Source: an uncultured Caulobacterales bacterium (GTDB lineage: Bacteria > Pseudomonadota > Alphaproteobacteria > Caulobacterales > Caulobacteraceae). Taken from it: a stretch of DNA of 64,000 nt. The stretch lies in contig CAIOYC010000009.1 of the NCBI GenBank assembly GCA_903862425.1, forward strand, positions 124,001-188,000, in the 5' to 3' direction. The notes beneath the pieces are model-generated. The model saw nothing but the letters and a program-made list of their open reading frames with translations. It ran no database searches and was not told the DNA's origin. The first letter of the stretch is position 1. Each line of letters begins with the position of its first letter. Positions 1-64,000 of the stretch are shown here, one piece after another. A program made the position numbers and the translations under genes.

Positions 1-2235
1 GGCACTTCCAAGACAGTGAACTTCGACCTGTCCGAGATGGGCGACACGCCGCGCACGATGGGCAATGTGGTGTCCTATCTGAACTCCAAGCTCAGCGCGG
101 CCGGGGTCTATACCCGCTTCGGCGACACCATGACCGCCGGCACTGCGCAGACGGTGACTGTGAACGGGACGGCCCAGACCGTCTCCACCACGGCTAATAC
201 CTATTCGCTGGTGATCAAGGGCAGTCCCCTCGAGACCCTGACCATGACGCCCGCCACCTCGACCGCGGCTGTCTACCTCACCTCGACACAGGGCGCGCCA
301 GGCAAGACCACCACCACGGTCACGCCTTCCACCAACGGCGCCGGCTCGACCGTCACCACCACGACGGGCGCCTCGGACGTGGCGTCGATCATCACCAAGC
401 TGGACGGCGGCTCTGACGCCGTGGCGACCAGCGCCAGCGACGGGGTGGTGTCCAACACCACTGTGGCCAACACGCCGACCGCCGTGCGCGCCACCGCCAC
501 CGGACCGGACGGCTCGCTCTACGTGCTGGCCGATATCAATGCGACGACGGCGGATAAGCAGGCCCTGAACGGCACGTCCGACGTGGCGCTGATGAAGTAC
601 GATTCGGCGGGCAACCTGCTCTATACGCGCACGCTCGGCGCGGCGAACGACGCCAACGGTTACGCCATCGCCGTCTCGCCGGACGGGAGCCAGGTGGCCA
701 TCGCCGGGACCACGACCGGCCCGCTCGACACCTCAGATTCGAGCCAGGCCGCCGACACGACCTCGGGCTTCCTCTCCGTTTTCTCCTCGGCAGGGGAGGA
801 GCAGTGGACCCAGACCCGCGCCTCCAGCGCCACCGATGCGCCCACCGCCGTCACCTTCGGCGCCAACGGTCAGGTGTTCGTCGCCGGCACGACCCAGGGC
901 GCCATCATCGGCGGCGGCGGCCAGGTGGGCGGGCAGGACAGCTATATCGAGGGCTTCACCGGCAAACAGGTGACCGCCGGCAACGGGACCAAGAGTTGGG
1001 TCTCCTCCATCAGTTTCAACCAGCAGTTCGGCACCACCGCCACGGACACGCCGAGCGGCGTCGCCGTCTCCGGCAATTCGCTTTATGTCGCCGGGACGGA
1101 GAACGGCCATGCGGTGGTGCGCCAGTACGCGCTTCAGACCTCCGGCGCGCCGACCCTGGCCGCAACCCAGGACCTCGGCGACCTGCAGGGCGGGGAGGTG
1201 GCGGGCATCTCCGTCGCCGCCGACGGCTCGCTGATCGTCGCCGGCGCCACCCACAACGGCGCACTCAGCGGCGCGGTGGGTCAGGCCTACGGCTCTGGCA
1301 AGGAGGGTTTCGTCGCCACCCTCGGCGCGGACCTGACACCGAATACGGTGAACTATGTCGCTGCGCCCTCTGACTTCAGCGCCACCTCGATGACGGTCTC
1401 CAACGGCCAGGTCTATCTCGCCGGCAAGCTGGCCCAGTCCCCGGCTACGGGCCAGACCACCGGCTCGGCCGCCTATGTGGCACAGGTGGATCCGGCCAGC
1501 GGCGCGGTCGGCTGGTCGCGCACCTTGCAGGGCCGCGACGGTATCGACGCCCCGACCAGCGTGGCGGTGGCGCAGGGCGGGACCTCGTCCCTCGACGCCC
1601 TGGGCCTACCCTCCGGCACCATCAGCTGGGCCAAGTCCACCACCATCGTCGGTAATTCCAGCGTCCGCGCCGGCGACCAGTTCACCATCAAGGCCGGCGA
1701 CGGCCTCGCCCAGACTATCACCATCCAGCCCGACGACACCTATGTAACGCTGGCGGCGGAGATCAACCGCGTCACTGGCTATCAGGCCACCGCCACCACG
1801 ACGACAGTAAACGGCAAGAGCGTGCTGCAGATCGTGGCCGCCAACGCGCGCAACCCCGTCACCATAGCCGCCGGGCCCACCGGCAAGAACGCCCTCACGG
1901 CGCTCGGCCTCACGGCTGGCGAGATCACCCCGGACGCCACCCTTGGCAATGTCAGCCCCTACGGCGCGGCGGAGGGGACGGGCTCGAACGCCAAGTCGGT
2001 GCTCGGTCTCGTCCTACCCACGAGCATGGACATCTCCACCACGGCGGGGGCCAAGTCGGCGCTCACGGCGCTCCAACTGGCCATCGCCAAGGTTGAGAAC
2101 CTGTATCAGGACATGTCTACCCCGTCGAAAAGCAGCACGAGCAGCAATCAGCAGGCCCTCTCGTCTACCCTGTCGAACTATTATTCGGCCCAGCTTTCCA
2201 ACTACCAGTTGGCTCTGAGCCGCCTGGGCGGCTAG
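1..2235 (+). CDS. FlaEY-like flagellar regulatory/structural protein, 5'-truncated by window edge
   Basis: The frame is open from base 1, so the N-terminus lies outside the window; 744 residues are visible. The sequence is rich in Thr, Ser, Gly and Ala with almost no Cys. Its middle is a run of beta-propeller-like repeats (short phrases such as SLYVLADI, GNSLYVAG and DGSLIVAG about 45-50 residues apart). Around residues 560-650 there is a segment resembling the hook-IN motif of flagellar filament and hook-associated proteins (AGDQFTIKAG, then an NALTALGLTAG end). The C-terminus (SNYYSAQLSNYQLALSRLGG) looks like a flagellin-type D0 helix. This layout matches what I remember of Caulobacter FlaEY, a large protein affecting flagellin synthesis and assembly. 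The name is from memory; the flagellar association is inferred from the ends of the protein. Confidence 0.6.
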   Translation, partial: GTSKTVNFDLSEMGDTPRTMGNVVSYLNSKLSAAGVYTRFGDTMTAGTAQTVTVNGTAQTVSTTANTYSLVIKGSPLETLTMTPATSTAAVYLTSTQGAPGKTTTTVTPSTNGAGSTVTTTTGASDVASIITKLDGGSDAVATSASDGVVSNTTVANTPTAVRATATGPDGSLYVLADINATTADKQALNGTSDVALMKYDSAGNLLYTRTLGAANDANGYAIAVSPDGSQVAIAGTTTGPLDTSDSSQAADTTSGFLSVFSSAGEEQWTQTRASSATDAPTAVTFGANGQVFVAGTTQGAIIGGGGQVGGQDSYIEGFTGKQVTAGNGTKSWVSSISFNQQFGTTATDTPSGVAVSGNSLYVAGTENGHAVVRQYALQTSGAPTLAATQDLGDLQGGEVAGISVAADGSLIVAGATHNGALSGAVGQAYGSGKEGFVATLGADLTPNTVNYVAAPSDFSATSMTVSNGQVYLAGKLAQSPATGQTTGSAAYVAQVDPASGAVGWSRTLQGRDGIDAPTSVAVAQGGTSSLDALGLPSGTISWAKSTTIVGNSSVRAGDQFTIKAGDGLAQTITIQPDDTYVTLAAEINRVTGYQATATTTTVNGKSVLQIVAANARNPVTIAAGPTGKNALTALGLTAGEITPDATLGNVSPYGAAEGTGSNAKSVLGLVLPTSMDISTTAGAKSALTALQLAIAKVENLYQDMSTPSKSSTSSNQQALSSTLSNYYSAQLSNYQLALSRLGG

Positions 2236-2298
2236 CAAAGGTTCCCGTGACGCGCACCTGCCCTTGCGCCATGGGGCGGGGAGTTTTAGGCCAGTCCC

Positions 2299-2964
2299 AT
2301 GAACGCTCTGCAGGATCGCCGCGTCCAGATCGCCATCGGGGCGGTGGTCGCCATTCTTCTCGCCCTGTTGCTGGCGGTATTCATGCTGCGCCAGCCCAAG
2401 CCTTCCGCCAAGGAGCAGGCCGCCGCCGCAGACAAGGGTGCGCTGCAGGTCGATCTCGCCGAAGGTAAGGTCAGCCAGACCAAGCCGCTGCGCTGCTTCG
2501 TCAACGGGCAGTATGTGGGCGATTTCGCCGTGCTCGAATGCGCCAAGCGCAATGGCGTGGCGGCCCAGGCCCTCGATGTCGGCCTCGATCCCGCGACCGG
2601 TCAGGTGGCGGCGGGAGGCGGGACTACCGCGCCGCTCCAGCCTCTGCCCGCGCCGACCTCCTCCGCCGCGCCCGCGCCGGCCGCGCCCGAACTGGCCGAG
2701 GGGACGCCGCCGCCGGGCAATACCGGCGACTGCCTGCGCTACTCCGGCGGCGAATGGCGCGGCGCGGGGCAGGGGCTTTCCCTCGGCCAATGCGTACGTG
2801 TACTGTTCGACGGCCGCTGCGTACGTCAGGGCGACGCGCTTTACGGCCGTTCGGGCTCGCAGACCATTCGCCTCCTGCCCGGCCGGGTGGAGGTCTCGCC
2901 CGACAACCGCAACTTCCGCACCCTGGTAACCCAGGACCAGGATTGCGCGCTGCCGCCGGGCTGA
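2299..2964 (+). CDS. hypothetical single-pass membrane protein with periplasmic Cys-containing domain
   Basis: A 221-residue protein of unrecognised family. Residues 9-30 form one hydrophobic segment (IAIGAVVAILLALLLAVFML) after a short positive N-terminus, so the rest should lie in the periplasm. A Pro/Ala-rich linker (about residues 105-138) separates two small halves. Each half has Cys residues that could form disulfides: two near residues 55-75 and four in the C-terminal half. It sits 63 bases after the FlaEY-like gene and 42 bases before the next small gene on the same strand, so co-transcription is likely. Codon use is high in third-position GC like the neighbours, which supports it being real. 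No function can be assigned. Confidence 0.75.
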   Translation: MNALQDRRVQIAIGAVVAILLALLLAVFMLRQPKPSAKEQAAAADKGALQVDLAEGKVSQTKPLRCFVNGQYVGDFAVLECAKRNGVAAQALDVGLDPATGQVAAGGGTTAPLQPLPAPTSSAAPAPAAPELAEGTPPPGNTGDCLRYSGGEWRGAGQGLSLGQCVRVLFDGRCVRQGDALYGRSGSQTIRLLPGRVEVSPDNRNFRTLVTQDQDCALPPG

Positions 2965-3006
2965 CGGCGCTTTCGCGAGTCGCTCCAAGGCGTGTAGGAT
3001 GAATAC

Positions 3007-3396
3007 ATGAAGCGTCTCATCCTCGCGCTTGGCCTCGGCGCCGCGCTCCTGGCCCCCATGGGGCTCGTCGGTTGCGATACCTCGCCGCGCCCGCCCGGCG
3101 ATACGGGCGTCTGCTTCCATTATGTGGCGCCCAAGGGGCAGAAGCCGCGCTTCAACGTACTGGCGCGCAACGTACCGACCCTGGAGTCCTGCGCTGCGCA
3201 ACTTGAGGCCATGCGGCTGCACTTCGTCATGCTCGGCGGCACCCAGACCGACATCACCGGCGCCTACCAGACCAAATTCCTGTTCCTCCAACGGGAAGGC
3301 ATCTTCATCGGCGATACCCTCGACGGCGCCAGCTACATCGCCCTGGTCCGCACAGGTGACGGACGCCTGGTCCCGCCCGGCACGCCTGCGCAATAA
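3007..3396 (+). CDS. hypothetical lipoprotein
   Basis: A 129-residue protein with a typical lipoprotein signal: positive start MKR, a hydrophobic core, then a lipobox-like LVGC at residues 20-23, so Cys23 is the probable lipidated residue. The mature part has a pair of Cys (near residues 35 and 60) and a compact hydrophilic domain with no motif I recognise. It follows the previous membrane protein closely and may act with it in the envelope. ATG at 3007 is taken as the start because it gives a complete signal peptide. Confidence 0.75.
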   Translation: MKRLILALGLGAALLAPMGLVGCDTSPRPPGDTGVCFHYVAPKGQKPRFNVLARNVPTLESCAAQLEAMRLHFVMLGGTQTDITGAYQTKFLFLQREGIFIGDTLDGASYIALVRTGDGRLVPPGTPAQ

Positions 3397-3445
3397 CGGT
3401 CCACAGCGTATCTCCGCGCTCAGGTTGACTCCGTACGCATGGCGT

Positions 3446-3460
3446 GAACGTAAATAGAAC
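3446..3460. promoter_or_regulatory. SOS (LexA) box upstream of ssb
   Basis: GAAC-GTAAATA-GAAC is an exact match to the alphaproteobacterial LexA operator form GAAC-N7-GAAC (same as GTTC-N7-GTTC on the other strand). It ends 53 bases before the ssb ATG, a position where bound LexA could block transcription. Control of ssb by LexA is known in related bacteria; here it is inferred from the motif. Confidence 0.7.
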
Positions 3461-3513
3461 AAACCTCAATGTGAGACCGTCCGTGCGGCGGTCTGGAGCG
3501 AAGGAACGAAGTC

Positions 3514-4020
3514 ATGGCAGGCAGCGTCAACAAGGTCATCCTGATCGGCAACCTGGGCAAGGACCCGGAAATCCGCACCCTCGGCTCCGGCGATCGCGTG
3601 GCCAATCTGCGCATCGCCACGTCCGAGACCTGGCGCGATCGGGCGTCGGGCGAGCGCAAGGAGAAGACCGAGTGGCACCAGGTGGTCATCTTCAACGAGA
3701 ACATCGTCAAGGTGGCCGAACAGTACCTGAAGAAGGGCTCCACGGTGTACGTCGAAGGTGCGATCCAGACCCGCAAGTGGACCGACCAGCAGGGCGTGGA
3801 GAAGTATTCCACCGAGATCGTGCTGCAGAAGTTCCGCGGCGAACTGACCATGCTCGGCGGTCGCAACCAGGGCGGCGATGAGGAAAGCGGCGGCTATGGC
3901 GGCGGGCGCAGCGACTACGGATCGGGTGGTGGCGGCGGCTTCAATCAGGGTCGTTCGCAGGAACGTTCGGGTCCGCGCGAGAGCTTCGCCGCCGACCTCG
4001 ACGACGAAATCCCGTTCTAG
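3514..4020 (+). CDS. ssb: single-stranded DNA-binding protein
   Basis: A 168-residue SSB. The N-terminal OB fold begins [20 protein letters not shown] and contains [19 protein letters not shown], typical of bacterial SSB. After residue about 115 comes a Gly/Ser/Arg-rich flexible tail, and the extreme C-terminus is DLDDEIPF, the acidic tip that recruits DNA repair and replication proteins. Length is normal. AAGGA lies just before the ATG. A LexA-type box upstream suggests damage induction. It protects single-stranded DNA during replication, recombination and repair. Confidence 0.98.
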
Positions 4021-4037
4021 GCTGAACGACCGGTCCG

Positions 4038-4433
4038 ATGGCGCGCATAGCCGAGTGCCAGTGCGGCGCCGTGCGCGCGCTCTGCGAGGGTGATCCGGTG
4101 CGCGTCTCGGTCTGCCATTGCCTGGCCTGCCAGCGCCGCTCGGGTAGCGCCTTCGCCGCCCAAGCCCGCTTTCTCAAAGATCTCGTGACGGTGACCGGCG
4201 AGACCCGCGTCTATGTGCGTGTGGCCGATAGCGGGCAGCGGGCGTTCCACGACTTCTGTGTCGCCTGCGGCTCCACCATCGCCTATCGCATCGAGGACCA
4301 GCCCGACCTGACCGCCATCCCCCTCGGCGCATTCGCCGACCCGGACTTCCCTGCTCCGCGCTTTTCAGTCTACGAGGCGCGCAAACACGCCTGGACTGAG
4401 GTGCTCGGCGATGAGGTCGAGCATTTCGACTGA
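4038..4433 (+). CDS. GFA family zinc-binding protein
   Basis: A 131-residue protein with the cysteine pattern of the GFA (glutathione-dependent formaldehyde-activating enzyme-like) fold: CQCG near residue 8, CHCLAC near residues 26-31, and CVACGS near residue 74. These cysteines bind zinc. Most members of this family have no proven substrate, so a formaldehyde role should not be assumed. The gene starts 17 bases after ssb and may be read through from it. It converges with the histidine kinase gene, leaving only 16 bases between them. Confidence 0.88.
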   Translation: MARIAECQCGAVRALCEGDPVRVSVCHCLACQRRSGSAFAAQARFLKDLVTVTGETRVYVRVADSGQRAFHDFCVACGSTIAYRIEDQPDLTAIPLGAFADPDFPAPRFSVYEARKHAWTEVLGDEVEHFD

Positions 4434-4449
4434 TCGTTTCGTGGGCGAC

Positions 4450-6006
4450 CTAGGCGGCCACGCTGATGGTGGCGCGGCGGTTGTCGATCACCCGCTCCAT
4501 GGCGGCGAACAGCAGTTCCGGCTTGATCGGCTTCTCCACCACCGCGTCCATGCACTGGGCCATATAGGCCAGCGCGTCTTGCGGATCGGCATTGGCGGTG
4601 AGGGCGATCACCGGGGTCTGGGCGATCGTGGGATCGGCGCGGATCAGCCGCAGGGCCTCGATCCCTCCCATACGCGGCATGCGGATGTCCATCAGGACCA
4701 GGTCGAAGTGATTGGCCTTCATCGCCGCAACCGCCTCGTCGCCATCCTCTACCGAGACCGCTTCGCAGCCGGCGATGGCCATCAGCTTTTCCGCCACGAA
4801 GCGGTTGGTGGGATTATCGTCGGCGATCAGCACGCGCCAGCCGCCGGTCTCCGCCGTGCTGTCGGGGCAGGACTCGGCCACCGGCGGCGGCAGGTGGTAG
4901 AGCACCATCTCGAACTCGAAGGTCGCGCCCTGACCCAGGACGCTGTTCGCCCGGATGGTGCCGTTCATCTTCTCCAAGAGTTGTTTGCAGACGGATAGGC
5001 CGAGGCCGGCGCCGCCCTGCATCCGGCCGCTCTCCGTCTGGGCGAAGGGGTCGAAGATGATGGCCAACCGGTCCTCCGGTATGCCCGGCCCCTGATCGCG
5101 CACCGCGCCCTTGAGGATCACGTAAAGGTCCTCGCGCCGGGCGGAGAGGCTGACCTCCACCACCCCCTCCGTGGCGAACTTCAGCGCGTTACCGATCAGG
5201 TTGTTGAACACCTGCTTGATGCGGATGGCGTCGCCGAGCGCCCAGAGGTCGGTCGGACCGTCATAGTCGAGCTTCAGCGTCAGGCCCGCTAGAGCCGCGC
5301 GGGCCGACCAAAGCGCTCCGGCTTCCTCCAGGATGGCCGAAACCTCGAACCCGTCCTCGTGCAGGTCCAGATTGCCCGCCTCGCCGCGGAAGAAGTCGAG
5401 CGAATCGCTCAGCAGTCGTAGCAACGTACCGCCCGACGACAGGATCGCGCTGACGTGCGGGCGTAGGCTTTCCTGCTCCAACTCGTGGTTGAGGATTTCC
5501 GCCACCGAAAGCACGCCGTTCAAGGGGGTACGGATTTCGTGGCTCATCACCGACAGGAATTCGGCCCGTTCCTTGAGCGCCTTTTCCGCCTGGCGAAGAT
5601 GCAGCAGGTTGTTTGCGTTGGCGAACTTCAACAGCGCCAGTGCAGAGCCCACGCCGACGAAACGACCGTCCTTGGTGACCAGGAAGCCCTTCAGAAGATC
5701 AGATGACCGGCCGCTCAGCGCATCGCGGGTGAAGTGGGTGACGTCGGCGTCGGCCTCCACCAGGATCGGGTTGGCGTCCATCAGGTTGGCGATAGGGCGA
5801 CAAGCATAAAGGGCGCGGCCGTACTGGCTGGCCATCTTCATGATGAAGGCGTTGCGCTCCACCACACCCACCGGCGCCCCGGCGTCATCGACGATGGCGA
5901 TGGCCAGTGTATCGGGCTCATTGTTGAACCGGTCGTAGATGTCGCCGCCGGGCGTGGAGGCTAGCGCCGGCTCCACGCTTTCCACCAGGTCCCACATGGT
6001 CTGCAT
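4450..6006 (-). CDS. hybrid histidine kinase with N-terminal CBS-like region, no membrane segment
   Basis: A 518-residue cytosolic hybrid kinase. Residues about 25-130 look like a pair of CBS-type ligand-binding modules (phrases FNNEPDTLAIAIVDDAGAPV and GFLVTKDGRFVGVGSALALL). HisKA follows with FLSVMSHEIRTPLNGVL, giving His156 as the phosphorylated residue. The ATPase domain has NLIGNALKFA (N box), DQGPGIP (G1) and GAGLGLSVC (G2). A receiver domain from residue 391 carries DD near 396, the acceptor Asp440 in LVLMDIRMP, and a Lys near 490. There is no transmembrane segment, so the signal is probably internal, perhaps a nucleotide bound by the CBS-like part. No partner regulator is adjacent. 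Confidence 0.9.
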   Translation of the reverse strand: MQTMWDLVESVEPALASTPGGDIYDRFNNEPDTLAIAIVDDAGAPVGVVERNAFIMKMASQYGRALYACRPIANLMDANPILVEADADVTHFTRDALSGRSSDLLKGFLVTKDGRFVGVGSALALLKFANANNLLHLRQAEKALKERAEFLSVMSHEIRTPLNGVLSVAEILNHELEQESLRPHVSAILSSGGTLLRLLSDSLDFFRGEAGNLDLHEDGFEVSAILEEAGALWSARAALAGLTLKLDYDGPTDLWALGDAIRIKQVFNNLIGNALKFATEGVVEVSLSARREDLYVILKGAVRDQGPGIPEDRLAIIFDPFAQTESGRMQGGAGLGLSVCKQLLEKMNGTIRANSVLGQGATFEFEMVLYHLPPPVAESCPDSTAETGGWRVLIADDNPTNRFVAEKLMAIAGCEAVSVEDGDEAVAAMKANHFDLVLMDIRMPRMGGIEALRLIRADPTIAQTPVIALTANADPQDALAYMAQCMDAVVEKPIKPELLFAAMERVIDNRRATISVAA

Positions 6007-6052
6007 CGCGCTATCCCCGGCCGCGGTTTGGGTTAGCCTTGGCGTCGAGGCG

Positions 6053-6111
6053 GTAAATAATGATCTAATTTCGCGCCGCCATTGCTATTTATGTGCTTTG
6101 AGTAAATAATG
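6053..6111. repeat. two copies of the 10-bp repeat GTAAATAATG in an AT-rich intergenic region
   Basis: GTAAATAATG occurs at 6053-6062 and again at 6102-6111, 49 bases apart (start to start), in the AT-rich gap between the divergent kinase and lipocalin-like genes. A spacing of nearly five helical turns would place both copies on the same DNA face. They may be regulator binding sites; no known consensus is recognised. Confidence 0.45.
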
Positions 6112-6155
6112 TCAATTCGATGAAGGTTTGAAGTATTCTGTATAGAGTGGGCAAA

Positions 6156-6692
6156 ATGAAGTATGCGGTGAAAACCTCAATGCTCGTAATTGTATCTTTT
6201 TTCGTGTTTGTGCTTGCAAGTGGGGTCTCGGCGGCAGAGCTCGCGGCTCCGCTGAAGCCGCTGGCCTTCCTGGTCGGACGCTGGGACGGCGGCGGGGTGG
6301 TGGCCGATACGGGCGGGACGGCCAAGGGCTTCTCCACGATCACCGTGGAGGCCAATGGCGGCGTCCTCCTGCGCAAGGACCATACCGCCCTGTTCGACAA
6401 GGCCGGCAAACTCACAGGAGGCTTCGACCAGGTGATGATGATCTATCCCGACGCGGGCGGCGTTCGCGCCGACTATTCGGATGGCCAGCACCTGATCCAC
6501 TACACTTCGGCCAGGGTCGAGCCGGGGCGGTCGGTAGAATTCATCGGCGACGCCCGACCCGGCGCGCCGACCTTCCGCCTCCGCTATGAGATCGAGGGGC
6601 CGGATGTGCTGACGGTCACCTTCGGCGTGGTCCCGCCCGGCCAGACCACCTTCCAGCCCATAGCTACAGGCGAACTCCACCGGGCGAAGTGA
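6156..6692 (+). CDS. secreted lipocalin-like protein of unknown function
   Basis: A 178-residue protein with a Sec signal peptide (MKYAVKTSMLVIVSFFVFVL, cleavage probably after SGVSAAE near residue 28). The mature part begins LKPLAFLVGRWDGGG, the opening strand typical of lipocalin/nitrobindin-like barrels, and ends with further beta-strand-rich sequence. I start at ATG 6156; a GTG nine bases upstream in frame is possible. The first 60 bases are unusually AT-rich for this genome, which may help translation initiation. The ligand is unknown. Confidence 0.75.
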   Translation: MKYAVKTSMLVIVSFFVFVLASGVSAAELAAPLKPLAFLVGRWDGGGVVADTGGTAKGFSTITVEANGGVLLRKDHTALFDKAGKLTGGFDQVMMIYPDAGGVRADYSDGQHLIHYTSARVEPGRSVEFIGDARPGAPTFRLRYEIEGPDVLTVTFGVVPPGQTTFQPIATGELHRAK

Positions 6693-6740
6693 CCGCGCTC
6701 CGGTAGCGTGTTTCGGGCGGGGGGTGTAAGGCCCCGCGCC

Positions 6741-7487
6741 ATGCGCCAATTCCTTCAGGCCCTGACCAATCTCGACGCCAAGGCGTGGCGCACTATCGCT
6801 ATCTCCTTCCTGCTGTTCGGCGGGGTGGGGATCGTGTTCGTGGTGGGCGCGCCGCTGCTCGGGCTGAACGGCGCGACCGCCGTGGAGCACTGGATGGGCG
6901 CGGGCGTGGCTGGTCCCTGGGCGCCGCTGATGGCGATCGGCGGTTTCACCCTCCTGGCCTTCCTGGGCGCGCCGCAGTTCGTACTGATCGCCGCCGCAGT
7001 GGTGGCTTTCGGCCCGACCCTCGGTTTCCTCTATAGCTGGCTGGGGACCGAGGTCTCGTCCATGGTGGGATTCTGGCTCGGTCGGCGCTTCGGGGCGCGG
7101 CTGCTGCGCGACTATGGCGGCAAAGGCCTGCGCCAGTTCACCGATCTCGTCGGCCGCAACGGCTTCTTCGCCAGTCTGATCGTGCGCCTGGTGCCGTCCG
7201 CCCCTTTCATCGTCGTCAACATGGCGGCGGGCGTCACGCCCATGCGTTGGTGGGCCTTCGCAGCGGGGACGGCCATCGGCATCGTGCCCAAGATCGCCGC
7301 CACCGCTTTTTTCGGCCATACCGTGGTCAGCGCCATGAGCGGCCAGGCCAAGGGTGTGAACTGGCTGAGCCTGATCGGCGTCGTGGCGGTCTGGCTGGCT
7401 ATCGGCCTAGTCGCCCGCTGGTGGCTGAAGCGTAGCGAGGCGCGAGCGGAGGGACGATCCGGCGATGATGAAACTTTACTGGGCTAG
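6741..7487 (+). CDS. TVP38/TMEM64 (VTT domain) family membrane protein
   Basis: A 248-residue inner-membrane protein with about five to six hydrophobic segments. The central part matches the VTT/DedA-related family: a Gly-rich GTEVSSMVGFWLGRRFG helix, then FFASLIVRLVPSAPFIVVNM with the conserved Arg and Pro, and AGVTPMRWWAFAAGTAIGI. Family members are thought to move lipids between leaflets or to affect membrane homeostasis; the substrate here is unknown. ATG 6741 is preferred over a GTG 33 bases upstream. Its end overlaps the start of the glutathione transferase gene by 23 bases, so the two are probably translated together. Confidence 0.88.
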   Translation: MRQFLQALTNLDAKAWRTIAISFLLFGGVGIVFVVGAPLLGLNGATAVEHWMGAGVAGPWAPLMAIGGFTLLAFLGAPQFVLIAAAVVAFGPTLGFLYSWLGTEVSSMVGFWLGRRFGARLLRDYGGKGLRQFTDLVGRNGFFASLIVRLVPSAPFIVVNMAAGVTPMRWWAFAAGTAIGIVPKIAATAFFGHTVVSAMSGQAKGVNWLSLIGVVAVWLAIGLVARWWLKRSEARAEGRSGDDETLLG

Positions 7488-8106
7488 GGGAACCTGCGCG
7501 CTCGCCGCGCACATCGCGCTGGAGGAGGCGGGGGCGGCCTATGAGACCGAGCGCGTGGATTTCGCCACCGCCGGCCAGCGCTCGCCGGAATATCTCAAGA
7601 TCAATCCCAAGGGCCGTGTGCCGGCGCTGGTCACCGATCGCGGCGTGCTGAGCGAAAACCCGGCGATCCTGGGCTACATCGCCGAGACCTTCCAAGACGC
7701 CAAGCTCGCGTCCATCGCCGACAGCTTCGCCTTCGCGCAGATGCAGGCCTTCAACCTCTTCCTGTGCGCCACCGTGCATCCGGCCTTCGCTCACCGGTTC
7801 AGGCCCGAGCGTTATGCCGAATCGGACGAGGCCAAGGCCGACGTGAAGGCCAAGGCCCCGGCGGCGCTGGCCGATCACTTCCGCCTGATCGAAGACCGGT
7901 TTTCAGATGGCCGCACATGGGTGAACGGCGACGCCTATTCGGTGTCGGATCCCTACCTCTACGTCTTTACCCGCTGGCTGTTTCGCGACGGTATGGGCGA
8001 CCCGCACCGGTTCCCGCACAGCCTGGCGCACATGACGCGGGTCGATTGCCGACCCGCTGTGCAGCGGGTGCTGGCGGCCGAGGACGACGTCGCCATCGCG
8101 CCCTGA
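7465..8106 (+). CDS. glutathione S-transferase family protein (beta-class-like)
   Basis: A 213-residue protein. The N-terminal thioredoxin-like domain starts MMKLYWARGTCALAAHIALE; Cys11 sits where bacterial beta-class GSTs carry their catalytic Cys. NPKGRVPALV contains the conserved cis-Pro and SENPAILGYIAE the gamma-glutamyl-binding turn. The all-helical C-terminal domain includes the N-capping motif region YSVSDPYLYVF. It should conjugate or bind glutathione; the substrate cannot be read. Two adjacent ATGs occur (7465 and 7468). Confidence 0.93.
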   Translation: MMKLYWARGTCALAAHIALEEAGAAYETERVDFATAGQRSPEYLKINPKGRVPALVTDRGVLSENPAILGYIAETFQDAKLASIADSFAFAQMQAFNLFLCATVHPAFAHRFRPERYAESDEAKADVKAKAPAALADHFRLIEDRFSDGRTWVNGDAYSVSDPYLYVFTRWLFRDGMGDPHRFPHSLAHMTRVDCRPAVQRVLAAEDDVAIAP

Positions 8107-8280
8107 TCCCAGCTCGCTTCGCGGGTGGGGCAAATGGTCCGAACGCCGCATCCAGTTCGGGGAATAAGCCCTTGAAATCCGGGCTCTCGCGGTGCAGAGG
8201 TCGCACTCGCCCTGAAGACTTCGGAAATGAGCCGCGCTAGGGGACAGCGCAGGTTTCATCCTCGGTAAGCGGAGCGATAG

Positions 8281-9360
<1,080 letters not shown>

Positions 9361-9426
9361 TCCTACTCGGGTTCGTCCATCGGGATGTTTCCATCCCGAT
9401 TCCAAGTGTTCCGACGGAGATGAAGC

Positions 9427-10719
9427 GTGGCGTACCGCGACAGCCCGTTTCAGGAGCTGAAAGTCCCGCTGACCCTGACGGCCGGGGCGGCGACGGTCCT
9501 CGCCCTGGCGGCGGCGATCTTCCTGTTCGTGTCGGACCGCAAGGACCAGTCCAAGGTCAACGCTCAGGCGCTCGGCCATGCCAGCGTGCGGGCGGGCTTC
9601 GATAGTGTGATGGCGCCGGTCTCGGGCGTGCTGGCCGCGCCGGTGCGCTGGATCAATGACGGCACCGGCTCCATCGGCGACTACTTCTTCGCGGTGTCCG
9701 AGAACCGGCGGCTGAAGAAGGAGGTCGCGGAGCTGCGCCAGCAGGAGGTGATGGCTATCGCCCTGCGAAACCTGAACCACCGCTATGAGGAACTGCTGAA
9801 GCTGCGCACCGAGCCGCCCATTCCGATGGTGACGGGGCGGGTGGTGACCGATACGCGCGGCCCCTTCGCCAATGCCCGCCTTATCGATGTGGGTTCGGAC
9901 GCGGGGGTGAAGATCGGCAATCCGGCCATGACCGAGCAGGGCGTGGTCGGTCGCGTGGTGGGCGTCTCCCCCAACGCCAGCCGTCTGCTGCTGCTCACCG
10001 ACCCGGAAGCGCGCACGCCGGTGCTGATCGACCGCACCAATTCGCGCGCAGTCTTGACCGGCGACGGCGGCTCAAATCCGCGCCTCGACTATCTGCGCGG
10101 CAAGGACGCGGTGAAGAACGGCGATGTGGTGCTGACCTCCGGCGACGGGGGCCTTTATCCGCGCGGCCTGCCTGTGGGCGTGGCCCAGCAGGACATTCGC
10201 GGCGTGTGGCGCATCCGTCTCTATACCGACCGGGGCAATGTGGATTTCGTCCGCGTGCTGGTGTTCGACGACTTCTCGCAGATGGTCGATCAGGCCAAAC
10301 TGGCCGAACCGACCATGCCGCCGCTCAACGCCGCCGACGCAGCCAAGGTCAAGGCTGCGGAAGTCGCGCCGCCGCCCACCGTCGCCTCGTCCGCGCCCAC
10401 GCAGGGCGACGCGGCGCCTCCCGCCGTGGCGACGCCTGTCGCCAGGCCGGCTGTTCAGCAGCCTGCCCCGCCGCCGGTTCGTCCCGCGCCCCAGTCCCCG
10501 CCCGCGCAACGTCCCGCCGCGCCTCAACCCCAGACAGCCAGGGCCCCGGTAACGGCTCCGCCGACCGCAAAGTCGGCAACGGCCTCCGCTGCCGCCAAGC
10601 CGGTGGCCAAAAAGCCCAAGCCGAAGCTTGCGCCCGGCGAATACAAGCGCGTCCACGTCAAGCCGGGCACGGACGGCTTTCCGCAATACGATCCGCGCTA
10701 TCCCACCGGACAGCCCTGA
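9427..10719 (+). CDS. mreC: rod shape-determining protein MreC
   Basis: A 430-residue MreC starting at GTG 9427. One membrane helix (about residues 16-36) is followed by a coiled coil (SENRRLKKEVAELRQQEV) and the paired beta-barrel periplasmic domains (GRVVTDTRGPFANARLIDVG, then TEQGVVGRVVGVSPNASRLL). From about residue 300 there is a long Pro/Ala/Gln-rich low-complexity tail, longer than in E. coli MreC but common in alphaproteobacteria, ending in a basic Lys/Pro stretch. MreC links MreB to PBP2 in the periplasm. mreD starts two bases after its stop. Confidence 0.96.
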   Translation: MAYRDSPFQELKVPLTLTAGAATVLALAAAIFLFVSDRKDQSKVNAQALGHASVRAGFDSVMAPVSGVLAAPVRWINDGTGSIGDYFFAVSENRRLKKEVAELRQQEVMAIALRNLNHRYEELLKLRTEPPIPMVTGRVVTDTRGPFANARLIDVGSDAGVKIGNPAMTEQGVVGRVVGVSPNASRLLLLTDPEARTPVLIDRTNSRAVLTGDGGSNPRLDYLRGKDAVKNGDVVLTSGDGGLYPRGLPVGVAQQDIRGVWRIRLYTDRGNVDFVRVLVFDDFSQMVDQAKLAEPTMPPLNAADAAKVKAAEVAPPPTVASSAPTQGDAAPPAVATPVARPAVQQPAPPPVRPAPQSPPAQRPAAPQPQTARAPVTAPPTAKSATASAAAKPVAKKPKPKLAPGEYKRVHVKPGTDGFPQYDPRYPTGQP

Positions 10720-10721
10720 GC

Positions 10722-11240
10722 ATGGCGTCGCGCACGCCGTCTCGTCCGCTTGAGCCCTGGCGCTGGCTGGGCGTGCCGGCCCTGCTGGCCATCGTGGCGA
10801 CCGTGGTCATCGACGCTCCGATCCGCATCATCACCCTGGCCCTGCCCGAGCCGATCTTCCCCATGGTGCTGGCTTTCGCCTGGGCCGTCATCCGCCCGTC
10901 GATCCTCGGCCCCGTACTGCTGGTGCTCGTCGGCGTATTTCTCGACCTGTTCATGGGCTCACCGCTCGGTCTGTGGCCTATCAGCCTGCTGATCGGCTAC
11001 GGCGTCGCTTTGATCGGCCGCACCCTGATGGTGGGGCAGGAGACGGAGGTCATGGCCATCTATTACGGCGCGGCCAGCCTGGCGACTTTCGTCAGCGCCT
11101 ATGCATTGGTGGCCATAGCCGGGAAGGGGCATCCGAACCTCATCGCGCTGATGTGGCAATTTGCGGCCACACTGGTGTTGTTTCCTCTCGTACTGATGCT
11201 GCGTGATCGTTTCCGCGACGCCGACATCCGTTTCCGTTGA
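10722..11240 (+). CDS. mreD: rod shape-determining protein MreD
   Basis: A 172-residue membrane protein with five to six hydrophobic helices. It has FPMVLAFAWAVIRPS and GVFLDLFMGSPLGLWPIS, the loop-helix with DLFMGSPLG that is characteristic of MreD. I choose ATG 10722, two bases after the mreC stop; the open frame extends further upstream but lies inside mreC. MreD is a small partner of MreC in the elongasome. Confidence 0.94.
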   Translation: MASRTPSRPLEPWRWLGVPALLAIVATVVIDAPIRIITLALPEPIFPMVLAFAWAVIRPSILGPVLLVLVGVFLDLFMGSPLGLWPISLLIGYGVALIGRTLMVGQETEVMAIYYGAASLATFVSAYALVAIAGKGHPNLIALMWQFAATLVLFPLVLMLRDRFRDADIRFR

Positions 11241-11279
11241 CCAACCGCCCGTTGAACGCCCCCAAGTGAGCCGCTGCCT

Positions 11280-13319
11280 GTGAGTCTCGAGCCCTCCATC
11301 TTCTTCGACGAGGTGAACGAGCGGCAGGGCGTGTTCCATCGCCGGACGTTCATTCTTGGCGGTTTCGCCGGCCTCGGCGTGCTGGCGCTCGGCGGGCGAT
11401 TGGTAGACCTGCAGGTGGCGGAGGGCGCGCGCTATCAGGGCCTGTCCAACTCCAACCAGTTCAACTTCCGCCTTCGCCCGCCGCCGCGCGGACGCATCCT
11501 CGACCGTAACGGCATCGAGATCGCCTCCAACCGGCCGAACTTCCGCGTCCTGTTCCGCAAGAACGAGTCCAAGGACATGGACGACGTGGCCGAGACTCTG
11601 GACAAGGTCGCCACGCTGATTCCCATCACTGACCAGAAGAAGGCCAGCCTTCTGAAGGAGATCGCCAACACGCCCAAGTCCACCCCGGTCGCCATCGCCA
11701 ACGACCTGGGCTGGGACGAATTCACCCGCCTGAATGTGCGTGCGCCCGAACTGACAGGGGTGGCGGCGGATATGAGCGATGCGCGCGTCTACCCCTTCGG
11801 CGGCGCCTTCGCCCATGTGATCGGCTATGTCTCCAAGGTCTCGGCCGAGGATGTGGACAAGGAAAAGGGCCCAGACGGCAAGCCCGACCGCCTGCTGCTC
11901 GATCCCGGCTTCCGCATCGGCAAGCAGGGCGTGGAGAAGTCGCTGGATCACCAGCTGCGCGGTGTGCCTGGGGGGCAGAAGGTGGAGGTCGACAGCGTCG
12001 GCCGCGTGATCCGCGAGGATCCGGCCGGCGACATCCACGCCATTCCCGGCAAGGACGTGGTGCTCAGTCTCGATGCGGACATCCAGAACCGGGCTCTCGA
12101 GGTCTTCGGCCAGGATTCCGGCGCGGCGGTGATGATGGACGTGCGCACGGGCGAGGTGCTCTGCATGCTGAGCGCCCCGTCCTTCGACGCCAACCATTTC
12201 GTCTCCGGCATTCCGGGACCGGAGTACCGGGCGCTGGCCGACTACGACCACAAACCCCTGCTCGACAAGGCGCTGAGCGGCACCTATCCGCCCGGCTCCA
12301 CCTTCAAGACCATGGTGGCCCTAGCGGCGCTGGAGCACGGTTACGATCCTAAGACGACCCACACCTGCAACGGGGTCTTCCCCTTCGGCAACCACGTCTT
12401 CCACTGCGACAAGCACCACGGCACGCTGGACCTACACGGCGCCATCGTGACCTCGTGCGACGTCTATTTCTACAACGCCGCCCTGTTCTGCGGACCGGAC
12501 CGGATCGCCGAGGTGGCGCGCCGGTTCGGCCTTGGCCAGATCTTCGACATCGGTATTCCCGGCCAGCACAAGGGCGTCGTCCCCGATACAGCCTGGAAGG
12601 CCAAGCAGTTCGCCAAGAAGGGCAAGGATGTCCAGCGCTGGTATCCTGGCGAGACGCCCTCCATGGGCATCGGTCAGGGCTACACCAACGTCAATCCGCT
12701 GCAGTCCTGCACGATGGTGGCGCGGCTGGCCAACGGCAAGAAGGCGATCGTGCCGCGGCTCATCCGCTCCATCGGCGGGGTGGCCCAGCCCTCCGGCGCC
12801 AGTGTTCCCGACCTGGTGGCCGACCCCGCCCATATCGAGTTCGTACGTAAGGCCATGGCCGACGTGGTGGTCTCCGGCACCGCCGCCAGCACCGCCAAGC
12901 TCGGCCTTGACCCCATCGTCATGGCCGGCAAGACCGGCACGGCGCAGGCCCACACCTATGGCGGCGGTCACGGCGCGCATGGCGCGGTCGGCGCATGGGA
13001 GCTGCGCGACCATGCCTGGTTCGTCGCCTTCGCACCGGCGGACGATCCCCGCTACGCCATCAGCGTCATCGTCGAGCACGGCGGCTTCGGCGGCGACGCG
13101 GCGGCGCCCAAGGCGCGGGAGATCATGCGCGTGGCCCTGCTGAAGGACCCGGAGGTGCGCGCGCGTATCGAGCATCCGCTTCCGGCGCCCCAGATCGATC
13201 CCAACGCGCCGATCGACGGCGTCGCTCCGCCGCCGCCGAGCGACCTGCCCGGCGTGCCCCAGCAAGGGCCGAGCGGCCCCGAGCTGCAGACCCCGACACC
13301 GACGGAACCCCCCGCATGA
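11280..13319 (+). CDS. mrdA: penicillin-binding protein 2, elongation transpeptidase
   Basis: A 679-residue class B PBP, starting at GTG 11280. A cytosolic stretch and one membrane helix (about residues 24-42) are followed by the pedestal with RGRILDRNG near residue 70. The transpeptidase domain has GSTFK with catalytic Ser340 and Lys343, SCD at 392-394 and KTGTAQ from Lys551. The Pro-rich C-terminal tail (about 50 residues) is an extension seen in many alphaproteobacterial PBP2s. It cross-links peptidoglycan during lateral growth, with RodA as the glycosyltransferase. Its stop overlaps the rodA start (ATGA). Confidence 0.97.
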   Translation: MSLEPSIFFDEVNERQGVFHRRTFILGGFAGLGVLALGGRLVDLQVAEGARYQGLSNSNQFNFRLRPPPRGRILDRNGIEIASNRPNFRVLFRKNESKDMDDVAETLDKVATLIPITDQKKASLLKEIANTPKSTPVAIANDLGWDEFTRLNVRAPELTGVAADMSDARVYPFGGAFAHVIGYVSKVSAEDVDKEKGPDGKPDRLLLDPGFRIGKQGVEKSLDHQLRGVPGGQKVEVDSVGRVIREDPAGDIHAIPGKDVVLSLDADIQNRALEVFGQDSGAAVMMDVRTGEVLCMLSAPSFDANHFVSGIPGPEYRALADYDHKPLLDKALSGTYPPGSTFKTMVALAALEHGYDPKTTHTCNGVFPFGNHVFHCDKHHGTLDLHGAIVTSCDVYFYNAALFCGPDRIAEVARRFGLGQIFDIGIPGQHKGVVPDTAWKAKQFAKKGKDVQRWYPGETPSMGIGQGYTNVNPLQSCTMVARLANGKKAIVPRLIRSIGGVAQPSGASVPDLVADPAHIEFVRKAMADVVVSGTAASTAKLGLDPIVMAGKTGTAQAHTYGGGHGAHGAVGAWELRDHAWFVAFAPADDPRYAISVIVEHGGFGGDAAAPKAREIMRVALLKDPEVRARIEHPLPAPQIDPNAPIDGVAPPPPSDLPGVPQQGPSGPELQTPTPTEPPA

Positions 13320-14470
13320 CCGCCTCGGCCCTGACCCGTCCCGGCCAGCGGGAGCGGCTGAGCGAGAAGATCACCGAGATCGACTGGCGCCTGGCGCTGG
13401 TGCTCACCGCCATCGCCGGGCTCGGGGCGATGATCCTCTATTCGGCGGCCGGCAATCACTGGGGGCCGTGGGCGGACAAGCACCTGATCCGCTATGGCCT
13501 GTGCCTGATCGTCATGCTGGGCCTGTCGCTGATCGGCCTGCGCTACTGGTTCACCGCCGCCTATCCGGTCTATGCCCTGGCGCTGATCCTGCTTTTGGCC
13601 GTGCCGGTGATCGGTCACTCGGCGCTCGGGGCCAAGCGTTGGATCGGCACCAATTCGTTCCAGATCCAGCCTTCCGAGATCATGAAGGTCGGACTGGTCC
13701 TGGCCCTGGCTCGATTCTATCACGGCATGACCTCGCGCGAGGCGGCCATGTCATGGAAGCTCCTCATCCCGGCAGCCCTGATCGGTGCGCCGGTGCTTCT
13801 GGTGGCGCACCAGCCGGACCTCGGCACCGCCATCCTGCTGGCCGCCACCGGTTTTTCCATCATGGTGCTGGGCGGGTTGTCCTGGCGGCTGATGACGGCG
13901 GGGGCGATCCTTGGCGGCGCCACGGTCGTGCCCTTTCTGCTGTTCGTGCTGAAGGGCTATCAGCGCGACCGCCTGCTGACCTTCCTGCATCCGGAGCAGG
14001 ATCCGTCCGGCCTTGGCTATCACATCACCCAGTCGAAGATCGCGCTGGGCTCCGGCGGCCTGCTGGGCAAGGGATTCGGCCTGGGTTCCCAAAGCCAGCT
14101 GAACTTCCTGCCGGAAAAACAGACCGACTTCATCTTCGCCACCTTCGGCGAGGAGTTTGGCCTGGTGGGCTGCGTCGGTCTCTTGGCCCTTTACGCCATC
14201 GCCGTGGCCATCGCCCTGCGCATCGCCTCCATATCGCACAGTCACTTCGGCCGGCTGTCGGCGGCGGGGGTGACGGTGACCTTCGCCCTCTACGTGTTGG
14301 TCAATGCCGCCATGGTGATGGGCCTGGCCCCGGTGGTGGGCGTGCCCATGCCGCTGATGAGCTATGGCGGTACGGTCATGGTTACGGTGATGATCAGCTT
14401 CGGACTGGTCGAGGCCGTGCGCGTGCACCGCTATGAGGAAATGCCGTCGGGTCGCGGCAGTCTGCTCTGA
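13316..14470 (+). CDS. rodA: peptidoglycan glycosyltransferase RodA (SEDS family)
   Basis: A 384-residue multi-pass SEDS protein. Diagnostic segments are WIGTNSFQIQPSEIMKVGLV, the loop containing HQPDLGTAILL with the essential Asp, LTFLHPEQDPSGLGYHITQS, GSGGLLGKGFGLGSQSQLNF, LPEKQTDFIFATFGEEFG and the C-terminal VGVPMPLMSYGGT. ATG 13316 overlaps the mrdA stop by four bases, indicating coupled translation with PBP2. It polymerises lipid II for rod-shaped growth. It is the last gene of the operon. Confidence 0.97.
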   Translation: MTASALTRPGQRERLSEKITEIDWRLALVLTAIAGLGAMILYSAAGNHWGPWADKHLIRYGLCLIVMLGLSLIGLRYWFTAAYPVYALALILLLAVPVIGHSALGAKRWIGTNSFQIQPSEIMKVGLVLALARFYHGMTSREAAMSWKLLIPAALIGAPVLLVAHQPDLGTAILLAATGFSIMVLGGLSWRLMTAGAILGGATVVPFLLFVLKGYQRDRLLTFLHPEQDPSGLGYHITQSKIALGSGGLLGKGFGLGSQSQLNFLPEKQTDFIFATFGEEFGLVGCVGLLALYAIAVAIALRIASISHSHFGRLSAAGVTVTFALYVLVNAAMVMGLAPVVGVPMPLMSYGGTVMVTVMISFGLVEAVRVHRYEEMPSGRGSLL

Positions 14471-14556
14471 GGCCTGTTTGGGCGCCGCCTATCTGGGCAG
14501 CCTCGCGGACCCGTCATTCGGATACTGGGAGCGCGCCTTGCGACAAATCCCACCCC

Positions 14557-16500
14557 TTATTGAGCGGTTCCAGGTGGATTATACTTCTCGACGAAGGTCA
14601 GGGCCGAGGTCAGCATCAGGGTGCGGGTGGCCTCGCGTGAGAGCCAGTGATCCTCGCTCGGCATCACCACCATCTCTACCGGCTTGCCCGCGGCGGTGAG
14701 AGCGTGCTGCATGGCCGTGCTCTGGTCGAACGGCACCACGGTGTCGTCCTTGCCGTGGAGGATCGGCGCGTCCGCATGGGCTGCCTGCCGCAGCGGAGAT
14801 ATCTGATCGAACCCTGTCGCCGGTCCCATGAAGGTCTGCCAGTAACGGGTGGCCGAGCTCGATCGGCCGCTTTGGTCCTTCGCATATGTCAGGAAGTTGG
14901 CCGGATCCGAGACGCCGGCCACCGCAACGGCGCAGCGATAGAGGCCGTGCTGCACGGTCACGCCCGCCAGAGCGGCGTAGCCGCCATAACTGCCGCCGAC
15001 GATGCAGGCGCGCTTGGGGTCGACGACGCCCTCGCGGCCGAGTTCGGCCAAGCCGTCAGACACGTCGGTCTGCATCTTGCGGCCCCACTCGCCGAAGCCG
15101 GCGTCCCGGAAAGCCGCGCCGTACCCTGCGGAGCCCCGGAAGTTCGGCTGTAGTACCGCATAGCCGCGCGAGGCGAAGGCCTGGGCCCACCAGTCGAACA
15201 CCGGATAATCCCGCGCCTGCGGCCCACCATGCGGGAGCAAGACGACGGGAAGGTTGGTGGGTGCGCGACCGGCGGGCAGGCTGAGCACGCCGTGGATCAC
15301 CGTGCCGTCCGCCGCCTTCCACTCGATCACCCGGATAGGACCGATCTGGTCGGCGTGAACGGCGGGATACTCGTAGCCAACCGGCTGAGCCTGCCCGGTG
15401 GCGATGTCCACGATCCAGTAGGTGCCGGAGTCGTCTCCGCCGGTGGTGAAGACGAGGAGGCGATTGAAATCCTCGCTCATGGACTCAAGCCGCACCGTCT
15501 GATTGGGAAAAGCCTTGCGCGCGGCCATGGTGCGCTTTTCCATCATCGGATCGAACATCTTGATGGCGGGCTGGTCGCCGCGCACGGTGTAGCCGATCCA
15601 TAGGTCGGTCTTGCGGTCGAATATCCGCGAATGGATATCGTCATCGTCGGGCGTATCGACGGCTTTGCCGTCTGCGAGTGAGATTTCCTCGGCGACCACG
15701 CCCTTATCGGTGGCGTGGGTGACCAGCAGGGTGTCGGCGGTCCGCCCGCGCGACAGGCCTGCGCCGCCGAAGGGCGATCGTCCCGAGGCCAGCACCTTCC
15801 CCACGTGTAGGCCGGCCAGGACCTGCCAGTCGCCGCTATCCTCGTTATAGACGGCGCGGGCGATCACTTGCCCGTCGGGGCCCACCAGCCAGCCGTCTCC
15901 CACGGGCGAGCCATTTGCGACCCGCTCCGCGTCTCCCGTGTCAAGATCGACACGATACAGATCAGGATAGGTGTGGTCGAGGTACGGATTGTTCTCCGTA
16001 GTTTGGCGGTTGGTGACGCCGCCAAAGAACCCGTACCAATGGCCGCCGATCTCCGCCGCGCCATATTCGCCTGACACCACATGCGAGACGACGGTCTGCT
16101 TGGCGAAGACGGAGAATATCTTGTAGCCCGGCACGCTCACCACGAGCACGCCCGCGACTTCGGTCTGGCTGGTGGTGAACTCCATGCCGAGTTGGGTGGT
16201 GCGGGTGATGGTGACCAGAAGGTGATCCTCGCAGGCCCAGTCCACTGAACGGACCTTGGCCGCGCCCACATTGGCGGCCACATCCATGGCGCCGCCGACC
16301 GGACCCACAAGAAGCTTACGCTGGTCGCCTACCACGCCGATCATGGCCAGTCGCTTGCCGGAGGGCGAGAGACTGACCTGTTCGACGCCTGGCAGCTTGC
16401 CATAGGCGTTCAGGTCGACCGACGCCGCTAGCACTGTCGTCGGGTTTAAGCCCCAGGCTAAAGCGCCGACGAGCACGAGCACTAAACTCCACCTGAACAT
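14557..16500 (-). CDS. S9 family (prolyl oligopeptidase-like) serine peptidase, exported
   Basis: A 647-residue protein with a signal peptide (MFRWSLVLVLVGALAWGL, cleavage near AAS at residue 27). Residues about 35-385 form a beta-propeller-like region and residues 390-647 an alpha/beta hydrolase domain. The catalytic Ser is Ser504 in VGGSYGGYAAL; HGKDDTVVPF supplies Asp585 or 586 and SEDHWL gives His618. This is the dipeptidyl-peptidase/acylaminoacyl-peptidase branch of S9. It probably cleaves short peptides in the periplasm. It converges with rodA and is divergent from the cupin gene. Confidence 0.93.
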   Translation of the reverse strand: MFRWSLVLVLVGALAWGLNPTTVLAASVDLNAYGKLPGVEQVSLSPSGKRLAMIGVVGDQRKLLVGPVGGAMDVAANVGAAKVRSVDWACEDHLLVTITRTTQLGMEFTTSQTEVAGVLVVSVPGYKIFSVFAKQTVVSHVVSGEYGAAEIGGHWYGFFGGVTNRQTTENNPYLDHTYPDLYRVDLDTGDAERVANGSPVGDGWLVGPDGQVIARAVYNEDSGDWQVLAGLHVGKVLASGRSPFGGAGLSRGRTADTLLVTHATDKGVVAEEISLADGKAVDTPDDDDIHSRIFDRKTDLWIGYTVRGDQPAIKMFDPMMEKRTMAARKAFPNQTVRLESMSEDFNRLLVFTTGGDDSGTYWIVDIATGQAQPVGYEYPAVHADQIGPIRVIEWKAADGTVIHGVLSLPAGRAPTNLPVVLLPHGGPQARDYPVFDWWAQAFASRGYAVLQPNFRGSAGYGAAFRDAGFGEWGRKMQTDVSDGLAELGREGVVDPKRACIVGGSYGGYAALAGVTVQHGLYRCAVAVAGVSDPANFLTYAKDQSGRSSSATRYWQTFMGPATGFDQISPLRQAAHADAPILHGKDDTVVPFDQSTAMQHALTAAGKPVEMVVMPSEDHWLSREATRTLMLTSALTFVEKYNPPGTAQ

Positions 16501-16646
16501 TCCGCCCCCGAACTCTTGCGGCCTACACCTTTCCGATTATCGGGCTCAGCGTCAACGTGTGGAAGCATACGTCATATGGCCGCTTCCGGGACGGGTCGGC
16601 CGCTGATATCCCTTCGCGGTCCTTCCAACATGCGAGGCGCTTGTCC

Positions 16647-17117
16647 ATGGATCACGACCATCCCGACTGGCGGCAGGCCGGCGTGCGCGTCATTCCAGGC
16701 GACCAGCTGGACGCCGCCACCGCGCAGACGCCGGGGATGAACCGGGCGGCGGCGATCAACTTCGCCCGCGTGGGCGCCGAGAAGCTGTGGGCCGGCACCG
16801 TGCATATCCACGCCGGCGCCAAGACCGGCGCTCATCACCACGGCGACCTTGAAAGTGTCATCTATGTGCTCAAAGGCCGGGCGCGGATGCGCTGGGGCGA
16901 AAACCTGGAGTTCACTGCCGAGGCGGGGCCGGGAGACTTCATCTATGTGCCGCCCTTCGTGCCTCACCAGGAGATCAACGCGTCGGATGACGAGACGCTG
17001 GAATGCGTGCTGGTGCGCAGCGGGGGCGAGGCGGTAGTCGTCAATCTAGACATCGCCCCGGTGGAGGCGCCTACGACGGTGGCCTGGGTCGACTCGATCC
17101 ACAAGGCCCAAGACTAG
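16647..17117 (+). CDS. cupin domain protein
   Basis: A 156-residue single-domain cupin. Motif 1 is GAKTGAHHHGDLESVIYVLKG, with two or three His and a Glu as metal ligands. Motif 2 is AGPGDFIYVPPFVPHQEIN with the second His. I start at ATG 16647 because it fits the family length; the frame is open about 90 bases further upstream. The substrate is unknown. It converges on the catalase gene, with 111 bases between the two stops. Confidence 0.85.
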   Translation: MDHDHPDWRQAGVRVIPGDQLDAATAQTPGMNRAAAINFARVGAEKLWAGTVHIHAGAKTGAHHHGDLESVIYVLKGRARMRWGENLEFTAEAGPGDFIYVPPFVPHQEINASDDETLECVLVRSGGEAVVVNLDIAPVEAPTTVAWVDSIHKAQD

Positions 17118-17228
17118 ATACCGAGCGCCCTGAACCTTCCCAGCGCATCGGCGGACCTTTGGCAAACGAGGTTCCCGCCCCTCACCAACGGCGACCAAAA
17201 TCTGTTTTCCGAAGTCCGCCGTCGCTGC

Positions 17229-19313
17229 CTAGGCCAAAGTGCGGACCTTAGGCTCCCGATCCCAATAGCGCTGCGCGGCCGCGGCGACGAACGCGTCGAG
17301 GCTGACCACACCTTCATCCGCCTGCACTCCGGCCTTGTCGAGTAGGGGCTTGGCTTCAGCGGTATGGCCGATGGCCTTCAGGTGGCCGAAGGCGTCCATG
17401 ACGAACTGGACCGCCGCGCTGTCCTTGAGGAGCATATCGCAGCCGACGTCGGATAGGACGACCGCGATGGCGTCGACCATCACCGAGGGCGTGCCCGCCA
17501 GCTGTCCGTCCGCCTTCAGGATAGCGCCGCCCTTCATCTTGGCGCCCCCGACCTTAGGCGCGATGATCTTCGCAACGCCGCCCTCGGCCTTGATCTGTTC
17601 GAGCAAGGTGTCCACGGCTGACGGTTCCGATCCGTCGGCGATCAGGATACCGACCGTACGGCCCTTCAGCGTGGCCGGCTCGCGATCGCCCTTGACGATA
17701 CGAAGCGCCGGCGACAGGTCGAAATCCTGCACCTCCACCGCTGCGGGGTTCGCCTTTGGCAGCGTCATGGCCAGGCCGTCTGCCACCCGCTGCGCCAGTT
17801 CCTGGTCGACGTTGACGAGGTTCCCCAGCATGCGCAACCTGATCGCCTCCACCGCGACCTTTGATAGCTCGAACACCAGAGCTGAAGCCAGGTGCGCCTG
17901 CTCGGCCGGGTCGATGGATCGGAAGAACATGCGCGCCTGGCTGTAGTGATCGGCGAAGCTTGCCGGGCGGATACGCAGCTTGTCGCCCTGCTCGTTATGG
18001 CCCTCAGCGGACGGGAAGGTCGTGAAGCCCGAGGCGGGGCATTCGCGCGGCCCGCCGTTCTCGCCGTTGTCCGCCAGGCTATTGGGCTCGTAATTGGCGC
18101 GGCCCTTGGGCTGCAGCATCTGCATCTGCCCGTCGCGCTGGAAGTTCATAACCGGACACTTGGGCGCGTTGATAGGAATCTGGTGGAAGTTGGCCGTGCC
18201 GAGCCGGCTCTTTTGCGTATCCAGATAGCTGAACAGCCGTCCCTGCAGCAGCGGGTCGTTGGAGAAATCCACGCCCGGCACGATATTGGCCGGGCAGAAA
18301 GCCACCTGTTCAGTCTCGGCGAAGAAGTTGTCCGGATATCGGTCCAGCACCATACGGCCGATCAGGCGCACGGGCAGAACCCCTTCCGGGATGATCTTGG
18401 TAGGATCGAGCACATCATAGGGCAGGCTGTCGGCAAACGCCTGGTCGAAGGCCTGGATGCCCAGTTCCCACTCCGGATAGTCGCCGCGCTCGATGGCTTC
18501 GAACAGGTCCCGACGCTGGAAGTCCGGATCCGCGCCGGCCACCTTCACCGCCTCGTCCCACAGACTGGAGGCAAGACCCTGCTTGGGCTTCCAGTGGAAC
18601 TTGACGAAGGTCGACTTGCCCTCGGCATTGACCAGCCGGAAGGTGTGGATACCGAAGCCCTCCATGGTGCGTAGGGTGCGCGGGAGGGTGCGGTCGGACA
18701 TGGCCCACATGATCATGTGGGTCGCCTCGGGCATCAGGCTGATGAAGTCCCAGAAGGTGTCGTGAGCCGTCGCCGCCTGCGGATAGCCGCGGTCGGCCTC
18801 CATCTTGGCGGCATGGATCAGGTCGGGAAACTTGATAGCGTCCTGGATAAAGAAGACCGGAATATTGTTGCCGACGAGATCCCAGTTACCTTCTTTGGTA
18901 TAGAACTTCACCGCGAAGCCCCGCACGTCGCGGGGCGTGTCCACTGAACCGGCGCCGCCGGCGACCGTCGAGAAACGGGTGAACAGCGGGGTCTTCTCGC
19001 CGGCGCGCTGGAACAGGTCCGCCTTGGTGATGTCGCTCAGCGACTCGTAGAGCTCGAAGAAGCCGTGGGCAGCCGTGCCACGGGCATGCACGATCCGCTC
19101 CGGGATGCGTTCGTGGTCGAAATGGAAAATCTTCTCCCGAAGGACGAAGTCCTCCAGCAAGACCGGCCCTCGATCGCCTGATTTCAACTGGTTCTGGTTA
19201 TCTGAGACGCGAATGCCCTGATTGGTGGTGAGCGCCCCGGCGCTTTCATCCGTGGTCTGATGGGTTTCGCCACCGTTCCCGATCTCATTGACTAACTTAT
19301 GTTTCTTGGTCAT
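17229..19313 (-). CDS. katE: catalase, large-subunit (KatE/HPII-like) clade
   Basis: A 694-residue clade II catalase. Heme-site residues are His76 in [12 protein letters not shown], Asn149 in [10 protein letters not shown] and the proximal ligand Tyr363 in [12 protein letters not shown]. From about residue 540 it has the C-terminal flavodoxin/class I amidotransferase-like domain ([14 protein letters not shown]) that marks the large-subunit type. I choose ATG 19313, preceded by GAAGGA, rather than a start 53 codons upstream. It removes hydrogen peroxide, typically in stationary phase or stress. A GGAAC-N17-CTTT element 27 bases upstream resembles, with one mismatch, an EcfG promoter. Confidence 0.96.
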
Positions 19314-19340
19314 CGGCGCGTCCTTCGAACTGTGCTCCTG

Positions 19341-19366
19341 AAAGCGCTGGAGCGAAGGCGGGTTCC
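19341..19366 (-). promoter_or_regulatory. possible EcfG-type promoter for catalase (one mismatch)
   Basis: On the minus strand, GGAAC (19366-19362), 17 bases and CTTT (19344-19341) resemble the general stress promoter GGAAC-N16/17-CGTT with one mismatch in the -10 part. The -10 ends 27 bases before the catalase ATG. The position and the stress role of the gene support it; the match alone is weak. Confidence 0.35.
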
Positions 19367-19516
19367 GAAATTTGGAGAACGGTTGTCCCGGTCTGGACGT
19401 CCAACGGGTCAGCATGCGCTTCACACCAAGGGCGCTCGGCTGGCTCGGGCTGGGCTCTTGGGGGACGGCCACTTCCGGAGATAGGCGGCCCTGGCCTGAC
19501 CGGCGCCTGATTATCC

Positions 19517-19541
19517 GGAACTCCGGTCCGACCGAGTCGTT
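19517..19541 (+). promoter_or_regulatory. EcfG (SigT)-type general stress promoter before transglutaminase gene
   Basis: GGAAC at 19517-19521, a 16-base spacer and CGTT at 19538-19541 exactly match the alphaproteobacterial EcfG promoter. It ends 48 bases before the ATG at 19590, in the gap between the divergent catalase and transglutaminase genes. This suggests the transglutaminase is part of the general stress regulon. Confidence 0.6.
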
Positions 19542-19589
19542 TGCGCCACGCCCAAGCCCTTTGCCTCACGACCATCCGGATATCTTTCA

Positions 19590-20465
19590 ATGCCGCGCCT
19601 GCGTATTCGTCATGAGAGTTTCTACAGCTATTCCGAGCCGGTCCGGTTCGGGTCATGGCGGCTGCTGATGCGCCCCCTCGACACGCATGCCACGCGGCTG
19701 ATTTCGGCGTCGCTGGAGACCCCGCCATGCGAACTCAAATGGGCTTATGATGCGTACGGCAACTGTGTCTGCCATCTGCAGCCGCGCGATCGCGCTGACT
19801 ACTTGAAGGTCGTGAACAACCTCGTTGTGGATCGCTTTCCCGCGCCGCTGGCCAATGTCACGATCGACAATCCCTGCTCCACAGCGCCCATCGTCTACGG
19901 TCTATCGGACCGGGCAATCCTGGAGCCGTTCATCACGCCGACGACCGACGACGCCGGACCGCGTTACAAGGAGTGGCTGCGCGCGCAGATCCGCGCACCC
20001 GACGAGCCCGCGCTGGAGTGTCTCAAGCGCATCAACACCACCATCCACGACGACTTCGTCTATGGCGCGCGGGACGAAGCGGGTACGCAAGGTCCGGGGG
20101 AGACCGTGGATCTAGGCTCCGGAACCTGCCGCGACTTCGCCTGGCTGATGATCGAGAGCGTTCGCCGGCTGGGTTTCGCGGCCCGATTCGCCACCGGCTA
20201 TCTGTATTCTCCTCATGCCACGGTGCGCGGCGCCGGCGCCACCCATGCCTGGTGCGAGGTCTTCCTGCCCGACCTCGGCTGGATGGAGTTCGATCCAACC
20301 AACGCCCTGGTGGAATCCGCCTCCCTTATCCGCGTGGCCACAACCCGCACCTGGCAGGAATCCGACCCCATGAACGGTTCGGTCTACGGGAATGCTGCCT
20401 GCGATCTGAAGGTCTCGGTCGATGTGGACCTGATCCGTGACGATGGATTGAACATGGCCGCTTAG
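19590..20465 (+). CDS. transglutaminase-like cysteine protease-fold protein
   Basis: A 291-residue protein of the bacterial transglutaminase-like superfamily. An N-terminal beta domain (MPRLRIRHESFYSY start, typical of these proteins) precedes the catalytic core: Cys180 in GSGTCRDFAWLM, His219 in GATHAWCEVFLP and Asp235 in EFDPTNAL. It has no signal peptide. It converges with the three-gene minus-strand operon of related proteins and is divergent from catalase. An EcfG-type promoter precedes it. The family is predicted to cleave or form amide bonds; the substrate is unknown. Confidence 0.9.
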   Translation: MPRLRIRHESFYSYSEPVRFGSWRLLMRPLDTHATRLISASLETPPCELKWAYDAYGNCVCHLQPRDRADYLKVVNNLVVDRFPAPLANVTIDNPCSTAPIVYGLSDRAILEPFITPTTDDAGPRYKEWLRAQIRAPDEPALECLKRINTTIHDDFVYGARDEAGTQGPGETVDLGSGTCRDFAWLMIESVRRLGFAARFATGYLYSPHATVRGAGATHAWCEVFLPDLGWMEFDPTNALVESASLIRVATTRTWQESDPMNGSVYGNAACDLKVSVDVDLIRDDGLNMAA

Positions 20466-20487
20466 GTCGCCCAATCACCGTCTGGCC

Positions 20488-21414
20488 TTAAATGGTCCTG
20501 GCCCACTTCCAGGCTGAGTTCTCCAGGGTCTGGGTCTCGTTGTCGGGCACGACATCGACGGCGACCTCGATGGTCTGTTCACCGGGACCGAGCACCACAC
20601 CACCCATGGGCGCAACGTCCGCATAGTCGCGGCCGACCGCCAGGACGATGTGATCTCCTGCGACGATCAGGGCATTGGTGGGGTCGAAGCCGACCCAGCC
20701 CAGTCCCTTGCCGCACCACAGGTCGACCCAGGCGTGGGTGGCGTCCGCACCCGCCAGGCGCGGCTTACCGGGCGGCGGGATGGTGCGCAGATAGCCGCTC
20801 ACATAGGCGGCCGGCAGTCCAAGGCCTCTCAGGCCGCTGATCATGATATGGGCAAAGTCCTGGCACACGCCATGCCGCGCTTCGAACGCCTCGATCGCCG
20901 GCGTGGAGACGAGGGTCGCGTCCGGGTCATAGGCGAACTCGGCCTTGATCCGGCAACTGAGGGCATGCGCAGCCTCCACCACCGAGCGTCCTGGTGCAAA
21001 GCATTCGGCGACATAGGCGGTGATGGCCGGGTCCGGCCTCGTCATGGCCGTCGGGTAGAGGAAGTGGGCGGGGGAGGCCACATCCAGGGAGGCGGAGGCC
21101 GAGGCCTCATCGCGAACCGAGTCCCATGAGGGACCGTTGAAGCCCGGCAGCAGCGGCGTGCGATGCACCGCCACCTCGGACAGGGCCTCGATCCTCAATT
21201 CCTTGTGAGGACGGTCGATGATGGCGTCGATCACGCGCTCGCCGAACGGGCCGATCCGCTCCTCCAGCCGACTCGGACGGGGCGTGATGGTCATCCGGTT
21301 GTCGATGACCGTCTGGTCCTGACCCTGCTGGGGGATCAGGCGCAGGGCGCAGCGGGCGAACGTGACCGTCTTGCTGTAGCTGTAGGTGGTTACATGGCGC
21401 AGCTTGTAGTTCAT
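20488..21414 (-). CDS. transglutaminase-like protein
   Basis: A 308-residue relative of the neighbouring gene. The start [20 protein letters not shown] is the typical N-terminal beta domain. The catalytic triad is visible as Cys184 in HGVCQDFAHIM, His227 in DATHAWVDLW and Asp244 in GFDPTNALI. The start overlaps the stop of the ATP-grasp/alpha-E gene by four bases (ATGA), so the two are co-translated. Genes with this arrangement are common across proteobacteria and are predicted to make or modify a peptide; no product is known to me. Confidence 0.92.
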   Translation of the reverse strand: MNYKLRHVTTYSYSKTVTFARCALRLIPQQGQDQTVIDNRMTITPRPSRLEERIGPFGERVIDAIIDRPHKELRIEALSEVAVHRTPLLPGFNGPSWDSVRDEASASASLDVASPAHFLYPTAMTRPDPAITAYVAECFAPGRSVVEAAHALSCRIKAEFAYDPDATLVSTPAIEAFEARHGVCQDFAHIMISGLRGLGLPAAYVSGYLRTIPPPGKPRLAGADATHAWVDLWCGKGLGWVGFDPTNALIVAGDHIVLAVGRDYADVAPMGGVVLGPGEQTIEVAVDVVPDNETQTLENSAWKWARTI

Positions 21415-23942
21415 GCCAGGCCGCCGAGCTTCTTGGTGGGCGTGGCGTTGGCGCCCTGCAGGAAATAGCGGTCGGTAATGCTGTCGGAGAGGTCGAGCAG
21501 CGTGCGCTCGAAGGTTCTCGCCCGCGCCCCATCCAGCGTGGCCGCGTCCTGAACCTCAACCTGACTGGCGAGGCGGGTGAGCAGCCGCGCGGGCTCCTCG
21601 GGCATACCGTCGTCCTGCAAGGTGGGCAGAGCGGCGATGTGAGCCTTCAGGGCGTTCACCTGGAACGCCACGGAGCGCGGATTGTAGGGATCGAGCATCA
21701 CCAGGTCGCGGACGGGGGTGAGCGAGATGGCTTCCAGATAGCGCGAGCGATAGGTGATCTGGCTGTCGATCAGGTCCAGCAGCAGGTCCAGATCGTCGAT
21801 GGTGGCGTCCTCGTCGGCGAGTTTGCGCATCAGACGGCTGGTATTCACCCCGCGCTCCACCCGTCGGCCCATGTCCAGAAAGCGCCAGCCGGCGACGCGG
21901 TTCATGTTCTCCTGAGTGAGGCCGGACAGGGTCGAGAGGTCGCGCAGGGCGGTCTCCGCCTGTTCCAGCCCGGCTGATTCCGTCATCCGAGCGCCCATCC
22001 GCCCTTTCAGCCGCGCTTCGAGCCTGAGCAGGCGCTTCCAGAAGTCCTCCGAGAGCCGCTCGCGCATGCTGGCCGCCGCCCGCCGGGCCGAGCGGACCTG
22101 GGAGACCACCGATCCGTAGGCCTCCTCGTCATAGAGGGCGTGTCGGGTCACGTCCGTCACGCGCCGGTCGAGGAACGCCTTGTCGACGGCGCCGGAGTCC
22201 ACCAGCAGGGCCTTCAGCTTGTCGAGGGTCTCGCCGGAACTGTGGGTGGCGGCGTCCGGGTCCATCAGGCTGGTGCACAGGCTGCGGACCAGACGCAGGG
22301 TGCTTTCCGCGCGCTCCAGATAACGGCCGAGCCAGAACAGGTTGTCGGCGGCGCGGCTCGGCAGGTTGCCGGTGATCCGGCGCACCCTCGCCCCCTCACG
22401 CTGGGCGAGGAGGGACACCTTCTCGACCGGTTTCTCCGCGATAACCCAAACGTCGGATGCTTCCGCGCCGGCGCCCATGGAAAGCGCGCGGGCGTCCTTC
22501 TGATCGGAGATGCGGCAGAAGCCGCCGGGCATGATGCGCCAGCCGTCTTCTGTGCGCGCCGCATAGACCCGCAGGATGAACGGACTGGGCTGAAGTTTGC
22601 CATCGCGGATCGACGGCGTGGTGGAGAGGCGAACCACCTCCTGCCCGACGAAATCCATCGGGCGCGCCCGCATCGCCGCACGAAGCGCGTCGCGCTCGTC
22701 GCCCTGCAGGTCGGCCAACAGGCGGGGGCCGCGCGCGACGGTGGGATGCGCCTTGCCGCCAAAGGCGCCGGCGATGGCGAGGGTATCGATGTTGCGCTCC
22801 ACCAGCGATCGCTCGGCCGGCTGGCCGCACCACCATGTGGCCACGTTCGGCAGCTTCAGCGCCTCGCCCAGCAGCCGCCGGCTCAGGGCCGGCAGGAAAC
22901 TCAGCAGCGCATTGGACTCAAGGACGCCGGAGCCCGGCATGTTGGAGACCACCGCCCCGCCCGCCCGGATCGCCTCCAGAAGTCCCGGCACACCGATGTG
23001 CGAGCCGCTGTTCAGCTCCATGGGATCGATAAAGTCCGCGTCCACGCGCCGCCAGATCACGTCGGCGCGCTTCAGCCCGGCAATCGTGCGCACATAGACG
23101 ACGCCGTCCCGCACCACGAGGTCGTCGCCCTGGACCAGCAGGAAGCCGAGGTAGCGGGCCAGATGGGCCTGCTCGAAATAGCTCTCGCTGAACGGACCCG
23201 GCGTCAGAAGGCAGATGCGCGGATCGGCCCGGCTCGCCGACGCCGCCAGGCTGGCGCGGAAGTCGCTGAAGAAGGGCGCCAGCCGCTCCACGTTCATGGC
23301 GTTGTAGAGATGGGGGAAGGCCCGCGACAGGACCATGCGGTTTTCGAGCGCGTAGCCCGCTCCGGAGGGCGCCTGCGTCCGATCGCCGAGGACCCACCAG
23401 CGTCCGTCCGGCCCTCGACCGAGGTCGGCGGCGTAGAGGTGGATAGGCTTTGCGCCGGGCAGTTTCACGCCGCGCATGGCGCGCACGAAGTCGTCGCTGC
23501 CGGTGACGGCCGCCGCCGGAAGATGGCCTTCGGAGACCAGCCGCCCCTCGCCGTAGAGGTCGTTCAGCACCGCTTCGAGCAGGGTCGCCCGTTGTTCGAC
23601 CCCGGCCGCGATCTCCGCCCACTCCTTTTCTGCCAGGATCAGCGGCATGGGACTGAGGGGCCATATGCGTTCGCTGTCCTCGCCATAGATGCGATGAGAA
23701 ACCCCGGCGTCGCGGATATGGCGGGTGGCGAGGGCGAAGCGTTCGGAGAAGTCCCCCTCCGGATAGGCCGCGACGGCCCGCAGGAAGCGCAGCCAGGGTT
23801 CAGGCGTCACACCATCGGGCGGTATCAGTTCGTCGGGAGCATCGACGAACGGACGATAGTCCCGCAGCCAGCCTTGCAGCCGCGCCGCCGCGGCGTCGCC
23901 TTCCGACGACGTCTGATCCAGAGCTGACAGGTCAGCGTCCAA
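21411..23942 (-). CDS. circularly permuted ATP-grasp protein fused to alpha-E domain
   Basis: An 843-residue two-part protein. Residues about 70-480 are a circularly permuted ATP-grasp ligase-type domain, with phrases such as [39 protein letters not shown] and [20 protein letters not shown], and the family motif [20 protein letters not shown]. Residues about 520-835 are an all-helical alpha-E domain ([20 protein letters not shown]). In other genomes these are often two adjacent genes, so this is a fused form. ATP-grasp proteins join a carboxylate to an amine using ATP. It overlaps both neighbours and forms one translational unit with them. Confidence 0.93.
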
Positions 23943-26900
23943 CCGGCGTTCTCAGATCGAGAGTGAGGGGAAATTCGGTGCTGCGGCTTTCCGTAGGGAT
24001 TTCGATCGTCCCGGGCGTATGGCCGTGGGCCTGGAAACGGGCCAAGCGCCGGGCCTGCGCCTCATAGGAGTTGACCGGGAAGGTATCATAGTTCCGCCCG
24101 CCCGGATGGCATGCGTAATAGACACAGCCGCCCAATGAGCGCCGGTTCCATCGATCGACGATGTCGAAGGTCAGCGGCGTGTGCGGCTCGATGTTGGGGT
24201 GAAGGCCGCTGTGCGGCTTCCACGCCTTGTAACGCACACCCGCGACCGCCTCCCCGGTGACGCCCGTCGGGGTCATGGGCAGGGGGCGAGCGTTGCAGGT
24301 GATCAGATGACGCTCGGGCACGAAGCCGGAGACAGCCACCTGCAGACGCTCCACCGAAGCGTCCACGAACCGCACCGTGCCGCCGCCGCTGTTCTCTTCG
24401 GCCATCACGTGCCACGGCTCCAGGGCGTGACGGAGCTCCAGCGCCACACCCGAATACTCCACCCGCCCGTGCTGCGGGAAACGGAACTGCCGCTGCGCCT
24501 CGAACCAGAGCGGATCGAAGGCATAGCCGGCCCGCTTCAGGTCGGCGAGCACGCTCTCGAAGTCCGCCCAGACGAAATGGGGCAGCATGAAACGGTCGTG
24601 CAGGCCGGCGCCCCAGCGCACGAGGCCGCCGTCCTGCGGTTCGCGCCAGAACCATGAGATGAGCGCGCGGATCAGGAGCTGCTGGGCGAGGCTCATGCGC
24701 GCATCCGGCGGCATCTCGAAACCCCGGAATTCCAGCAGACCCAGCCGACCCGCCGGGCCATCGGGCGAATAGAGCTTGTCGATGCAGATCTCGGTGCGGT
24801 GGGTATTGCCCGAGGCATCGGCCAGCAGGTTGCGGAACAGCCGGTCCACCAGCCAGGGCGGCGGCGCTTCGCCTTCTCCAGGGGCCGGCACGGCGGCTAG
24901 AGCGATCTCCAACTCATAGAGGCTGTCGTGGCGCGCCTCGTCCACCCGCGGCGCCTGGCTTGTCGGACCCACGAACAGGCCGGAGAACAGGTAGGACAAG
25001 GACGGATGGCGCTGCCAGTAAAGCAGCATGCTCTTCAACAGATCCGGTCGGCGCAGGAACGGCGAGTCGAGCGGGCTGGCGCCGCCCACCACCACATGAT
25101 TGCCGCCGCCCGTGCCGGTGTGGCGTCCGTCGATCATGAACTTGTCGGCGCCGAGGCGGGTCTGGGTCGCGTCCTCGTAGACCCCGCCGGTTATGCTCAC
25201 GGCCTGTTCCCAGCTCCTGGCGGGGTGGACGTTCACCTCCAGCACGCCGGGGTCCGGAGTAACCTTGATGACGTTCAGCCGCGGATCTTCGGGCGGCGAG
25301 TACCCTTCGAAGCGCACGGACTGGCCGGTCTCGGCGGCCAGGGCCTCGACCTGCGCCACCAGCTCCAGATAGTCCTCCGCCGTCTCCACAGGGGGCATGA
25401 AGACATAGAGAATTCCGTCGCGGGCCTCGAAGGTGATCGCCGTGCGCACATAGGGCGACTCGGTCTTCGGCGGGGGAACAGCCGCCACCGTGGTCAACGC
25501 GTCGTGCGGCGGCAACGCACCGCGTGGCTCGAAGGGATCGCGGCTGCGGACGTGCGGATAGTCCTCGGGTTTCAGCTCGGGCAGGCTGGCGAGCGGGAGG
25601 CGAAACCCGGCCGGAGAATCGCCCGGAACCAGGAACATGCGGCCGCGCCGCAGCACCCAAGGCTCGGTCATCCAGCCCCGGCGCTTGCCCTTGCTCCACC
25701 GCCGCAGCGGCAACACGTATGCGCGCACCCTTGAAACGCCGCTGTCGAAGGCGAGGAGCAGACGCTTGCGCTCCTGAGGGTCATCCACCTTCAGTTCGGC
25801 GGCGTCGAAGTTGTCGGGCAACTTGCCCTCGGTCCCAACCCAATGGAGCGGGTCCTCGAAGGCGGGCTGGATACTGGCCGGGTCGAGACCCAGCCGCGCG
25901 GCGAAGCGGTCGGCAAAGGCGGCCACGTCGATGGGCGCGGCCTTTTCGGCATCGGGCTGGGGTTCGTCGGTGATCCTGTCGGCGTCGCGCCAGATCGGCT
26001 CCCCATCGCCGCGCCAGTAGAGGGCGAAGGCCCAGCGGGGCAGGGGCTCGCCCGGATACCACTTGCCCTGTCCATGGTGCAGCAGCCCGCCCGAGGCGAA
26101 CCGGTCGCGCAGGCGCCGGATCAGCTGGTCGGCCAGGGCGCGCTTGGTGGGGCCGACGGCGTCGGTGTTCCACTCGGGCGACTCGAAATCGTCGATGGAG
26201 CAGAAGGTCGGTTCGCCGCCCATGGTCAGGCGCACGTCGCCCTCGGCCAGATGCTTGTCCACCAGGGCACCGAGGGCGTTCAGCGCCTGCCAGCGCTCGT
26301 CCTCGAACGGCTTGGTGATGCGGACCGGATCGATCAGCCGGACCACTGACATGTCGAACTCGAACGCCACATTGGCCGGCTCGACCAGACCGCTGATCGG
26401 CGCAGCGGAGCGGTGGTGCGGGGTTGCGGCCAGCGGCAGGTGACCCTCGCCGCAGAGAAGACCGGAGGTGGCGTCGAGGCCGATCCAGCCCGCGCCCGGC
26501 AGGAACACTTCGGCCCAGGCGTGCAGATCGCAGAAATCCTCGGTCGTGCCCGAAGGTCCGTCCAGCGCCGCCACATCGGCCTTTAGCTGGATCAGGTAGC
26601 CGGAGACGAAACGGGCGGCGAGGCCGAGCTTGCGCAGCACCTGCACCTGAAGCCAGGCGCTGTCGCGACAGGAGCCCGAGGCGAGGCTGAGCGTCTCCTC
26701 CGGCGTCTGCACGCCCGGGTCCATCCGCACGAGATAGCTCACCTCGCGCATGATCCGTGCATTGAGATCCACCAGAAAGTTGATGGTGCTGGGCGCCGTG
26801 GGCGCGAGCGTGGCCACGAAGGCGTCCAGCGCGGCAGAATCGTCCTCCACCACCAGATAGGGCGCCAACTCGCCTGCGAGATCGTCGGCATAGGCGAAGG

Positions 26901-27207
26901 GTAGGCCCTCGGCGTAGGGTTCGACGAAGAAGTCGAAGGGGTTGATCACCTTCATCTCGGCGGTCAGATCCACCTCGACGCTGAATTCATGCACAGGATC
27001 GGGGAAGACGAGCCGCGCCAGCCAGTTGCCGAACGGATCCTGCTGCCAGTTGATGAAGTGGTTGGCGGGCGTGATCTTCAGCGCGTAGCTGGGCACCAGG
27101 GTCCGACAGTGCGGCGCCGGGCGCAGGCGAACGGTCTGCGGCACGAGCCTGACGGGCCGATCGTAGCGGTAGCGCGTCAGATGATGGAGCCCGGCCGTTA
27201 CCGTCAT
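23932..27207 (-). CDS. transglutaminase-like domain fused to DUF2126
   Basis: A 1091-residue protein. Residues 1-300 are a transglutaminase-like domain with Cys180 in [11 protein letters not shown], His229 in [12 protein letters not shown] and Asp245 in GLDATSGL. Residues about 320-1085 are the DUF2126 region, with [40 protein letters not shown] and a [20 protein letters not shown] segment. DUF2126 has been proposed (comparative genomics of amidoligases, from memory) to be a glutamine-synthetase/GCS-like COOH-NH2 ligase. The gene overlaps the ATP-grasp gene by 11 bases. It probably acts with it in an unknown amide-bond pathway. Confidence 0.93.
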
Positions 27208-27374
27208 TGTCTCTCCATGGCTCCCGTCCCTGGCCGACCCGCCGGATTGGACGGAGCATGCCTACGACAGGGGCGGTCTGAAGTCTTGCTTGGCCCATCC
27301 ACAGGCGGGGGCCAAGTCTTTGCTAGCACGCGACTCGGTCAGCTTGCGATTTGATATGGTCGCGATTGACGCGT

Positions 27375-28205
27375 TCAGCGGATCGGACCGTCCAAAGTCG
27401 GCGTATCGACCTCGAAGGTCCACACCTGGAAACGGTTCAGTATATGCGGCCCGAAGGAGGTGATCATGGCCACGTCCGCGGCGTCTCGACCCCGCGCCAG
27501 CACGATACGTCCGATGCGAGGGACGTTGTTACGCGGGTCGAACGTCCACCACCGGTCGCCCAGGTACACTTCCATCCAGGCGCTGAAGTCCATCGGGTCA
27601 CGCACCGGAACACCGATGTCGCCGAGGTAGCCGTTCACATAGCGCGCCGGAATGTTCATACACCGGCACAGGGCGATGGCGAGGTGGGCGTAGTCGCGGC
27701 AGACCCCGGTCTGCTCCTCATAGGCTTCGTAAGCCGTTCGCGTCGAGCGGGCCGCCTGATAGTCGAACACGATCCGCTGGTGGGCGAAGTCGCAGATGGC
27801 CTGCACGCGCCCCCAGCCGGGCGGGATGGCGCCGAACTGGTTCCACGCGATCTGGCTCAGCCGATCGGTCTCGCAATAGCGGCTACCCATCAGATAGAGC
27901 AGGGCGTCGTCTGGAAGTTGGGACACCGGCAGCTGTTCAGCGTCCGCCGCCGTCACATCGACCTCGCCGCTGTCCTCGATGACGCAGTCGCTGCGGATCA
28001 TGAGGTCGCCCGGCGGTGCGATGAAGCGCCGGCACAGGTTGCCGAACACATCGCGATAGGTGGATGTCTCGACCGCTGGATCGATGAGGAAAACCTCGGG
28101 CACGCGCACGTCCGCGTGTCGTTTGTCCTCAAAGCTCAATTCCGTAACGACCGGCGTGGAAGACCAGCAATTGATGACGATCTCGTAGCCAAATCTGATG
28201 AGCAT
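27375..28205 (-). CDS. transglutaminase-like protein lacking the usual catalytic His
   Basis: A 276-residue protein in the same direction as the operon downstream, 167 bases away. The core Cys169 is present in QTGVCRDYAHLA, and the Asp in WWTFDPRNN. At the place where the paralogues have His (DLHAW, ATHAW) it reads MDFSAWMEVYLG, with Ser208. I believe this S is common in this subfamily, which would mean a changed or lost activity rather than a local mutation. Its N-terminal beta domain also differs from the other three. It may be a regulatory or scaffold partner of the ligase operon. Confidence 0.88.
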   Translation of the reverse strand: MLIRFGYEIVINCWSSTPVVTELSFEDKRHADVRVPEVFLIDPAVETSTYRDVFGNLCRRFIAPPGDLMIRSDCVIEDSGEVDVTAADAEQLPVSQLPDDALLYLMGSRYCETDRLSQIAWNQFGAIPPGWGRVQAICDFAHQRIVFDYQAARSTRTAYEAYEEQTGVCRDYAHLAIALCRCMNIPARYVNGYLGDIGVPVRDPMDFSAWMEVYLGDRWWTFDPRNNVPRIGRIVLARGRDAADVAMITSFGPHILNRFQVWTFEVDTPTLDGPIR

Positions 28206-28310
28206 CGGTCCCCCTCGGTACGGCGCCGGGCTGGCCGTGTCGCTCTAATGCGTGAACCGCCCCTCGGCTCCGTCAGGCCCATCGTATCAGCGGTGCGTCG
28301 GGTTCCAAGG

Positions 28311-31354
<3,044 letters not shown>

Positions 31355-31362
31355 GGATAGTC

Positions 31363-31785
31363 ATGCACAAGATCATCGCGCCGGCGGCCCTGGTTCTCGG
31401 CCTCGCCCTCGCTGCTCCGGCCCTGGCCTCGCCGCTCGATGGGGTGTGGCTGACGCCGGAGAAGAACGGCACCGTGCGCATCTATGAGTGCGGCCCGGCC
31501 ATCTGCGGCAAGATCCTCGACTCCGACAACATCCGCGCCAATCCCGCCATCACCGACGAGAAGAACAAGGATGCGTCCCTGCGCTCGCGACCGATGAAGG
31601 ATCTGCAGATCATCACCGGCGTCACCGGCGGGCCCAGGGTGTGGAAGAACGGCTCGGTCTACAACCCCGAGGACGGCGGCACCTATCACGGCTCACTGAC
31701 CCTGATCGATCCCGATACGGTCAAGCTGGAAGGCTGCGTCATCTACCCGTTCTGCAAGAGCGAGGTCTGGCGCCGGGTCAAATAG
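31363..31785 (+). CDS. secreted DUF2147 family protein
   Basis: A 140-residue protein with a signal peptide (MHKIIAPAALVLGLALAAPA, cleavage near residue 22 at ALAS). The mature part starts SPLDGVWLTPEKNGTVRIYE and ends CVIYPFCKSEVWRRVK, the pattern of the DUF2147 beta-rich secreted family; two Cys early and two late may form disulfides. The function is unknown; members bind hydrophobic ligands or are simply structural. The start is eight bases after ligA, so it is probably read with it. Its end is three bases from the end of the opposing Lrp gene. Confidence 0.88.
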   Translation: MHKIIAPAALVLGLALAAPALASPLDGVWLTPEKNGTVRIYECGPAICGKILDSDNIRANPAITDEKNKDASLRSRPMKDLQIITGVTGGPRVWKNGSVYNPEDGGTYHGSLTLIDPDTVKLEGCVIYPFCKSEVWRRVK

Positions 31786-31788
31786 GCC

Positions 31789-32214
31789 TCACCGGTCGAA
31801 CTTGGTCGACAGGACGATGGAGGAGGTGGTGCGCTCCACGCCCTCCAGTTCGCCAATGGCGTCGATGACCGCATCCAGTTCCGCCATGGAGGACGCCGCC
31901 GCCAGGGCCAGCAGGTCGAATGCGCCCGACACGGACTCCAGCCGGCGCACGGCGGGGAATTTGCGCACGGCCGATGAGACGATGCCGGTCTGCTTGGGCC
32001 GCACGGTGATCATCACATAGGCCATGACCTCGCCGCGGGCGTGGGCCTCGGACACCTTGACCGTATAGCCGGCCACGACGCCGGAGGCCTCCAGCCGTGC
32101 GATGCGGCTTTGCACGGTGGTGCGCGACAAACCCAGCGCGCGGGCCAGCTCCGCCACCGGCGCGCGGGCGTTCTCACGAAGACGCGTCAACAGGGCCTGA
32201 TCGGTGGCGTCCAT
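31789..32214 (-). CDS. Lrp/AsnC family transcriptional regulator
   Basis: A 141-residue regulator. The N-terminal winged helix contains LARALGLSRTTVQSRIARLE and the C-terminal RAM ligand-binding domain contains VSGAFDLLALAAASSMAELD. Length is typical. It is divergent from the lysine dehydrogenase-like/aldehyde dehydrogenase pair, with 117 bases between them. Lrp-type regulators often sense the amino acid whose catabolic genes lie beside them, so lysine or a breakdown product is a reasonable guess for the effector. Confidence 0.92.
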   Translation of the reverse strand: MDATDQALLTRLRENARAPVAELARALGLSRTTVQSRIARLEASGVVAGYTVKVSEAHARGEVMAYVMITVRPKQTGIVSSAVRKFPAVRRLESVSGAFDLLALAAASSMAELDAVIDAIGELEGVERTTSSIVLSTKFDR

Positions 32215-32331
32215 CGGCAGATCACCCGTTCATGCGTACAGATCGCCGAAAGCCTGCCTGCGGATCGTCGGCCTGGCAATGGAAACCGACCACCGCCCGG
32301 CTCATTCTGAGTCGGAATTGGGAGACCGGCG

Positions 32332-33447
32332 ATGAAAAATGTGGTCGTACTCGGCGGCGGAAAGATCGGCGGCGCCGTAGCCGCGCTGCTGCACGGATCG
32401 GGCGATTACGGTGTCACGGTCGCCGATCGCGATGCGGATAATCTCGCTCATCTCGGCTCGGGCATCGGCCGCGAGGCCATGGACATCGGCGACAGCGCGG
32501 CGCTGGAACGGTTGCTGGCTGGCCAATACGCGGTGATCTCGGCTGCGCCCTACCACCTTACCACCCGCATCGCCTTTGCGGCCAAGACCGCCGGCGCCCA
32601 CTATCTGGACTTGACCGAGGATGTAGCCTCCACCCGCGCCGTGCGGGCGCTTGCGGATCGGGCGGAGACCGCCTTCATTCCCCAGTGCGGCCTCGCGCCC
32701 GGCTTCATCTCCATCGTCGCGCAGGACATGGCGGCGCGATTCGACAGCCTGCAGGACGTGCGCCTGCGCGTCGGCGCACTGCCGGTCTACCCGTCAAACG
32801 CCCTCAGCTACAATCTCACCTGGTCCACCGAAGGCCTGATCAACGAGTACTGCGAACCGTGCGAAGCCATCGTCCACGGCGAACGACGCGAAACGACGGC
32901 GTTGGAGGAGCTGGAGAGTTTCGCTCTCGACGGGGTGACCTATGAGGCGTTCAACACCTCCGGCGGTCTCGGCTCCCTCAGCGAGACCCTGGCCGGGCGG
33001 GTGCGCAATCTGAACTACCGCACCATCCGCTATCCTGGCCACGCCACGATCATGAAGCTGCTGCTCAACGATCTGGGCCTGCGCCACCGCCGCGACGTGC
33101 TGAAGGACATCCTGGAGACCAACATCCCCCAGACCGCCCAGGACGTGGTGGTGATCTTCGTCACCGCCTCCGGCTGGCGCGAGGGCCGGCTGACTCAGGA
33201 GACCTATGCGCACAAGGTTTATGCCGGCAAGGTGCGCGGCGTGCCCATGAGCGCGATCCAGGCCACCACCGCCAGCTCGGTCTGCGCCGTGCTGGATCTG
33301 CTCGCCACCGGCGCCCTGCGCGCCCGGGGCATGGTGCGGCAGGAGGAGATCGCGCTCGGGGCCTTCCTCGACAACCGCTTCGGCCGAGTCTACGCCCGCC
33401 TCGAAGACCGTCCCGCCGCCATCGTCCACCTGGAAGCCGCCGAATGA
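32332..33447 (+). CDS. saccharopine dehydrogenase-fold protein, probable L-lysine 6-dehydrogenase
   Basis: A 371-residue protein. An N-terminal Rossmann domain (MKNVVVLGGGKIGGAVAALL, pattern GxGxxG-like) binds NAD(P); FIPQCGLAPGFISIVAQDMA and IRYPGHATIMKLLLNDLGL are typical of the saccharopine/lysine 6-dehydrogenase family. Its length (about 370) fits bacterial lysine dehydrogenases. It overlaps the ALDH7-like gene by four bases. Together they would convert lysine to aminoadipate semialdehyde and then to aminoadipate. The alternative is a saccharopine reductase; the partner gene favours the dehydrogenase. Confidence 0.75.
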   Translation: MKNVVVLGGGKIGGAVAALLHGSGDYGVTVADRDADNLAHLGSGIGREAMDIGDSAALERLLAGQYAVISAAPYHLTTRIAFAAKTAGAHYLDLTEDVASTRAVRALADRAETAFIPQCGLAPGFISIVAQDMAARFDSLQDVRLRVGALPVYPSNALSYNLTWSTEGLINEYCEPCEAIVHGERRETTALEELESFALDGVTYEAFNTSGGLGSLSETLAGRVRNLNYRTIRYPGHATIMKLLLNDLGLRHRRDVLKDILETNIPQTAQDVVVIFVTASGWREGRLTQETYAHKVYAGKVRGVPMSAIQATTASSVCAVLDLLATGALRARGMVRQEEIALGAFLDNRFGRVYARLEDRPAAIVHLEAAE

Positions 33448-34970
33448 ACGCCTACGTCACGCCTGCTGCTTCGGTGAAGGACGAGGTAAGCGCCATTCTG
33501 AGCCGGCTCGGCGTGAACCGGGGGCAGGGGAGCGGACCGCCGCTTACCGCCCGCTCGCCGATCACCGGCGAAGCGGTGGCGGAGGTCCCGACCGTTTCGG
33601 TGGATGAGGCGAAGGCCGCCATCGACCGCGCTCACGAGGCCTTCCTGCTCTGGCGCAAGGTTCCGGCGCCCCGGCGGGGCGAGCTTGTGCGGTTGCTGGG
33701 CGAGGAACTGCGCGCGGCCAAGACCGATCTTGCTCGCCTCGTCACTCTGGAGGCGGGCAAGATCGTCTCCGAAGGGGCCGGCGAGGTGCAGGAGATGATC
33801 GACATCTGCGACTTCGCCGTCGGCCTGTCGCGCCAGCTCTACGGCCTGACCATCGCCACCGAGCGGGCCGAACACCGGATGATGGAAACCTGGCATCCAC
33901 TCGGTGTGGTGGGCGTGATCTCCGCCTTCAACTTCCCCGTCGCGGTGTGGAGCTGGAACGCGGCGCTGGCCTTGGTCTGTGGCGACAGCGTGGTTTGGAA
34001 GCCGTCGGAGAAGACGCCGCTGACCGCCCTGGCGACCCAGGCCCTGTTCGAGCGCGCCGCCGAGCGATTCGGCGGCGTTCCCGCCGGCCTTTCCACCCTC
34101 CTGCTCGGCGGGCGCGAGGTGGGTGAGGCGCTGGTTGATCATGCGCGCGTGCCGCTGGTCTCCGCCACCGGCTCCACCGCCATGGGCCGTCAGGTGGGCC
34201 CAAAGCTGGCCGCGCGGTTCGCCCGGTCCCTGCTGGAGCTCGGCGGCAACAACGCCGCCATCGTCGCGCCGACCGCGGATCTCGATCTCACCCTGCGCGG
34301 TGTCGCCTTCTCCGCCATGGGCACGGCGGGCCAGCGCTGCACCACGCTGCGCCGCCTGTTCGTTCATGACAGCCTGTACGACGCCTTTCTGCCAAGACTG
34401 AAGGCCGCTTATGCCAGCGTGCGCGTGGGCGATCCGCGCGAAACCGATACCCTGGTCGGCCCGCTAATCGACCCGGCCTCCAAGCGGGCCATGGACAAGG
34501 CGCTGGACGAGGCTCGCGCCGATGGCGGCACGGTGCATGGTGGCGAGGCGGTAACGGTGGATAGCGGCGTCTATGTGCGGCCGGCCCTGGCGGAAATGCC
34601 GACCCAGAGTCCGGTGGTGCTGCGCGAGACCTTCGCGCCGATCCTCTACGTGATTCGCTACACGGATCTGGACGAAGCGATCGCCCTGCAGAACGCCGCG
34701 CCGCAGGGGCTGTCCTCGGCCATCTTCACCAACGACCTGCGCGAAGCGGAACGCTTTACCTCGGCCGAGGGGTCGGATTGCGGCATCGCCAACGTCAATC
34801 TCGGTCCATCGGGCGCGGAGATCGGCGGGGCGTTCGGGGGTGAGAAGGAAACCGGCGGCGGTCGCGAGTCGGGCTCGGACGCCTGGAAGACCTATATGCG
34901 CCGCGCCACCAATGCGGTGAACTACGGCCGGACCCTGCCGCTGGCGCAAGGGGTCAGATTCGACGTCTGA
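33444..34970 (+). CDS. ALDH7-type aldehyde dehydrogenase, probable alpha-aminoadipate semialdehyde dehydrogenase
   Basis: A 508-residue aldehyde dehydrogenase. WNAALALVCGDSVVWKPSEK is the NAD-binding region, LLELGGNNAAIV contains the general base Glu, and GTAGQRCTTLRRLFVHDSLY the nucleophilic Cys. The GQRCTTLRRLF form is distinctive of the antiquitin (ALDH7) group, whose known substrate is aminoadipate semialdehyde. It is translationally coupled (ATGA) to the upstream lysine dehydrogenase-like gene, which fits the proposed lysine pathway. Confidence 0.88.
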   Translation: MNAYVTPAASVKDEVSAILSRLGVNRGQGSGPPLTARSPITGEAVAEVPTVSVDEAKAAIDRAHEAFLLWRKVPAPRRGELVRLLGEELRAAKTDLARLVTLEAGKIVSEGAGEVQEMIDICDFAVGLSRQLYGLTIATERAEHRMMETWHPLGVVGVISAFNFPVAVWSWNAALALVCGDSVVWKPSEKTPLTALATQALFERAAERFGGVPAGLSTLLLGGREVGEALVDHARVPLVSATGSTAMGRQVGPKLAARFARSLLELGGNNAAIVAPTADLDLTLRGVAFSAMGTAGQRCTTLRRLFVHDSLYDAFLPRLKAAYASVRVGDPRETDTLVGPLIDPASKRAMDKALDEARADGGTVHGGEAVTVDSGVYVRPALAEMPTQSPVVLRETFAPILYVIRYTDLDEAIALQNAAPQGLSSAIFTNDLREAERFTSAEGSDCGIANVNLGPSGAEIGGAFGGEKETGGGRESGSDAWKTYMRRATNAVNYGRTLPLAQGVRFDV

Positions 34971-34987
34971 CCCCTCGCGGGTAACGG

Positions 34988-35233
34988 TTAGTGGGCGTGG
35001 GCCGCCATGGCCTCGCGCTTCTGCTCGGCCTTCTTGCGCTTGGCCATCACGGCCATGTGGTGACCGGCGGCGCAACCGACCACGGCGCCCGCCACGGTGT
35101 GCTTGCCGTGCAGGGCGTAGTGAGCCCCGACTCCGCCCACGACGGCGCCCGAGATGCAGCCCACGGCGCCGGCGGAGGTCGCCGCGCCGGAAGCGGCGAG
35201 GGCGAGCGAGAGGGCGATAGCGACGGCTTTCAT
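34988..35233 (-). CDS. small exported glycine-zipper protein
   Basis: An 81-residue protein with a signal peptide (MKAVAIALSLALAASGAATS), then a Gly/Ala-rich stretch (GCISGAVVGGVGAHYALHG, then TVAGAVVGCAAGHHMAV) resembling a glycine-zipper hairpin, and a charged tail rich in Lys, Glu and Ala. GGAGAAG precedes the ATG at 35233. Two Cys in the zipper could pair. Its place in the envelope is inferred; no function is known. Confidence 0.75.
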   Translation of the reverse strand: MKAVAIALSLALAASGAATSAGAVGCISGAVVGGVGAHYALHGKHTVAGAVVGCAAGHHMAVMAKRKKAEQKREAMAAHAH

Positions 35234-35384
35234 TGAACTTCTCCTGTGGCCAGTACGGCCATTTGTGATCTAGCCTAAGATGACGGGCGCGACGATCAGC
35301 CTGCTGGCGGGAAGCTCAACAGTTTTCAAGAGTGCGGTTTGCCTCAACAATCGTCCCCAAATTGGGCGCAACCAGAAGTCTTAA

Positions 35385-36134
35385 ATGGACGCTTCCGCGC
35401 GTGATGCGTTAACTGGTCGCGTGAACCAGGACGAATTGAGATCAGGTCTGGAAACCCTCACGGCGCGAGAGCGGGAGTGTCTGCGCCTCGTTTTCGCCGG
35501 CCTCCGCGCCAAGGAGGTGGGGGAGCGCCTCGGCCTTTCCGACGCGACGGTCAACAATCACCTCGCCGCCGCCCGCCGCAAGCTCAATATCAGCGACAGC
35601 CGTCTCGCCGCCCGCCTCCTCGTCTCGCACGAGCGCACCGGTCAGGTAGTGAAAGATTGGCTAGATGAAACGACTACCATAGTCGAAGCCGCCGCTCTCG
35701 AGCTTGATCAGGCCACTCGAGAGGAGGGCGCGAGTGGATACAGACCTACCCCACACACTGATCCGGACCAGCTCGGACGGCGGGACAATCCTGCCTTACG
35801 AAATGATCCGGGACGAGCTCCAGGCATTGGCTCCATCGCAGTTCGCGATGGTGGACTATATGCTCGGGGACCTGATGGATCGGGCTCCGACCCTGTCGGA
35901 CCGGGACCAGATCCGGGAATTGATGATCGTGGTGCTGAGCGCATTGAGCCCAGGCTTCCCACACAACCGGAACCGCAGACTGCTCGACAGCTGACGGCGG
36001 CTCAGAAGGTCCTGTGGATCGGGGGCCTGACGATCGGGATCGCATTCGTGGCGGGGGCCGCCCTGCCGGGCATGCTGCTCCTGGTGCACGCACTGCAAAG
36101 CTTTGGGGCCGGGAAGCCACTTCTGGTCCACTGA
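35385..36134 (+). CDS. LuxR-type HTH protein with C-terminal membrane segment; middle part may be dual-coding
   Basis: A 249-residue frame. Residues about 20-85 form a LuxR/GerE HTH (LTARERECLRLVFAGLRAKE, then LGLSDATVNNHLAAARRKL). Residues about 115-200 are a Gly/Pro/Asp/Arg-rich stretch with poor third-position GC, whereas an overlapping frame there looks strongly coding. The last 50 residues regain good codon bias and contain one membrane helix (VLWIGGLTIGIAFVAGAALPGMLLL, positions about 208-232). Many Caulobacterales HTH proteins have this HTH-linker-membrane plan, so the long frame can be real. Two compensating sequence errors are the alternative. Confidence 0.65.
   Translation: MDASARDALTGRVNQDELRSGLETLTARERECLRLVFAGLRAKEVGERLGLSDATVNNHLAAARRKLNISDSRLAARLLVSHERTGQVVKDWLDETTTIVEAAALELDQATREEGASGYRPTPHTDPDQLGRRDNPALRNDPGRAPGIGSIAVRDGGLYARGPDGSGSDPVGPGPDPGIDDRGAERIEPRLPTQPEPQTARQLTAAQKVLWIGGLTIGIAFVAGAALPGMLLLVHALQSFGAGKPLLVH
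35734..35994 (+). CDS. candidate gene nested out of frame inside the HTH gene
   Basis: A possible 86-residue protein starting at GTG 35734 with a strong ribosome site (GAGAGGAGG ending 8 bases upstream), in the +1 frame relative to the HTH gene. I count roughly 75-80% G or C at third positions, against roughly half in the overlapping HTH frame over the same bases, and the product has a balanced composition (ILPYEMIRDELQALAPSQFA, then two probable helices). I do not recognise the family. It is either a true overlapping gene or the correct frame of an HTH protein hit by two frameshifts. Confidence 0.5.
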   Translation: MDTDLPHTLIRTSSDGGTILPYEMIRDELQALAPSQFAMVDYMLGDLMDRAPTLSDRDQIRELMIVVLSALSPGFPHNRNRRLLDS

Positions 36135-36174
36135 CCAACCCAACACACGCCTGAGGGCGTCGGAGATAACCAAA

Positions 36175-36552
36175 ATGGACGACGTTACGCGCACCCGCCT
36201 TGGGCGGGAAGGAACCCGCTTGATTCGCGACATCGAGGATGCGGTGGACAATGCGATCGCTCTGCACGGGCAACTGGTGGCCTTTCTGCCCCAGGCGCGC
36301 AAGGACGCCGGTCTGTCGGCCGTGTTCGGCCAAGGCATGTTCGATCAGGCCAGCGAACTGCTCAGCGACCTGACCCAGGCCCGCCGTCGTGTGGTCAGCA
36401 CCCACCGCAGCGCGGAGGCCATGGCCCGCTATGTGGGCTATGTGCAGATGGGCCCGGGGGACGACAAGGGTCCGCCGAACGCCGACATCGCGCCGGAAAT
36501 GGTCGCCATGCCCCCGCTTCGCGTGGTCAAGGCCCAGGGAAAAGCGGCCTGA
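36175..36552 (+). CDS. hypothetical protein, helical
   Basis: A 125-residue protein of unrecognised family. It is mostly helical in appearance: LIRDIEDAVDNAIALHGQLV and FDQASELLSDLTQARRRVVS alternate charged and hydrophobic residues. No signal peptide or membrane helix. GGAG lies about 12 bases before ATG 36175. It follows the HTH gene by 40 bases and is followed by a long hairpin, so it probably ends this transcription unit. It may be related to the HTH protein's job, but nothing in the sequence says so. Confidence 0.65.
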   Translation: MDDVTRTRLGREGTRLIRDIEDAVDNAIALHGQLVAFLPQARKDAGLSAVFGQGMFDQASELLSDLTQARRRVVSTHRSAEAMARYVGYVQMGPGDDKGPPNADIAPEMVAMPPLRVVKAQGKAA

Positions 36553-36555
36553 CGA

Positions 36556-36589
36556 TACGCCCGCCGCGTCTTTGGACGCGGTGGGCGTA
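36556..36589. terminator. strong 15-bp hairpin with TTTG loop
   Basis: The arms 36556-36570 (TACGCCCGCCGCGTC) and 36575-36589 pair over 15 bases with one G-T wobble and a four-base loop. It lies directly after the stop at 36552. No T-run follows, so it may be a rho-assisted terminator or an mRNA-end stabiliser. A second shorter GC-rich hairpin follows at 36609-36627. Confidence 0.55.
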
Positions 36590-36652
36590 CCCGGCTGATG
36601 TTCGGGCACGCGGCGGCGTCCGCCGCGGCCCCAGTTCGAGTATGGAGGGCGC

Positions 36653-36862
36653 ATGGACGTCGCTGAGGATGTCAGGAGCCATATCCACGACAGCCTGCTC
36701 GACCTTCGTCGGCGGCTGGAGCGGGAGACCGTTCTTCAGATCGCCCGTGCGGTCCTGGCCGGGGCGAGCGATGCGCTTAGCGAACTGGCGGAGAGCGAGC
36801 CTGGTCCGGCCGTGGAGGAGCGGGCCTTCGAGCCGCTCGAGGGGCAGGCGCCGAAGCACTGA
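36653..36862 (+). CDS. small hypothetical protein
   Basis: A 69-residue acidic, helical protein (HIHDSLLDLRRRLERETVLQ, then AGASDALSELAESEP) with no Cys and no signal peptide. GGAGGG just before ATG 36653 supports this start. It lies between the two-hairpin region and a small membrane protein gene 44 bases downstream. Family unrecognised. Confidence 0.55.
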   Translation: MDVAEDVRSHIHDSLLDLRRRLERETVLQIARAVLAGASDALSELAESEPGPAVEERAFEPLEGQAPKH

Positions 36863-36906
36863 AGGTTGCTGTTCGCCCCACGCGCCTGCGGCGGTAATAT
36901 GCTGAA

Positions 36907-37359
36907 ATGATCAGGATCGACGACCGCGTCATCATCGAAAACGCCGTCTATTACGCGGCCGGAGGCTTTGCGTTGTGGAAGGGCGGCCGGTGGGAACGCT
37001 TCATCTCCGGCGCCCTTCTGGTGCAGAACACCATCAGCGCCGTGATGCAGGACGCCCGGCGACTCGAAGACCCGAGATATGTCACCCTGACCCTCGACGT
37101 GGCGGTGCTCGCCTGCCTGCTCTATGTCGCGTTCAAGTCCGATCTGCGCTGGACGCTGTTGGGTAGCGCCCTGCAGATTCTCGTCGTTCTGACCTTCGTG
37201 ACGCGCATCATCGATGCGTCGATCAACAGCTGGGCTTATGTCACGGCGGATATCGCGCTGAGTTTCGGCCTGATGGGCGCGGTGCTCTATGGCGTAGTGC
37301 AGCACCAGCGGCGGCTGAAGGCCGCCGCCAGAACCCTCAGCGCGCCGGGCGGGCCATGA
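36907..37359 (+). CDS. hypothetical membrane protein with about four helices
   Basis: A 150-residue protein with three to four hydrophobic helices in the stretches VTLTLDVAVLACLLYVAF, TLLGSALQILVVLTFVT and YVTADIALSFGLMGAVLYG, plus a weaker one near residues 12-25. It ends in a basic cytosolic tail. Family unrecognised. Its 3' end overlaps the 3' end of the opposing XRE gene by 23 bases, an unusual tail-to-tail overlap. No clear ribosome site precedes ATG 36907. Confidence 0.65.
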   Translation: MIRIDDRVIIENAVYYAAGGFALWKGGRWERFISGALLVQNTISAVMQDARRLEDPRYVTLTLDVAVLACLLYVAFKSDLRWTLLGSALQILVVLTFVTRIIDASINSWAYVTADIALSFGLMGAVLYGVVQHQRRLKAAARTLSAPGGP

Positions 37360-37711
37360 CCTCGACCAGATCGAGCAGGCGCTTGCGCGGCTCCCCGGTC
37401 GGCATCTGCTGATAGAGGGCGACGAGGCGGCGCAGTTCCGGCTCGGCCGACATCTTCACGGTCAGCGAATCGGACGGCGTATCGTTGCCGAGGCCCGGCA
37501 GGCCTTCAAAAAAGTCCGAGATGGCGACACCCAGAATCTGCGCCGCTTCATGAAGCTTGGACGCGGAGACGCGATTGGTGCCGCGCTCGTACTTCTGAAC
37601 CTGCTGGAAGGTGAGGCCCAGCCGTTCGCCTAGCATCTGCTGGGACATGCCCGCCGCCTTGCGAAGTTGCCGCAGGCGCGCACCGACATGCACATCAACA
37701 GGGTGAGCCAT
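37337..37711 (-). CDS. XRE family regulator, PraR-like
   Basis: A 124-residue regulator. The HTH (RLRQLRKAAGMSQQMLGERL, then TFQQVQKYERGTNRVSASKL) is of the type shared with PraR-like regulators of rhizobia. The C-terminal part is a short helical extension (LRRLVALYQQMPTGEPRKRL). I choose ATG 37711, which has GGAGAATGTA just before it, over a start 23 codons upstream. It sits beside a region with a perfect 12-bp palindrome (37923-37934) that might be an operator. Targets unknown. Confidence 0.88.
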   Translation of the reverse strand: MAHPVDVHVGARLRQLRKAAGMSQQMLGERLGLTFQQVQKYERGTNRVSASKLHEAAQILGVAISDFFEGLPGLGNDTPSDSLTVKMSAEPELRRLVALYQQMPTGEPRKRLLDLVEVMARPAR

Positions 37712-37922
37712 TACATTCTCCAAAGGTTGCGCCGCAGCATCTACACACCCGTTACGTGCCAAGCTAGTCCGTGGTTGCACGCTTGCAAGGGTGATTTCGT
37801 AATTTAGCGTGTCAACGGTGCGCCATCACGTCTGAAAAGATGAACTAAGCAACGATTGTGGCGGAATGCTATCCATCTCGACAAAGTGCATAAGGTTAAT
37901 GCAACACGGCGTTTCAGCATTG

Positions 37923-37934
37923 TAAGCTAGCTTA
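37923..37934. promoter_or_regulatory. 12-bp perfect palindrome TAAGCTAGCTTA
   Basis: TAAGCTAGCTTA lies in an AT-rich stretch upstream of the XRE regulator (212 bases from its ATG) and just before the tRNA gene's 3' end. It could be an operator; it could also be chance in AT-rich DNA. Confidence 0.3.
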
Positions 37935-37990
37935 TATTGGCACGACGAAAGTCATAGGCGCCTCTTCTGTGAAGGGTCGAACCTGATGAC

Positions 37991-38075
37991 TGGTGCCCCC
38001 GGTCGGGGTCGAACCGACACTCCTTGCGGAACCGGATTTTGAGTCCGGCGCGTCTACCAATTCCACCACAGGGGC
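37991..38075 (-). tRNA. tRNA-Leu (anticodon CAA)
   Basis: On the minus strand the gene runs from 38075 to 37991. The acceptor GCCCCTG pairs with CGGGGGC near the 3' end; the anticodon arm is CCGGA-CTCAAAA-TCCGG, giving anticodon CAA. A long variable arm (CCGCAAGG-type) fits Leu, and the T loop is GGTTCGACC. The discriminator A and a genome-encoded CCA end the gene at 37991. It reads the codon UUG. Confidence 0.95.
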
Positions 38076-38140
38076 GCAGCGTCATTTTTAGTATAGCGCG
38101 GGGCTGTATAGCGGGCGGGCCCGCATCCGCCAACCGCTTC

Positions 38141-38166
38141 GGAACCGCAAAGCTGCATGCCGTGTT
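38141..38166 (+). promoter_or_regulatory. possible EcfG-type promoter before the 25-residue peptide gene
   Basis: GGAAC at 38141-38145, a 17-base gap and TGTT at 38163-38166, one mismatch from GGAAC-N16/17-CGTT, 27 bases before the ATG. Suggestive only. Confidence 0.3.
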
Positions 38167-38193
38167 CCAAGCGGAGGTTCTGGAGGCCAGACG

Positions 38194-38271
38194 ATGAAGG
38201 GCATCGCACTTTGGGCGCTGGGCGTGCCGATCCCGGTGATCATCCTGCTTTACCTGTTCCACGTGGTCTGA
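38194..38271 (+). CDS. 25-residue single-helix membrane peptide
   Basis: A 25-codon frame encodes a peptide that is one membrane helix: MKGIALWALGVPIPVIILLY, then a short HVV end. GGAGG sits 10 bases before ATG 38194. I recall many similar 25-30-residue peptides (ALWALGVPI-type) in other proteobacteria, usually unnamed. It lies alone between the tRNA gene and the transporter gene. It is too short for most gene finders. The function is unknown; a small helper of membrane stress adaptation is possible. Confidence 0.6.
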   Translation: MKGIALWALGVPIPVIILLYLFHVV

Positions 38272-38305
38272 CTGGTCTAGACCCGCACGCTCAAGGGAGC
38301 GCGAC

Positions 38306-39544
38306 GTGGCGGGGCAGGCGGCAGGCAGCGATTCGGATAGGCCGCCGGGCGACGGGCTGGCCAAGGCCGCGAAGGCGCCGCTCGGGCTGGTCCTTGTGCT
38401 CGGCGCGCTAATCACCGTCGGGCCGCTGTCCATCGATATGTATCTGCCGGGCCTACCGGCGATCGGGCGCGACCTGCATGCCGGCGCCGCCAGCGTGCAG
38501 CAGACCGTCGCCGCCTTCTTCATCGGCATCGCCGTAGGGCAGCTCATCTATGGCCCGCTGTCGGATCGCGTGGGGCGGCGCTGGCCGATGCTGTTCGGGC
38601 TGGCGGTGTACTTCATCGCCTCAGTGGGCTGCGCCCTGTCCAACTCCATCGGCATGTTGATCGGGCTGCGCATCCTTCAGGCGCTGGGCGGTTGCGCGGG
38701 CATGGTGATTTCCCGCGCCGTGGTCCGCGACCGGTTCGAGCACCACGAGGTAATGCACGTCTTCTCCCTGCTCATGCTCGTCATGGGGCTGGCGCCGATC
38801 CTGGCCCCGCTGATCGGCGGCTTCATGCTGCAGGTCTCAGGCTGGCGGACCATCTTCTGGGTGCAGGCGATCTTCTCCGCCCTCGTGGGTGTGGCCGTGC
38901 TGCTGACCCTGCCCGAGTCCCGCACCGAGGCGACGGCATTGCAGGCGGCGGGCGAGAACCCGCTGATGAGCTATCTCGCCCTGTTCCGAAGCCCACGCCT
39001 GGTGGGCTACGTACTGACCGGCGCCTTCTCGGGCGCAGCCCTGTTCGTCTACGTGGCCACCTCGCCCGACGTCGTCATCGGCCACTTCCACGTGCCGCCG
39101 GCCCAGTTTGGATGGGTGTTCGGCCTGAACGCCTTCGGCTTCATCGGCTGCGGACAGTTGAACGCCCGGCTGGCGCGGCGGGTGCGGCCTGATGTGATTT
39201 TGAAGTGGGCCAATCTCGGCGCCTTTCTGGGCGCCCTGGTGCTGCTGGCGGACGCTTTCACCGGGTTTGGCGGACTGGTAGGCTTTATCGCGCCTATGTT
39301 CTGCATCATGGCCTCGCTCGGCTTCACCCAGCCGAGTTCCACCGCCGGGGCCCTCGGCGAGGATGCGACGCGGGCCGGCGCGGTCTCGGCGCTGGTCGGC
39401 GCGGCGGGCTTCGGCGGCGGCGCCCTGACCGCGGCGCTGGCCGGCCTTGGACGCGACGGCACCGCCCGGCCGATGGCGCTGGTGCTGACCGGCTCCCTCG
39501 CGCTGGCGGTGATCGCCCTGCGCACCCTGGTGAAGCCCCGCTAG
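38306..39544 (+). CDS. Bcr/CflA-type multidrug efflux MFS transporter
   Basis: A 412-residue transporter with 12 predicted helices, starting at GTG 38306 after AGGGAG. LGALITVGPLSIDMYLPGLP is the helix-1 signature of the Bcr/CflA group, GQLIYGPLSDRVGRRWPMLF the loop 2-3 motif, and LRILQALGGCAGMVISRAVV the helix-4 motif. ILAPLIGGFMLQVSGWRTIF is the helix-5 antiporter signature. Exports drugs using the proton gradient; the substrate is not predictable. Confidence 0.93.
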   Translation: MAGQAAGSDSDRPPGDGLAKAAKAPLGLVLVLGALITVGPLSIDMYLPGLPAIGRDLHAGAASVQQTVAAFFIGIAVGQLIYGPLSDRVGRRWPMLFGLAVYFIASVGCALSNSIGMLIGLRILQALGGCAGMVISRAVVRDRFEHHEVMHVFSLLMLVMGLAPILAPLIGGFMLQVSGWRTIFWVQAIFSALVGVAVLLTLPESRTEATALQAAGENPLMSYLALFRSPRLVGYVLTGAFSGAALFVYVATSPDVVIGHFHVPPAQFGWVFGLNAFGFIGCGQLNARLARRVRPDVILKWANLGAFLGALVLLADAFTGFGGLVGFIAPMFCIMASLGFTQPSSTAGALGEDATRAGAVSALVGAAGFGGGALTAALAGLGRDGTARPMALVLTGSLALAVIALRTLVKPR

Positions 39545-39875
39545 CCGAGCATCGGCGCTGGTCACAGCGACGGCGGCGGATAGGGGGGAAAGGCGCGCGG
39601 ATCTCCACGTCGGGTGGTTGAACGGTCCCTTGTTCGCAAAGGCTTTTTCCACCGCCGACGGCTTTTTCATCCCCGGCGCCCAGCCAAGGGTTAGGCTGGT
39701 CGGATGAGACTTGAACCCCACCCAGATATTTGCCCTTCGACGCCGACCGCTCGTGGGAGTCTGCCCCTCTCCGCACCGCTCCGCAGGCTTGTCCGGAAAG
39801 TGACCGGATGTCCGCCGTGTCCGGCGTTTTTCAAAAAACGGACAGGATATGGCGACGGGTGTCTCCGAAATTGGC
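39545..39875. other. 331-base convergent intergenic region, no gene seen
   Basis: Lies between the 3' ends of the transporter gene and fliP. No reading frame with good codon bias or a ribosome site was found. The only structure is the imperfect hairpin at 39818-39844, which could serve as a terminator. Confidence 0.5.
39818..39844. terminator. imperfect hairpin, possible bidirectional terminator after fliP
   Basis: TGTCCG at 39818-39823 pairs with CGGACA at 39839-39844 and the interior contains a near-palindromic CGTTTTT-CA-AAAAACG. It sits 32 bases after the fliP stop. The A/T tracts are inside the stem and not behind it, so it is only a candidate. Confidence 0.35.
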
Positions 39876-40685
39876 CTAGAGCACCCCGCCGCCGTGCTGG
39901 AAGCTCTGCACCAGGCTGCCGGCCACCAACTGCCAGCCGTTCACCAGCACGAAGAAGATGAGCTTGAACGGCAGGCTGACCGTCACGGGCGGCAGCATCA
40001 TCATGCCCATGCTCATCAGGACGCTGGCGACCACCAGGTCGATAACCAGAAAGGGCACGAACAACAGGAAGCCGATCTCGAATCCGCGCTTCAGCTCCGA
40101 GATCATGAAAGCCGGGGTGACGATCTGGATCGGCGTGTCGAGGGCGGTCTTGGGGCGCGGCGTCTTGGACAGGCGAATGAACAGGCCAAGGTCGTCGCGG
40201 TCGACCTGGCTCAGCATGAACCGCTTCACCGGGTTGGAAGCGGCGGTAAAGGCCTGGGGCAGCTCCATCTGGTGGGCGAGCAGCGGCTTGATGCCTGCGT
40301 CGTACGAGGCCTGAAAAGTAGGACCCATGACGATGGCGGTGAGGAACAGGGCCAGCGAAACCACGACCGCGTTGGGCGGACTCTGCTGCAGGCCGAGCGC
40401 GGTGCGCAGCAGGCTGAGCACCACGATCATGCGCACGAAACTCGTGGTCATCATGACGATGGACGGGGCCAGCGACAGGACGGTGAGGAGGCCGACCAGC
40501 TGCACCACCCGGTCGGTGAGGCCGCCGCCGGTGCCGAGATCCAGATTGATCGCCTGCGCCGCCGCCGCCATGGGGAAGGCGAGGCAGGCGGCCGTGGCCA
40601 GCACCGAGATCAGGGCGGCGCGGCGGACATCGCCCCGCTCCAGGCCCGTGATGACGGCGAACAGTTTCGGTAGGCGCTCAAGCAT
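39876..40685 (-). CDS. fliP: flagellar export gate protein FliP
   Basis: A 269-residue FliP. An N-terminal cleaved signal (LISVLATAACLAFPMAAAAQ) is followed by VVQLVGLLTVLSLAPSIVMM and TSFVRMIVVLSLLRTALGLQ, then a periplasmic region and IGFLLFVPFLVIDLVVASVL plus SMGMMMLPPVTVSLPFKLIF, all hallmarks of FliP. It builds the core of the type III export gate. It overlaps fliO by 8 bases and reads away from flgB. Confidence 0.98.
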   Translation of the reverse strand: MLERLPKLFAVITGLERGDVRRAALISVLATAACLAFPMAAAAQAINLDLGTGGGLTDRVVQLVGLLTVLSLAPSIVMMTTSFVRMIVVLSLLRTALGLQQSPPNAVVVSLALFLTAIVMGPTFQASYDAGIKPLLAHQMELPQAFTAASNPVKRFMLSQVDRDDLGLFIRLSKTPRPKTALDTPIQIVTPAFMISELKRGFEIGFLLFVPFLVIDLVVASVLMSMGMMMLPPVTVSLPFKLIFFVLVNGWQLVAGSLVQSFQHGGGVL

Positions 40686-40953
40686 CGGACGCCTCCGACG
40701 CGGCAGGCGTGCGGGAGATCACGCGGCCCTCGCCGAGCAGGATCAGATGCTCGGCCTGGTCCAGCCGCACCAGCACCAGCCGACGCTGGGCGTCCAGGGT
40801 CAGGCTCTCTACCAGCTGCATGCGCTTATCGATACGCGGGCTCAGGCGCAGCATCGCCGCCGGCCCCCAGCGGCGGAAGGCGTAGACCGCCACCCCGAAC
40901 AGTCCCAGCGACACCGCCAGGGCGAAAAGGGCCTGTATGGTCGCCAGGAACAT
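40678..40953 (-). CDS. fliO: flagellar biosynthesis protein FliO
   Basis: A 91-residue protein with one N-terminal membrane helix (FLATIQALFALAVSLGLFGV) and a small cytosolic domain with LVESLTLDAQRRLVLVRLDQ and EHLILLGEG, the typical FliO pattern. It is upstream of fliP in the same operon and helps assemble the FliP gate. The CtrA-type box lies 61 bases before its ATG. Confidence 0.92.
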   Translation of the reverse strand: MFLATIQALFALAVSLGLFGVAVYAFRRWGPAAMLRLSPRIDKRMQLVESLTLDAQRRLVLVRLDQAEHLILLGEGRVISRTPAASEASDA

Positions 40954-41013
40954 CGCGCACCCACTCGTCCGCGCACCGTGCGCGGTCTACAAATCCTCAA
41001 TGCCGCGAACCCC

Positions 41014-41030
41014 TTAAGTCGTGGTTAACC
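41014..41030. promoter_or_regulatory. CtrA-type binding site between fliO and flgB
   Basis: TTAA-GTCGTGG-TTAACC matches the CtrA box TTAA-N7-TTAA(C). It lies between divergent flagellar operons, 61 bases from fliO and 54 from flgB. A second GTTAACCAT copy at 41056-41064 repeats the half-site 32 bases on. Early flagellar genes of Caulobacter are controlled by CtrA. Confidence 0.75.
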
Positions 41031-41083
41031 ATAGCCAAGCCGATCGCAACCTCGTGTTAACCATGTTGGTGGAAGGTTCGGGC

Positions 41084-41500
41084 ATGGACCTGAACGCCAT
41101 ACCGCTGTTCGCCATGCTGAAGGGCAAGCTCAGCCACACCAGCCAGCGTCAGCGGCTGATCGCGGAGAATGTCGCCAATGCGGACGTGCCCAACTATGCC
41201 CCGCGCGACCTGAAAGCCTTCAGTTTCGACCAGCAGCTCAAGAGCGCCCAGGCGACCCAGTCGGTGGGCGTGGCGCGTACCAGCGGCGCGCATCTCGATC
41301 TGGATACGCCGTCGGCGTCTGCCGCGGGCGACAGCGTGAAAGCGCCCGACAGCGAAATCCGCCTCGACGGCAACCACGTGGTGCTGGAGGAGCAGATGGT
41401 GAAGATGTCGGAAGCGCGGATGGATTACGACGCGGTGGTCGGCTTCTACCAGCAGTCGCTCAGCCTGCTGAAGATGGCCGCCCAGAAGCCGGGTGGATAG
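41084..41500 (+). CDS. flgB: flagellar basal-body rod protein FlgB
   Basis: A 138-residue proximal rod protein. The start MDLNAIPLFAMLKGKLSHTS has a GGAAGG ribosome site; the upstream GTG at 41021 would fall in the CtrA site and is rejected. RQRLIAENVANADVPNYAPR is the conserved rod-protein N-terminal motif. It is the first gene of flgBC-fliE. Confidence 0.97.
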   Translation: MDLNAIPLFAMLKGKLSHTSQRQRLIAENVANADVPNYAPRDLKAFSFDQQLKSAQATQSVGVARTSGAHLDLDTPSASAAGDSVKAPDSEIRLDGNHVVLEEQMVKMSEARMDYDAVVGFYQQSLSLLKMAAQKPGG

Positions 41501-41511
41501 GAGCCGGCTAG

Positions 41512-41943
41512 ATGACAGACGCCACCGCAAGCTCAGGCCAGGCCAACGCCGCCATGGCGATCGCCGCCTCCGCCCTGAAGGCGCAGCAGGCGCGGATGCG
41601 GGTGATCGCTGAAAACATCGCCAATGCCGACAGCGTCGCCACGACGCCCGGCGGGGATCCGTATCGTCGCCAGGCCCCGGTGTTCGAGCCGACCCGCGTC
41701 GATGGCGGCGCCACGGGCGTGGCCATGACCAGCGTCAAGCCTGACGAGAGCGCCTTTCGCACCGAATACAGCCCAGGCAATCCGGCCGCCGACGCCAAGG
41801 GTTATGTGAAGCTACCCAATGTCGATCCGCTGACCGAAGCCATCGACATGCGCGAGGCCCAGCGCGCCTATGAGGCCAACCTCAATGTGATCGAGACCGC
41901 GCGCACCATGCAGTCGCGCACCCTCGACATCATCAAGAAGTAG
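41512..41943 (+). CDS. flgC: flagellar basal-body rod protein FlgC
   Basis: A 143-residue rod protein. The N-terminal QQARMRVIAENIANADSVAT motif and the C-terminal EAIDMREAQRAYEANLNVIE motif are both typical of FlgC. It follows flgB by 11 bases and precedes fliE by 14. Confidence 0.97.
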   Translation: MTDATASSGQANAAMAIAASALKAQQARMRVIAENIANADSVATTPGGDPYRRQAPVFEPTRVDGGATGVAMTSVKPDESAFRTEYSPGNPAADAKGYVKLPNVDPLTEAIDMREAQRAYEANLNVIETARTMQSRTLDIIKK

Positions 41944-41957
41944 GGGAGGGCTAGCCC

Positions 41958-42275
41958 ATGATGACCGCCCTCGCCGCCGCCAAGGCCTATGCCAATGTCG
42001 CGGCTCAGGCGATCAACACCACGCCCAAGGCCGCCGGCCCCGAAGCCGAAGGCGGCGGCCCCGACTTCGGTCAAATGGTCTCCAAGGCGGTGAACGACGT
42101 GGTGACCACCTCCAAACATGCCGAAGGGCAGATGATGGCCCAGGCTCAGGGCAAGGCGGATCTGGTGGACGTGGTCACCTCCATCTCCTCTGCCCAAGCC
42201 AGCCTGGAGACGGTGATGGCCGTACGCGATCAGGTCATCTCCGCCTATAAAGAGATCATGGCGATGCCGATCTGA
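41958..42275 (+). CDS. fliE: flagellar hook-basal body protein FliE
   Basis: A 105-residue FliE: short low-complexity N-terminus, then FGQMVSKAVNDVVTTSKHAE and a helical end with VDVVTSISSAQASLETVMAV and RDQVISAYKEIMAMPI, the conserved FliE C-terminus. It joins the MS ring to the rod. Last gene of the operon. Confidence 0.95.
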   Translation: MMTALAAAKAYANVAAQAINTTPKAAGPEAEGGGPDFGQMVSKAVNDVVTTSKHAEGQMMAQAQGKADLVDVVTSISSAQASLETVMAVRDQVISAYKEIMAMPI

Positions 42276-42328
42276 ACCGCGCTGCAAACCCGTGTATACC
42301 GCCGACATAACAAGAGCGCGGTGAGGGG

Positions 42329-43009
42329 ATGATGCAGTTTGATGAGGTGGTTCTGGGGCGTCGCAGCATCCGCGGCTTCAAACCCGACCCTGTGCCCAAG
42401 GCGCTGATCCGGGAGGTGCTCTCCTTGGCCATGCGCGCGCCTTCCTCGCTGAACACCCAGCCGTGGAGCTTCTACGTGGTGGCGGGCGAGCCGCTAGACC
42501 GAATCAGGGCCGGCAACACCGAGCGCAACCTCGCGGGCGTGCCCGATTCGCGTGAGTTTCGGACCCAGGGCGCCTATGAGGGCGTCCATCGCGAACGTCA
42601 GATCGAGATCGCCAAGCAGCTGTTCGCCGCCATGGGAATCGAGCGCGAGAACAAGGAAAAGCGCACTGACTGGGTGCTGCGCGGCTTTCGCCAGTTCGAT
42701 GCCCCGGTCTCGGTGGTGGTGACCTATGATCGGTCGATCCACGGCGGCGATATCGCGCCCTTCGATTGCGGCGCGGTCGCCAACGCCCTGGTCAACGCCG
42801 CCTGGTCGCGCGGCCTCGGCTGCGTGATCAACAGCCAGGGTATCATGCAGTCGCCCGTGGTGCGCGAACATGCGGGCATCCCTGACGATCAGGTGATCAT
42901 GATATGCGTCGCCATGGGCTGGCCCGACGACGCCTTCCCGGCCAATGCCGTGGTGTCCAGGCGCAAATCGGTGGACGACGCCGCCGTCTTCGTCGGTTTT
43001 GACGACTGA
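42329..43009 (+). CDS. nitroreductase family protein
   Basis: A 226-residue FMN enzyme. FDEVVLGRRSIRGFKPDPVP is the typical opening (Arg-Ser-x-Arg for FMN phosphate) and APSSLNTQPWSFYVV the second FMN motif; PDDQVIMICVAMGWPDDAFP is the usual C-terminal signature. Likely reduces nitro or quinone compounds with NAD(P)H. Two adjacent ATGs at 42329 and 42332. Confidence 0.93.
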   Translation: MMQFDEVVLGRRSIRGFKPDPVPKALIREVLSLAMRAPSSLNTQPWSFYVVAGEPLDRIRAGNTERNLAGVPDSREFRTQGAYEGVHRERQIEIAKQLFAAMGIERENKEKRTDWVLRGFRQFDAPVSVVVTYDRSIHGGDIAPFDCGAVANALVNAAWSRGLGCVINSQGIMQSPVVREHAGIPDDQVIMICVAMGWPDDAFPANAVVSRRKSVDDAAVFVGFDD

Positions 43010-43054
43010 GGTCATTCCGCGCGCTGGCCTGGACGCGGCCAACCGGCGCGTACG

Positions 43055-43068
43055 GTCGGATGTCCGAC
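43055..43068. promoter_or_regulatory. inverted repeat GTCGGA-TG-TCCGAC upstream of the TonB receptor
   Basis: A perfect 6-bp inverted repeat with a 2-base centre, 107 bases before the receptor ATG and 46 bases after the nitroreductase stop. It may be an operator or a short terminator; no T-run follows. Confidence 0.35.
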
Positions 43069-43174
43069 ATACATTCGCTGTCATTATAGTCAGCGTTGAC
43101 GCGTTCGTCAGTTCATGCCACTTTTGCGCCACGCGCCGAAGAGCGCTGGCCGATTTGGGCATGGGGACGAAACG

Positions 43175-45403
43175 ATGAAGATCCACACACTGTGGCTGAG
43201 CGCATCCGCGCTGGCTCTTACGCTCGCCTCCGGGGCCGCGGCTCACGCGCAAACTACCGCGACAGCGCCAGCTGATACCTCCGTTCCGGCGAACTCGCAG
43301 GAGGTGGTCGTCACCGCTGAACGTCGCAGCACCAACCTGCAGACGACGGCGATCGCGGCGACGGTGCTGACACAGGCCGACATCATCAAAAAGGGTGTCT
43401 TTACGGTCGATCAGCTGCAGTTCGTCAGCCCTTCGATCACGGTCAACAATTTCGGCCAGGGCAATGACGTGGATATCCGCGGCATCGGTAAGGGCGAGCA
43501 CAACAGCCAGACCGGCACCGGCGTCGTCACCTATCGCGACGGCGCGGCCACCTTCCCGGGCTATTTCCAGGAGGAGCCCTTCTTTGACATCGCCGGCATC
43601 GAAGTCTTGCGTGGGCCGCAGGGCACTTTCAGCGGCCAGAACGCCACCGGCGGCGCGCTGATCATCAACACCCAGGATCCCAAGATCAACGGCGGCTACA
43701 CCGGCTATCTGCTGGGCCACTACGGCAATTACAACGACGCGGCGCTACAGGGCGCGGTCAACATCCCGATCAGCGACACACTGGCCGCGCGCGTCGCCTT
43801 CAACGGCGAGCATCGTTCGAGCTTCTACAACATCGGCGGCACGTGGACGGGTGATCCGAACGTTAACTGGGGCTCGGCGCGTTTGTCGGTCCTGTGGACG
43901 CCGACGCAGCAGATCAAGATTTTGTGGAAGACGGATTACGATTACCTGCAGAACGGCGGTTATTTCGGCGACGCCATGACGACCAAGGGCACCAGCACCT
44001 TGTTCAACTTCAACAACAACAGCCACACCTTCGCTACGGACCAGTTTGTACGCACCATCCTGAAGGCTGACTACGTGGCCAGCAACGGGATTACCTTCCG
44101 TTCGGTGTCCAGCTATCAGCAGGGCCGCACCGCCTGGAAAGGCGACATCGACGGCAGCGGCTTCGTCTCCGGGGGCGTGCCCAGCGCGGGAGTCGATGAA
44201 TTCATCGCTGAGGCCGTGAATGAGCGGCTTTATTCCGAAGAGTTCAATATCATCTCGCCGGACAACAAAGGTCCCTTCTCCTGGATTGCGGGCGCCTACT
44301 ATCAGAACAATAGATATCTCTTCCCGCCTAATCGCTTTGTCATCGGCCTGCCGTCACCGTATGGGCTCAACGAGAACCTGGAGGGGGTGAACAACACCCA
44401 TTCCAGCGCCATCTTTGGCCAGGTAACTTACAAGTTGCCGCACGGGTTCGAACTGCAGGCGGGAGTGCGCTATTCGAGCTGGTACACGGCCAATAACCCG
44501 GTTCGATACTACGTGCCGTCGCTGGTGGCGTTTGGCTACGACTTCCGTCAGAGCCAGTATTATACCGGTCACAACGTCACCGGTAAGGTATCGCTGAACT
44601 GGACGCTGGATTCGAACAACTTCCTCTACGCCTTCGTCGCTTCGGGCGCGAAGCCGGGCGGTCTGAATACAACGCTCTACTTCGGCGCGCTCGCCGGGGT
44701 GACCCCCGCGCCGTTCAAGCAGGAATACGTCACCGACTATGAAATCGGCTGGAAGACCCGTCTGTTCGACAACCATGTGAAGCTGCAGCTCGGCGCTTTC
44801 TATAACGACTTCCGCCACTTCCAGGTGATCATCCCGATCCCGAACCAGCCCACCGAGTCCACCGAACAGAACATCCCTAAGCTCACCACCCTCTATGGTG
44901 TGGAAGCTTCGGCCCAGGCGACCTTCGGCGACTTCAGCGCCTCGACGGGCCTTGGCCTGCAGCACTCCTCGATCGGCACCTTCTATTCGGAAGACCCGCG
45001 CGGCGTAACGAGCGCCGCCCCCTGTGACCTGGCCACCGGTCCCGTGTCCGCCCTTTGCAAGAACTATGGCGGCAATTCGCAGACCTATGCGCCGGACTTC
45101 ACCTTCAACGCGTCCGCCCAGTACAATTTCCGGCTGGCCGGCGGCGACGTGCTGACACCGAGCGTCAACTACGCGCATATTTCTGAGCAGTGGGCGACGC
45201 TGTATGAAAACGCGGCGGCGGGCGACTATCTTGCGGCGCGTAATATCTGGGGCGCCAGCGTAGCCTGGACCCGAGGCTCGGTGGTCACCACGCTTTACGC
45301 TTATAACCTCTTCGACGATCACTACGTCGCCGCCGTCGCCTCGCCCATCCGTCTGGCGGGGGCGCCGCGTCAGTTCGGCGTCAGCGTCATGAAGGTATTC
45401 TAG
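43175..45403 (+). CDS. TonB-dependent outer-membrane receptor
   Basis: A 742-residue receptor with a signal peptide (MKIHTLWLSASALALTLASG, cleavage near AHAQ at residue 25). The region after it, SQEVVVTAERRSTNLQTTAI, is the usual TonB-box area, followed by a plug (IEVLRGPQGTFSGQNATGGA) and a long beta-barrel ending in Phe (FGVSVMKVF). I start at ATG 43175 rather than 20 codons upstream. It is of the catecholate/carbohydrate-uptake type widespread in Caulobacterales; the ligand is not evident. Adjacent acyl-CoA ligase and DSD1-type genes suggest uptake of an organic nutrient. Confidence 0.95.
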   Translation: MKIHTLWLSASALALTLASGAAAHAQTTATAPADTSVPANSQEVVVTAERRSTNLQTTAIAATVLTQADIIKKGVFTVDQLQFVSPSITVNNFGQGNDVDIRGIGKGEHNSQTGTGVVTYRDGAATFPGYFQEEPFFDIAGIEVLRGPQGTFSGQNATGGALIINTQDPKINGGYTGYLLGHYGNYNDAALQGAVNIPISDTLAARVAFNGEHRSSFYNIGGTWTGDPNVNWGSARLSVLWTPTQQIKILWKTDYDYLQNGGYFGDAMTTKGTSTLFNFNNNSHTFATDQFVRTILKADYVASNGITFRSVSSYQQGRTAWKGDIDGSGFVSGGVPSAGVDEFIAEAVNERLYSEEFNIISPDNKGPFSWIAGAYYQNNRYLFPPNRFVIGLPSPYGLNENLEGVNNTHSSAIFGQVTYKLPHGFELQAGVRYSSWYTANNPVRYYVPSLVAFGYDFRQSQYYTGHNVTGKVSLNWTLDSNNFLYAFVASGAKPGGLNTTLYFGALAGVTPAPFKQEYVTDYEIGWKTRLFDNHVKLQLGAFYNDFRHFQVIIPIPNQPTESTEQNIPKLTTLYGVEASAQATFGDFSASTGLGLQHSSIGTFYSEDPRGVTSAAPCDLATGPVSALCKNYGGNSQTYAPDFTFNASAQYNFRLAGGDVLTPSVNYAHISEQWATLYENAAAGDYLAARNIWGASVAWTRGSVVTTLYAYNLFDDHYVAAVASPIRLAGAPRQFGVSVMKVF

Positions 45404-45478
45404 ACCTCCTCCCCAACTGGCCGTCGGCGTATTGATCCGTCGGCGGCCAGCCTTTTCGGTTCAGAGTCCTCCCCGACA

Positions 45479-47083
45479 ATGCAATCCTACAGTCTGACGG
45501 TAGACAAGTTTCTAGATCACGCCGCCAAGTGGTCCGGGGAACGCCAGGTTGTCACCGCCGATGCGGGCCATGTTGTGCAGCGCACCGGCTATGCGGACCT
45601 GCGCGTTCGTAGCAACCGCCTCTCGGGCGCACTCGCCGGTCTAGGACTTGCGACGGGCGACCGGATCGCCACCCTGGCCTGGAACACTCAGCACCACGTA
45701 GAAATCTACTACGCGGCCATGGGGGCGGGCATGGTCTGTCACACCCTCAATCCGCGCCTCACCGCCGCCCACCTATCGGCGATGATCAACGAGGCCGAGG
45801 ATCGGGTCTTGGCGGTCGCCGCTAATCTTGCACCGCTGGTGACCGCACTGCTTCCGCTCTGCCCCGGCATAAAGCACGTGGTCTTGATGGATGGCGGCGA
45901 TGTGCCGACAGGCTTCGGTTCTGGTGGAGTGAAAGTCTGGGTCCACGAGAATCTTCTGGCCGACTATGGTGCACCCGTCGCGTGGGGCGCCTTCCCCGAA
46001 GAACAGCCCGCCGGGCTTTGCTATACATCCGGTACAACCGGCGCGCCTAAGGGCGTGCTCTACACCCATCGCTCAAACTACTTGCACACTCTGCGCGCGC
46101 TGCAGGGCGACGCCTTGGCTCTGACCGGCGCGGACTCCCTTCTCGTAGCGGTGCCGATGTTTCACGCCAATGGCTGGGGCATGCCCTTCGCCGCCCCTGC
46201 CGTGGGCTCCAAGCTTGTCCTACCCGGCCGCCAGACCGATGGCGCGAGCCTGGCCAGACTGATGCGTGACGAGGGCGTAACCATCGCCGCCGGCGTGCAG
46301 ACCGTGTGGCTCGGCGTGCTCGACCATCTCGACGCCACGGGGGGCGATCTGCCTGACCTGCAGCGGATTGTCATCGGCGGCTCCAGTTGCCCGGACGCCC
46401 TTATCCAGCGCATGGAGCAACGCTTCGGCGCCAAAGTGCAGACCAGTTGGGGTATGACAGAGTTGTCGCCCGTGGGGACCATCGCGCCGCCACATACATC
46501 CGGCGTAGGGGCCCGCGCCTCGGGCCGTCCGCCCATGGGTCTGGATCTCAAGCTCACGGATGCCGAGGGCATGACTCTGCCCCAGCAGCGCGGCGTCATC
46601 GGCCATCTAAAAGTGAAGGGCCACAGCGTGGTCGATCGCTACTTCAAGGCCGCCGCGGACGCCCTCGACGCAGAGGGCTATTTCGACACCGGCGATCTGG
46701 CGCGCATTGATGCCGACGGCAACATGACCATCTGCGGCCGCTCCAAGGACCTGATCAAGTCTGGCGGCGAATGGATCAATCCGGCTGAGATCGAGGATAT
46801 CGTCGGTCGCCACCCTGACGTCGGCCAAGTGGCGGTAATCGGTCGCGCCGATCCCAAGTGGGGCGAGCGTCCGGTGCTGATCGTCTCGCCGCACCAAGGC
46901 CGGTCCATCGATGCCCAAAGCCTTATGGGCGCCCTGCGCGGTAAGGTAGCTGACTGGTGGTTGCCCGATCGCATCGTTCGCATCGACGCCATGCCCCTGG
47001 CGGCCACCGGGAAGATTGACAAGAACCGCTTGCGTGCGGACTACGTCAACGGAGCGTTGGTGGAGGAGCGATCAGCCCCTTGA
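45479..47083 (+). CDS. acyl-CoA synthetase (AMP-forming, fatty-acid type)
   Basis: A 534-residue ANL ligase. CYTSGTTGAPKGVLYTHRSN is the AMP-binding P-loop, TSWGMTELSPVGTI the A5 motif, YFDTGDLARIDADGNMTICG the A7-A8 hinge, and ATGKIDKNRLR carries the final catalytic Lys. The pattern fits medium/long-chain acyl-CoA synthetases. It starts 75 bases after the receptor gene in the same direction and precedes a TetR gene. Acyl chain length is unknown. Confidence 0.94.
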   Translation: MQSYSLTVDKFLDHAAKWSGERQVVTADAGHVVQRTGYADLRVRSNRLSGALAGLGLATGDRIATLAWNTQHHVEIYYAAMGAGMVCHTLNPRLTAAHLSAMINEAEDRVLAVAANLAPLVTALLPLCPGIKHVVLMDGGDVPTGFGSGGVKVWVHENLLADYGAPVAWGAFPEEQPAGLCYTSGTTGAPKGVLYTHRSNYLHTLRALQGDALALTGADSLLVAVPMFHANGWGMPFAAPAVGSKLVLPGRQTDGASLARLMRDEGVTIAAGVQTVWLGVLDHLDATGGDLPDLQRIVIGGSSCPDALIQRMEQRFGAKVQTSWGMTELSPVGTIAPPHTSGVGARASGRPPMGLDLKLTDAEGMTLPQQRGVIGHLKVKGHSVVDRYFKAAADALDAEGYFDTGDLARIDADGNMTICGRSKDLIKSGGEWINPAEIEDIVGRHPDVGQVAVIGRADPKWGERPVLIVSPHQGRSIDAQSLMGALRGKVADWWLPDRIVRIDAMPLAATGKIDKNRLRADYVNGALVEERSAP

Positions 47084-47129
47084 CGCTGCTCGCCCGGACC
47101 CCTCCCGCCGGGTGTGAAAGGTTGGCTTG

Positions 47130-47798
47130 ATGGACGGTTCAACGGCCAAGCGGGTTCGCCGGACCAAGGCGGAACAACGCGCCGAAACGCTCGAGCAGAT
47201 TCTCGACGCGGCCGAACTGCTCTTTTCCAAGAACGGTCTGCACGGGGTGACTCTGGGCGACGTGGCCGCTGCCGTTGGCGTGCAGCGCACGCTTATGCAC
47301 TATTATTTCGCCGATAAGCTCAGCCTGTTCGAGGCCGTCTTCGCCCGCCGCGCAGCGATCACCGCTGGGCGGCGCATCGAGGCGCTGGACCGCTACGCCG
47401 CTGAAGCGGGCGATAGCCCAACGGTGGCGGGCGCCCTGCACGCCTTTCTCGATACCGACCTCGACCTCTATATCCAGGGCGGAGAGCTGTGGATGAACTG
47501 GGCCACCTTCTGCGCCCGTGTCAGCAACACGCCCGAAGGGGCGGTGCTGATGGACGAACATTTCGATCCGGTGGTGCTGAAGCTGGTCGCGCTGTTGAAG
47601 AAGGCGCTGCCCGAGAAGTCGGAAGCCGCGATCTTTTGGGGCTACAACTTTGTCACAGGCGCCCTGATCAACGTCCTCGCCCGCTCGGGCCGGATCGATC
47701 GACTGTCCGGCGGGCTGTGTCACTCCGACGATTTCGAGGCGGTGAAGAAACAGATCGCCGACTTCATGGCCGCCGGCTTTCTAGCACTGAAGGATTGA
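47130..47798 (+). CDS. TetR family transcriptional regulator
   Basis: A 222-residue regulator. The N-terminal HTH region is EQILDAAELLFSKNGLHGVT, then LGDVAAAVGVQRTLMHYYFA. The rest is the all-helical ligand domain (WMNWATFCARVSNTPEGAVL). TetR regulators beside acyl-CoA ligases often sense acyl-CoA. It probably controls the receptor-ligase operon and the following PLP enzyme gene; the inverted repeat just after it is a candidate site. Confidence 0.93.
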   Translation: MDGSTAKRVRRTKAEQRAETLEQILDAAELLFSKNGLHGVTLGDVAAAVGVQRTLMHYYFADKLSLFEAVFARRAAITAGRRIEALDRYAAEAGDSPTVAGALHAFLDTDLDLYIQGGELWMNWATFCARVSNTPEGAVLMDEHFDPVVLKLVALLKKALPEKSEAAIFWGYNFVTGALINVLARSGRIDRLSGGLCHSDDFEAVKKQIADFMAAGFLALKD

Positions 47799-47847
47799 TC
47801 ATCGCCTGAACTGGGCACATTCGTTCAGGCAGGATCGTTGATCATCG
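47795..47847. promoter_or_regulatory. 8-bp inverted repeat flanked by 10-bp direct repeats between TetR and DSD1 genes
   Basis: GCCTGAAC (47804-47811) and GTTCAGGC (47823-47830) are exact inverted copies around an 11-base centre. They are flanked by direct repeats TTGATCATCG at 47795-47804 and 47838-47847. Such nested symmetry between the TetR gene and the next gene fits an operator. Confidence 0.5.
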
Positions 47848-47863
47848 ACAGGACACCGCCGCC

Positions 47864-49003
47864 ATGACCGACGAAGAGCTTCATGGCCACCTGATCGACC
47901 AGCAGGGATCGCGCCGGGAGCTGAACACGCCGGTCCTGGTGATCGATCTCGACGCTCTGACCCGCAACATCGCGTCCATGGCCGCCTTCGCTCGAGGCCG
48001 AGGAGTTCAGCTCAGGCCCCACGCCAAGACCCACAAGAGCCCTGAGATCGCCAAACGCCAGATTGCCGCCGGCGCCATTGGCATCTGCTGCGCCAAGCTC
48101 GGCGAGGCTGAGGTTATGGCTGACCACGGCGTCACCACAGGGCTACATATCACCTCGCCAGTGGTATCGCCGCCCGCCATTCGACGGCTGATCGGGCTGA
48201 ATGAACGTACTCAGGACCTGATGTGCGTGGCGGACAGTGTCGAGAACGTCCAAGCCTTAGGCGCAGCGGCGACCGGCAAGCCGCTCGGCGTAATCATCGA
48301 CCTCGATCCGGGGATCCACCGAACGGGCGTGACCTCGGCCGAAGCCGCGATCAGCTTGGTCCGCGCCGTTCAGGCCGAGCCTGGGCTCCAGTATAAAGGC
48401 ATCCAGTGCTATTGCGGCGCGCAACAGCATATTGCGGATTTTGAGGAGCGCCGGACCGCGATGGACGGCCGGGCTGAGTTCATCAGTTCGGTGGTTGCGG
48501 CCTTGATAAAGGCGGACGCGGCGCCCCAGATCGTCACCGGCGGCGGTACGGGGACACACCGGATCGATGTCGACCTCGGCCTGTTCACCGAACTGCAGGT
48601 CGGCTCCTACGTCTTCATGGATAGTCAGTATCTGGCTTGCGACCTTGCTGGCGATGGTTCGCCGGCGCCTTTTGAGACCGCGCTGATGGTCGATGCAAGG
48701 GTGGTGAGCGCCAACACGCCGGGCATGGTCACCCTGGACGCTGGTATCAAGGCCTTCTCAACCGATGCCGCCGCCCCAGCGGTCATCGCCGGGGCCGTGG
48801 ATGGCGCCCGTTACGCCTTTATGGGCGATGAGCACGGCGCGCTGATCCTTGGGGGTGGACAGACCATGGACCTCGGCCAAGTGGTGACCCTGGCGGCGCC
48901 TCATTGTGATCCCACAGTCAATCTCCACGACACTTACCACGTGGTGCAGGGCGACACTCTCAGGGCGCTCTGGCCCGTCGCCGCGCGGGGAAGGTCGCGC
49001 TAG
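47864..49003 (+). CDS. DSD1 family PLP enzyme (D-threonine aldolase / D-serine dehydratase-like)
   Basis: A 379-residue fold-type III PLP protein. LRPHAKTHKSPEIAKRQIAA carries the PLP Lys (Lys55 is likely, from alignment with alanine racemase-like proteins). Near the C-terminus, APHCDPTVNLHDTYHVVQGD holds the His and Cys that bind the divalent metal in D-threonine aldolase and D-serine dehydratase. It acts on a beta-hydroxy D-amino acid by family. Its link to the acyl-CoA ligase and receptor is unexplained. Confidence 0.88.
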   Translation: MTDEELHGHLIDQQGSRRELNTPVLVIDLDALTRNIASMAAFARGRGVQLRPHAKTHKSPEIAKRQIAAGAIGICCAKLGEAEVMADHGVTTGLHITSPVVSPPAIRRLIGLNERTQDLMCVADSVENVQALGAAATGKPLGVIIDLDPGIHRTGVTSAEAAISLVRAVQAEPGLQYKGIQCYCGAQQHIADFEERRTAMDGRAEFISSVVAALIKADAAPQIVTGGGTGTHRIDVDLGLFTELQVGSYVFMDSQYLACDLAGDGSPAPFETALMVDARVVSANTPGMVTLDAGIKAFSTDAAAPAVIAGAVDGARYAFMGDEHGALILGGGQTMDLGQVVTLAAPHCDPTVNLHDTYHVVQGDTLRALWPVAARGRSR

Positions 49004-49025
49004 GGCGGGCCAGTTCGTCAGCCGT

Positions 49026-49340
49026 CTACGGGATGCACTCGGCGAGCTGAGCGTCCGTCAGGGTGATCTTGCCGGTGGTATAGGCGGAGAATTTGCCGAG
49101 CGCGCGCGAAGCGTTCCGGCATTCCACGACGGGCTTGTTGTGCAGGTCAGAATCAGAGGCGAAGGCGACGCACGCGGCGCCGTCGCAACGCCAGATCCGT
49201 CCGTCCACAGCGGCTTCCGTACCGGGGCTGGCGGCCTTCACCAGCACGGCATGAGATTCGCCCTTCGGGTACTCGGCGGCGAGCGACGGGAGCGCGCACG
49301 CGGACGCGGCGATCAATGCAAGGAACCCAATGCGTGACAT
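49026..49340 (-). CDS. small secreted protein of Caulobacterales CC_3452-like type
   Basis: A 104-residue protein starting at 49340 (AGGGG before ATG; an upstream ATG seven codons earlier is less good). A signal peptide (MSRIGFLALIAASACALPSL, cleavage at AAEY) is followed by a small beta domain with RIWRCDGAACVAFASDSDLH and VVECRNASRALGKFSAYTTG, with four Cys. I recall similar small proteins in Caulobacterales annotated as the CC_3452 family; that name is uncertain. Function unknown. Confidence 0.75.
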   Translation of the reverse strand: MSRIGFLALIAASACALPSLAAEYPKGESHAVLVKAASPGTEAAVDGRIWRCDGAACVAFASDSDLHNKPVVECRNASRALGKFSAYTTGKITLTDAQLAECIP

Positions 49341-49387
49341 GATATATCCCCTCGACATCAACGATCGCCATCAGGCGATGTAAACAG

Positions 49388-49404
49388 CGTTCACAATCTG
49401 AACG
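49388..49404. promoter_or_regulatory. inverted repeat CGTTCA-N5-TGAACG upstream of the small secreted protein
   Basis: A perfect 6-bp inverted repeat 48 bases before the start codon. The arms include GTTC/GAAC, but in inverted order, so it is not the SOS box (which is a direct repeat). It may be an operator. Confidence 0.4.
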
Positions 49405-49574
49405 TCGTTGAGTTAGGGGGTCGCGTGCGTCTTGCAAGGGCGAAATAGCGCTTCCTTCTGTGAAAAGCGCGCCAAGCTGAGCCAATGACCGGGGCCAAAA
49501 CGTCGCAGGGCCACGAACGCCCAGTGCGCGCCCTCTCCCACAGCGCCGAAAAGTACGGCGGCGGCCGCTGGGAA

Positions 49575-50363
49575 CTATTTTCCTTGCCACCGCGGCGACC
49601 GCTTTTCGGCAAAGGCGCGTGGACCTTCGATCAGATCGGCTGAAGCGAACAGGGCCTGGATGCCGGGATAGTTCATCTGGTGCGCCAGGGCCGCCTCGAC
49701 GGAGGACTCGGTCATGGTGCGCTGCACCGCGTCCTTTGAGGCCCGCACCGACATGGGGCTGCATTCCAGGATTTGGGCGGCCCATTGGCGCGCCACGTCC
49801 ACCGTCGTTCCAGCGGGGGCGACGGCGTTGACGAAACCCAGGGCTTGACCTTCGGCCGCCGGCACACGGCGACCGGTGAGGATCATGCCCATGGCCTGCT
49901 TCTCGCCGATGGTGCGGGGCAGGCGGTGCAGGCCCGAGGCGAGGGCGGCAAGGCCGACGCGCGGCTCGGGCAGGGCGAAAACGGCGCGCTCGTCAGCAAT
50001 GATCAGGTCGCAAGCCAGGGCGATCTCGAACCCGCCACCCATGGCCAGGCCGTTCACCGCCGCGATCACGGGTTTGTCGAGATCGAAGCGGGCGGTGAGG
50101 CCGCCGAAGCCAGACTTGGGCTGACTTTGACCGGCCCGGCCTGCGGCCGCGGTGGCTTTAAGGTCGTTGCCGGCGCAAAAAGCTTTGTCGCCCGCCCCGG
50201 TGATGATCGCCACCCACTGGTCTGGATCGGCGGCGAAGGCGTCGAACACCTCGGCCAGTTCGTGGTTAGCGGGCGGGTGGACCGCGTTCATCACTTCGGG
50301 CCGGTTGATGGTGACCAGGGTTAGCGGACCGTCGCGCTCGACGGTGCAGAACTGATAGCTCAT
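49575..50363 (-). CDS. enoyl-CoA hydratase/isomerase family protein
   Basis: A 262-residue crotonase. [19 protein letters not shown] holds the first oxyanion-hole segment and [20 protein letters not shown] the second; [20 protein letters not shown] carries the usual Glu region. A single catalytic Glu pattern makes hydratase or isomerase both possible. The start overlaps the gamma-carbonic anhydrase stop by four bases. Confidence 0.93.
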
Positions 50364-50899
50364 CGCGCCACCAGCCCCTGCGCGTACCGCTTCCAGTTCT
50401 CCACATAGTGGGCGGCGGAGATCTTCATCATCGTCGAGGCGCTGTCGTCGAGGGTGCGAACAACCTTGCCCGGCGAGCCCATGACCATTGAATTGTCGGG
50501 AATCTCCTTGCCCTCGGTGATCAGGCTGTTCGCACCGATGATGCAGTTACGGCCGATCTTCACGCCGTTCAGGATGATCGAACCGATGCCGATGAGCGAA
50601 TTGTCGCCGATGGTGCAGCCGTGCAGCATGACCATGTGACCGATTGTGACGTCCTTGCCGATGGTCAGAGGTGAGCCCGTATCGGTGTGAAGAACCGATC
50701 CATCCTGCACGTTGGAATTCTCACCAACGATAATAGGATCGTTGTCGCCGCGAAGCACAGCATTGAACCAAATGCTCGAATTCTTCCCGAGTATGACATT
50801 TCCGAGAACGGTTGCATTCGGAGCGATCCAGTATTCGCCCTCGGGAGGCAGCATTGGACACGCATCGCCCAAATTATAAACATTCGCTCTGTCAATCAT
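50360..50899 (-). CDS. gamma-carbonic anhydrase family protein (left-handed beta helix)
   Basis: A 179-residue hexapeptide-repeat protein. [32 protein letters not shown] and [20 protein letters not shown] show the repeats, with the three zinc His in HTDTG, GHMV and LHGC. A C-terminal helix follows. Most members have no proven carbonic anhydrase activity. Codon use changes sharply inside the gene: about half of third positions are G/C in the first 77 codons, against about 87% in the rest. The start overlaps nothing upstream; the stop is coupled to the hydratase. Confidence 0.93.
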
Positions 50900-51223
50900 C
50901 CGTGTACCTCTCTATCGCAAATTCTTGTTCTTAACGCCTTGGAAACCATCCTACAGTCAATCTCGTTAGGCGATTCGAGCGGACGCTTCGTCCTCTCTTT
51001 CGCGCCGCGGGACAAGTCCCGCATCAATGGAGTGCACGGTGGCGAAGGTTTCGTCCGGACGCATTGGGATCGAGGTGGGCCTTCCACCTCCCGTCGTCGC
51101 CGCATCCTGTGGCTCAGGCCCCGGCACGGACCTCACTGTCCTACTCCATTCGTTCGAAGGCGCTGACCTCGCGGTCCGCGCCTTTTTCTTTGCCCCCTCA
51201 TTCAATGGTTTCCGGAGGCTCCC
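50900..51223. other. 324-base gap between divergent gamma-CA and phoH-like genes
   Basis: The first about 100 bases are AT-rich for this genome and should contain the gamma-CA promoter. A perfect 7-bp hairpin (GCGGGAC/GTCCCGC) lies at 51007-51022. A possible small frame occupies 51027-51227. No other structure was seen. Confidence 0.45.
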
Positions 51224-51227
51224 ATGA
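51027..51227 (+). CDS. candidate small gene with ATGA overlap to phoH-like gene
   Basis: A 66-residue frame from ATG 51027 ends in a TGA that overlaps the phoH-like ATG (ATGA), the arrangement of translationally coupled genes in this window. About two thirds of third positions are G/C, lower than its neighbours, and no good ribosome site precedes the ATG. It has no recognisable family. It may be a leader peptide or chance. Confidence 0.25.
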   Translation: MECTVAKVSSGRIGIEVGLPPPVVAASCGSGPGTDLTVLLHSFEGADLAVRAFFFAPSFNGFRRLP

Positions 51228-51976
51228 CCAAGCGTGCGCTGAAGCGGATGGTGCGTGAAGGTGAATTTTCGACGGCGGAATTTTCCGACGCCAAGATTCG
51301 CCGTTTGCCGGTGGAGCGGGGGTGGTCGCCCGTGAATGACGAGCGAGAACAGGGCTATCTGAAAACCATAAAACCCAAGTCGCCGGGCCAGGCGGCGCTG
51401 ATGGACGCCATCGATCAGAAGAACCTGGTTCTGGCGCTCGGTCCGGCCGGTACGGGCAAGACCTATCTCGCCATCGCCAAGGCGGTGGAGGCGCTGGAGG
51501 CCGGTAAGGTCGGCCGCATCGTGCTGTCCCGCCCCGCTATCGAGGCCGGCGAATCCCTCGGCTATCTGCCGGGCGATATGGAGGAGAAGTTGGCCCCCTA
51601 CCTGCGCCCCCTTTATGATGCCCTGTCGGACCGGCTGTCTATGAAGCGGGTCAAGAGCCTGATGGGGGAGGGTCTGATCGAGATCGCGCCCGTCGGCTTC
51701 ATGCGCGGGCGTACCCTCAACAACGCCTTCGTGGTGATCGACGAGGCGCAGAACTGCACCTATGCACAGTTGAAGATGCTGCTGACGCGGCTCGGCTGGA
51801 ATTCGACCATGGTGGTGAACGGCGACCCCCACCAATCCGATCTCCTGCCCGGCGTGTCGGGGCTGGCGGACGTGGCGGGGCATCTTGAACCCTTGACCAA
51901 CATCGCCGTGGTGCGCCTGAAGGACCAGGACATCGTGCGTCACCCGCTGGTGGCCGAGATGCTGAGCGTTCTCTGA
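51224..51976 (+). CDS. PhoH family ATPase
   Basis: A 250-residue protein of the PhoH/PhoL family: LALGPAGTGKTYLAIAKAVE is the Walker A region and NAFVVIDEAQNCTYAQLKML the Walker B. GGAGG lies before ATG 51224. A short basic N-terminus precedes the ATPase domain. It lacks the KH domain of longer PhoH-like proteins and is not next to ybeY, unlike the usual phoH-like copy. PhoH-type proteins are thought to act on RNA. Confidence 0.93.
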   Translation: MTKRALKRMVREGEFSTAEFSDAKIRRLPVERGWSPVNDEREQGYLKTIKPKSPGQAALMDAIDQKNLVLALGPAGTGKTYLAIAKAVEALEAGKVGRIVLSRPAIEAGESLGYLPGDMEEKLAPYLRPLYDALSDRLSMKRVKSLMGEGLIEIAPVGFMRGRTLNNAFVVIDEAQNCTYAQLKMLLTRLGWNSTMVVNGDPHQSDLLPGVSGLADVAGHLEPLTNIAVVRLKDQDIVRHPLVAEMLSVL

Positions 51977-52039
51977 TCGACGCCTGATGCGACGCCCGGC
52001 CGTGGCGACACGCGCTGGGCGAAGCGCTAGACCTCGCAC

Positions 52040-52978
52040 ATGGAGACTGCCGCCGCAGAGGTTACGCGCTCGCTGATCCGCGCCGCCAACGGCGGCGATA
52101 TCGGCGCCATGGTCGAGGTCGGCCGTCGGTTGTTGGTGGGCCGCGACGCGCCTTTCGCGCCGGACAAGGGCGCGGCCATGATCTTCGCCGCCGCGGAGCG
52201 CGGTGCGCCCGAGGCCTTGGCGCTCTCCGCCAGCCTGCTTTCAGCCGGCGTGGGCGTGGCGGTGAACTGGCCCGCCGCTCTCGACCAGCTTCGCCGCGCC
52301 GCCGGCCTGGGCCATGCCCCCGCTATCGCGCAACTGGCCGCGCTCGACGGGTCCGGGGGGGTGAATGTCCAGCCGCCCCCGCTCGAGGTCATCTCGACTG
52401 CGCCAAGGCTATGGTGGATCCGCTGCCTCGCCTCGCAGGCGGAGTGCGACTGGCTCATCGCGCGCGCGCGCGGGCGTTTGGAGCAGGCTACCGTCTACGA
52501 CCCCGAGGAGGGTCGCCTGAACCTGCAGAGTGCACGCACCAACAGCCTGTTCGCGTTCGATCTCGCCGAGGCTGATCTGGTCGTCATGGCGGTGCGCGCC
52601 CGCATCGCCGCCGCGCTCGGCGCGGCGCAGGGGCAGCTGGAGGCCTCAAACGTGCTCCACTACGCACCGGGGCAGACCTTCGTGCGCCACTTTGACTTCA
52701 TCCAGCCCGGCGTCGAGACCTTGGCGCCGGAGTTGGCGCGAAACGGCCAGCGCATCGCCACGGCGCTGATCTATCTCAATCAGGACTATGAGGACGGCGA
52801 GACCGACTTCCCGACCCTGAAGCAGCGGTTCAAGGGCGCGCCCGGAGACGGTCTGCTGTTCATGAACACCGATCCGAGCGGGGCGCCGGATCGCGCCACG
52901 CTGCATGCCGGCCTGCCGCCGACCTCGGGCGAGAAGTGGCTGTTCTCCCAGTTCGTCCGCGATAAGCGGGCTTGGTAG
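52040..52978 (+). CDS. 2-oxoglutarate/Fe(II) oxygenase (prolyl 4-hydroxylase-like) with Sel1-like N-terminal repeats
   Basis: A 312-residue protein. Residues about 12-105 hold Sel1/TPR-like helical repeats (AAMIFAAAERGAPEALALSA). The C-terminal double-stranded beta-helix has the iron triad His217, Asp219 (RHFDF) and His289 (TLHAGLPP) and the 2OG-binding Lys299 (SGEKWLF). This fold matches prolyl 4-hydroxylase-type proteins; substrates of bacterial members are mostly unknown. It follows the phoH-like gene by 63 bases on the same strand. Confidence 0.9.
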   Translation: METAAAEVTRSLIRAANGGDIGAMVEVGRRLLVGRDAPFAPDKGAAMIFAAAERGAPEALALSASLLSAGVGVAVNWPAALDQLRRAAGLGHAPAIAQLAALDGSGGVNVQPPPLEVISTAPRLWWIRCLASQAECDWLIARARGRLEQATVYDPEEGRLNLQSARTNSLFAFDLAEADLVVMAVRARIAAALGAAQGQLEASNVLHYAPGQTFVRHFDFIQPGVETLAPELARNGQRIATALIYLNQDYEDGETDFPTLKQRFKGAPGDGLLFMNTDPSGAPDRATLHAGLPPTSGEKWLFSQFVRDKRAW

Positions 52979-52979
52979 G

Positions 52980-53747
52980 TCAAGCCGCCGGAGCGACCAG
53001 GGCAAAACTCGCGCCTTGCGGATCGATCCCCAGCACGATCTTCTCGCCGGTGGGCACATCGTGCGGTCCCATGGTGATGGAGCCGCCGCCGGCTTTCACT
53101 CGCTCCACCGCCGCTCCGATCTCAGGCGCCGTGAAGTAGAGGTTCCACTGCGGCGGGTTCGGCTTCATCTCCACCGCGGCGCCGATTCGGACCTCGCCGA
53201 CGTCGAGAAAATGGTAGCCCCCCATAGGCCCCATATCCATGGTCTCGCGGTTCTCGATCCCGAACAGGGCGTCGTAGAAGGCGAGCCCGGCCTTGATGTC
53301 GCTGGTCCACAGCTCGTTCCAGCCGCAGAGGCCGATCTGGCCGCGCGAAAAGACCGTGGACGCATCGTCGGTCGCGCCGCGCATGATGTAGAAGAGCGCG
53401 CCCTGCGGATCAGCCAGGAAACTGAACCGACCCACATTGGGAATGTCGCTGGGCGGCACGAAGGTCGCAGCGCCGAGCTCGCCTGCCTTCTTGGCCGTAG
53501 CGTCCACGTCGTCCACGCCGAAATAAGGAACCCAGGTCGGCTTCATGCCCGAGGCCAGCATGTCGGCGTCCATCTTGAGCATGCCGCCGACAAAGCCTTC
53601 GCTTGCCTGGATCATGCGATAGTCCATCGGACCCGGCGGAGGCGGCTGGATCGTCCAGCCGACCACGTGGTCATAGAAGCGCTTGGCTCCGTCCGGATCG
53701 GGCGTGATGAGCTCGTACCAGATCGGTATTCCGGGGGGATTGCGCAT
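52980..53747 (-). CDS. VOC superfamily (glyoxalase-like) protein, two domains
   Basis: A 255-residue protein with two VOC modules: first IPIWYELITPDPDGAKRFYD, second QIGLCGWNELWTSDIKAGLA. The start ATG 53747 follows GGAGG. Two paired modules form one metal/ligand site in this group; the substrate is unknown. It converges with the oxygenase gene with one base between them. Confidence 0.9.
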   Translation of the reverse strand: MRNPPGIPIWYELITPDPDGAKRFYDHVVGWTIQPPPPGPMDYRMIQASEGFVGGMLKMDADMLASGMKPTWVPYFGVDDVDATAKKAGELGAATFVPPSDIPNVGRFSFLADPQGALFYIMRGATDDASTVFSRGQIGLCGWNELWTSDIKAGLAFYDALFGIENRETMDMGPMGGYHFLDVGEVRIGAAVEMKPNPPQWNLYFTAPEIGAAVERVKAGGGSITMGPHDVPTGEKIVLGIDPQGASFALVAPAA

Positions 53748-53817
53748 CGGCGCCTCCTGTGATTTTGCCCAGGCTACCACCCCCTGCGGCAAAGTTAAGC
53801 TTAGCCCGAAGCGAAGC

Positions 53818-54585
53818 TTAACCGCCTACCACAAACGAAGTCATCGACACCGCACCTAGGTCGACGCCGTGATTGAAGAAGCGGATCGGCTCGCCCGGAT
53901 CGCGCTGGGCGGCGGCGTAGAGGATGGGCCAGTAGTGCTCTCGGTCGGGTACGGATAGCCGCGCATCTTCGTCCGCATCAATGGCGGTGACCGTGTCGAT
54001 GTCGCCTGCCGCCAGCGCCGTCTGGATGCGCGCATCGAAGCGGGCGGCCCAGTCGTGCGCCGGCCCCTGGCGCATGGCGCGCAGGTTGTGGACGATGTCG
54101 CCCGAGCCCAGGATCAGCACACCCTCGTCACGCAGAGGCCTGAGTTTCAGAGCTAGCTCATAATGGCCCCGCGCATCGAGGGCTCTGTCGAGGCCCAATT
54201 GCACCACGGGCACGTCGGCATCGGGAAAGAGGTGCGCCAGCACAGACCAGGCGCCATGGTCGAAACCCCAGCCGTCGCTGCCCGCCACCGGCGTCGGGGC
54301 CAACAGCGCCCCGATGCGCGCCACCAGATCAGGTGCGCCCGGCGCGGGATAGCGCATGTCGAACAGCGCCTGCGGGAAGCCGCGAAAGTCATGGATGGTC
54401 GGCGGGTGCGCTTGCGCCGTCACAGCCACCCCGTCCGTCTCCCAATGAGCGGAGACGGCTAGGATCGCCCTGGGCCGGGGCAGGCTCTCGCCTAAGGCCC
54501 TCCATCCAGCCGCGTAGGGCGAGCCGGGCAGGGCGTTCATCGGACTGCCATGACCCACGAACACGGCGGGCATGAGAGATGTCAT
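53818..54585 (-). CDS. extradiol dioxygenase, LigB/DODA type
   Basis: A 255-residue protein like YgiD/4,5-DOPA dioxygenase. MPAVFVGHGSPMNALPGSPY carries the first metal His; SAHWETDGVAVTA and the DHGAWSVLAHLFPDADVPVV segment carry further ligands; VLILGSGDIVHNLRAM is typical. Start 54585 is chosen for the MTSLMPAVF opening. It opens an aromatic ring next to two hydroxyls; the substrate is uncertain. Confidence 0.92.
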   Translation of the reverse strand: MTSLMPAVFVGHGSPMNALPGSPYAAGWRALGESLPRPRAILAVSAHWETDGVAVTAQAHPPTIHDFRGFPQALFDMRYPAPGAPDLVARIGALLAPTPVAGSDGWGFDHGAWSVLAHLFPDADVPVVQLGLDRALDARGHYELALKLRPLRDEGVLILGSGDIVHNLRAMRQGPAHDWAARFDARIQTALAAGDIDTVTAIDADEDARLSVPDREHYWPILYAAAQRDPGEPIRFFNHGVDLGAVSMTSFVVGG

Positions 54586-54657
54586 GGAAGGGCTCCGTTC
54601 ACGAAGCCCATGTGGCGACGACCACCGCAATTCGCAACTGATGTTGTTGCGGAAAGC

Positions 54658-54864
54658 CTATTCGAGGTCTTCCGCCAGAATGGCCATCTCGAACAGGAAG
54701 GAGCCGTCGTCGTCCTCGTCCTGATAGAGCACGCCGATGAATTCGCCCTTCATCTCGACCTCAGCGCTGTCCTTTTGCTTCGGACGCGCCTTCACCGCCA
54801 CGTGCGGGTTGCCGAAGGTGCGCTTCAGGTGCGCCTCGAGCTTCTTGATATCGTTATCGTCCAC
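54658..54864 (-). CDS. DUF3126 family protein
   Basis: A 68-residue alphaproteobacterial protein: MDDNDIKKLEAHLKRTFGNP opening and GEFIGVLYQDEDDDGSFLFE core match DUF3126. The function is unknown. It is often near cysE, as here, where it lies 71 bases downstream of cysE on the same strand. Confidence 0.9.
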   Translation of the reverse strand: MDDNDIKKLEAHLKRTFGNPHVAVKARPKQKDSAEVEMKGEFIGVLYQDEDDDGSFLFEMAILAEDLE

Positions 54865-54935
54865 GGGAGCGCCTTGGTCTTCGGAGGGTGGGCAAACCTA
54901 GCGGGTCGCGTCCGCCCGGCCAACCCCCACCCGTC

Positions 54936-55769
54936 TCAGATCGAATAGTCTTCGTAGACTTCCCTTGGCAGGGTGTGGTCCATGGTGCGCGCCGGCTCCT
55001 CGCAGGTGGGGCAGTTGACCAGCCGCGCGGGCACGCCGGCGGCGGTGCAGCCCGGCGGCACGTTCTTCAGCACCACAGAGCCTGAAGCCACCTTGGCGTA
55101 TTCCCCGATGGTCACATTGCCCAGCACCTTGGCGCCAGCGCCCAGAAGCACGCCCTTCATGATCTTGGGGTGACGGTCGCCGCGCTCGGCGCCCGTGCCA
55201 CCTAGGGTCACGCCGTGCAGCATGGAGACGTCGTCGCCCACCTTGGCCGTCTCGCCGACGACGATGCCCGTGGCGTGATCCATGAAGATGCCCGCGCCGA
55301 ATTCGGCCGCCGGGTGGATATCCACCTGAAATAGCTCCGACATGCGGCTCTGGAAGTGGAAGGCCAGGGTGTAGCGCTCCTCGGTCCACAGCCAGTGGGC
55401 GATGCGGTGGGTCTGCAGCGCCTGGAAGCCCTTGAAGAACAGGAAGGGCTGCAGGTAGCCCTTGCAGGCGGGGTCGCGCTCCATCACGGCGCGCAGGTCC
55501 GCTTCGGCCTTGGTCAACAGAGTCGGGTCGGACGCATAGGCCTGATCCGCCATTTCGCGGATCGACATGGCCCGCATCTCCTGGTCGCCCAGCTTGCGCG
55601 CCACTTGATAGGACAGCGACCCGGCTAGATCGTGGTGAGCAAGGATGGTGGCGTTGACCAGCGATGCCAGGCCCGGCTCGGCATTGGCGGTGTCCTGCGC
55701 CTCGATGCGCAGCGCAGTCCAGACGGGCAGGGGCCCTTCCTGAGCGATGATTTCAAGCTGACGGCCCAT
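54936..55769 (-). CDS. cysE: serine O-acetyltransferase
   Basis: A 277-residue CysE. An N-terminal helical domain (LSYQVARKLGDQEMRAMSIR) precedes the left-handed beta helix; DIHPAAEFGAGIFMDHATGI contains the catalytic His of DHATG, and MLHGVTLGGTGAERGDRHPK is the CysE signature. It makes O-acetylserine for cysteine synthesis from serine and acetyl-CoA. Confidence 0.97.
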   Translation of the reverse strand: MGRQLEIIAQEGPLPVWTALRIEAQDTANAEPGLASLVNATILAHHDLAGSLSYQVARKLGDQEMRAMSIREMADQAYASDPTLLTKAEADLRAVMERDPACKGYLQPFLFFKGFQALQTHRIAHWLWTEERYTLAFHFQSRMSELFQVDIHPAAEFGAGIFMDHATGIVVGETAKVGDDVSMLHGVTLGGTGAERGDRHPKIMKGVLLGAGAKVLGNVTIGEYAKVASGSVVLKNVPPGCTAAGVPARLVNCPTCEEPARTMDHTLPREVYEDYSI

Positions 55770-55792
55770 GAGCCCTCCTGCTGACGTTCTCG

Positions 55793-56419
55793 TTAGCCTA
55801 GCACAAGTTGGGCTAACGATGGGTCAAGTTCCCCGTTCACCGCCATATGGTGTACGCGCAGCACCGCCGCCACCGTGATCGAGTCGGTAATGTGCCCGGC
55901 GGCTATGGCGTCGAGCAGTTCTCGAAAGGGAACGCGGGTGACGGCAAGATTTTCCGTATCGTCAGGCGCGTGGTCGTGGCGCGGCGACAGGCCGGTTGCG
56001 AGATAGCAATAGGCGACTTCGTTGGTGACCGAGTTGGATAGGTGCATGACCAGAATCTTGCGCCAGTCCGACGCCCGCAGATTGGCCTCTTCCGCCAGTT
56101 CGCGTTTCGCGCCATCCAGCGGGTGCTCGCGCTTGGGCGCGCCGCCCTCGGGCAGTTCCCAGCTGTAGGTTCCGAAGGGAAAGCGCCATTGGCCCACCAG
56201 CGTCACCGTTCCGTCTTCATGCAACGGCACGATACCGGTGGCCCATGCCTTCTGGTCGTGCAGGTAGTAGGTGGCCGGCGCTCCGGTGGGGGCGATGGCC
56301 TCATAACGGTCCACGGCGAACCAGGGGTTGTCGTGGACACGCTCTGGCTCGCTCGCCTGCCATTTTGGTCCGTGCGATTTCAGCCAGGCTGGTCGTTGCG
56401 AGCCGTTATCAGAAGTCAT
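55793..56419 (-). CDS. NUDIX hydrolase, ADP-ribose pyrophosphatase-like
   Basis: A 208-residue protein. The NUDIX box is GGAPKREHPLDGAKRELAEE then ANL, in which the final Gly of the consensus is Asn. The start ATG 56419 is preferred because the upstream frame runs over the divergent nitroreductase gene. YSWELPEGG is typical of ADP-ribose/GDP-mannose hydrolases. The exact nucleotide substrate is unknown. Confidence 0.88.
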   Translation of the reverse strand: MTSDNGSQRPAWLKSHGPKWQASEPERVHDNPWFAVDRYEAIAPTGAPATYYLHDQKAWATGIVPLHEDGTVTLVGQWRFPFGTYSWELPEGGAPKREHPLDGAKRELAEEANLRASDWRKILVMHLSNSVTNEVAYCYLATGLSPRHDHAPDDTENLAVTRVPFRELLDAIAAGHITDSITVAAVLRVHHMAVNGELDPSLAQLVLG

Positions 56420-56443
56420 AGCTGAGCGCCGAACCTTCAGGAA

Positions 56444-57049
56444 ATGTCGATGTCTTCCTCCTTGCCCGCGCCGATCCCATTCGGCCAGCCCTGTCCGATC
56501 CGCCCGTCCGCTGAAACCCTGACTCTGCTGGCCGAGCGGCGCTCCGCCTCGGCGGTTACACTGCACGCTCCGGCCCCGAATGCGGACCAGATCGCGGACC
56601 TGCTGCGTATCGCCAGCCGCGCGCCAGACCATGGCAAGCTGAACCCCTGGCGCTTCATCGTTATGCGGGGCGAGGGCAAGGCGGCCTATGTCCGTGCACT
56701 GGAAGCGATAGCCGCCGCCCAGGGTCAGAACCCCGCCGCCCTGGCCAAGCTGTCCACTCCGCCGCTCGCCATCGCCGTGGTCAGTCGCGTCATTACCGGC
56801 AAGATCCCGGAGTGGGAGCAGGTGCTCTCCGCCGCATCGGTCTGCACCCTGATGCTGGTGGCGGCGCAGGCCATGGGATTCGGCGCCAACTGGATCACCG
56901 ACTGGTACGCCTATGAGCCGGAAGCCCGCGCCGCCCTGGGCCTGGATCCGGACGAGCGCGTCGCCGGTTTCGTCTATCTCGGCACGCCGAGCGAAGCGCC
57001 GCTCGAGCGCATCCGGCCCGATGTCGAGGCGCTGACCAGCTATGTCTAG
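56444..57049 (+). CDS. nitroreductase family protein (YdjA-like)
   Basis: A 201-residue FMN enzyme: ERRSASAVTLHAPAPNADQI then LRIASRAPDHGKLNPWRFIV is the YdjA-type opening, and MGFGANWITDWYAYEPEAR the later segment. It is divergent from the NUDIX gene. The substrate is unknown. Confidence 0.9.
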   Translation: MSMSSSLPAPIPFGQPCPIRPSAETLTLLAERRSASAVTLHAPAPNADQIADLLRIASRAPDHGKLNPWRFIVMRGEGKAAYVRALEAIAAAQGQNPAALAKLSTPPLAIAVVSRVITGKIPEWEQVLSAASVCTLMLVAAQAMGFGANWITDWYAYEPEARAALGLDPDERVAGFVYLGTPSEAPLERIRPDVEALTSYV

Positions 57050-57058
57050 ACGCTGCTG

Positions 57059-58033
57059 CTAAAGCCCCAGATGAGCCTTCAAGAAGGCCACCGACTTGGG
57101 CCAACTGTCGGCGCGGGCCGCAACATTGCCTCCGACGGTGCCGCCAAGCGAGGCTATCTTCGGGCTCGGCTGATCCACCGGTACGCCGAACACGCCGTGG
57201 CCGGCATTGGCATAGCGCAGGATGATCGGCGCGGGCCGCCCTTTGGCTTTCAGTCGTTCGGCGATCAGGTCGCTCATGGGGCAGGAGGGCCAGAGGTTAT
57301 CCGCCTCGCCGCAAACCAGCATGATCGGGCCGCCGATCCGCTCTACAGGAATGACGCCGTCCGCGTGCTGGGGCAGGGTCGGCAACGCCATATTGTAGAT
57401 GTCGAACACGCTCTTCGGCGCCTGGGCGAATGCATAGGGCAGGTAGGGCAGGGGTTTGCCCCCCTCGGTCCAAGAGGGCTTCATCTCCGCCGAATAGGTG
57501 ATGCCCGGCCACGAGACGCTGGAGGGCATGGTGACCACAACCGCCTTCAGCCGCCGATCCCGCGTCGCGGCCAGGAGCGCGGCCTCCGACCCCTTGGAGC
57601 CGCCCTCAATACCGATCCGGTCGGGATCGACGCCCGGTTGGGCGCGTAGCCAGGCGAGGCCTTCGCTGAAGGTTTCCAGCGGCACGTCGAACAGGTGCTC
57701 CGGCGTGCCCGGGCAGCCGAAATAGCAAAGCTGGAGCACGGCGAAGCCTTCCGCCTGCAGCGCCTTGGCGTCGCGCAGGGCGGCCACGCCCAGCCCGCCC
57801 TCCGACCCGCCCAGCACCAGAACGGCTGGGTGAAGCCCAGCACCCTTCGCCGGAAAATAGTTGGCGAACACCTTGCCCGTGGCGACGCGCGAGCCCTCGG
57901 GCCCTGGGTCCGACACCACGGGCGGCGGCATCTGCGGCGGTGGCGCGGGCTTGACCTCGGCCGACGCGAACGACGCCGCCAGGGACGCAACGAGGACCAG
58001 GATCAGGCGGCGCATGCGGTAGGCTCCAATCAT
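57059..58033 (-). CDS. exported acyl-CoA thioesterase/BAAT C-domain-like alpha/beta hydrolase
   Basis: A 324-residue protein with a signal peptide (MIGAYRMRRLILVLVASLAA, cleavage at ASA near residue 25). LHPAVLVLGGSEGGLGVAAL is the oxyanion region and IGIEGGSKGSEAALLAATRD the nucleophile elbow with Ser in GGSKGS; ANAGHGVFGVP gives the His. Matches the BAAT/acyl-CoA thioester hydrolase C-terminal family. Periplasmic location argues against a CoA substrate. Confidence 0.85.
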   Translation of the reverse strand: MIGAYRMRRLILVLVASLAASFASAEVKPAPPPQMPPPVVSDPGPEGSRVATGKVFANYFPAKGAGLHPAVLVLGGSEGGLGVAALRDAKALQAEGFAVLQLCYFGCPGTPEHLFDVPLETFSEGLAWLRAQPGVDPDRIGIEGGSKGSEAALLAATRDRRLKAVVVTMPSSVSWPGITYSAEMKPSWTEGGKPLPYLPYAFAQAPKSVFDIYNMALPTLPQHADGVIPVERIGGPIMLVCGEADNLWPSCPMSDLIAERLKAKGRPAPIILRYANAGHGVFGVPVDQPSPKIASLGGTVGGNVAARADSWPKSVAFLKAHLGL

Positions 58034-58082
58034 AAGCTCACCTCTGAAGCCATACCTTGGGGACGACGCAAGTGAATTGGCT

Positions 58083-58544
58083 TTAACCCCGCCCGCGATA
58101 GCTCGGTACGCCGGTGTCGGGCGCCCATAAGCCATCGGGGATCGGGCCGGTCTGATAGAAGACGTCGATAGGGATGCCGCCGCGCGGGTACCAGTAGCCG
58201 CCGATACGCAGCCATAGGGGCGTGGCCACCTCGACGATCTTCTTGCCGATGCCCACGGTGCAGTCCTCGTGGAAGGCGCCGTGGTTGCGGAAGCTGGTGA
58301 GATAAAGCTTCAGCGACTTGGATTCGATCAGCCAGTCGCCCGGCGCATAGTCGATGACCAGATGGGCGAAATCGGGCTGGCCCGTTACGGGGCACAGCGA
58401 GGTGAATTCCGGCGCTGTGAAGCGCGCCAGATAGAGCGTCCCCCTATGCGGATTGGGAACGCGCTCGAGCGTCGCCGCCTCTGGGGACTGGGGCTGGTCC
58501 TGGTGAAGGCCGAGCTGGGTCAGGCCTGAAGTGTCTGTGGTCAT
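58083..58544 (-). CDS. queF: NADPH-dependent 7-cyano-7-deazaguanine reductase QueF
   Basis: A 153-residue single-domain QueF. Cys51 in [13 protein letters not shown] is the covalent catalyst and Asp58 the acid; [20 protein letters not shown] is the QueF signature for NADPH and the dimer. Reduces preQ0 to preQ1 for queuosine in tRNA. Start 58544 is divergent from the SDR gene by 51 bases. No other que genes are nearby. Confidence 0.95.
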
Positions 58545-58595
58545 TTGCCCGAGGTAATCGTAGGAGGGGAAAACAGCAAACTTCGGAGGAACGGC

Positions 58596-59402
58596 ATGTC
58601 GGACGGCAGGGATTTCGACGGATCGGTCGTCGTGGTGACCGGAGCCTCTACGGGCCTTGGCCGCGCGGTGGCGGTAGAGGTCGCGGGGCGCGGCGCCAAG
58701 GCCATCGTCATCAACTTCGCCTCCAGCGAGGCCGAGGCCGAAGAGACCGCCGCGCAGGTCAAGGCGCTGGGCGCCGAGCCCGTGCTGGTGAAGGCCAATG
58801 TCGCGGAAGACGCCGAGTGCCGGAAGATCGCCGAGGCCGCCGCCCGCTTCGGGCGAATCGACGCCCTGTTCAACAATGCCGGCGTCACCAAGCACGCCCC
58901 CAACCATGCCGACCTCGACGCCCTCACCGACGAGGATTTCATCTGGCTCTATCGGGTCAATGTGATCGGCGCCTACCAGATGGTGCGCGCCGCCCGCTCC
59001 CTGCTCGAAGCCGCGCCGAGGCCCGGCGCAGTGGTCAACACCTCCTCCGTGGCGGGGGTGATGGGGATCGGCTCATCGGTGGCCTATGCGGCGTCGAAGG
59101 GCGCGCTCACCACCATGACCCTGAGCCTCGCCCGCGCGCTGGCTCCCAAAATCCGTGTCAACGCCGTCTGCCCCGGCTTCATCGATACCCCCTGGTTCGA
59201 GAAGGCCATGGACCCCGAGCGGCTGGAGCGCATGCGTCAGGGCGTGGCGGCGAGCGTGCCTCTTAAAGTGGCCTCCAAGGCCGAGGATATTGCCGGACCG
59301 GCGGTCTTCCTCGCCTCGCCGAGCGCCGGTCACATCACCGGCGAGACCCTGCTGATCGACGCCGGCCTGCACCTCGGCTACGCGCCGCTCGTCGCGCGCT
59401 GA
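58596..59402 (+). CDS. short-chain dehydrogenase/reductase
   Basis: A 268-residue [23 protein letters not shown] is the TGxxxGxG cofactor motif, NNAGVTKHA the second, and [20 protein letters not shown] contains the catalytic Tyr and Lys with the upstream Ser (NTSSVAGV). GGAGGA precedes ATG 58596. Substrate not evident. Confidence 0.93.
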
Positions 59403-59443
59403 TTCACGAACCGCGAACCAGCGCCCTCCGCACGCCCTGGCGC

Positions 59444-60328
59444 TCAGGGACGAAGGGTGATCGACATGGAGATGGCGTAGCTCGACCCAGGAGCGACCTC
59501 GAAGATCCCAGGCTTGGTTCGAATGTCGCCGTCGAAGCCGACCGGATCGGCTATGCCGTGCCAGGGCTCGATGCAGATGAAACCGGCGCCAGGCTTGGTC
59601 CAGATGCCGAGATATGGCGTGTTGGGAAAGGCGATTTCGAGCTGCGGGCCGTCGTCCGCGCCGTAGGTCAGCCTGTTGCTTTTCAAGGCGTCGAAGATCA
59701 GGGCGTCATCGACAAACAGATCATCCGCCAGCGCGAGGCGATCACCCATCACAGGGGTTGGGAATCCCTCAGGGACGACAACCCCGTCCCCGTTGATGCG
59801 TCGGATCGGGGCGGGCTCATCTTTCTCGAACCGGATGCGGTGGCCCGCCCTTGGCCTGTCGAAGGGCAGGGGCCAACGCAGGGCGGGATGGAAACCGAAA
59901 CTGGCGGGCATGACGCTTTCACCCAGATTGCGGACGCTTGCCGCCATGGTCAGCGTCGGACCTGATAGGCTGAACGTCAAATCAAGCTCGAAATCAAACG
60001 GATAGCTCTCCTGCGTCTCGGCGCTCGCCGCTAGCCTCAAGGCGACCGAAGACTCCGTCGCTCCGGTCTCAGTAAAAAGACTGCGGCGCGCAAAGCCGTG
60101 CTTCGCCAGGGCATAGGTCTTCGCGCCAAGCCGGTAGCGTCCATCCTCGAGCGCGCCGACGATCGGGAAGAGGAGGGGGGCCCGTCCGCTCCACACGGAC
60201 GGATCGCCGTTCCAAAGCAGATCGCGTCCGTTGGCGTCCTTGAGAGAGTAGAGCTGCGCGCCGAGCGGATCGATCTGCGCCGAGAGCGTGTCAGAGTGGA
60301 TGGAGGCCAAGGGTCTGTCGTCAGTCAT
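59444..60328 (-). CDS. aldose 1-epimerase family protein
   Basis: A 294-residue galactose mutarotase-like protein: LYSLKDANGRDLLWNGDPSV near the start, SFGFHPALRWPLP with the conserved His, and FICIEPWHGIADP at the C-terminal catalytic Glu region. Like YeaD/LacX-type proteins it should interconvert sugar anomers. Sugar unknown. Confidence 0.9.
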   Translation of the reverse strand: MTDDRPLASIHSDTLSAQIDPLGAQLYSLKDANGRDLLWNGDPSVWSGRAPLLFPIVGALEDGRYRLGAKTYALAKHGFARRSLFTETGATESSVALRLAASAETQESYPFDFELDLTFSLSGPTLTMAASVRNLGESVMPASFGFHPALRWPLPFDRPRAGHRIRFEKDEPAPIRRINGDGVVVPEGFPTPVMGDRLALADDLFVDDALIFDALKSNRLTYGADDGPQLEIAFPNTPYLGIWTKPGAGFICIEPWHGIADPVGFDGDIRTKPGIFEVAPGSSYAISMSITLRP

Positions 60329-60370
60329 GGGCGGACTCTACCGTGAAGTACGTCCAGACCAATCTCTATA

Positions 60371-61282
60371 TCAGCAATCGTGTGAGAAGAGCCTGTCGAG
60401 AGACGTGCCGTCGAATGATGGGCTTAAGCCTATTGCGACGAGGCGTGTCCGGTCGTCGGTGCCGTAAGACGTGGCCGGCCTGATCTCGCGCCAGTCCCAG
60501 CCTGCCTGCACCTCGACCATGTCATCATCGATAAGCGCTACAAACCCCTTGAGGCGGACCAAGCCGGTCGGCAATCCGGTAAGCGCTGCCGTGAGCTTGT
60601 TGCGGGGCATCGGGGTGTCGCTCGTATAGGCCCAGCGCACGAAATCGTCTTCGTGTCGACGCGGAAGGACTGGATCGGCGCGCCAGCGTCCGCGGGGGGC
60701 GAGGTCTCCGAGGACAAGGTCAGTCGGAAGAACGGCTCGCTCAACGATGAGGAATGCCGCGCGCGGGGCGAGTGAGCGCAGACGAGCGGGAAGGCCGGGC
60801 GGCGCATCGCGGTCGGATTTGTTGAGCAGGAGAAGATCGGCGGAAGCGATCTGCCGGGCCACCTGCGCGCCGATGCGGCGATCGTTCAGCAAGGCTGTAA
60901 TGTCGCCCTGATCCATCAGCACGACGATGCCGGAGAGCTTCAGACCCGGATCGGCGCGGGCGAAATCGGCCAGAGCATCGGGGTCGGCGACACCGGAGGC
61001 TTCGATCAGCAGGTGATCCGGTGGGTTCTCGCCCTCGATCATCCGGTTCAGCGCTAGGGCCAAGTCGCCGCCGGTGGAACAGCAGGCGCAGCCATTGGCC
61101 AGAGACAGGGTGTCCCCATCGCGCGCCTCGATCAGGTCCTGGTCGATGGCGAGTTCGCCGAAATCGTTGACGAGCACGGTGATGCGCCGCCCACCTGCAT
61201 GGCGTAGTAGGTGGTTCACGAGGGTGGTCTTGCCCGCGCCAAGAAAGCCGCCGATGACAGTGGTGGGGATTGGCCCAGTCAT
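60371..61282 (-). CDS. COG0523/CobW family GTP-binding metallochaperone
   Basis: A 303-residue G3E GTPase. VIGGFLGAGKTTLVNHLLRH is the Walker A, NGCACCSTGGDLALALNRMI contains the CxCC metal motif, and LLNKSDRDA is the GTP specificity segment. A C-terminal CobW domain follows. ATG 61282 lies eight bases after the amidohydrolase stop, so the two form an operon. Family members deliver Zn, Co or other metals to client enzymes; the adjacent metal-type amidohydrolase could be the client. Confidence 0.93.
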   Translation of the reverse strand: MTGPIPTTVIGGFLGAGKTTLVNHLLRHAGGRRITVLVNDFGELAIDQDLIEARDGDTLSLANGCACCSTGGDLALALNRMIEGENPPDHLLIEASGVADPDALADFARADPGLKLSGIVVLMDQGDITALLNDRRIGAQVARQIASADLLLLNKSDRDAPPGLPARLRSLAPRAAFLIVERAVLPTDLVLGDLAPRGRWRADPVLPRRHEDDFVRWAYTSDTPMPRNKLTAALTGLPTGLVRLKGFVALIDDDMVEVQAGWDWREIRPATSYGTDDRTRLVAIGLSPSFDGTSLDRLFSHDC

Positions 61283-61289
61283 GTGCCCG

Positions 61290-62927
61290 TCAGAGGGTGG
61301 ACTGTAGCATGGGTCGCCCACCCGATACCGTCCCGGCGACCACGATGTCCTTCAGGGCTTCGGGCGCGACGGCCAGCGGGCTCTCTTCCAGCACTGCGAA
61401 GTCGGCGTGCTTGCCGATCTCGATCGAGCCGACCTTGTCGTCCATTTTCAGGGTGTAGGCGGCGCCGAGGGTGATGGCGTGAAGCGCCTCCTGCGCGCTG
61501 ATCCGTTCGGCGGCGCCGAGCACGCGGCCGCTTTCGCTCAGGCGGTTCACCGCGCACCAAGCGGTGGTCAGCGGGCCGAGCGGCGTCACCGGTGTGTCCG
61601 AATGGATGGCCAGCGGCACGCCGTTGGCCAACGCGGTAGCGGCGGCGTTCATACGCTCCGCCCGATCCGGCCCCACGGTCAGCTCATAGTGCTTGTCGCC
61701 GAAATAATAGAGGTGGTTGGAGAACAGGTTCACGCACAGGCCGAGCGCCTTTATACGGCGGAACTGGGCCTTGTCCGCCAACTGGCAGTGCTGCAAGGTA
61801 TGGCGGTGATCGCGGTGCGGGGCCTTGGCCAACGCCTTTTCGAAGGCGTCCAGCGCCGCGTCGGTAGCTTCATCGCCGTTCGTGTGGACGTGAATCTGGA
61901 TGCCCACCGCGTTCAGAGCGTCGATCTGCTCGTCCAACTGGGCCGGTGCAATGTTCCAGATGCCGTGGTCCACGCCCTTATAGTAGCCGGGCCATCTCAT
62001 GCGCGCCGTATAGCCCTGGATCGACCCGTCCGCGATGATCTTCACCCCGCCGAGGCGAAGGCGATCGGTGCTGAGCGCGCGATAGCGCAGCGCGTCGGCA
62101 ATGAGCTCCGGCGTCGGGCGCGAATGGGCCATCAGCATGGTCGCGAGACGGATCGGGCAGTCGTCTGCGGCGGTAAAGCGCAACAGCTCGTCGACGTCGG
62201 CATCGGCGAGGCTGCGCCCGAGGTCGGCGATGGTGGTCACGCCGGTGAGCCGTGCGGCCTCACCATAAGTCCTGTGCGTGAGCGGTCGGTCCGCGGCGCC
62301 CTCGATGTCGATGCGGAGCTTGCGGAAGACCGGCATCATGGCGGCAAACTCCTGCAACTCGCCGTTCGGCTCGCCGTCCGAGCGTTTGAGCACGCCCTTG
62401 GCTTCAGCAGAGGCGTCGAACCCAACCGCAGCGAGGGTGGCGGAATTGACGGTCAGGAGATGGCCATTGGAGTGGAAGATAGCGATGGGCCGCGTACTCG
62501 ATACGGTGTCGAGCTCCCAGCGGCTGAGCCTATCCCCTGGCAGAAACAAAGGGTCGAGACCCCAAGCGATCAGCGGCTCGTCCGCCCCCAGCCCGCCCTG
62601 CGCCTCGCTGAGCCGTGCCAGAAGTTCGGGGGTGGAGAGCGCAGCCTTCCACAGCCGACCCTTCGGATCGGTGCGGTCCATGTGCCCTACATAGGTGTAG
62701 CGCCAAATGCCGCCGGTCATCATGTGGGCGTGACCCTCCACGAAGCCGGGCGTCAGGATGTGATCCCTGAATCGGCGGTCGAGGGTATAGCCGCCCCAGC
62801 CGGCCACATCGTCCAACGAGCCAACGCCCAGAATCTTCCCATCGCGCACCGCGACGTGGGTCGCGGAGAGGCGGCGTCGATCCAGGGTCAGAATTTCTCG
62901 AGCTTCAAATACGACGGTGTCTGGCAT
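61290..62927 (-). CDS. YtcJ-like amidohydrolase
   Basis: A 545-residue metal-dependent hydrolase. AREILTLDRRRLSATHVAVR is the typical N-terminal beta part, HILTPGFVEGHAHMMTGGIW carries the HxH metal ligands, and later His include HVHTNGDEATDAALDAFEKA and TLQHCQLADKAQFRRIKALG, with HSDTPVTPLGPLTTAW the final Asp. AAGGAG precedes ATG 62927. No signal peptide. The substrate is unknown; relatives release amides from N-substituted compounds. Confidence 0.9.
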   Translation of the reverse strand: MPDTVVFEAREILTLDRRRLSATHVAVRDGKILGVGSLDDVAGWGGYTLDRRFRDHILTPGFVEGHAHMMTGGIWRYTYVGHMDRTDPKGRLWKAALSTPELLARLSEAQGGLGADEPLIAWGLDPLFLPGDRLSRWELDTVSSTRPIAIFHSNGHLLTVNSATLAAVGFDASAEAKGVLKRSDGEPNGELQEFAAMMPVFRKLRIDIEGAADRPLTHRTYGEAARLTGVTTIADLGRSLADADVDELLRFTAADDCPIRLATMLMAHSRPTPELIADALRYRALSTDRLRLGGVKIIADGSIQGYTARMRWPGYYKGVDHGIWNIAPAQLDEQIDALNAVGIQIHVHTNGDEATDAALDAFEKALAKAPHRDHRHTLQHCQLADKAQFRRIKALGLCVNLFSNHLYYFGDKHYELTVGPDRAERMNAAATALANGVPLAIHSDTPVTPLGPLTTAWCAVNRLSESGRVLGAAERISAQEALHAITLGAAYTLKMDDKVGSIEIGKHADFAVLEESPLAVAPEALKDIVVAGTVSGGRPMLQSTL

Positions 62928-63062
62928 GGCGCAGCTCCTTAGCGCCATTGAAGACGACGCCGGAAGTCCTGCGTGGTCCACGCTGCTGAAAACGGATGGT
63001 CCAGTCGTCCAGGGTGCATCGGGACATGTAGATTGATCTGCGTTGAGGGGTGAGGAGCGCGT

Positions 63063-64000
63063 ATGCCGAAGCTATTTCCGGGTTGGGCGGTTGTGGGCGC
63101 CACGGCCTTCGCGCTCATCGTGTCAGGCACAACCTTCGCCGCGGCGACCTTCGGCCTCCTGACCGCTCATCTTGGCGCGGCATTCCACTGGAGCCAGGCG
63201 GAAATGTCGCCCGGCCTTTCCATCTTCCTAATCTCTGCCACCGTCGCCGTGCCCTTCGTCGGTAGGCTTTCCGACAGGTTCGGTTCGCGAAAGGTGGCGC
63301 TGGCGGGCCTTATCTCCATGGCGGCGGCGGTGGCGTCGGGCGCGCTAATGAACCACTCGATCCTGTCGCTCTATGCCTTCTATGTAGCGGTCGGACTGAC
63401 CGGCGCCTTCACCAATCCGGTCGCCTATATGCGAGCCATCTCGCTGTGGTTCGACCGGAAGCGGGGGCTCGCCATCGGCCTTGCTGTGGCGGGGCAGGGG
63501 ATCGGCGGCACGATCCTGCCGGTGGTGATCCAGGAACTTGCGGCCAGCATCGGCTGGCGCGGCGCGCTTCTGGCCATCGCCGCCTTCATGGTTCTGGCCG
63601 TGGCCCCGGTCGTGTTCCTGTTCGTTAGGGATGACCCCGCCCAGGACGGACAGGTGGCCGACGGCGTCCTGCCGGGCGAGGGGGTCGCCATCGACGACGC
63701 CACCTCGGGCCTGACCATGGCCGAGGCTCTGCGGCGGCCGGTGTTCTGGCTCATCCTGCTCGCGCTCGGTCTGTTCGGCTTCACCATGTACGCCATGACC
63801 GGCAACCTCGTTTACGTGCTGGTCCACGCCCAGGGTCTGTCGCTGCGACAGGTGGCGATCCTTCAGTCGATTTCAGGCTTGGCGCTATTGGTGGGACGCA
63901 TCATCTTCGGATGGTTCATGGATCGCTTCCACGCGCCTGTGGTGGGGGCCTTCGGTGTGCTCCTGGCCACGGCTGGCATGATCATGCTGCTCACGGTTTC
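63063..64000 (+). CDS. MFS transporter, 3'-truncated by window edge
   Basis: The gene starts at ATG 63063 and continues past the end of the window; about 312 residues are visible. GWAVVGATAFALIVSGTTFA is helix 1, FVGRLSDRFGSRKVALAGLI the loop 2-3 motif, MRAISLWFDRKRGLAIGLAV the helix 4-5 motif typical of monocarboxylate/oxalate-formate antiporter-type MFS, and GRIIFGWFMDRFHAPVVGAF the helix 8 region loop. The substrate is likely an organic acid but is unproven. Confidence 0.9.
   Translation, partial: MPKLFPGWAVVGATAFALIVSGTTFAAATFGLLTAHLGAAFHWSQAEMSPGLSIFLISATVAVPFVGRLSDRFGSRKVALAGLISMAAAVASGALMNHSILSLYAFYVAVGLTGAFTNPVAYMRAISLWFDRKRGLAIGLAVAGQGIGGTILPVVIQELAASIGWRGALLAIAAFMVLAVAPVVFLFVRDDPAQDGQVADGVLPGEGVAIDDATSGLTMAEALRRPVFWLILLALGLFGFTMYAMTGNLVYVLVHAQGLSLRQVAILQSISGLALLVGRIIFGWFMDRFHAPVVGAFGVLLATAGMIMLLTV

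Follow-up and report, generated by a model that had tools for sequence, protein, structure and literature searches.

Three overlapping genes on the reverse strand form a conserved core in the window, by which we mean the whole stretch of 64,000 nucleotides from an uncultured Caulobacterales bacterium that was analyzed. They encode a transglutaminase-like domain fused to DUF2126 (TD), a fusion of a permuted ATP-grasp with an alpha-E domain (GE) and a stand-alone transglutaminase-like protein (B). On balance we lean towards the view that a widespread bacterial amide-bond system is here divided into two parts: TD, GE and B would be the accessory half, with GE as a pseudoenzyme, and a set of ATP-grasp, alpha-E and transglutaminase genes elsewhere in the same genome (g2, e2 and t2) would be the other. 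Clusters combining alpha-E, circularly permuted ATP-grasp, transglutaminase and DUF2126 genes were reportedly described by Iyer and colleagues in 2009 through comparative genomics, as related in papers that cite their work.

Anatomy of the locus and conservation of gene order

An ORF check of the window bore out, with their coordinates, five ORFs given in a preliminary description of the locus: TD (23932..27207, minus strand, 1091 aa), GE (21411..23942, minus strand, 843 aa), B (20488..21414, minus strand), the neighboring transglutaminase-like protein C (P0005; 27375..28205, minus strand) and the convergent transglutaminase-like protein A (19590..20465, plus strand). All five proteins were placed above the curated Pfam cut-offs in the families that had been proposed for them: PF01841 was detected in four, one of these being fused to DUF2126 (PF09899, 1267.5 bits, cut-off 27, spanning profile positions 2-826 of 826), and GE matched CP_ATPgrasp_2 with 464.8 bits and Alpha-E with 234.2 bits. 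AF2 models additionally supported the assignment of TD and GE; an NCBIfam scan of all five proteins returned zero matches.

The preliminary description had treated the genes as one five-gene system whose starts and stops overlap. The overlaps themselves are present, amounting to 11 bases between TD and GE (23932-23942, GE starting with TTG) and 4 bases between GE and B (21411-21414), but they involve only three of the five genes, TD, GE and B; C ends 167 bases upstream of TD and does not overlap it. The intergenic region 5' of TD (27208..27374, minus strand) contains an 8-bp inverted repeat, CTTGGCCC...GGGCCAAG, and no promoter-like box was found in this region in sigma70 and sigma54 scans. 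The sigma70 promoter/terminator scan gave no excess over shuffled sequences, its sole sigma70 match lying outside this region, and sigma54-like matches reached at most 4/11 within 300 bases 5' of TD in the window.

We surveyed the neighborhoods of 137 DUF2126 loci, comprising the best 80 matches of one scan, which lean to close relatives, 56 loci from order and class samples (from 36 of the 40 and 20 of the 29 DUF2126 genomes, respectively) and the window itself; two of the loci (L081 and L191) are identical, so that 136 distinct TD sequences are represented, and the flanks span ~10 kb or less, some contigs being shorter. GE lies near TD on the same strand in 114 of the 137 loci, with 31 negative gaps (including L019, where the order is rearranged and there is no overlap), 56 gaps of 0-30 bases, 18 of 31-200 bases and 9 that are longer, and exactly 4 bases are shared by GE and B in 41 of 110 cases. 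The conserved order that had been anticipated is thus borne out for TD, GE and B, but not for A and C, each of which occurs near TD in a single one of the 136 other loci within these flanks (A in L201; C in L003, as a fragment on the opposite strand). Relatives of C are present in 261 of 299 genomes of the family, as against DUF2126 in 40 of 299 genomes of the order. Both A and C therefore probably lie outside the core, which consists of the three overlapping genes TD-GE-B; a five-gene operon is ruled out by the strand of A and the poor conservation of A and C.

Beyond these genes, Anbu, in one subset of loci, was the sole recognizable partner among the 25 neighbor clusters listed, several of which resemble shadow ORFs arising from simple ORF calling. 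Within the stretches read, Anbu is encoded at 0 of the 114 loci with GE versus 15 of the 23 without it; in the 56 order and class loci, 37 have GE, 15 have Anbu and 0 have both. In 13 loci TD is divergent to g2-e2 with Anbu nearby. No protein matching PF00227 (Anbu/HslV) was detected in the host genome, which is 99.89% complete, and the same search gave matches in 10 of 14 control genomes. Membership of the window cluster in an Anbu operon was accordingly rejected.

The transglutaminase-like proteins and the DUF2126 domain

The TD protein has a transglutaminase-like domain at aa 1-~295, followed by DUF2126 at aa 277-1086. In the predicted structure, residues 1-295 match 3isr with a VIA Z of 18.1, and the catalytic triad (C180/H229/D245) is intact in all 142 aligned TD rows and in 138 of 138 rows of a separate alignment in which the window protein is counted twice. 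In B the triad is C184/H227/D244, with the Cys and His present in 113 of 113 rows and the Asp in 112 of them, the window protein again being counted twice. The motifs GTCRDF, THAW and FDPTN of A are indicative of an apparently intact triad. In C the catalytic His is replaced by Ser, and all 15 loci compared (L206-L220, L206 being C itself) have Ser, Ala or Cys at this position; the L003 fragment, aligned over aa 1-150 only and not covering the catalytic region, was left out of this count. The preliminary description noted that transglutaminase folds cut or form amides; the papain-like domains of TD and B have intact triads, and C lacks the catalytic His.

The AF2 model of TD is of moderate confidence (pLDDT 76.9, pTM 0.78). 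Its region aa ~295-927 matches many glutamine synthetase (GS) entries with VIA Z ~12-14.3 over ~200-275 residues at an rmsd of 3.2-4.6; Foldseek matches to GS are weak alone (best E 0.013). When the DUF2126 model (aa ~295-1050) is compared with GS-fold ligases more generally, the Z values are ~12-14 for GS, 11.4 for YbdK (GCS2 type), 10.2 for plant glutamate-cysteine ligase (GCL) and 9.9 for Dop, and GmaS and the GS homologue 4hpp are also among the structural matches. The domain differs from these ligases in its ~7-16% identity, its much greater length and its fusion to an N-terminal transglutaminase, and when PDB sequences were searched with the TD profile (hmmsearch), transglutaminases and weak unrelated matches were retrieved, with no GS. 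Seven residues of TD (E332, K382, E657, N659, H704, E826 and R828) are invariant in 142 of 142 aligned rows; going by the order of motifs, and not by residue-by-residue superposition of structures, they may correspond to metal- and phosphate-binding residues of the GS active site. Since the predicted TD model matches glutamine synthetases, it supports a GS fold and a putative amidoligase role for DUF2126, in line with the ligase fold proposed in the preliminary description. The available text of a 2008 survey likewise predicts from sequence that DUF2126 (Rv2566-type) proteins are GS-superfamily ligases (PMC2588565).

The fused ATP-grasp/alpha-E protein

In GE a circularly permuted ATP-grasp (aa 100-478) precedes the Alpha-E domain (PF04168, aa 527-827), and the permuted ATP-grasp profiles PF14403 and PF04174 score 464.8 and 306.3 bits. 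Its AF2 model (pLDDT 87.7, pTM 0.85) matches 3n6x with a VIA Z of 43.0, the ATP-grasp fold being intact, and shares its fold with glutathione synthetases, YgiC/YjfC, glutathionylspermidine synthetase/amidase and Cp1B at Z ~20-25. The alpha-E region also gave Z values near 10 with subunits of alternative complex III and cytochrome bd, which we attribute to a common helical arrangement and not to kinship.

Eight candidate metal- or phosphate-binding positions are invariant in the 22 aligned g2 proteins (Glu163, Asn165, Lys324, Lys371, Gly377, Asp431, Asn463 and Lys471), their roles being assigned by analogy with the motifs of glutathione synthetase, in part from general background, and not by a structure-based residue map; an hmmsearch of the g2 profile against PDB sequences retrieved 3n6x only, and hence gave no sequence mapping of residues onto glutathione synthetase. 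In an alignment of 113 GE, from which three rows of ≤740 aa were excluded, Asn165, Glu163 (Asp in 9), Gly377 and Asp431 are each kept in 0 of 113, Asn463 in 4, Lys371 and Lys324 in 5 each and Lys471 in 16; 93 of the 113 have none of E163, N165, K371, N463 and K471. The window GE (P0003) has G, R, N and A at E163, N165, K324 and K371, and lacks the glycine loop, the alignment being uncertain around Lys371 and this loop. With the candidate ATP- and Mg-binding residues gone, the ATP-grasp of GE looks catalytically dead, and this tells against the earlier proposal that the ATP-grasp of the cluster itself joins a carboxylate to an amine. Phrase searches of the literature for inactive, pseudo or degenerate ATP-grasps found no paper.

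The losses are accompanied by conserved features. Asn165 has become Arg in 110 of 113 GE, which in the alignment reads as a consistent replacement and not as drift, and Arg179, Arg278, Arg433, Arg452 and Asp472 are present in at least 95%. Among six GE from plasmid records, three have both Lys371 and Lys471 and five have at least one of them (the main sets already contained two of these six GE and two of the four g2 found on plasmids, and ORFs of <351 aa, including two Halomonas g2 pieces, were excluded). Because several GE retain one or both lysines, nucleotide binding could persist in some members. The ER motif of alpha-E is strongly conserved in GE, with R540, E543 and R544 in 113, 108 and 113 of 113 sequences. 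Several residues invariant in e2 are absent from GE, for example Trp46, Asn95, Asp172, Asp179 and Trp201 (P0007 numbering), and the function of its alpha-E domain may for this reason also differ from that of e2. A tree of 39 GE and 26 g2 rows, with 30 of the 113 GE drawn at random and the named ones added, splits GE from g2 with 100/100 support, subject to a long-branch warning.

An intact gene set elsewhere in the genome

The host genome carries an intact ATP-grasp/alpha-E/transglutaminase set on another contig (G000:C19, ~69.0-72.3 kb). Its standalone ATP-grasp (P0006) has all the candidate metal and phosphate residues, as do the 22 aligned g2 and 3n6x. As the fused ATP-grasp seems to have lost the residues for ATP use, the working ligase copy is probably this one.

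DUF2126 is found in 29 and alpha-E proteins in 70 of 190 alphaproteobacterial genomes. Among these, TD co-occurs with alpha-E in 29 of 29 TD genomes and with g2 in 28 of 29, and GE co-occurs with g2 in 25 of 26 GE genomes, where g2 is defined by identity alone (≥51% to P0006, as against 30-41% for GE) and not by reading residues in each genome. G127, whose g2 is a 57% identical contig-end fragment, is counted as positive, and a 26% identical fragment in G069 is not scored as GE. The single exception to the pairing of TD or GE with g2 is a genome that is 84% complete (G099), and the TD/alpha-E, TD/g2 and GE/g2 associations each have Fisher p <1e-11, phylogeny being ignored. TD and GE are themselves separable, since 7 of 29 TD genomes have no GE and 4 of 26 GE genomes have no TD, a point against the two-part reading. 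In B. cenocepacia all six genes form the single array g2-e2-t2-TD-GE-B, and an Enterobacter plasmid has g2-e2-TD-GE-B; beyond these two genera, the system also occurs in Synechococcus, Acidithiobacillus and Granulicella.

In the arrangement that we favor, g2 and e2 would use ATP hydrolysis to join a peptide-like carboxylate to an amine through an amide bond, by analogy with glutathione synthetase, glutathionylspermidine synthetase and the peptide-spermidine ligases YgiC/YjfC. The DUF2126 domain of TD would carry out a second ATP-dependent carboxylate-amine ligation, and the transglutaminase domains of TD and B would hydrolyze or transfer amides of that same type. In GE the alpha-E core and some of the ATP-grasp framework would persist; as ATP and Mg binding appear to be lost, we infer that GE is a pseudoenzyme that holds substrate or has a regulatory role within a co-translated TD-GE-B complex. 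Against this arrangement, the available text on Y. bercovieri pull-downs reports that Anbu has no specific interaction with other proteins of its operon. Our guess is that the substrate is a small glutamyl or amine conjugate rather than a tag protein.

Nitrogen regulation and sigma54

The preliminary description had suggested a general stress context. The adjoining catalase gene (17229-19472) lends this no evident support, and the documented context in beta- and gammaproteobacterial relatives is nitrogen limitation and not general stress. In published accounts, as far as their available portions go, an ATP-grasp/alpha-E/transglutaminase cluster belongs to the sigma54-NtrC regulon of B. cenocepacia, is upregulated on nitrate in P. 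putida and correlates with urea genes in metagenomes; one paper, in its available text, reports Anbu-operon expression as unchanged under various other conditions. In A. caldus, ntrC and glnL lie 4.6 kb from the cluster with a transposase gene in between.

Upstream regions were scored against the sigma54 consensus. A box scoring 10/11, a value reached by 1.3% of background 400-mers, precedes g2 in four of five non-alphaproteobacterial loci with starts as taken, and also in the fifth, B. cenocepacia, once the start is corrected; the Caballeronia box lies inside a small ORF preceding g2 and the Enterobacter box 366 bases upstream. Upstream of TD the scores are 7 in B. cenocepacia, 4 in A. caldus and 8 in Granulicella. 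Across the 136 mostly alphaproteobacterial TD loci, scores of at least 9 occur in 10, compared with 6 of 136 when the reverse complements are scored and a rate of 3.3% in random 300-mers, which is no clear excess, and no score above 8 was found upstream of g2 in 19 loci from the order, class and best-match scan sets (5 for the host g2).

Alternative explanations

Nitrogen scavenging, in which an amine is conjugated or an amide cleaved to recover nitrogen when ammonium is short, is a plausible reading that we hold to fall short of probable, and it is compatible with the two-part system. The regulatory reports from relatives, the A. caldus ntrC/glnL genes and the boxes upstream of non-alphaproteobacterial g2 all point to it, as does the presence of GmaS and 4hpp among the structural matches, gamma-glutamyl-polyamine and gamma-glutamyl-methylamide pathways likewise using GS-fold ligases; however, alphaproteobacterial TD and g2 show no clear sigma54 excess, and no link of the host strain's genes to nitrogen was found. 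The segregation of GE from Anbu bears on two further readings. Tentatively, DUF2126 systems could be of two exclusive kinds, one based on Anbu and the other with Anbu replaced by a fused pseudo-ATP-grasp/alpha-E protein that has ceased to use ATP; this protein would read or hold a conjugate produced by the intact ATP-grasp/alpha-E pair encoded elsewhere in the genome, and a transglutaminase would be its hydrolase. We are somewhat more doubtful that DUF2126 partners with either GE plus B or Anbu as interchangeable modules doing the same downstream job of conjugate release or recycling: the counts at loci with and without GE, and a host genome devoid of PF00227 proteins, fit such an exchange, but all 15 Anbu loci belong to the order and class sets, so that lineage is a confounder, and the exclusivity applies to flanks of ~10 kb, less on some contigs.

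That GE is an active, divergent ligase with another metal/phosphate site or another activated donor appears unlikely. In its favor are the intact fold, the Arg at Asn165 and the other near-invariant Arg and Asp residues, and the retention of Lys371 or Lys471 by some members; nevertheless, in most GE the E-x-N pair and the glycine loop are missing, as are the two lysines proposed to bind phosphate. The original proposal of one five-gene system, in which four transglutaminase proteins would trim an amide-linked peptide or protein tag made by ATP-grasp and DUF2126 together, is less likely still. It draws on the Pfam families, the gene overlaps and published predictions, in their available text, of peptide synthesis or modification, but A and C are rare neighbors elsewhere, C lacks its catalytic His and GE lacks the ligase residues; as for a tag, the 2008 survey, in its available portion, reports that Rv2566-type genes have no Pup-like small ORF in their vicinity (PMC2588565).

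Relationship to known systems

No product for these clusters was found among the matches listed in our literature search, in agreement with the preliminary description, and in two of the listings DUF2126 by name was absent; the sole enzyme assay found is one report of phosphate release, known from partial text. The locus has the same families as the clusters in the available text of PMC2588565, whose GS-superfamily prediction is here supported by a model; it differs in that the fused ATP-grasp is a predicted pseudo-ligase, the intact set would be the other half, and A and C fall outside the core. Relative to the available text of that survey and of the papers citing Iyer 2009, the GS-fold model, the dead-looking fused ATP-grasp and the intact set elsewhere go beyond the published prediction. 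If correct, there would be a pseudo-ligase partnership in a system predicted in 2008-2009, and GE, being conserved in several classes and in a second phylum, could serve as bait for the conjugate by binding it without turnover. Assay targets would shift to the standalone ATP-grasp P0006 and DUF2126 as candidate ligases, with the fused GE as candidate pseudoenzyme, and g2, e2, t2, TD, GE and B merit joint study, nitrogen limitation in P. putida being a ready condition.

Compared with the Anbu operon as given in the available text of PMC5666114 and PMC6376114, the second locus of the host has its ATP-grasp, alpha-E and transglutaminase gene types, but the host has no Anbu/HslV homologue and the window cluster has GE and B instead. 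The Pseudomonas Rlo operon, which in the available text encodes a retropepsin, an inactive transglutaminase and an ATP-grasp (mBio 2025, PMC12239564), has in common an ATP-grasp, a transglutaminase-fold pseudoenzyme and a hydrolase; its ATP-grasp is 24% identical to RimK, its transglutaminase is membrane-bound, and neither DUF2126 nor alpha-E is named in that text. Unlike permuted ATP-grasp peptide-amine ligases, GE is without the candidate residues for metal and phosphate, all of which P0006 possesses, and the combination of a ligase-type protein with a putative cysteine amidase resembles the bifunctional Gsp enzyme.

Organization and conservation of the transglutaminase-DUF2126 locus

All five open reading frames (ORFs) of the preliminary description were present, and a Pfam search agreed with the families proposed for their products. 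Transcribed in order from the minus strand are C (27375–28205), a transglutaminase-like gene encoding P0005; TD (23932–27207), which begins 167 bases after C and encodes a transglutaminase-DUF2126 protein, P0004; GE (21411–23942), which has a TTG start, overlaps TD by 11 bases and encodes a fused ATP-grasp/alpha-E protein, P0003; and B (20488–21414), a transglutaminase-like gene overlapping GE by 4 bases. The remaining transglutaminase-like gene, A (19590–20465), lies on the plus strand, convergent with B. Overlapping starts and stops, which had been described for a five-gene system, were thus recovered for TD/GE and GE/B, but not for A, on the opposite strand, or for C, across its 167-base gap; this suggests that translational coupling probably involves three genes, TD, GE and B, rather than five. 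The gap upstream of TD (27208–27374) contains an 8-bp perfect inverted repeat (CTTGGCCC/GGGCCAAG), a possible operator or hairpin.

A collection of 137 DUF2126 loci was assembled from the window, 80 loci from a scan of species genomes and 56 from order and class samples; the 80 are biased to close relatives because they were chosen as best matches to P0004. TD sequences were distinct in 136 of the 137. A same-strand GE was found near TD at 114/137 loci, following it with an overlap or within 200 bases in 104 of these and at 419 to 4437 bases in 9, with a rearranged order at a single locus (L019). A same-strand B accompanied GE at 110 of the 114 loci, in 41 cases with the 4-base overlap, and a plasmid of Granulicella (Acidobacteriota) carries TD, GE and B in identical order. 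The claim of a conserved gene order therefore stands for TD-GE-B but falls for A and C, each of which was found at only one of the 136 other loci, C as a fragment. P0005 had matches at E up to 0.001 in 261 of 299 genomes of the family, with relatives in over 100 places at 50% identity or more among the matches listed, whereas, among 299 genomes of the order, 40 had DUF2126. Given this distribution, A and C are regarded as neighbours specific to the lineage. In three genomes lacking DUF2126 (G204, contig C14; G248, contig C1; G278, contig C24) A-like and C-like genes lie at most 100 bases apart; in the window relatives of that pair sit on either side of TD-GE-B, as if the latter had been inserted between them.

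Divergence of the fused ATP-grasp/alpha-E protein

In the structural model of GE (pLDDT 87.7, pTM 0.85) the closest structure to the ATP-grasp part was 3n6x (Z 43.0), followed by eukaryotic glutathione synthetases (Z up to 24.5), YgiC/YjfC (Z 22–23), reported to be peptide-spermidine ligases (PMC12568646), and glutathionylspermidine synthetase and Cp1B (Z 21). Across 22 aligned standalone ATP-grasp proteins (g2), the invariant features include a VLEDN motif (Glu163, Asn165), Lys324, Lys371 and the glycine loop after it, Asp431, Asn463 and Lys471; in glutathione synthetase the counterparts are described as acidic residues that bind metal, two lysines for phosphate and a loop of three glycines (PMC2845819). 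None of 113 GE proteins has Glu163 (Asp in 9), Asn165 (Arg in 110, His in 3), Gly377 or Asp431, and Asn463 is retained in 4, Lys371 and Lys324 in 5 each and Lys471 in 16. When five such residues are considered together, none is left in 93 GE proteins, one in 15 and two in 5; the missing residues are visible in a sequence alignment with 3n6x. The cluster's ATP-grasp had been proposed as a carboxylate-amine ligase, a role not supported in view of these losses of candidate nucleotide and metal residues, and GE is probably incapable of ordinary ATP-grasp chemistry.

Out of 118 g2-invariant positions, 36 are retained in fewer than 10% of GE proteins and 34 in at least 95%, among them Arg153, Arg179, Arg278, Arg433, Arg452 and Asp472. 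The alpha-E part preserves Trp537, Arg540, Arg544, Gly674, Gly692 and Arg756 in 113/113, and several further residues invariant in standalone alpha-E proteins (e2) are missing from it. A single branch, with support of 100/100, parts GE from g2 in a tree of 65 rows that includes some long branches. Six GE proteins from plasmid records (Azospirillum, Granulicella, Enterobacter, Burkholderia, Halomonas and Caballeronia) all lack Glu163, Asn165 and Lys324 (a gap at 324 in Caballeronia); Lys is found at positions 371 and 471 in three of them and at one of the two positions in a further two. We read GE, on this pattern of residues, as an old pseudo-ligase under constraint and not as a decaying gene. 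The Caballeronia copy (L223:12852–14267) is an ORF that lacks annotation, is shortened and has diverged strongly, with the longest branch in the tree; it is perhaps itself decaying.

The DUF2126 and transglutaminase domains

An AlphaFold2 model of TD, built from the window protein and 45 homologues (pLDDT 76.9, pTM 0.78), matched 3isr through its transglutaminase part in Foldseek searches (E 9.5e-13), with weak matches to glutamine synthetase (GS; 4hpp, E 0.013). VIA re-alignment of residues ~295–927 gave Z ~12–14.3 for glutamine synthetases, 11.4 for YbdK, 10.2 for plant glutamate-cysteine ligase and 9.9 for Dop. Among the matches listed, all 49 rows under 3isr were GS-superfamily entries, judged by their titles, and the model thus supports the placement of Rv2566 in that superfamily, reported from sequence in 2008 (PMC2588565). 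A search of the TD sequence profile against PDB found no GS. The ligase fold suggested for DUF2126 is supported, in the predicted model, as a GS fold. Seven candidate catalytic residues (E332, K382, E657, N659, H704, E826, R828) are present in 142/142 TD rows and, from their motif order, would correspond to GS active-site residues.

The transglutaminase triad of TD (Cys180/His229/Asp245) is conserved in 138/138 rows, with the window counted twice, and in 142/142 with plasmid records added. In B the Cys and His are present in 113/113 rows and the Asp in 112/113, the window again counted twice. P0005 has Ser at the catalytic His position, which is Ser, Ala or Cys in all 15 C-type loci inspected (L206–L220, P0005 included), with Cys and Asp conserved. 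P0005 is predicted to be a pseudo-transglutaminase or an enzyme using another base, and the Caulobacteraceae C family would likewise be a conserved pseudo-transglutaminase or have a different catalytic arrangement.

A second locus and the alternation of GE with Anbu

The same genome encodes an intact ATP-grasp protein (P0006), an alpha-E protein (P0007) and a transglutaminase (P0008) on contig C19, a standalone set termed g2-e2-t2. Of 190 genomes in a class sample, 29 had TD, 70 had alpha-E and 26 had GE. Every TD genome had alpha-E (29/29), and g2 was present in 28/29 TD genomes and 25/26 GE genomes, counting a contig-end fragment in G127; the sole exception is G099, with a completeness of 84%. 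TD and GE can occur apart: 7 of the 190 genomes have TD without GE and 4 have GE without TD. B. cenocepacia carries a single array, g2-e2-t2-TD-GE-B, equal to the sum of both loci, and TD, GE and B were found together with g2-e2 at 4/137 loci. It is reasonably likely that the two loci act together. In Enterobacter roggenkampii (L221), g2-e2-TD-GE-B lies at 6603–15794 of a 90-kb IncFII plasmid from a blood isolate, with arsC and IS elements close by, and is therefore probably mobile between bacteria. TD is split into two ORFs in Acidithiobacillus caldus (L225) and three in Halomonas (L226), where g2 is also split into two; these are broken genes, insertions or sequencing errors.

The proteasome-like protein Anbu was encoded near TD at 15 loci, in 13 of which TD is divergent to g2-e2. 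GE was absent from all 15, and Anbu from the stretch read at each of the 114 GE loci; in the order and class samples, whose 56 loci are less biased, 37 had GE, 15 had Anbu and none had both. Lineage may explain this exclusion. The source genome, with a listed completeness of 99.89%, had no PF00227 protein (HslV or Anbu).

In the most likely mechanism, g2 and DUF2126 would be ATP-dependent ligases sharing one small substrate with the papain-like amidase or transferase domains of TD and B, both predicted active, and GE would serve as a non-catalytic holder. We tentatively suggest that the substrate is a small conjugate of an amine or glutamyl type and not a protein tag. The ATP-grasp protein of the Yersinia bercovieri Anbu operon is reported to release orthophosphate, consistent with g2 being the active partner; the same paper reports that Anbu did not interact specifically with the other proteins of its operon, leaving a stable complex there unsupported (PMC6376114). 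The families and the cluster are already known, and a role in peptide modification has been predicted since 2008–2009. Neither the reading of GE as a pseudo-ligase, nor the proposed reliance on a complete set at another locus, nor the GE-or-Anbu alternation turned up in our literature search, an absence that is weak evidence.

Nitrogen context

The B. cenocepacia genes I35_5080-83 (ATP-grasp, alpha-E, transglutaminase and large transglutaminase protein) are reported to depend on NtrC and sigma54 (PMC5491218), and Anbu and ATP-grasp genes of P. putida to be up on nitrate versus ammonium (PMC8050072). In A. caldus, ntrC and glnL precede the cluster by 4.6 kb and an aliphatic amidase gene follows it by ~4.7 kb, with transposase genes between. 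Boxes of the -24/-12 type scoring 10/11 were detected 5' of g2 in Caballeronia, A. caldus, Enterobacter and Halomonas, and in B. cenocepacia after start correction (background 1.3%). Upstream of TD at 136 loci there was no clear excess, scores of at least 9 occurring in 10/136 against 6/136 reverse complements and 3.3% of random 300-mers, and the best scores in the source genome were 5 for g2 and 4 for TD, out of 11. Nitrogen control is thus documented for relatives and not for the genes of this genome. Close to the cluster and separate from it (31789–33447), an Lrp/AsnC-type regulator adjoins a divergent saccharopine-dehydrogenase-like gene, perhaps an amino-acid metabolism pair.

Follow-up and report, generated by a model that had tools for sequence, protein, structure and literature searches.

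The window, a stretch of 64,000 nucleotides from an uncultured Caulobacterales bacterium of the Caulobacteraceae, carries on its forward strand a gene (35385..36134) for a protein of 249 aa identified from the open reading frame list, Pfam and AlphaFold2 as a LuxR/GerE-type helix-turn-helix (HTH) protein with a C-terminal transmembrane (TM) helix. The HTH domain (aa 24–77; 35454..35615, forward strand) matches Pfam PF00196 (GerE) with 51.4 bits and an E value of 8e-14, above the curated cut-off of 23.5 bits, and the original prediction of a LuxR-type host gene holds. The Pfam scan of the host protein returned matches to GerE and to sigma region 4, and no match to a LytTR domain. An alternative GTG start is present at 35421, where the open reading frame of a congener begins. 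AlphaFold2 models residues 1–116 and a helix at residues 205–242 with high or fair confidence. The latter (35997..36110, forward strand) is recognized as a membrane helix from hydropathy and from the AlphaFold2 model and is conserved in the HTH frame; only seven residues follow it in the model. The intervening linker (aa 117–204; 35733..35996, forward strand) is predicted to be disordered (pLDDT about 45–60). Since the HTH frame of the window includes no ATG, GTG or TTG in codons 90–221, its membrane helix can be reached only by translation through the linker. By prediction only, the host appears as a membrane-anchored regulator in which a GerE domain and a membrane helix are part of one polypeptide.

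The linker coincides exactly with a second gene of 86 codons (35734..35994), which is wholly contained in the 249-codon HTH gene on the same strand and in a different frame, +1 relative to that of the host. It is supported by the open reading frame list, homologues, stop avoidance and phase-specific substitution. It has a GTG start and a TGA stop, and the ribosome site reported in front of it is indeed present: a Shine-Dalgarno-like AGGAGG (35722..35727, forward strand) ends 6 nt before the GTG. Its product had been called protein-like, and AlphaFold2 predicts a confident three-helix domain (residues about 21–71; 35794..35946, forward strand; pLDDT about 93–95). This protein contains no cysteine, belongs to no family in Pfam, NCBIfam, PHROGs or PADLOC, and a fold comparison of its three-helix model with the PDB gave a best match of only E about 3. 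One row taken from a plasmid record was excluded from structure prediction.

The codon-position GC content of the region follows the two frames. Upstream (5′) of the overlap, GC at positions 1/2/3 of the HTH frame is 0.73/0.47/0.72; inside the overlap it is 0.79/0.62/0.41 in the HTH frame and 0.63/0.41/0.79 in the nested frame; downstream (3′), the HTH frame returns to 0.76/0.44/0.84. The coding signature thus moves to the +1 frame in the overlap and then returns, as originally predicted both for the strong third-position GC of the +1 frame and for the coding-like HTH frame on either side. This switch is not a chance feature because the pattern recurs, with phase-specific substitution rates, in about 100 distinct loci. 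The poor codon bias ascribed to the HTH frame within the overlap is also found. Its description as low-complexity needs to be revised: this segment is a genuine linker, probably disordered and, by inference from sequence, translated, although no protein data attest its translation.

The nested pair is followed, on the same strand, by a gene for a soluble helical protein of 125 aa belonging to a conserved family whose consensus includes LSAxVGQ (36175..36552), by a 69-aa open reading frame of no known family also present in the congener (36653..36862), and by a gene for a membrane protein of about 150 aa with 3–4 hydrophobic segments, a conserved operon partner of the WxGGxxER family (36907..37359). 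An XRE-family regulator, identified from the open reading frame list and locus comparison, converges on the operon from the opposite strand (37337..37780). None of the downstream proteins of the window gave anything above cut-off in Pfam, NCBIfam, PADLOC or PHROGs. In most loci, a soluble helical protein (about 110–135 aa) and a membrane protein (about 150 aa) are found downstream, often with an XRE gene nearby; XRE or HTH genes similar to that at 37337–37780 occur near four related operons, and at one locus a short open reading frame similar in size to the 69-aa one follows the operon. Between operon genes, ARAGORN calls an 88-nt tRNA-Ile at 36566–36653. Folding of this segment gives a hairpin of very high stability (z −4.0), and it resembles a hairpin or terminator more closely than it does a tRNA. 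The genome of the window also includes a second, diverged copy of the operon, with HTH-TM, nested, helical and membrane genes (contig 33, 59729–59941), and an XRE gene lies upstream of this copy on the opposite strand. Relatives of the 125-aa helical protein were seen at five loci of the family without a recognized HTH-TM gene in the fetched flank, as adjacent tandem copies in two genomes.

Homologue searches with both products, as suggested with the original prediction, showed that the congener and the wider family hold both genes at the same place. In the congener, the nested protein is 53% identical (E 8e-22) and the HTH protein 61% (E 4e-79). Between the two, conservation is strong in the HTH part and in the C-terminal membrane helix; over the overlap it is the nested frame which is conserved and not the HTH-frame linker. 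More distant HTH-TM genes in Caulobacteraceae also include a +1-frame open reading frame in their linker. A profile built from 18 nested proteins matches 196 of 299 family genomes, spread over 12 of the 22 genera (Caulobacter and Phenylobacterium among them), with no matches outside Caulobacteraceae in the order and class samples searched. Named records with the nested gene are mostly from Caulobacter and Phenylobacterium, together with Peiella and others, while Asticcacaulis is represented by plasmids. Across the Caulobacteraceae, the pair is sometimes present in several copies per genome. In profile-profile comparisons, most pairs among four other nested groups scored strongly and the window type more weakly: it matched the main family with E values of 6.6e-4 and 3.3e-3, compared to 0.2–0.5 for an unrelated control. 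To judge from these scores and from the identical position and phase, the window-type protein would be a divergent member of the main nested family.

The geometry of the pair is constant. The fetched loci gave 101 distinct nested hits. In 99 of these, the nested gene is wholly enclosed by an HTH open reading frame which extends into a C-terminal hydrophobic helix, and its phase is always +1. One of the two exceptions (L006) lies where a contig ends; at the second (L021), an open +1-offset reading frame of 633 nt with a TM segment covers the nested gene without an HTH hit. Where loci were fetched by the nested protein alone, the HTH-side frame was open through the overlap and ended in a hydrophobic tail in every named case (57/57). 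As far as sequence comparison can tell, the nested arrangement is kept by evolution across at least twelve genera of Caulobacteraceae. The observation originally made on this DNA is confirmed, and is more general than could be seen from the window alone.

We therefore consider it highly likely that one stretch of DNA encodes two genes, an HTH-linker-TM regulator and a small three-helix protein nested in its linker. This was the first of two options left by the original prediction, and it is backed both by the recurrence of the same geometry in independent assemblies from 12 genera and by the HTH frame, which is stop-free throughout the overlap and then resumes a conserved transmembrane segment. 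The nested gene, shifted by one base within the linker-coding stretch, would be translated from the same mRNA, starting at its own internal ribosome site. Initiation of this type, rather than frameshifting, is inferred, in the absence of protein or ribosome-profiling data. Programmed +1 frameshifting in the HTH mRNA could instead generate an HTH-nested fusion besides the full HTH-TM protein, the nested segment being the shifted C-terminus; this would fit both the invariable +1 phase and the fact that the nested frame is open for some codons 5′ of its likely start. We regard it as unlikely without dismissing it, given that independent initiation is suggested by the AGGAGG-GTG arrangement of the window and by an SD-like site and ATG at a constant position across 49 loci, a set rich in Phenylobacterium, where the nested ATG is preceded at about 7–13 nt by a conserved purine-rich site. 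A conserved shift site did not come to notice, although there was no systematic search for one. Over all members, an SD of at least 6 nt accompanies candidate nested starts in 19 of 70 cases (about 10.5 expected). This enrichment is modest, so that the exact nested start is uncertain in many members and remains a prediction; it is too weak to be accepted as proof of nested initiation.

Divergence by codon position was compared in 37 related pairs. At HTH positions 1/2/3 it is 0.10/0.08/0.35 before the overlap, 0.28/0.12/0.10 within it and 0.18/0.11/0.36 after it. The fastest site thus switches phase in the overlap and then switches back. Within the overlap it is HTH position 1, equivalent to nested position 3, in 36 of the 37 pairs, and the window and its congener show the identical switch. 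When both frames are compared in the same pairs, protein identity in the overlap is 0.86 in the nested frame and 0.67 in the HTH frame. The poor conservation of the HTH-frame linker could be taken to mean that only the nested frame is coding, that the functional HTH gene stops short of the overlap and that the TM part represents a relic or a small gene of its own. This is very improbable: in 33 divergent representatives (below 70% identity), no HTH-frame stop was observed in the overlap compared to 63.8 expected. The TM part moreover evolves like HTH-frame coding sequence and, in the window, has no start codon of its own. Nested four-fold sites in the overlap also diverge somewhat more slowly (0.302) than four-fold sites outside it (0.366 and 0.381), from which it appears that the host frame adds a mild constraint. 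The third frame of the overlap includes stops in all 33 representatives.

The second option of the original prediction, that two compensating indels, whether errors or real, put the middle of an ordinary HTH protein out of frame, has almost nothing left to recommend it: it would explain why codon bias and protein-like character shift to +1 over exactly this stretch, but not why 99 of 101 distinct loci, taken from independent assemblies, show this geometry, why nested genes possess their own start and stop or why stop codons are avoided in the HTH frame. A homologue in which the segment reads on in frame with the HTH would have counted against overlapping genes, and none was seen. Sequencing error and pseudogene formation were both rejected through the homologues. 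Equally negligible is the proposal that only the HTH frame is coding and that high GC and HTH codon usage produced the +1 open reading frame by chance, since, even though long same-strand phase-1 overlaps in bacteria have in general a purely compositional explanation (PMC2542354), composition does not account for the phase of the fastest site, for the higher identity of the nested protein, for profile matches in 12 genera or for a confidently predicted nested fold.

Two overlapping genes thus remain the preferred reading, and the sequence evidence shows both frames to be coding and under selection, which acts on the nested frame to preserve its protein sequence and on the host frame mainly to keep it open. 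Two proteins can share this DNA because the host linker, predicted to be disordered, needs mainly an open frame.

Operons similar to that of the window, with an HTH-TM gene but without a nested gene, were found in a different family of Alphaproteobacteria and on a plasmid of Sphingomonas. Host linkers are 46–119 aa long in the absence of a nested gene (n=9) and 97–172 aa in its presence (n=99). These related operons elsewhere, with their shorter linkers and no nested gene, suggest that the overlap probably arose within Caulobacteraceae, together with a longer linker. Probably in the ancestry of the Caulobacteraceae, an older HTH-membrane regulator would have gained the nested gene in its linker, where it either originated or was brought in; the choice between overprinting and the insertion of a coding segment is undecided. 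An origin of the pair from a phage or plasmid was considered and rejected: no relatives of the nested protein were found in phage records and viral contigs, and only two Asticcacaulis plasmids carry the pair.

The outer gene would encode a one-component regulator whose N-terminal LuxR/GerE DNA-binding domain is joined by a flexible linker to a C-terminal membrane helix. By inference, this regulator and the nested protein may form one membrane-tethered regulatory unit together with the soluble helical protein and the membrane protein encoded downstream. The likeliest reading of the nested protein, though a tentative one, is as a dedicated partner of its co-encoded membrane-tethered regulator, its function being inferred from neighbourhood only. 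It is also possible, although we would not assert it, that the whole represents an undescribed module of the Caulobacter family. In such a module, a membrane-tethered LuxR-type regulator and its small dedicated partner would be obligately co-encoded by overprinting on a disordered linker, and the downstream helical and membrane proteins would complete the system. If obligate overprinting were true, regulator and partner could be neither lost nor transferred separately.

Annotation rules generally disallow embedded genes (PMC8665328). Two Asticcacaulis plasmid records annotate opposite members of the pair, one the nested gene only (L066, 1769–2005) and the other the HTH gene only (L163, 1155–1841). 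The plasmid table is incomplete by design, so that these records are suggestive, and no more than this, of an effect of the embedded-gene rules. Database annotation can thus miss one gene of the pair, and many members of this unnamed regulatory operon may be half-missing. A literature search limited to open papers found no prior description of the nested pair. Fully nested bacterial genes are usually debated singly; a family-wide pair present in many copies allows selection to be read out for each frame from ordinary comparative data. It also exemplifies how a folded protein can be encoded over a disordered linker, both folding and disorder being predicted.

Among known systems, the host resembles the transmembrane transcription regulators, TTRs (PMC10269533), in which a DNA-binding domain and the helix that anchors it in the membrane also belong to one polypeptide. 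It differs in its LuxR/GerE-type domain, in its very short tail after the helix, in the second gene within its linker and in the lack of the periplasmic or extracellular sensing domain which is typical, although not universal, of TTRs; the words GerE and LuxR are absent from the main text of the TTR survey. HigX of Caulobacter crescentus (PMC13384398) is likewise a membrane-associated transcription factor in a Caulobacter, and the text of that paper makes no mention of an overlapping or nested gene. HigX is discussed among LytTR regulators, a class which differs from that of the GerE host, and was rejected as a member of the same regulator class. Fully embedded same-strand gene pairs include comS inside srfA of Bacillus. 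The Rz/Rz1 spanins of phages are also of this type (PMC6139136). As in the window, a short gene lies wholly within a longer one on the same strand in another frame, and both are conserved. Rz1 is an outer-membrane lipoprotein with a lipobox cysteine, a residue that the nested protein of the window lacks. Those pairs serve competence (comS) and phage lysis (Rz/Rz1), whereas the host gene here is chromosomal and encodes a membrane-anchored HTH protein, and the nested gene overlays its disordered linker across the family, sometimes in multiple copies.
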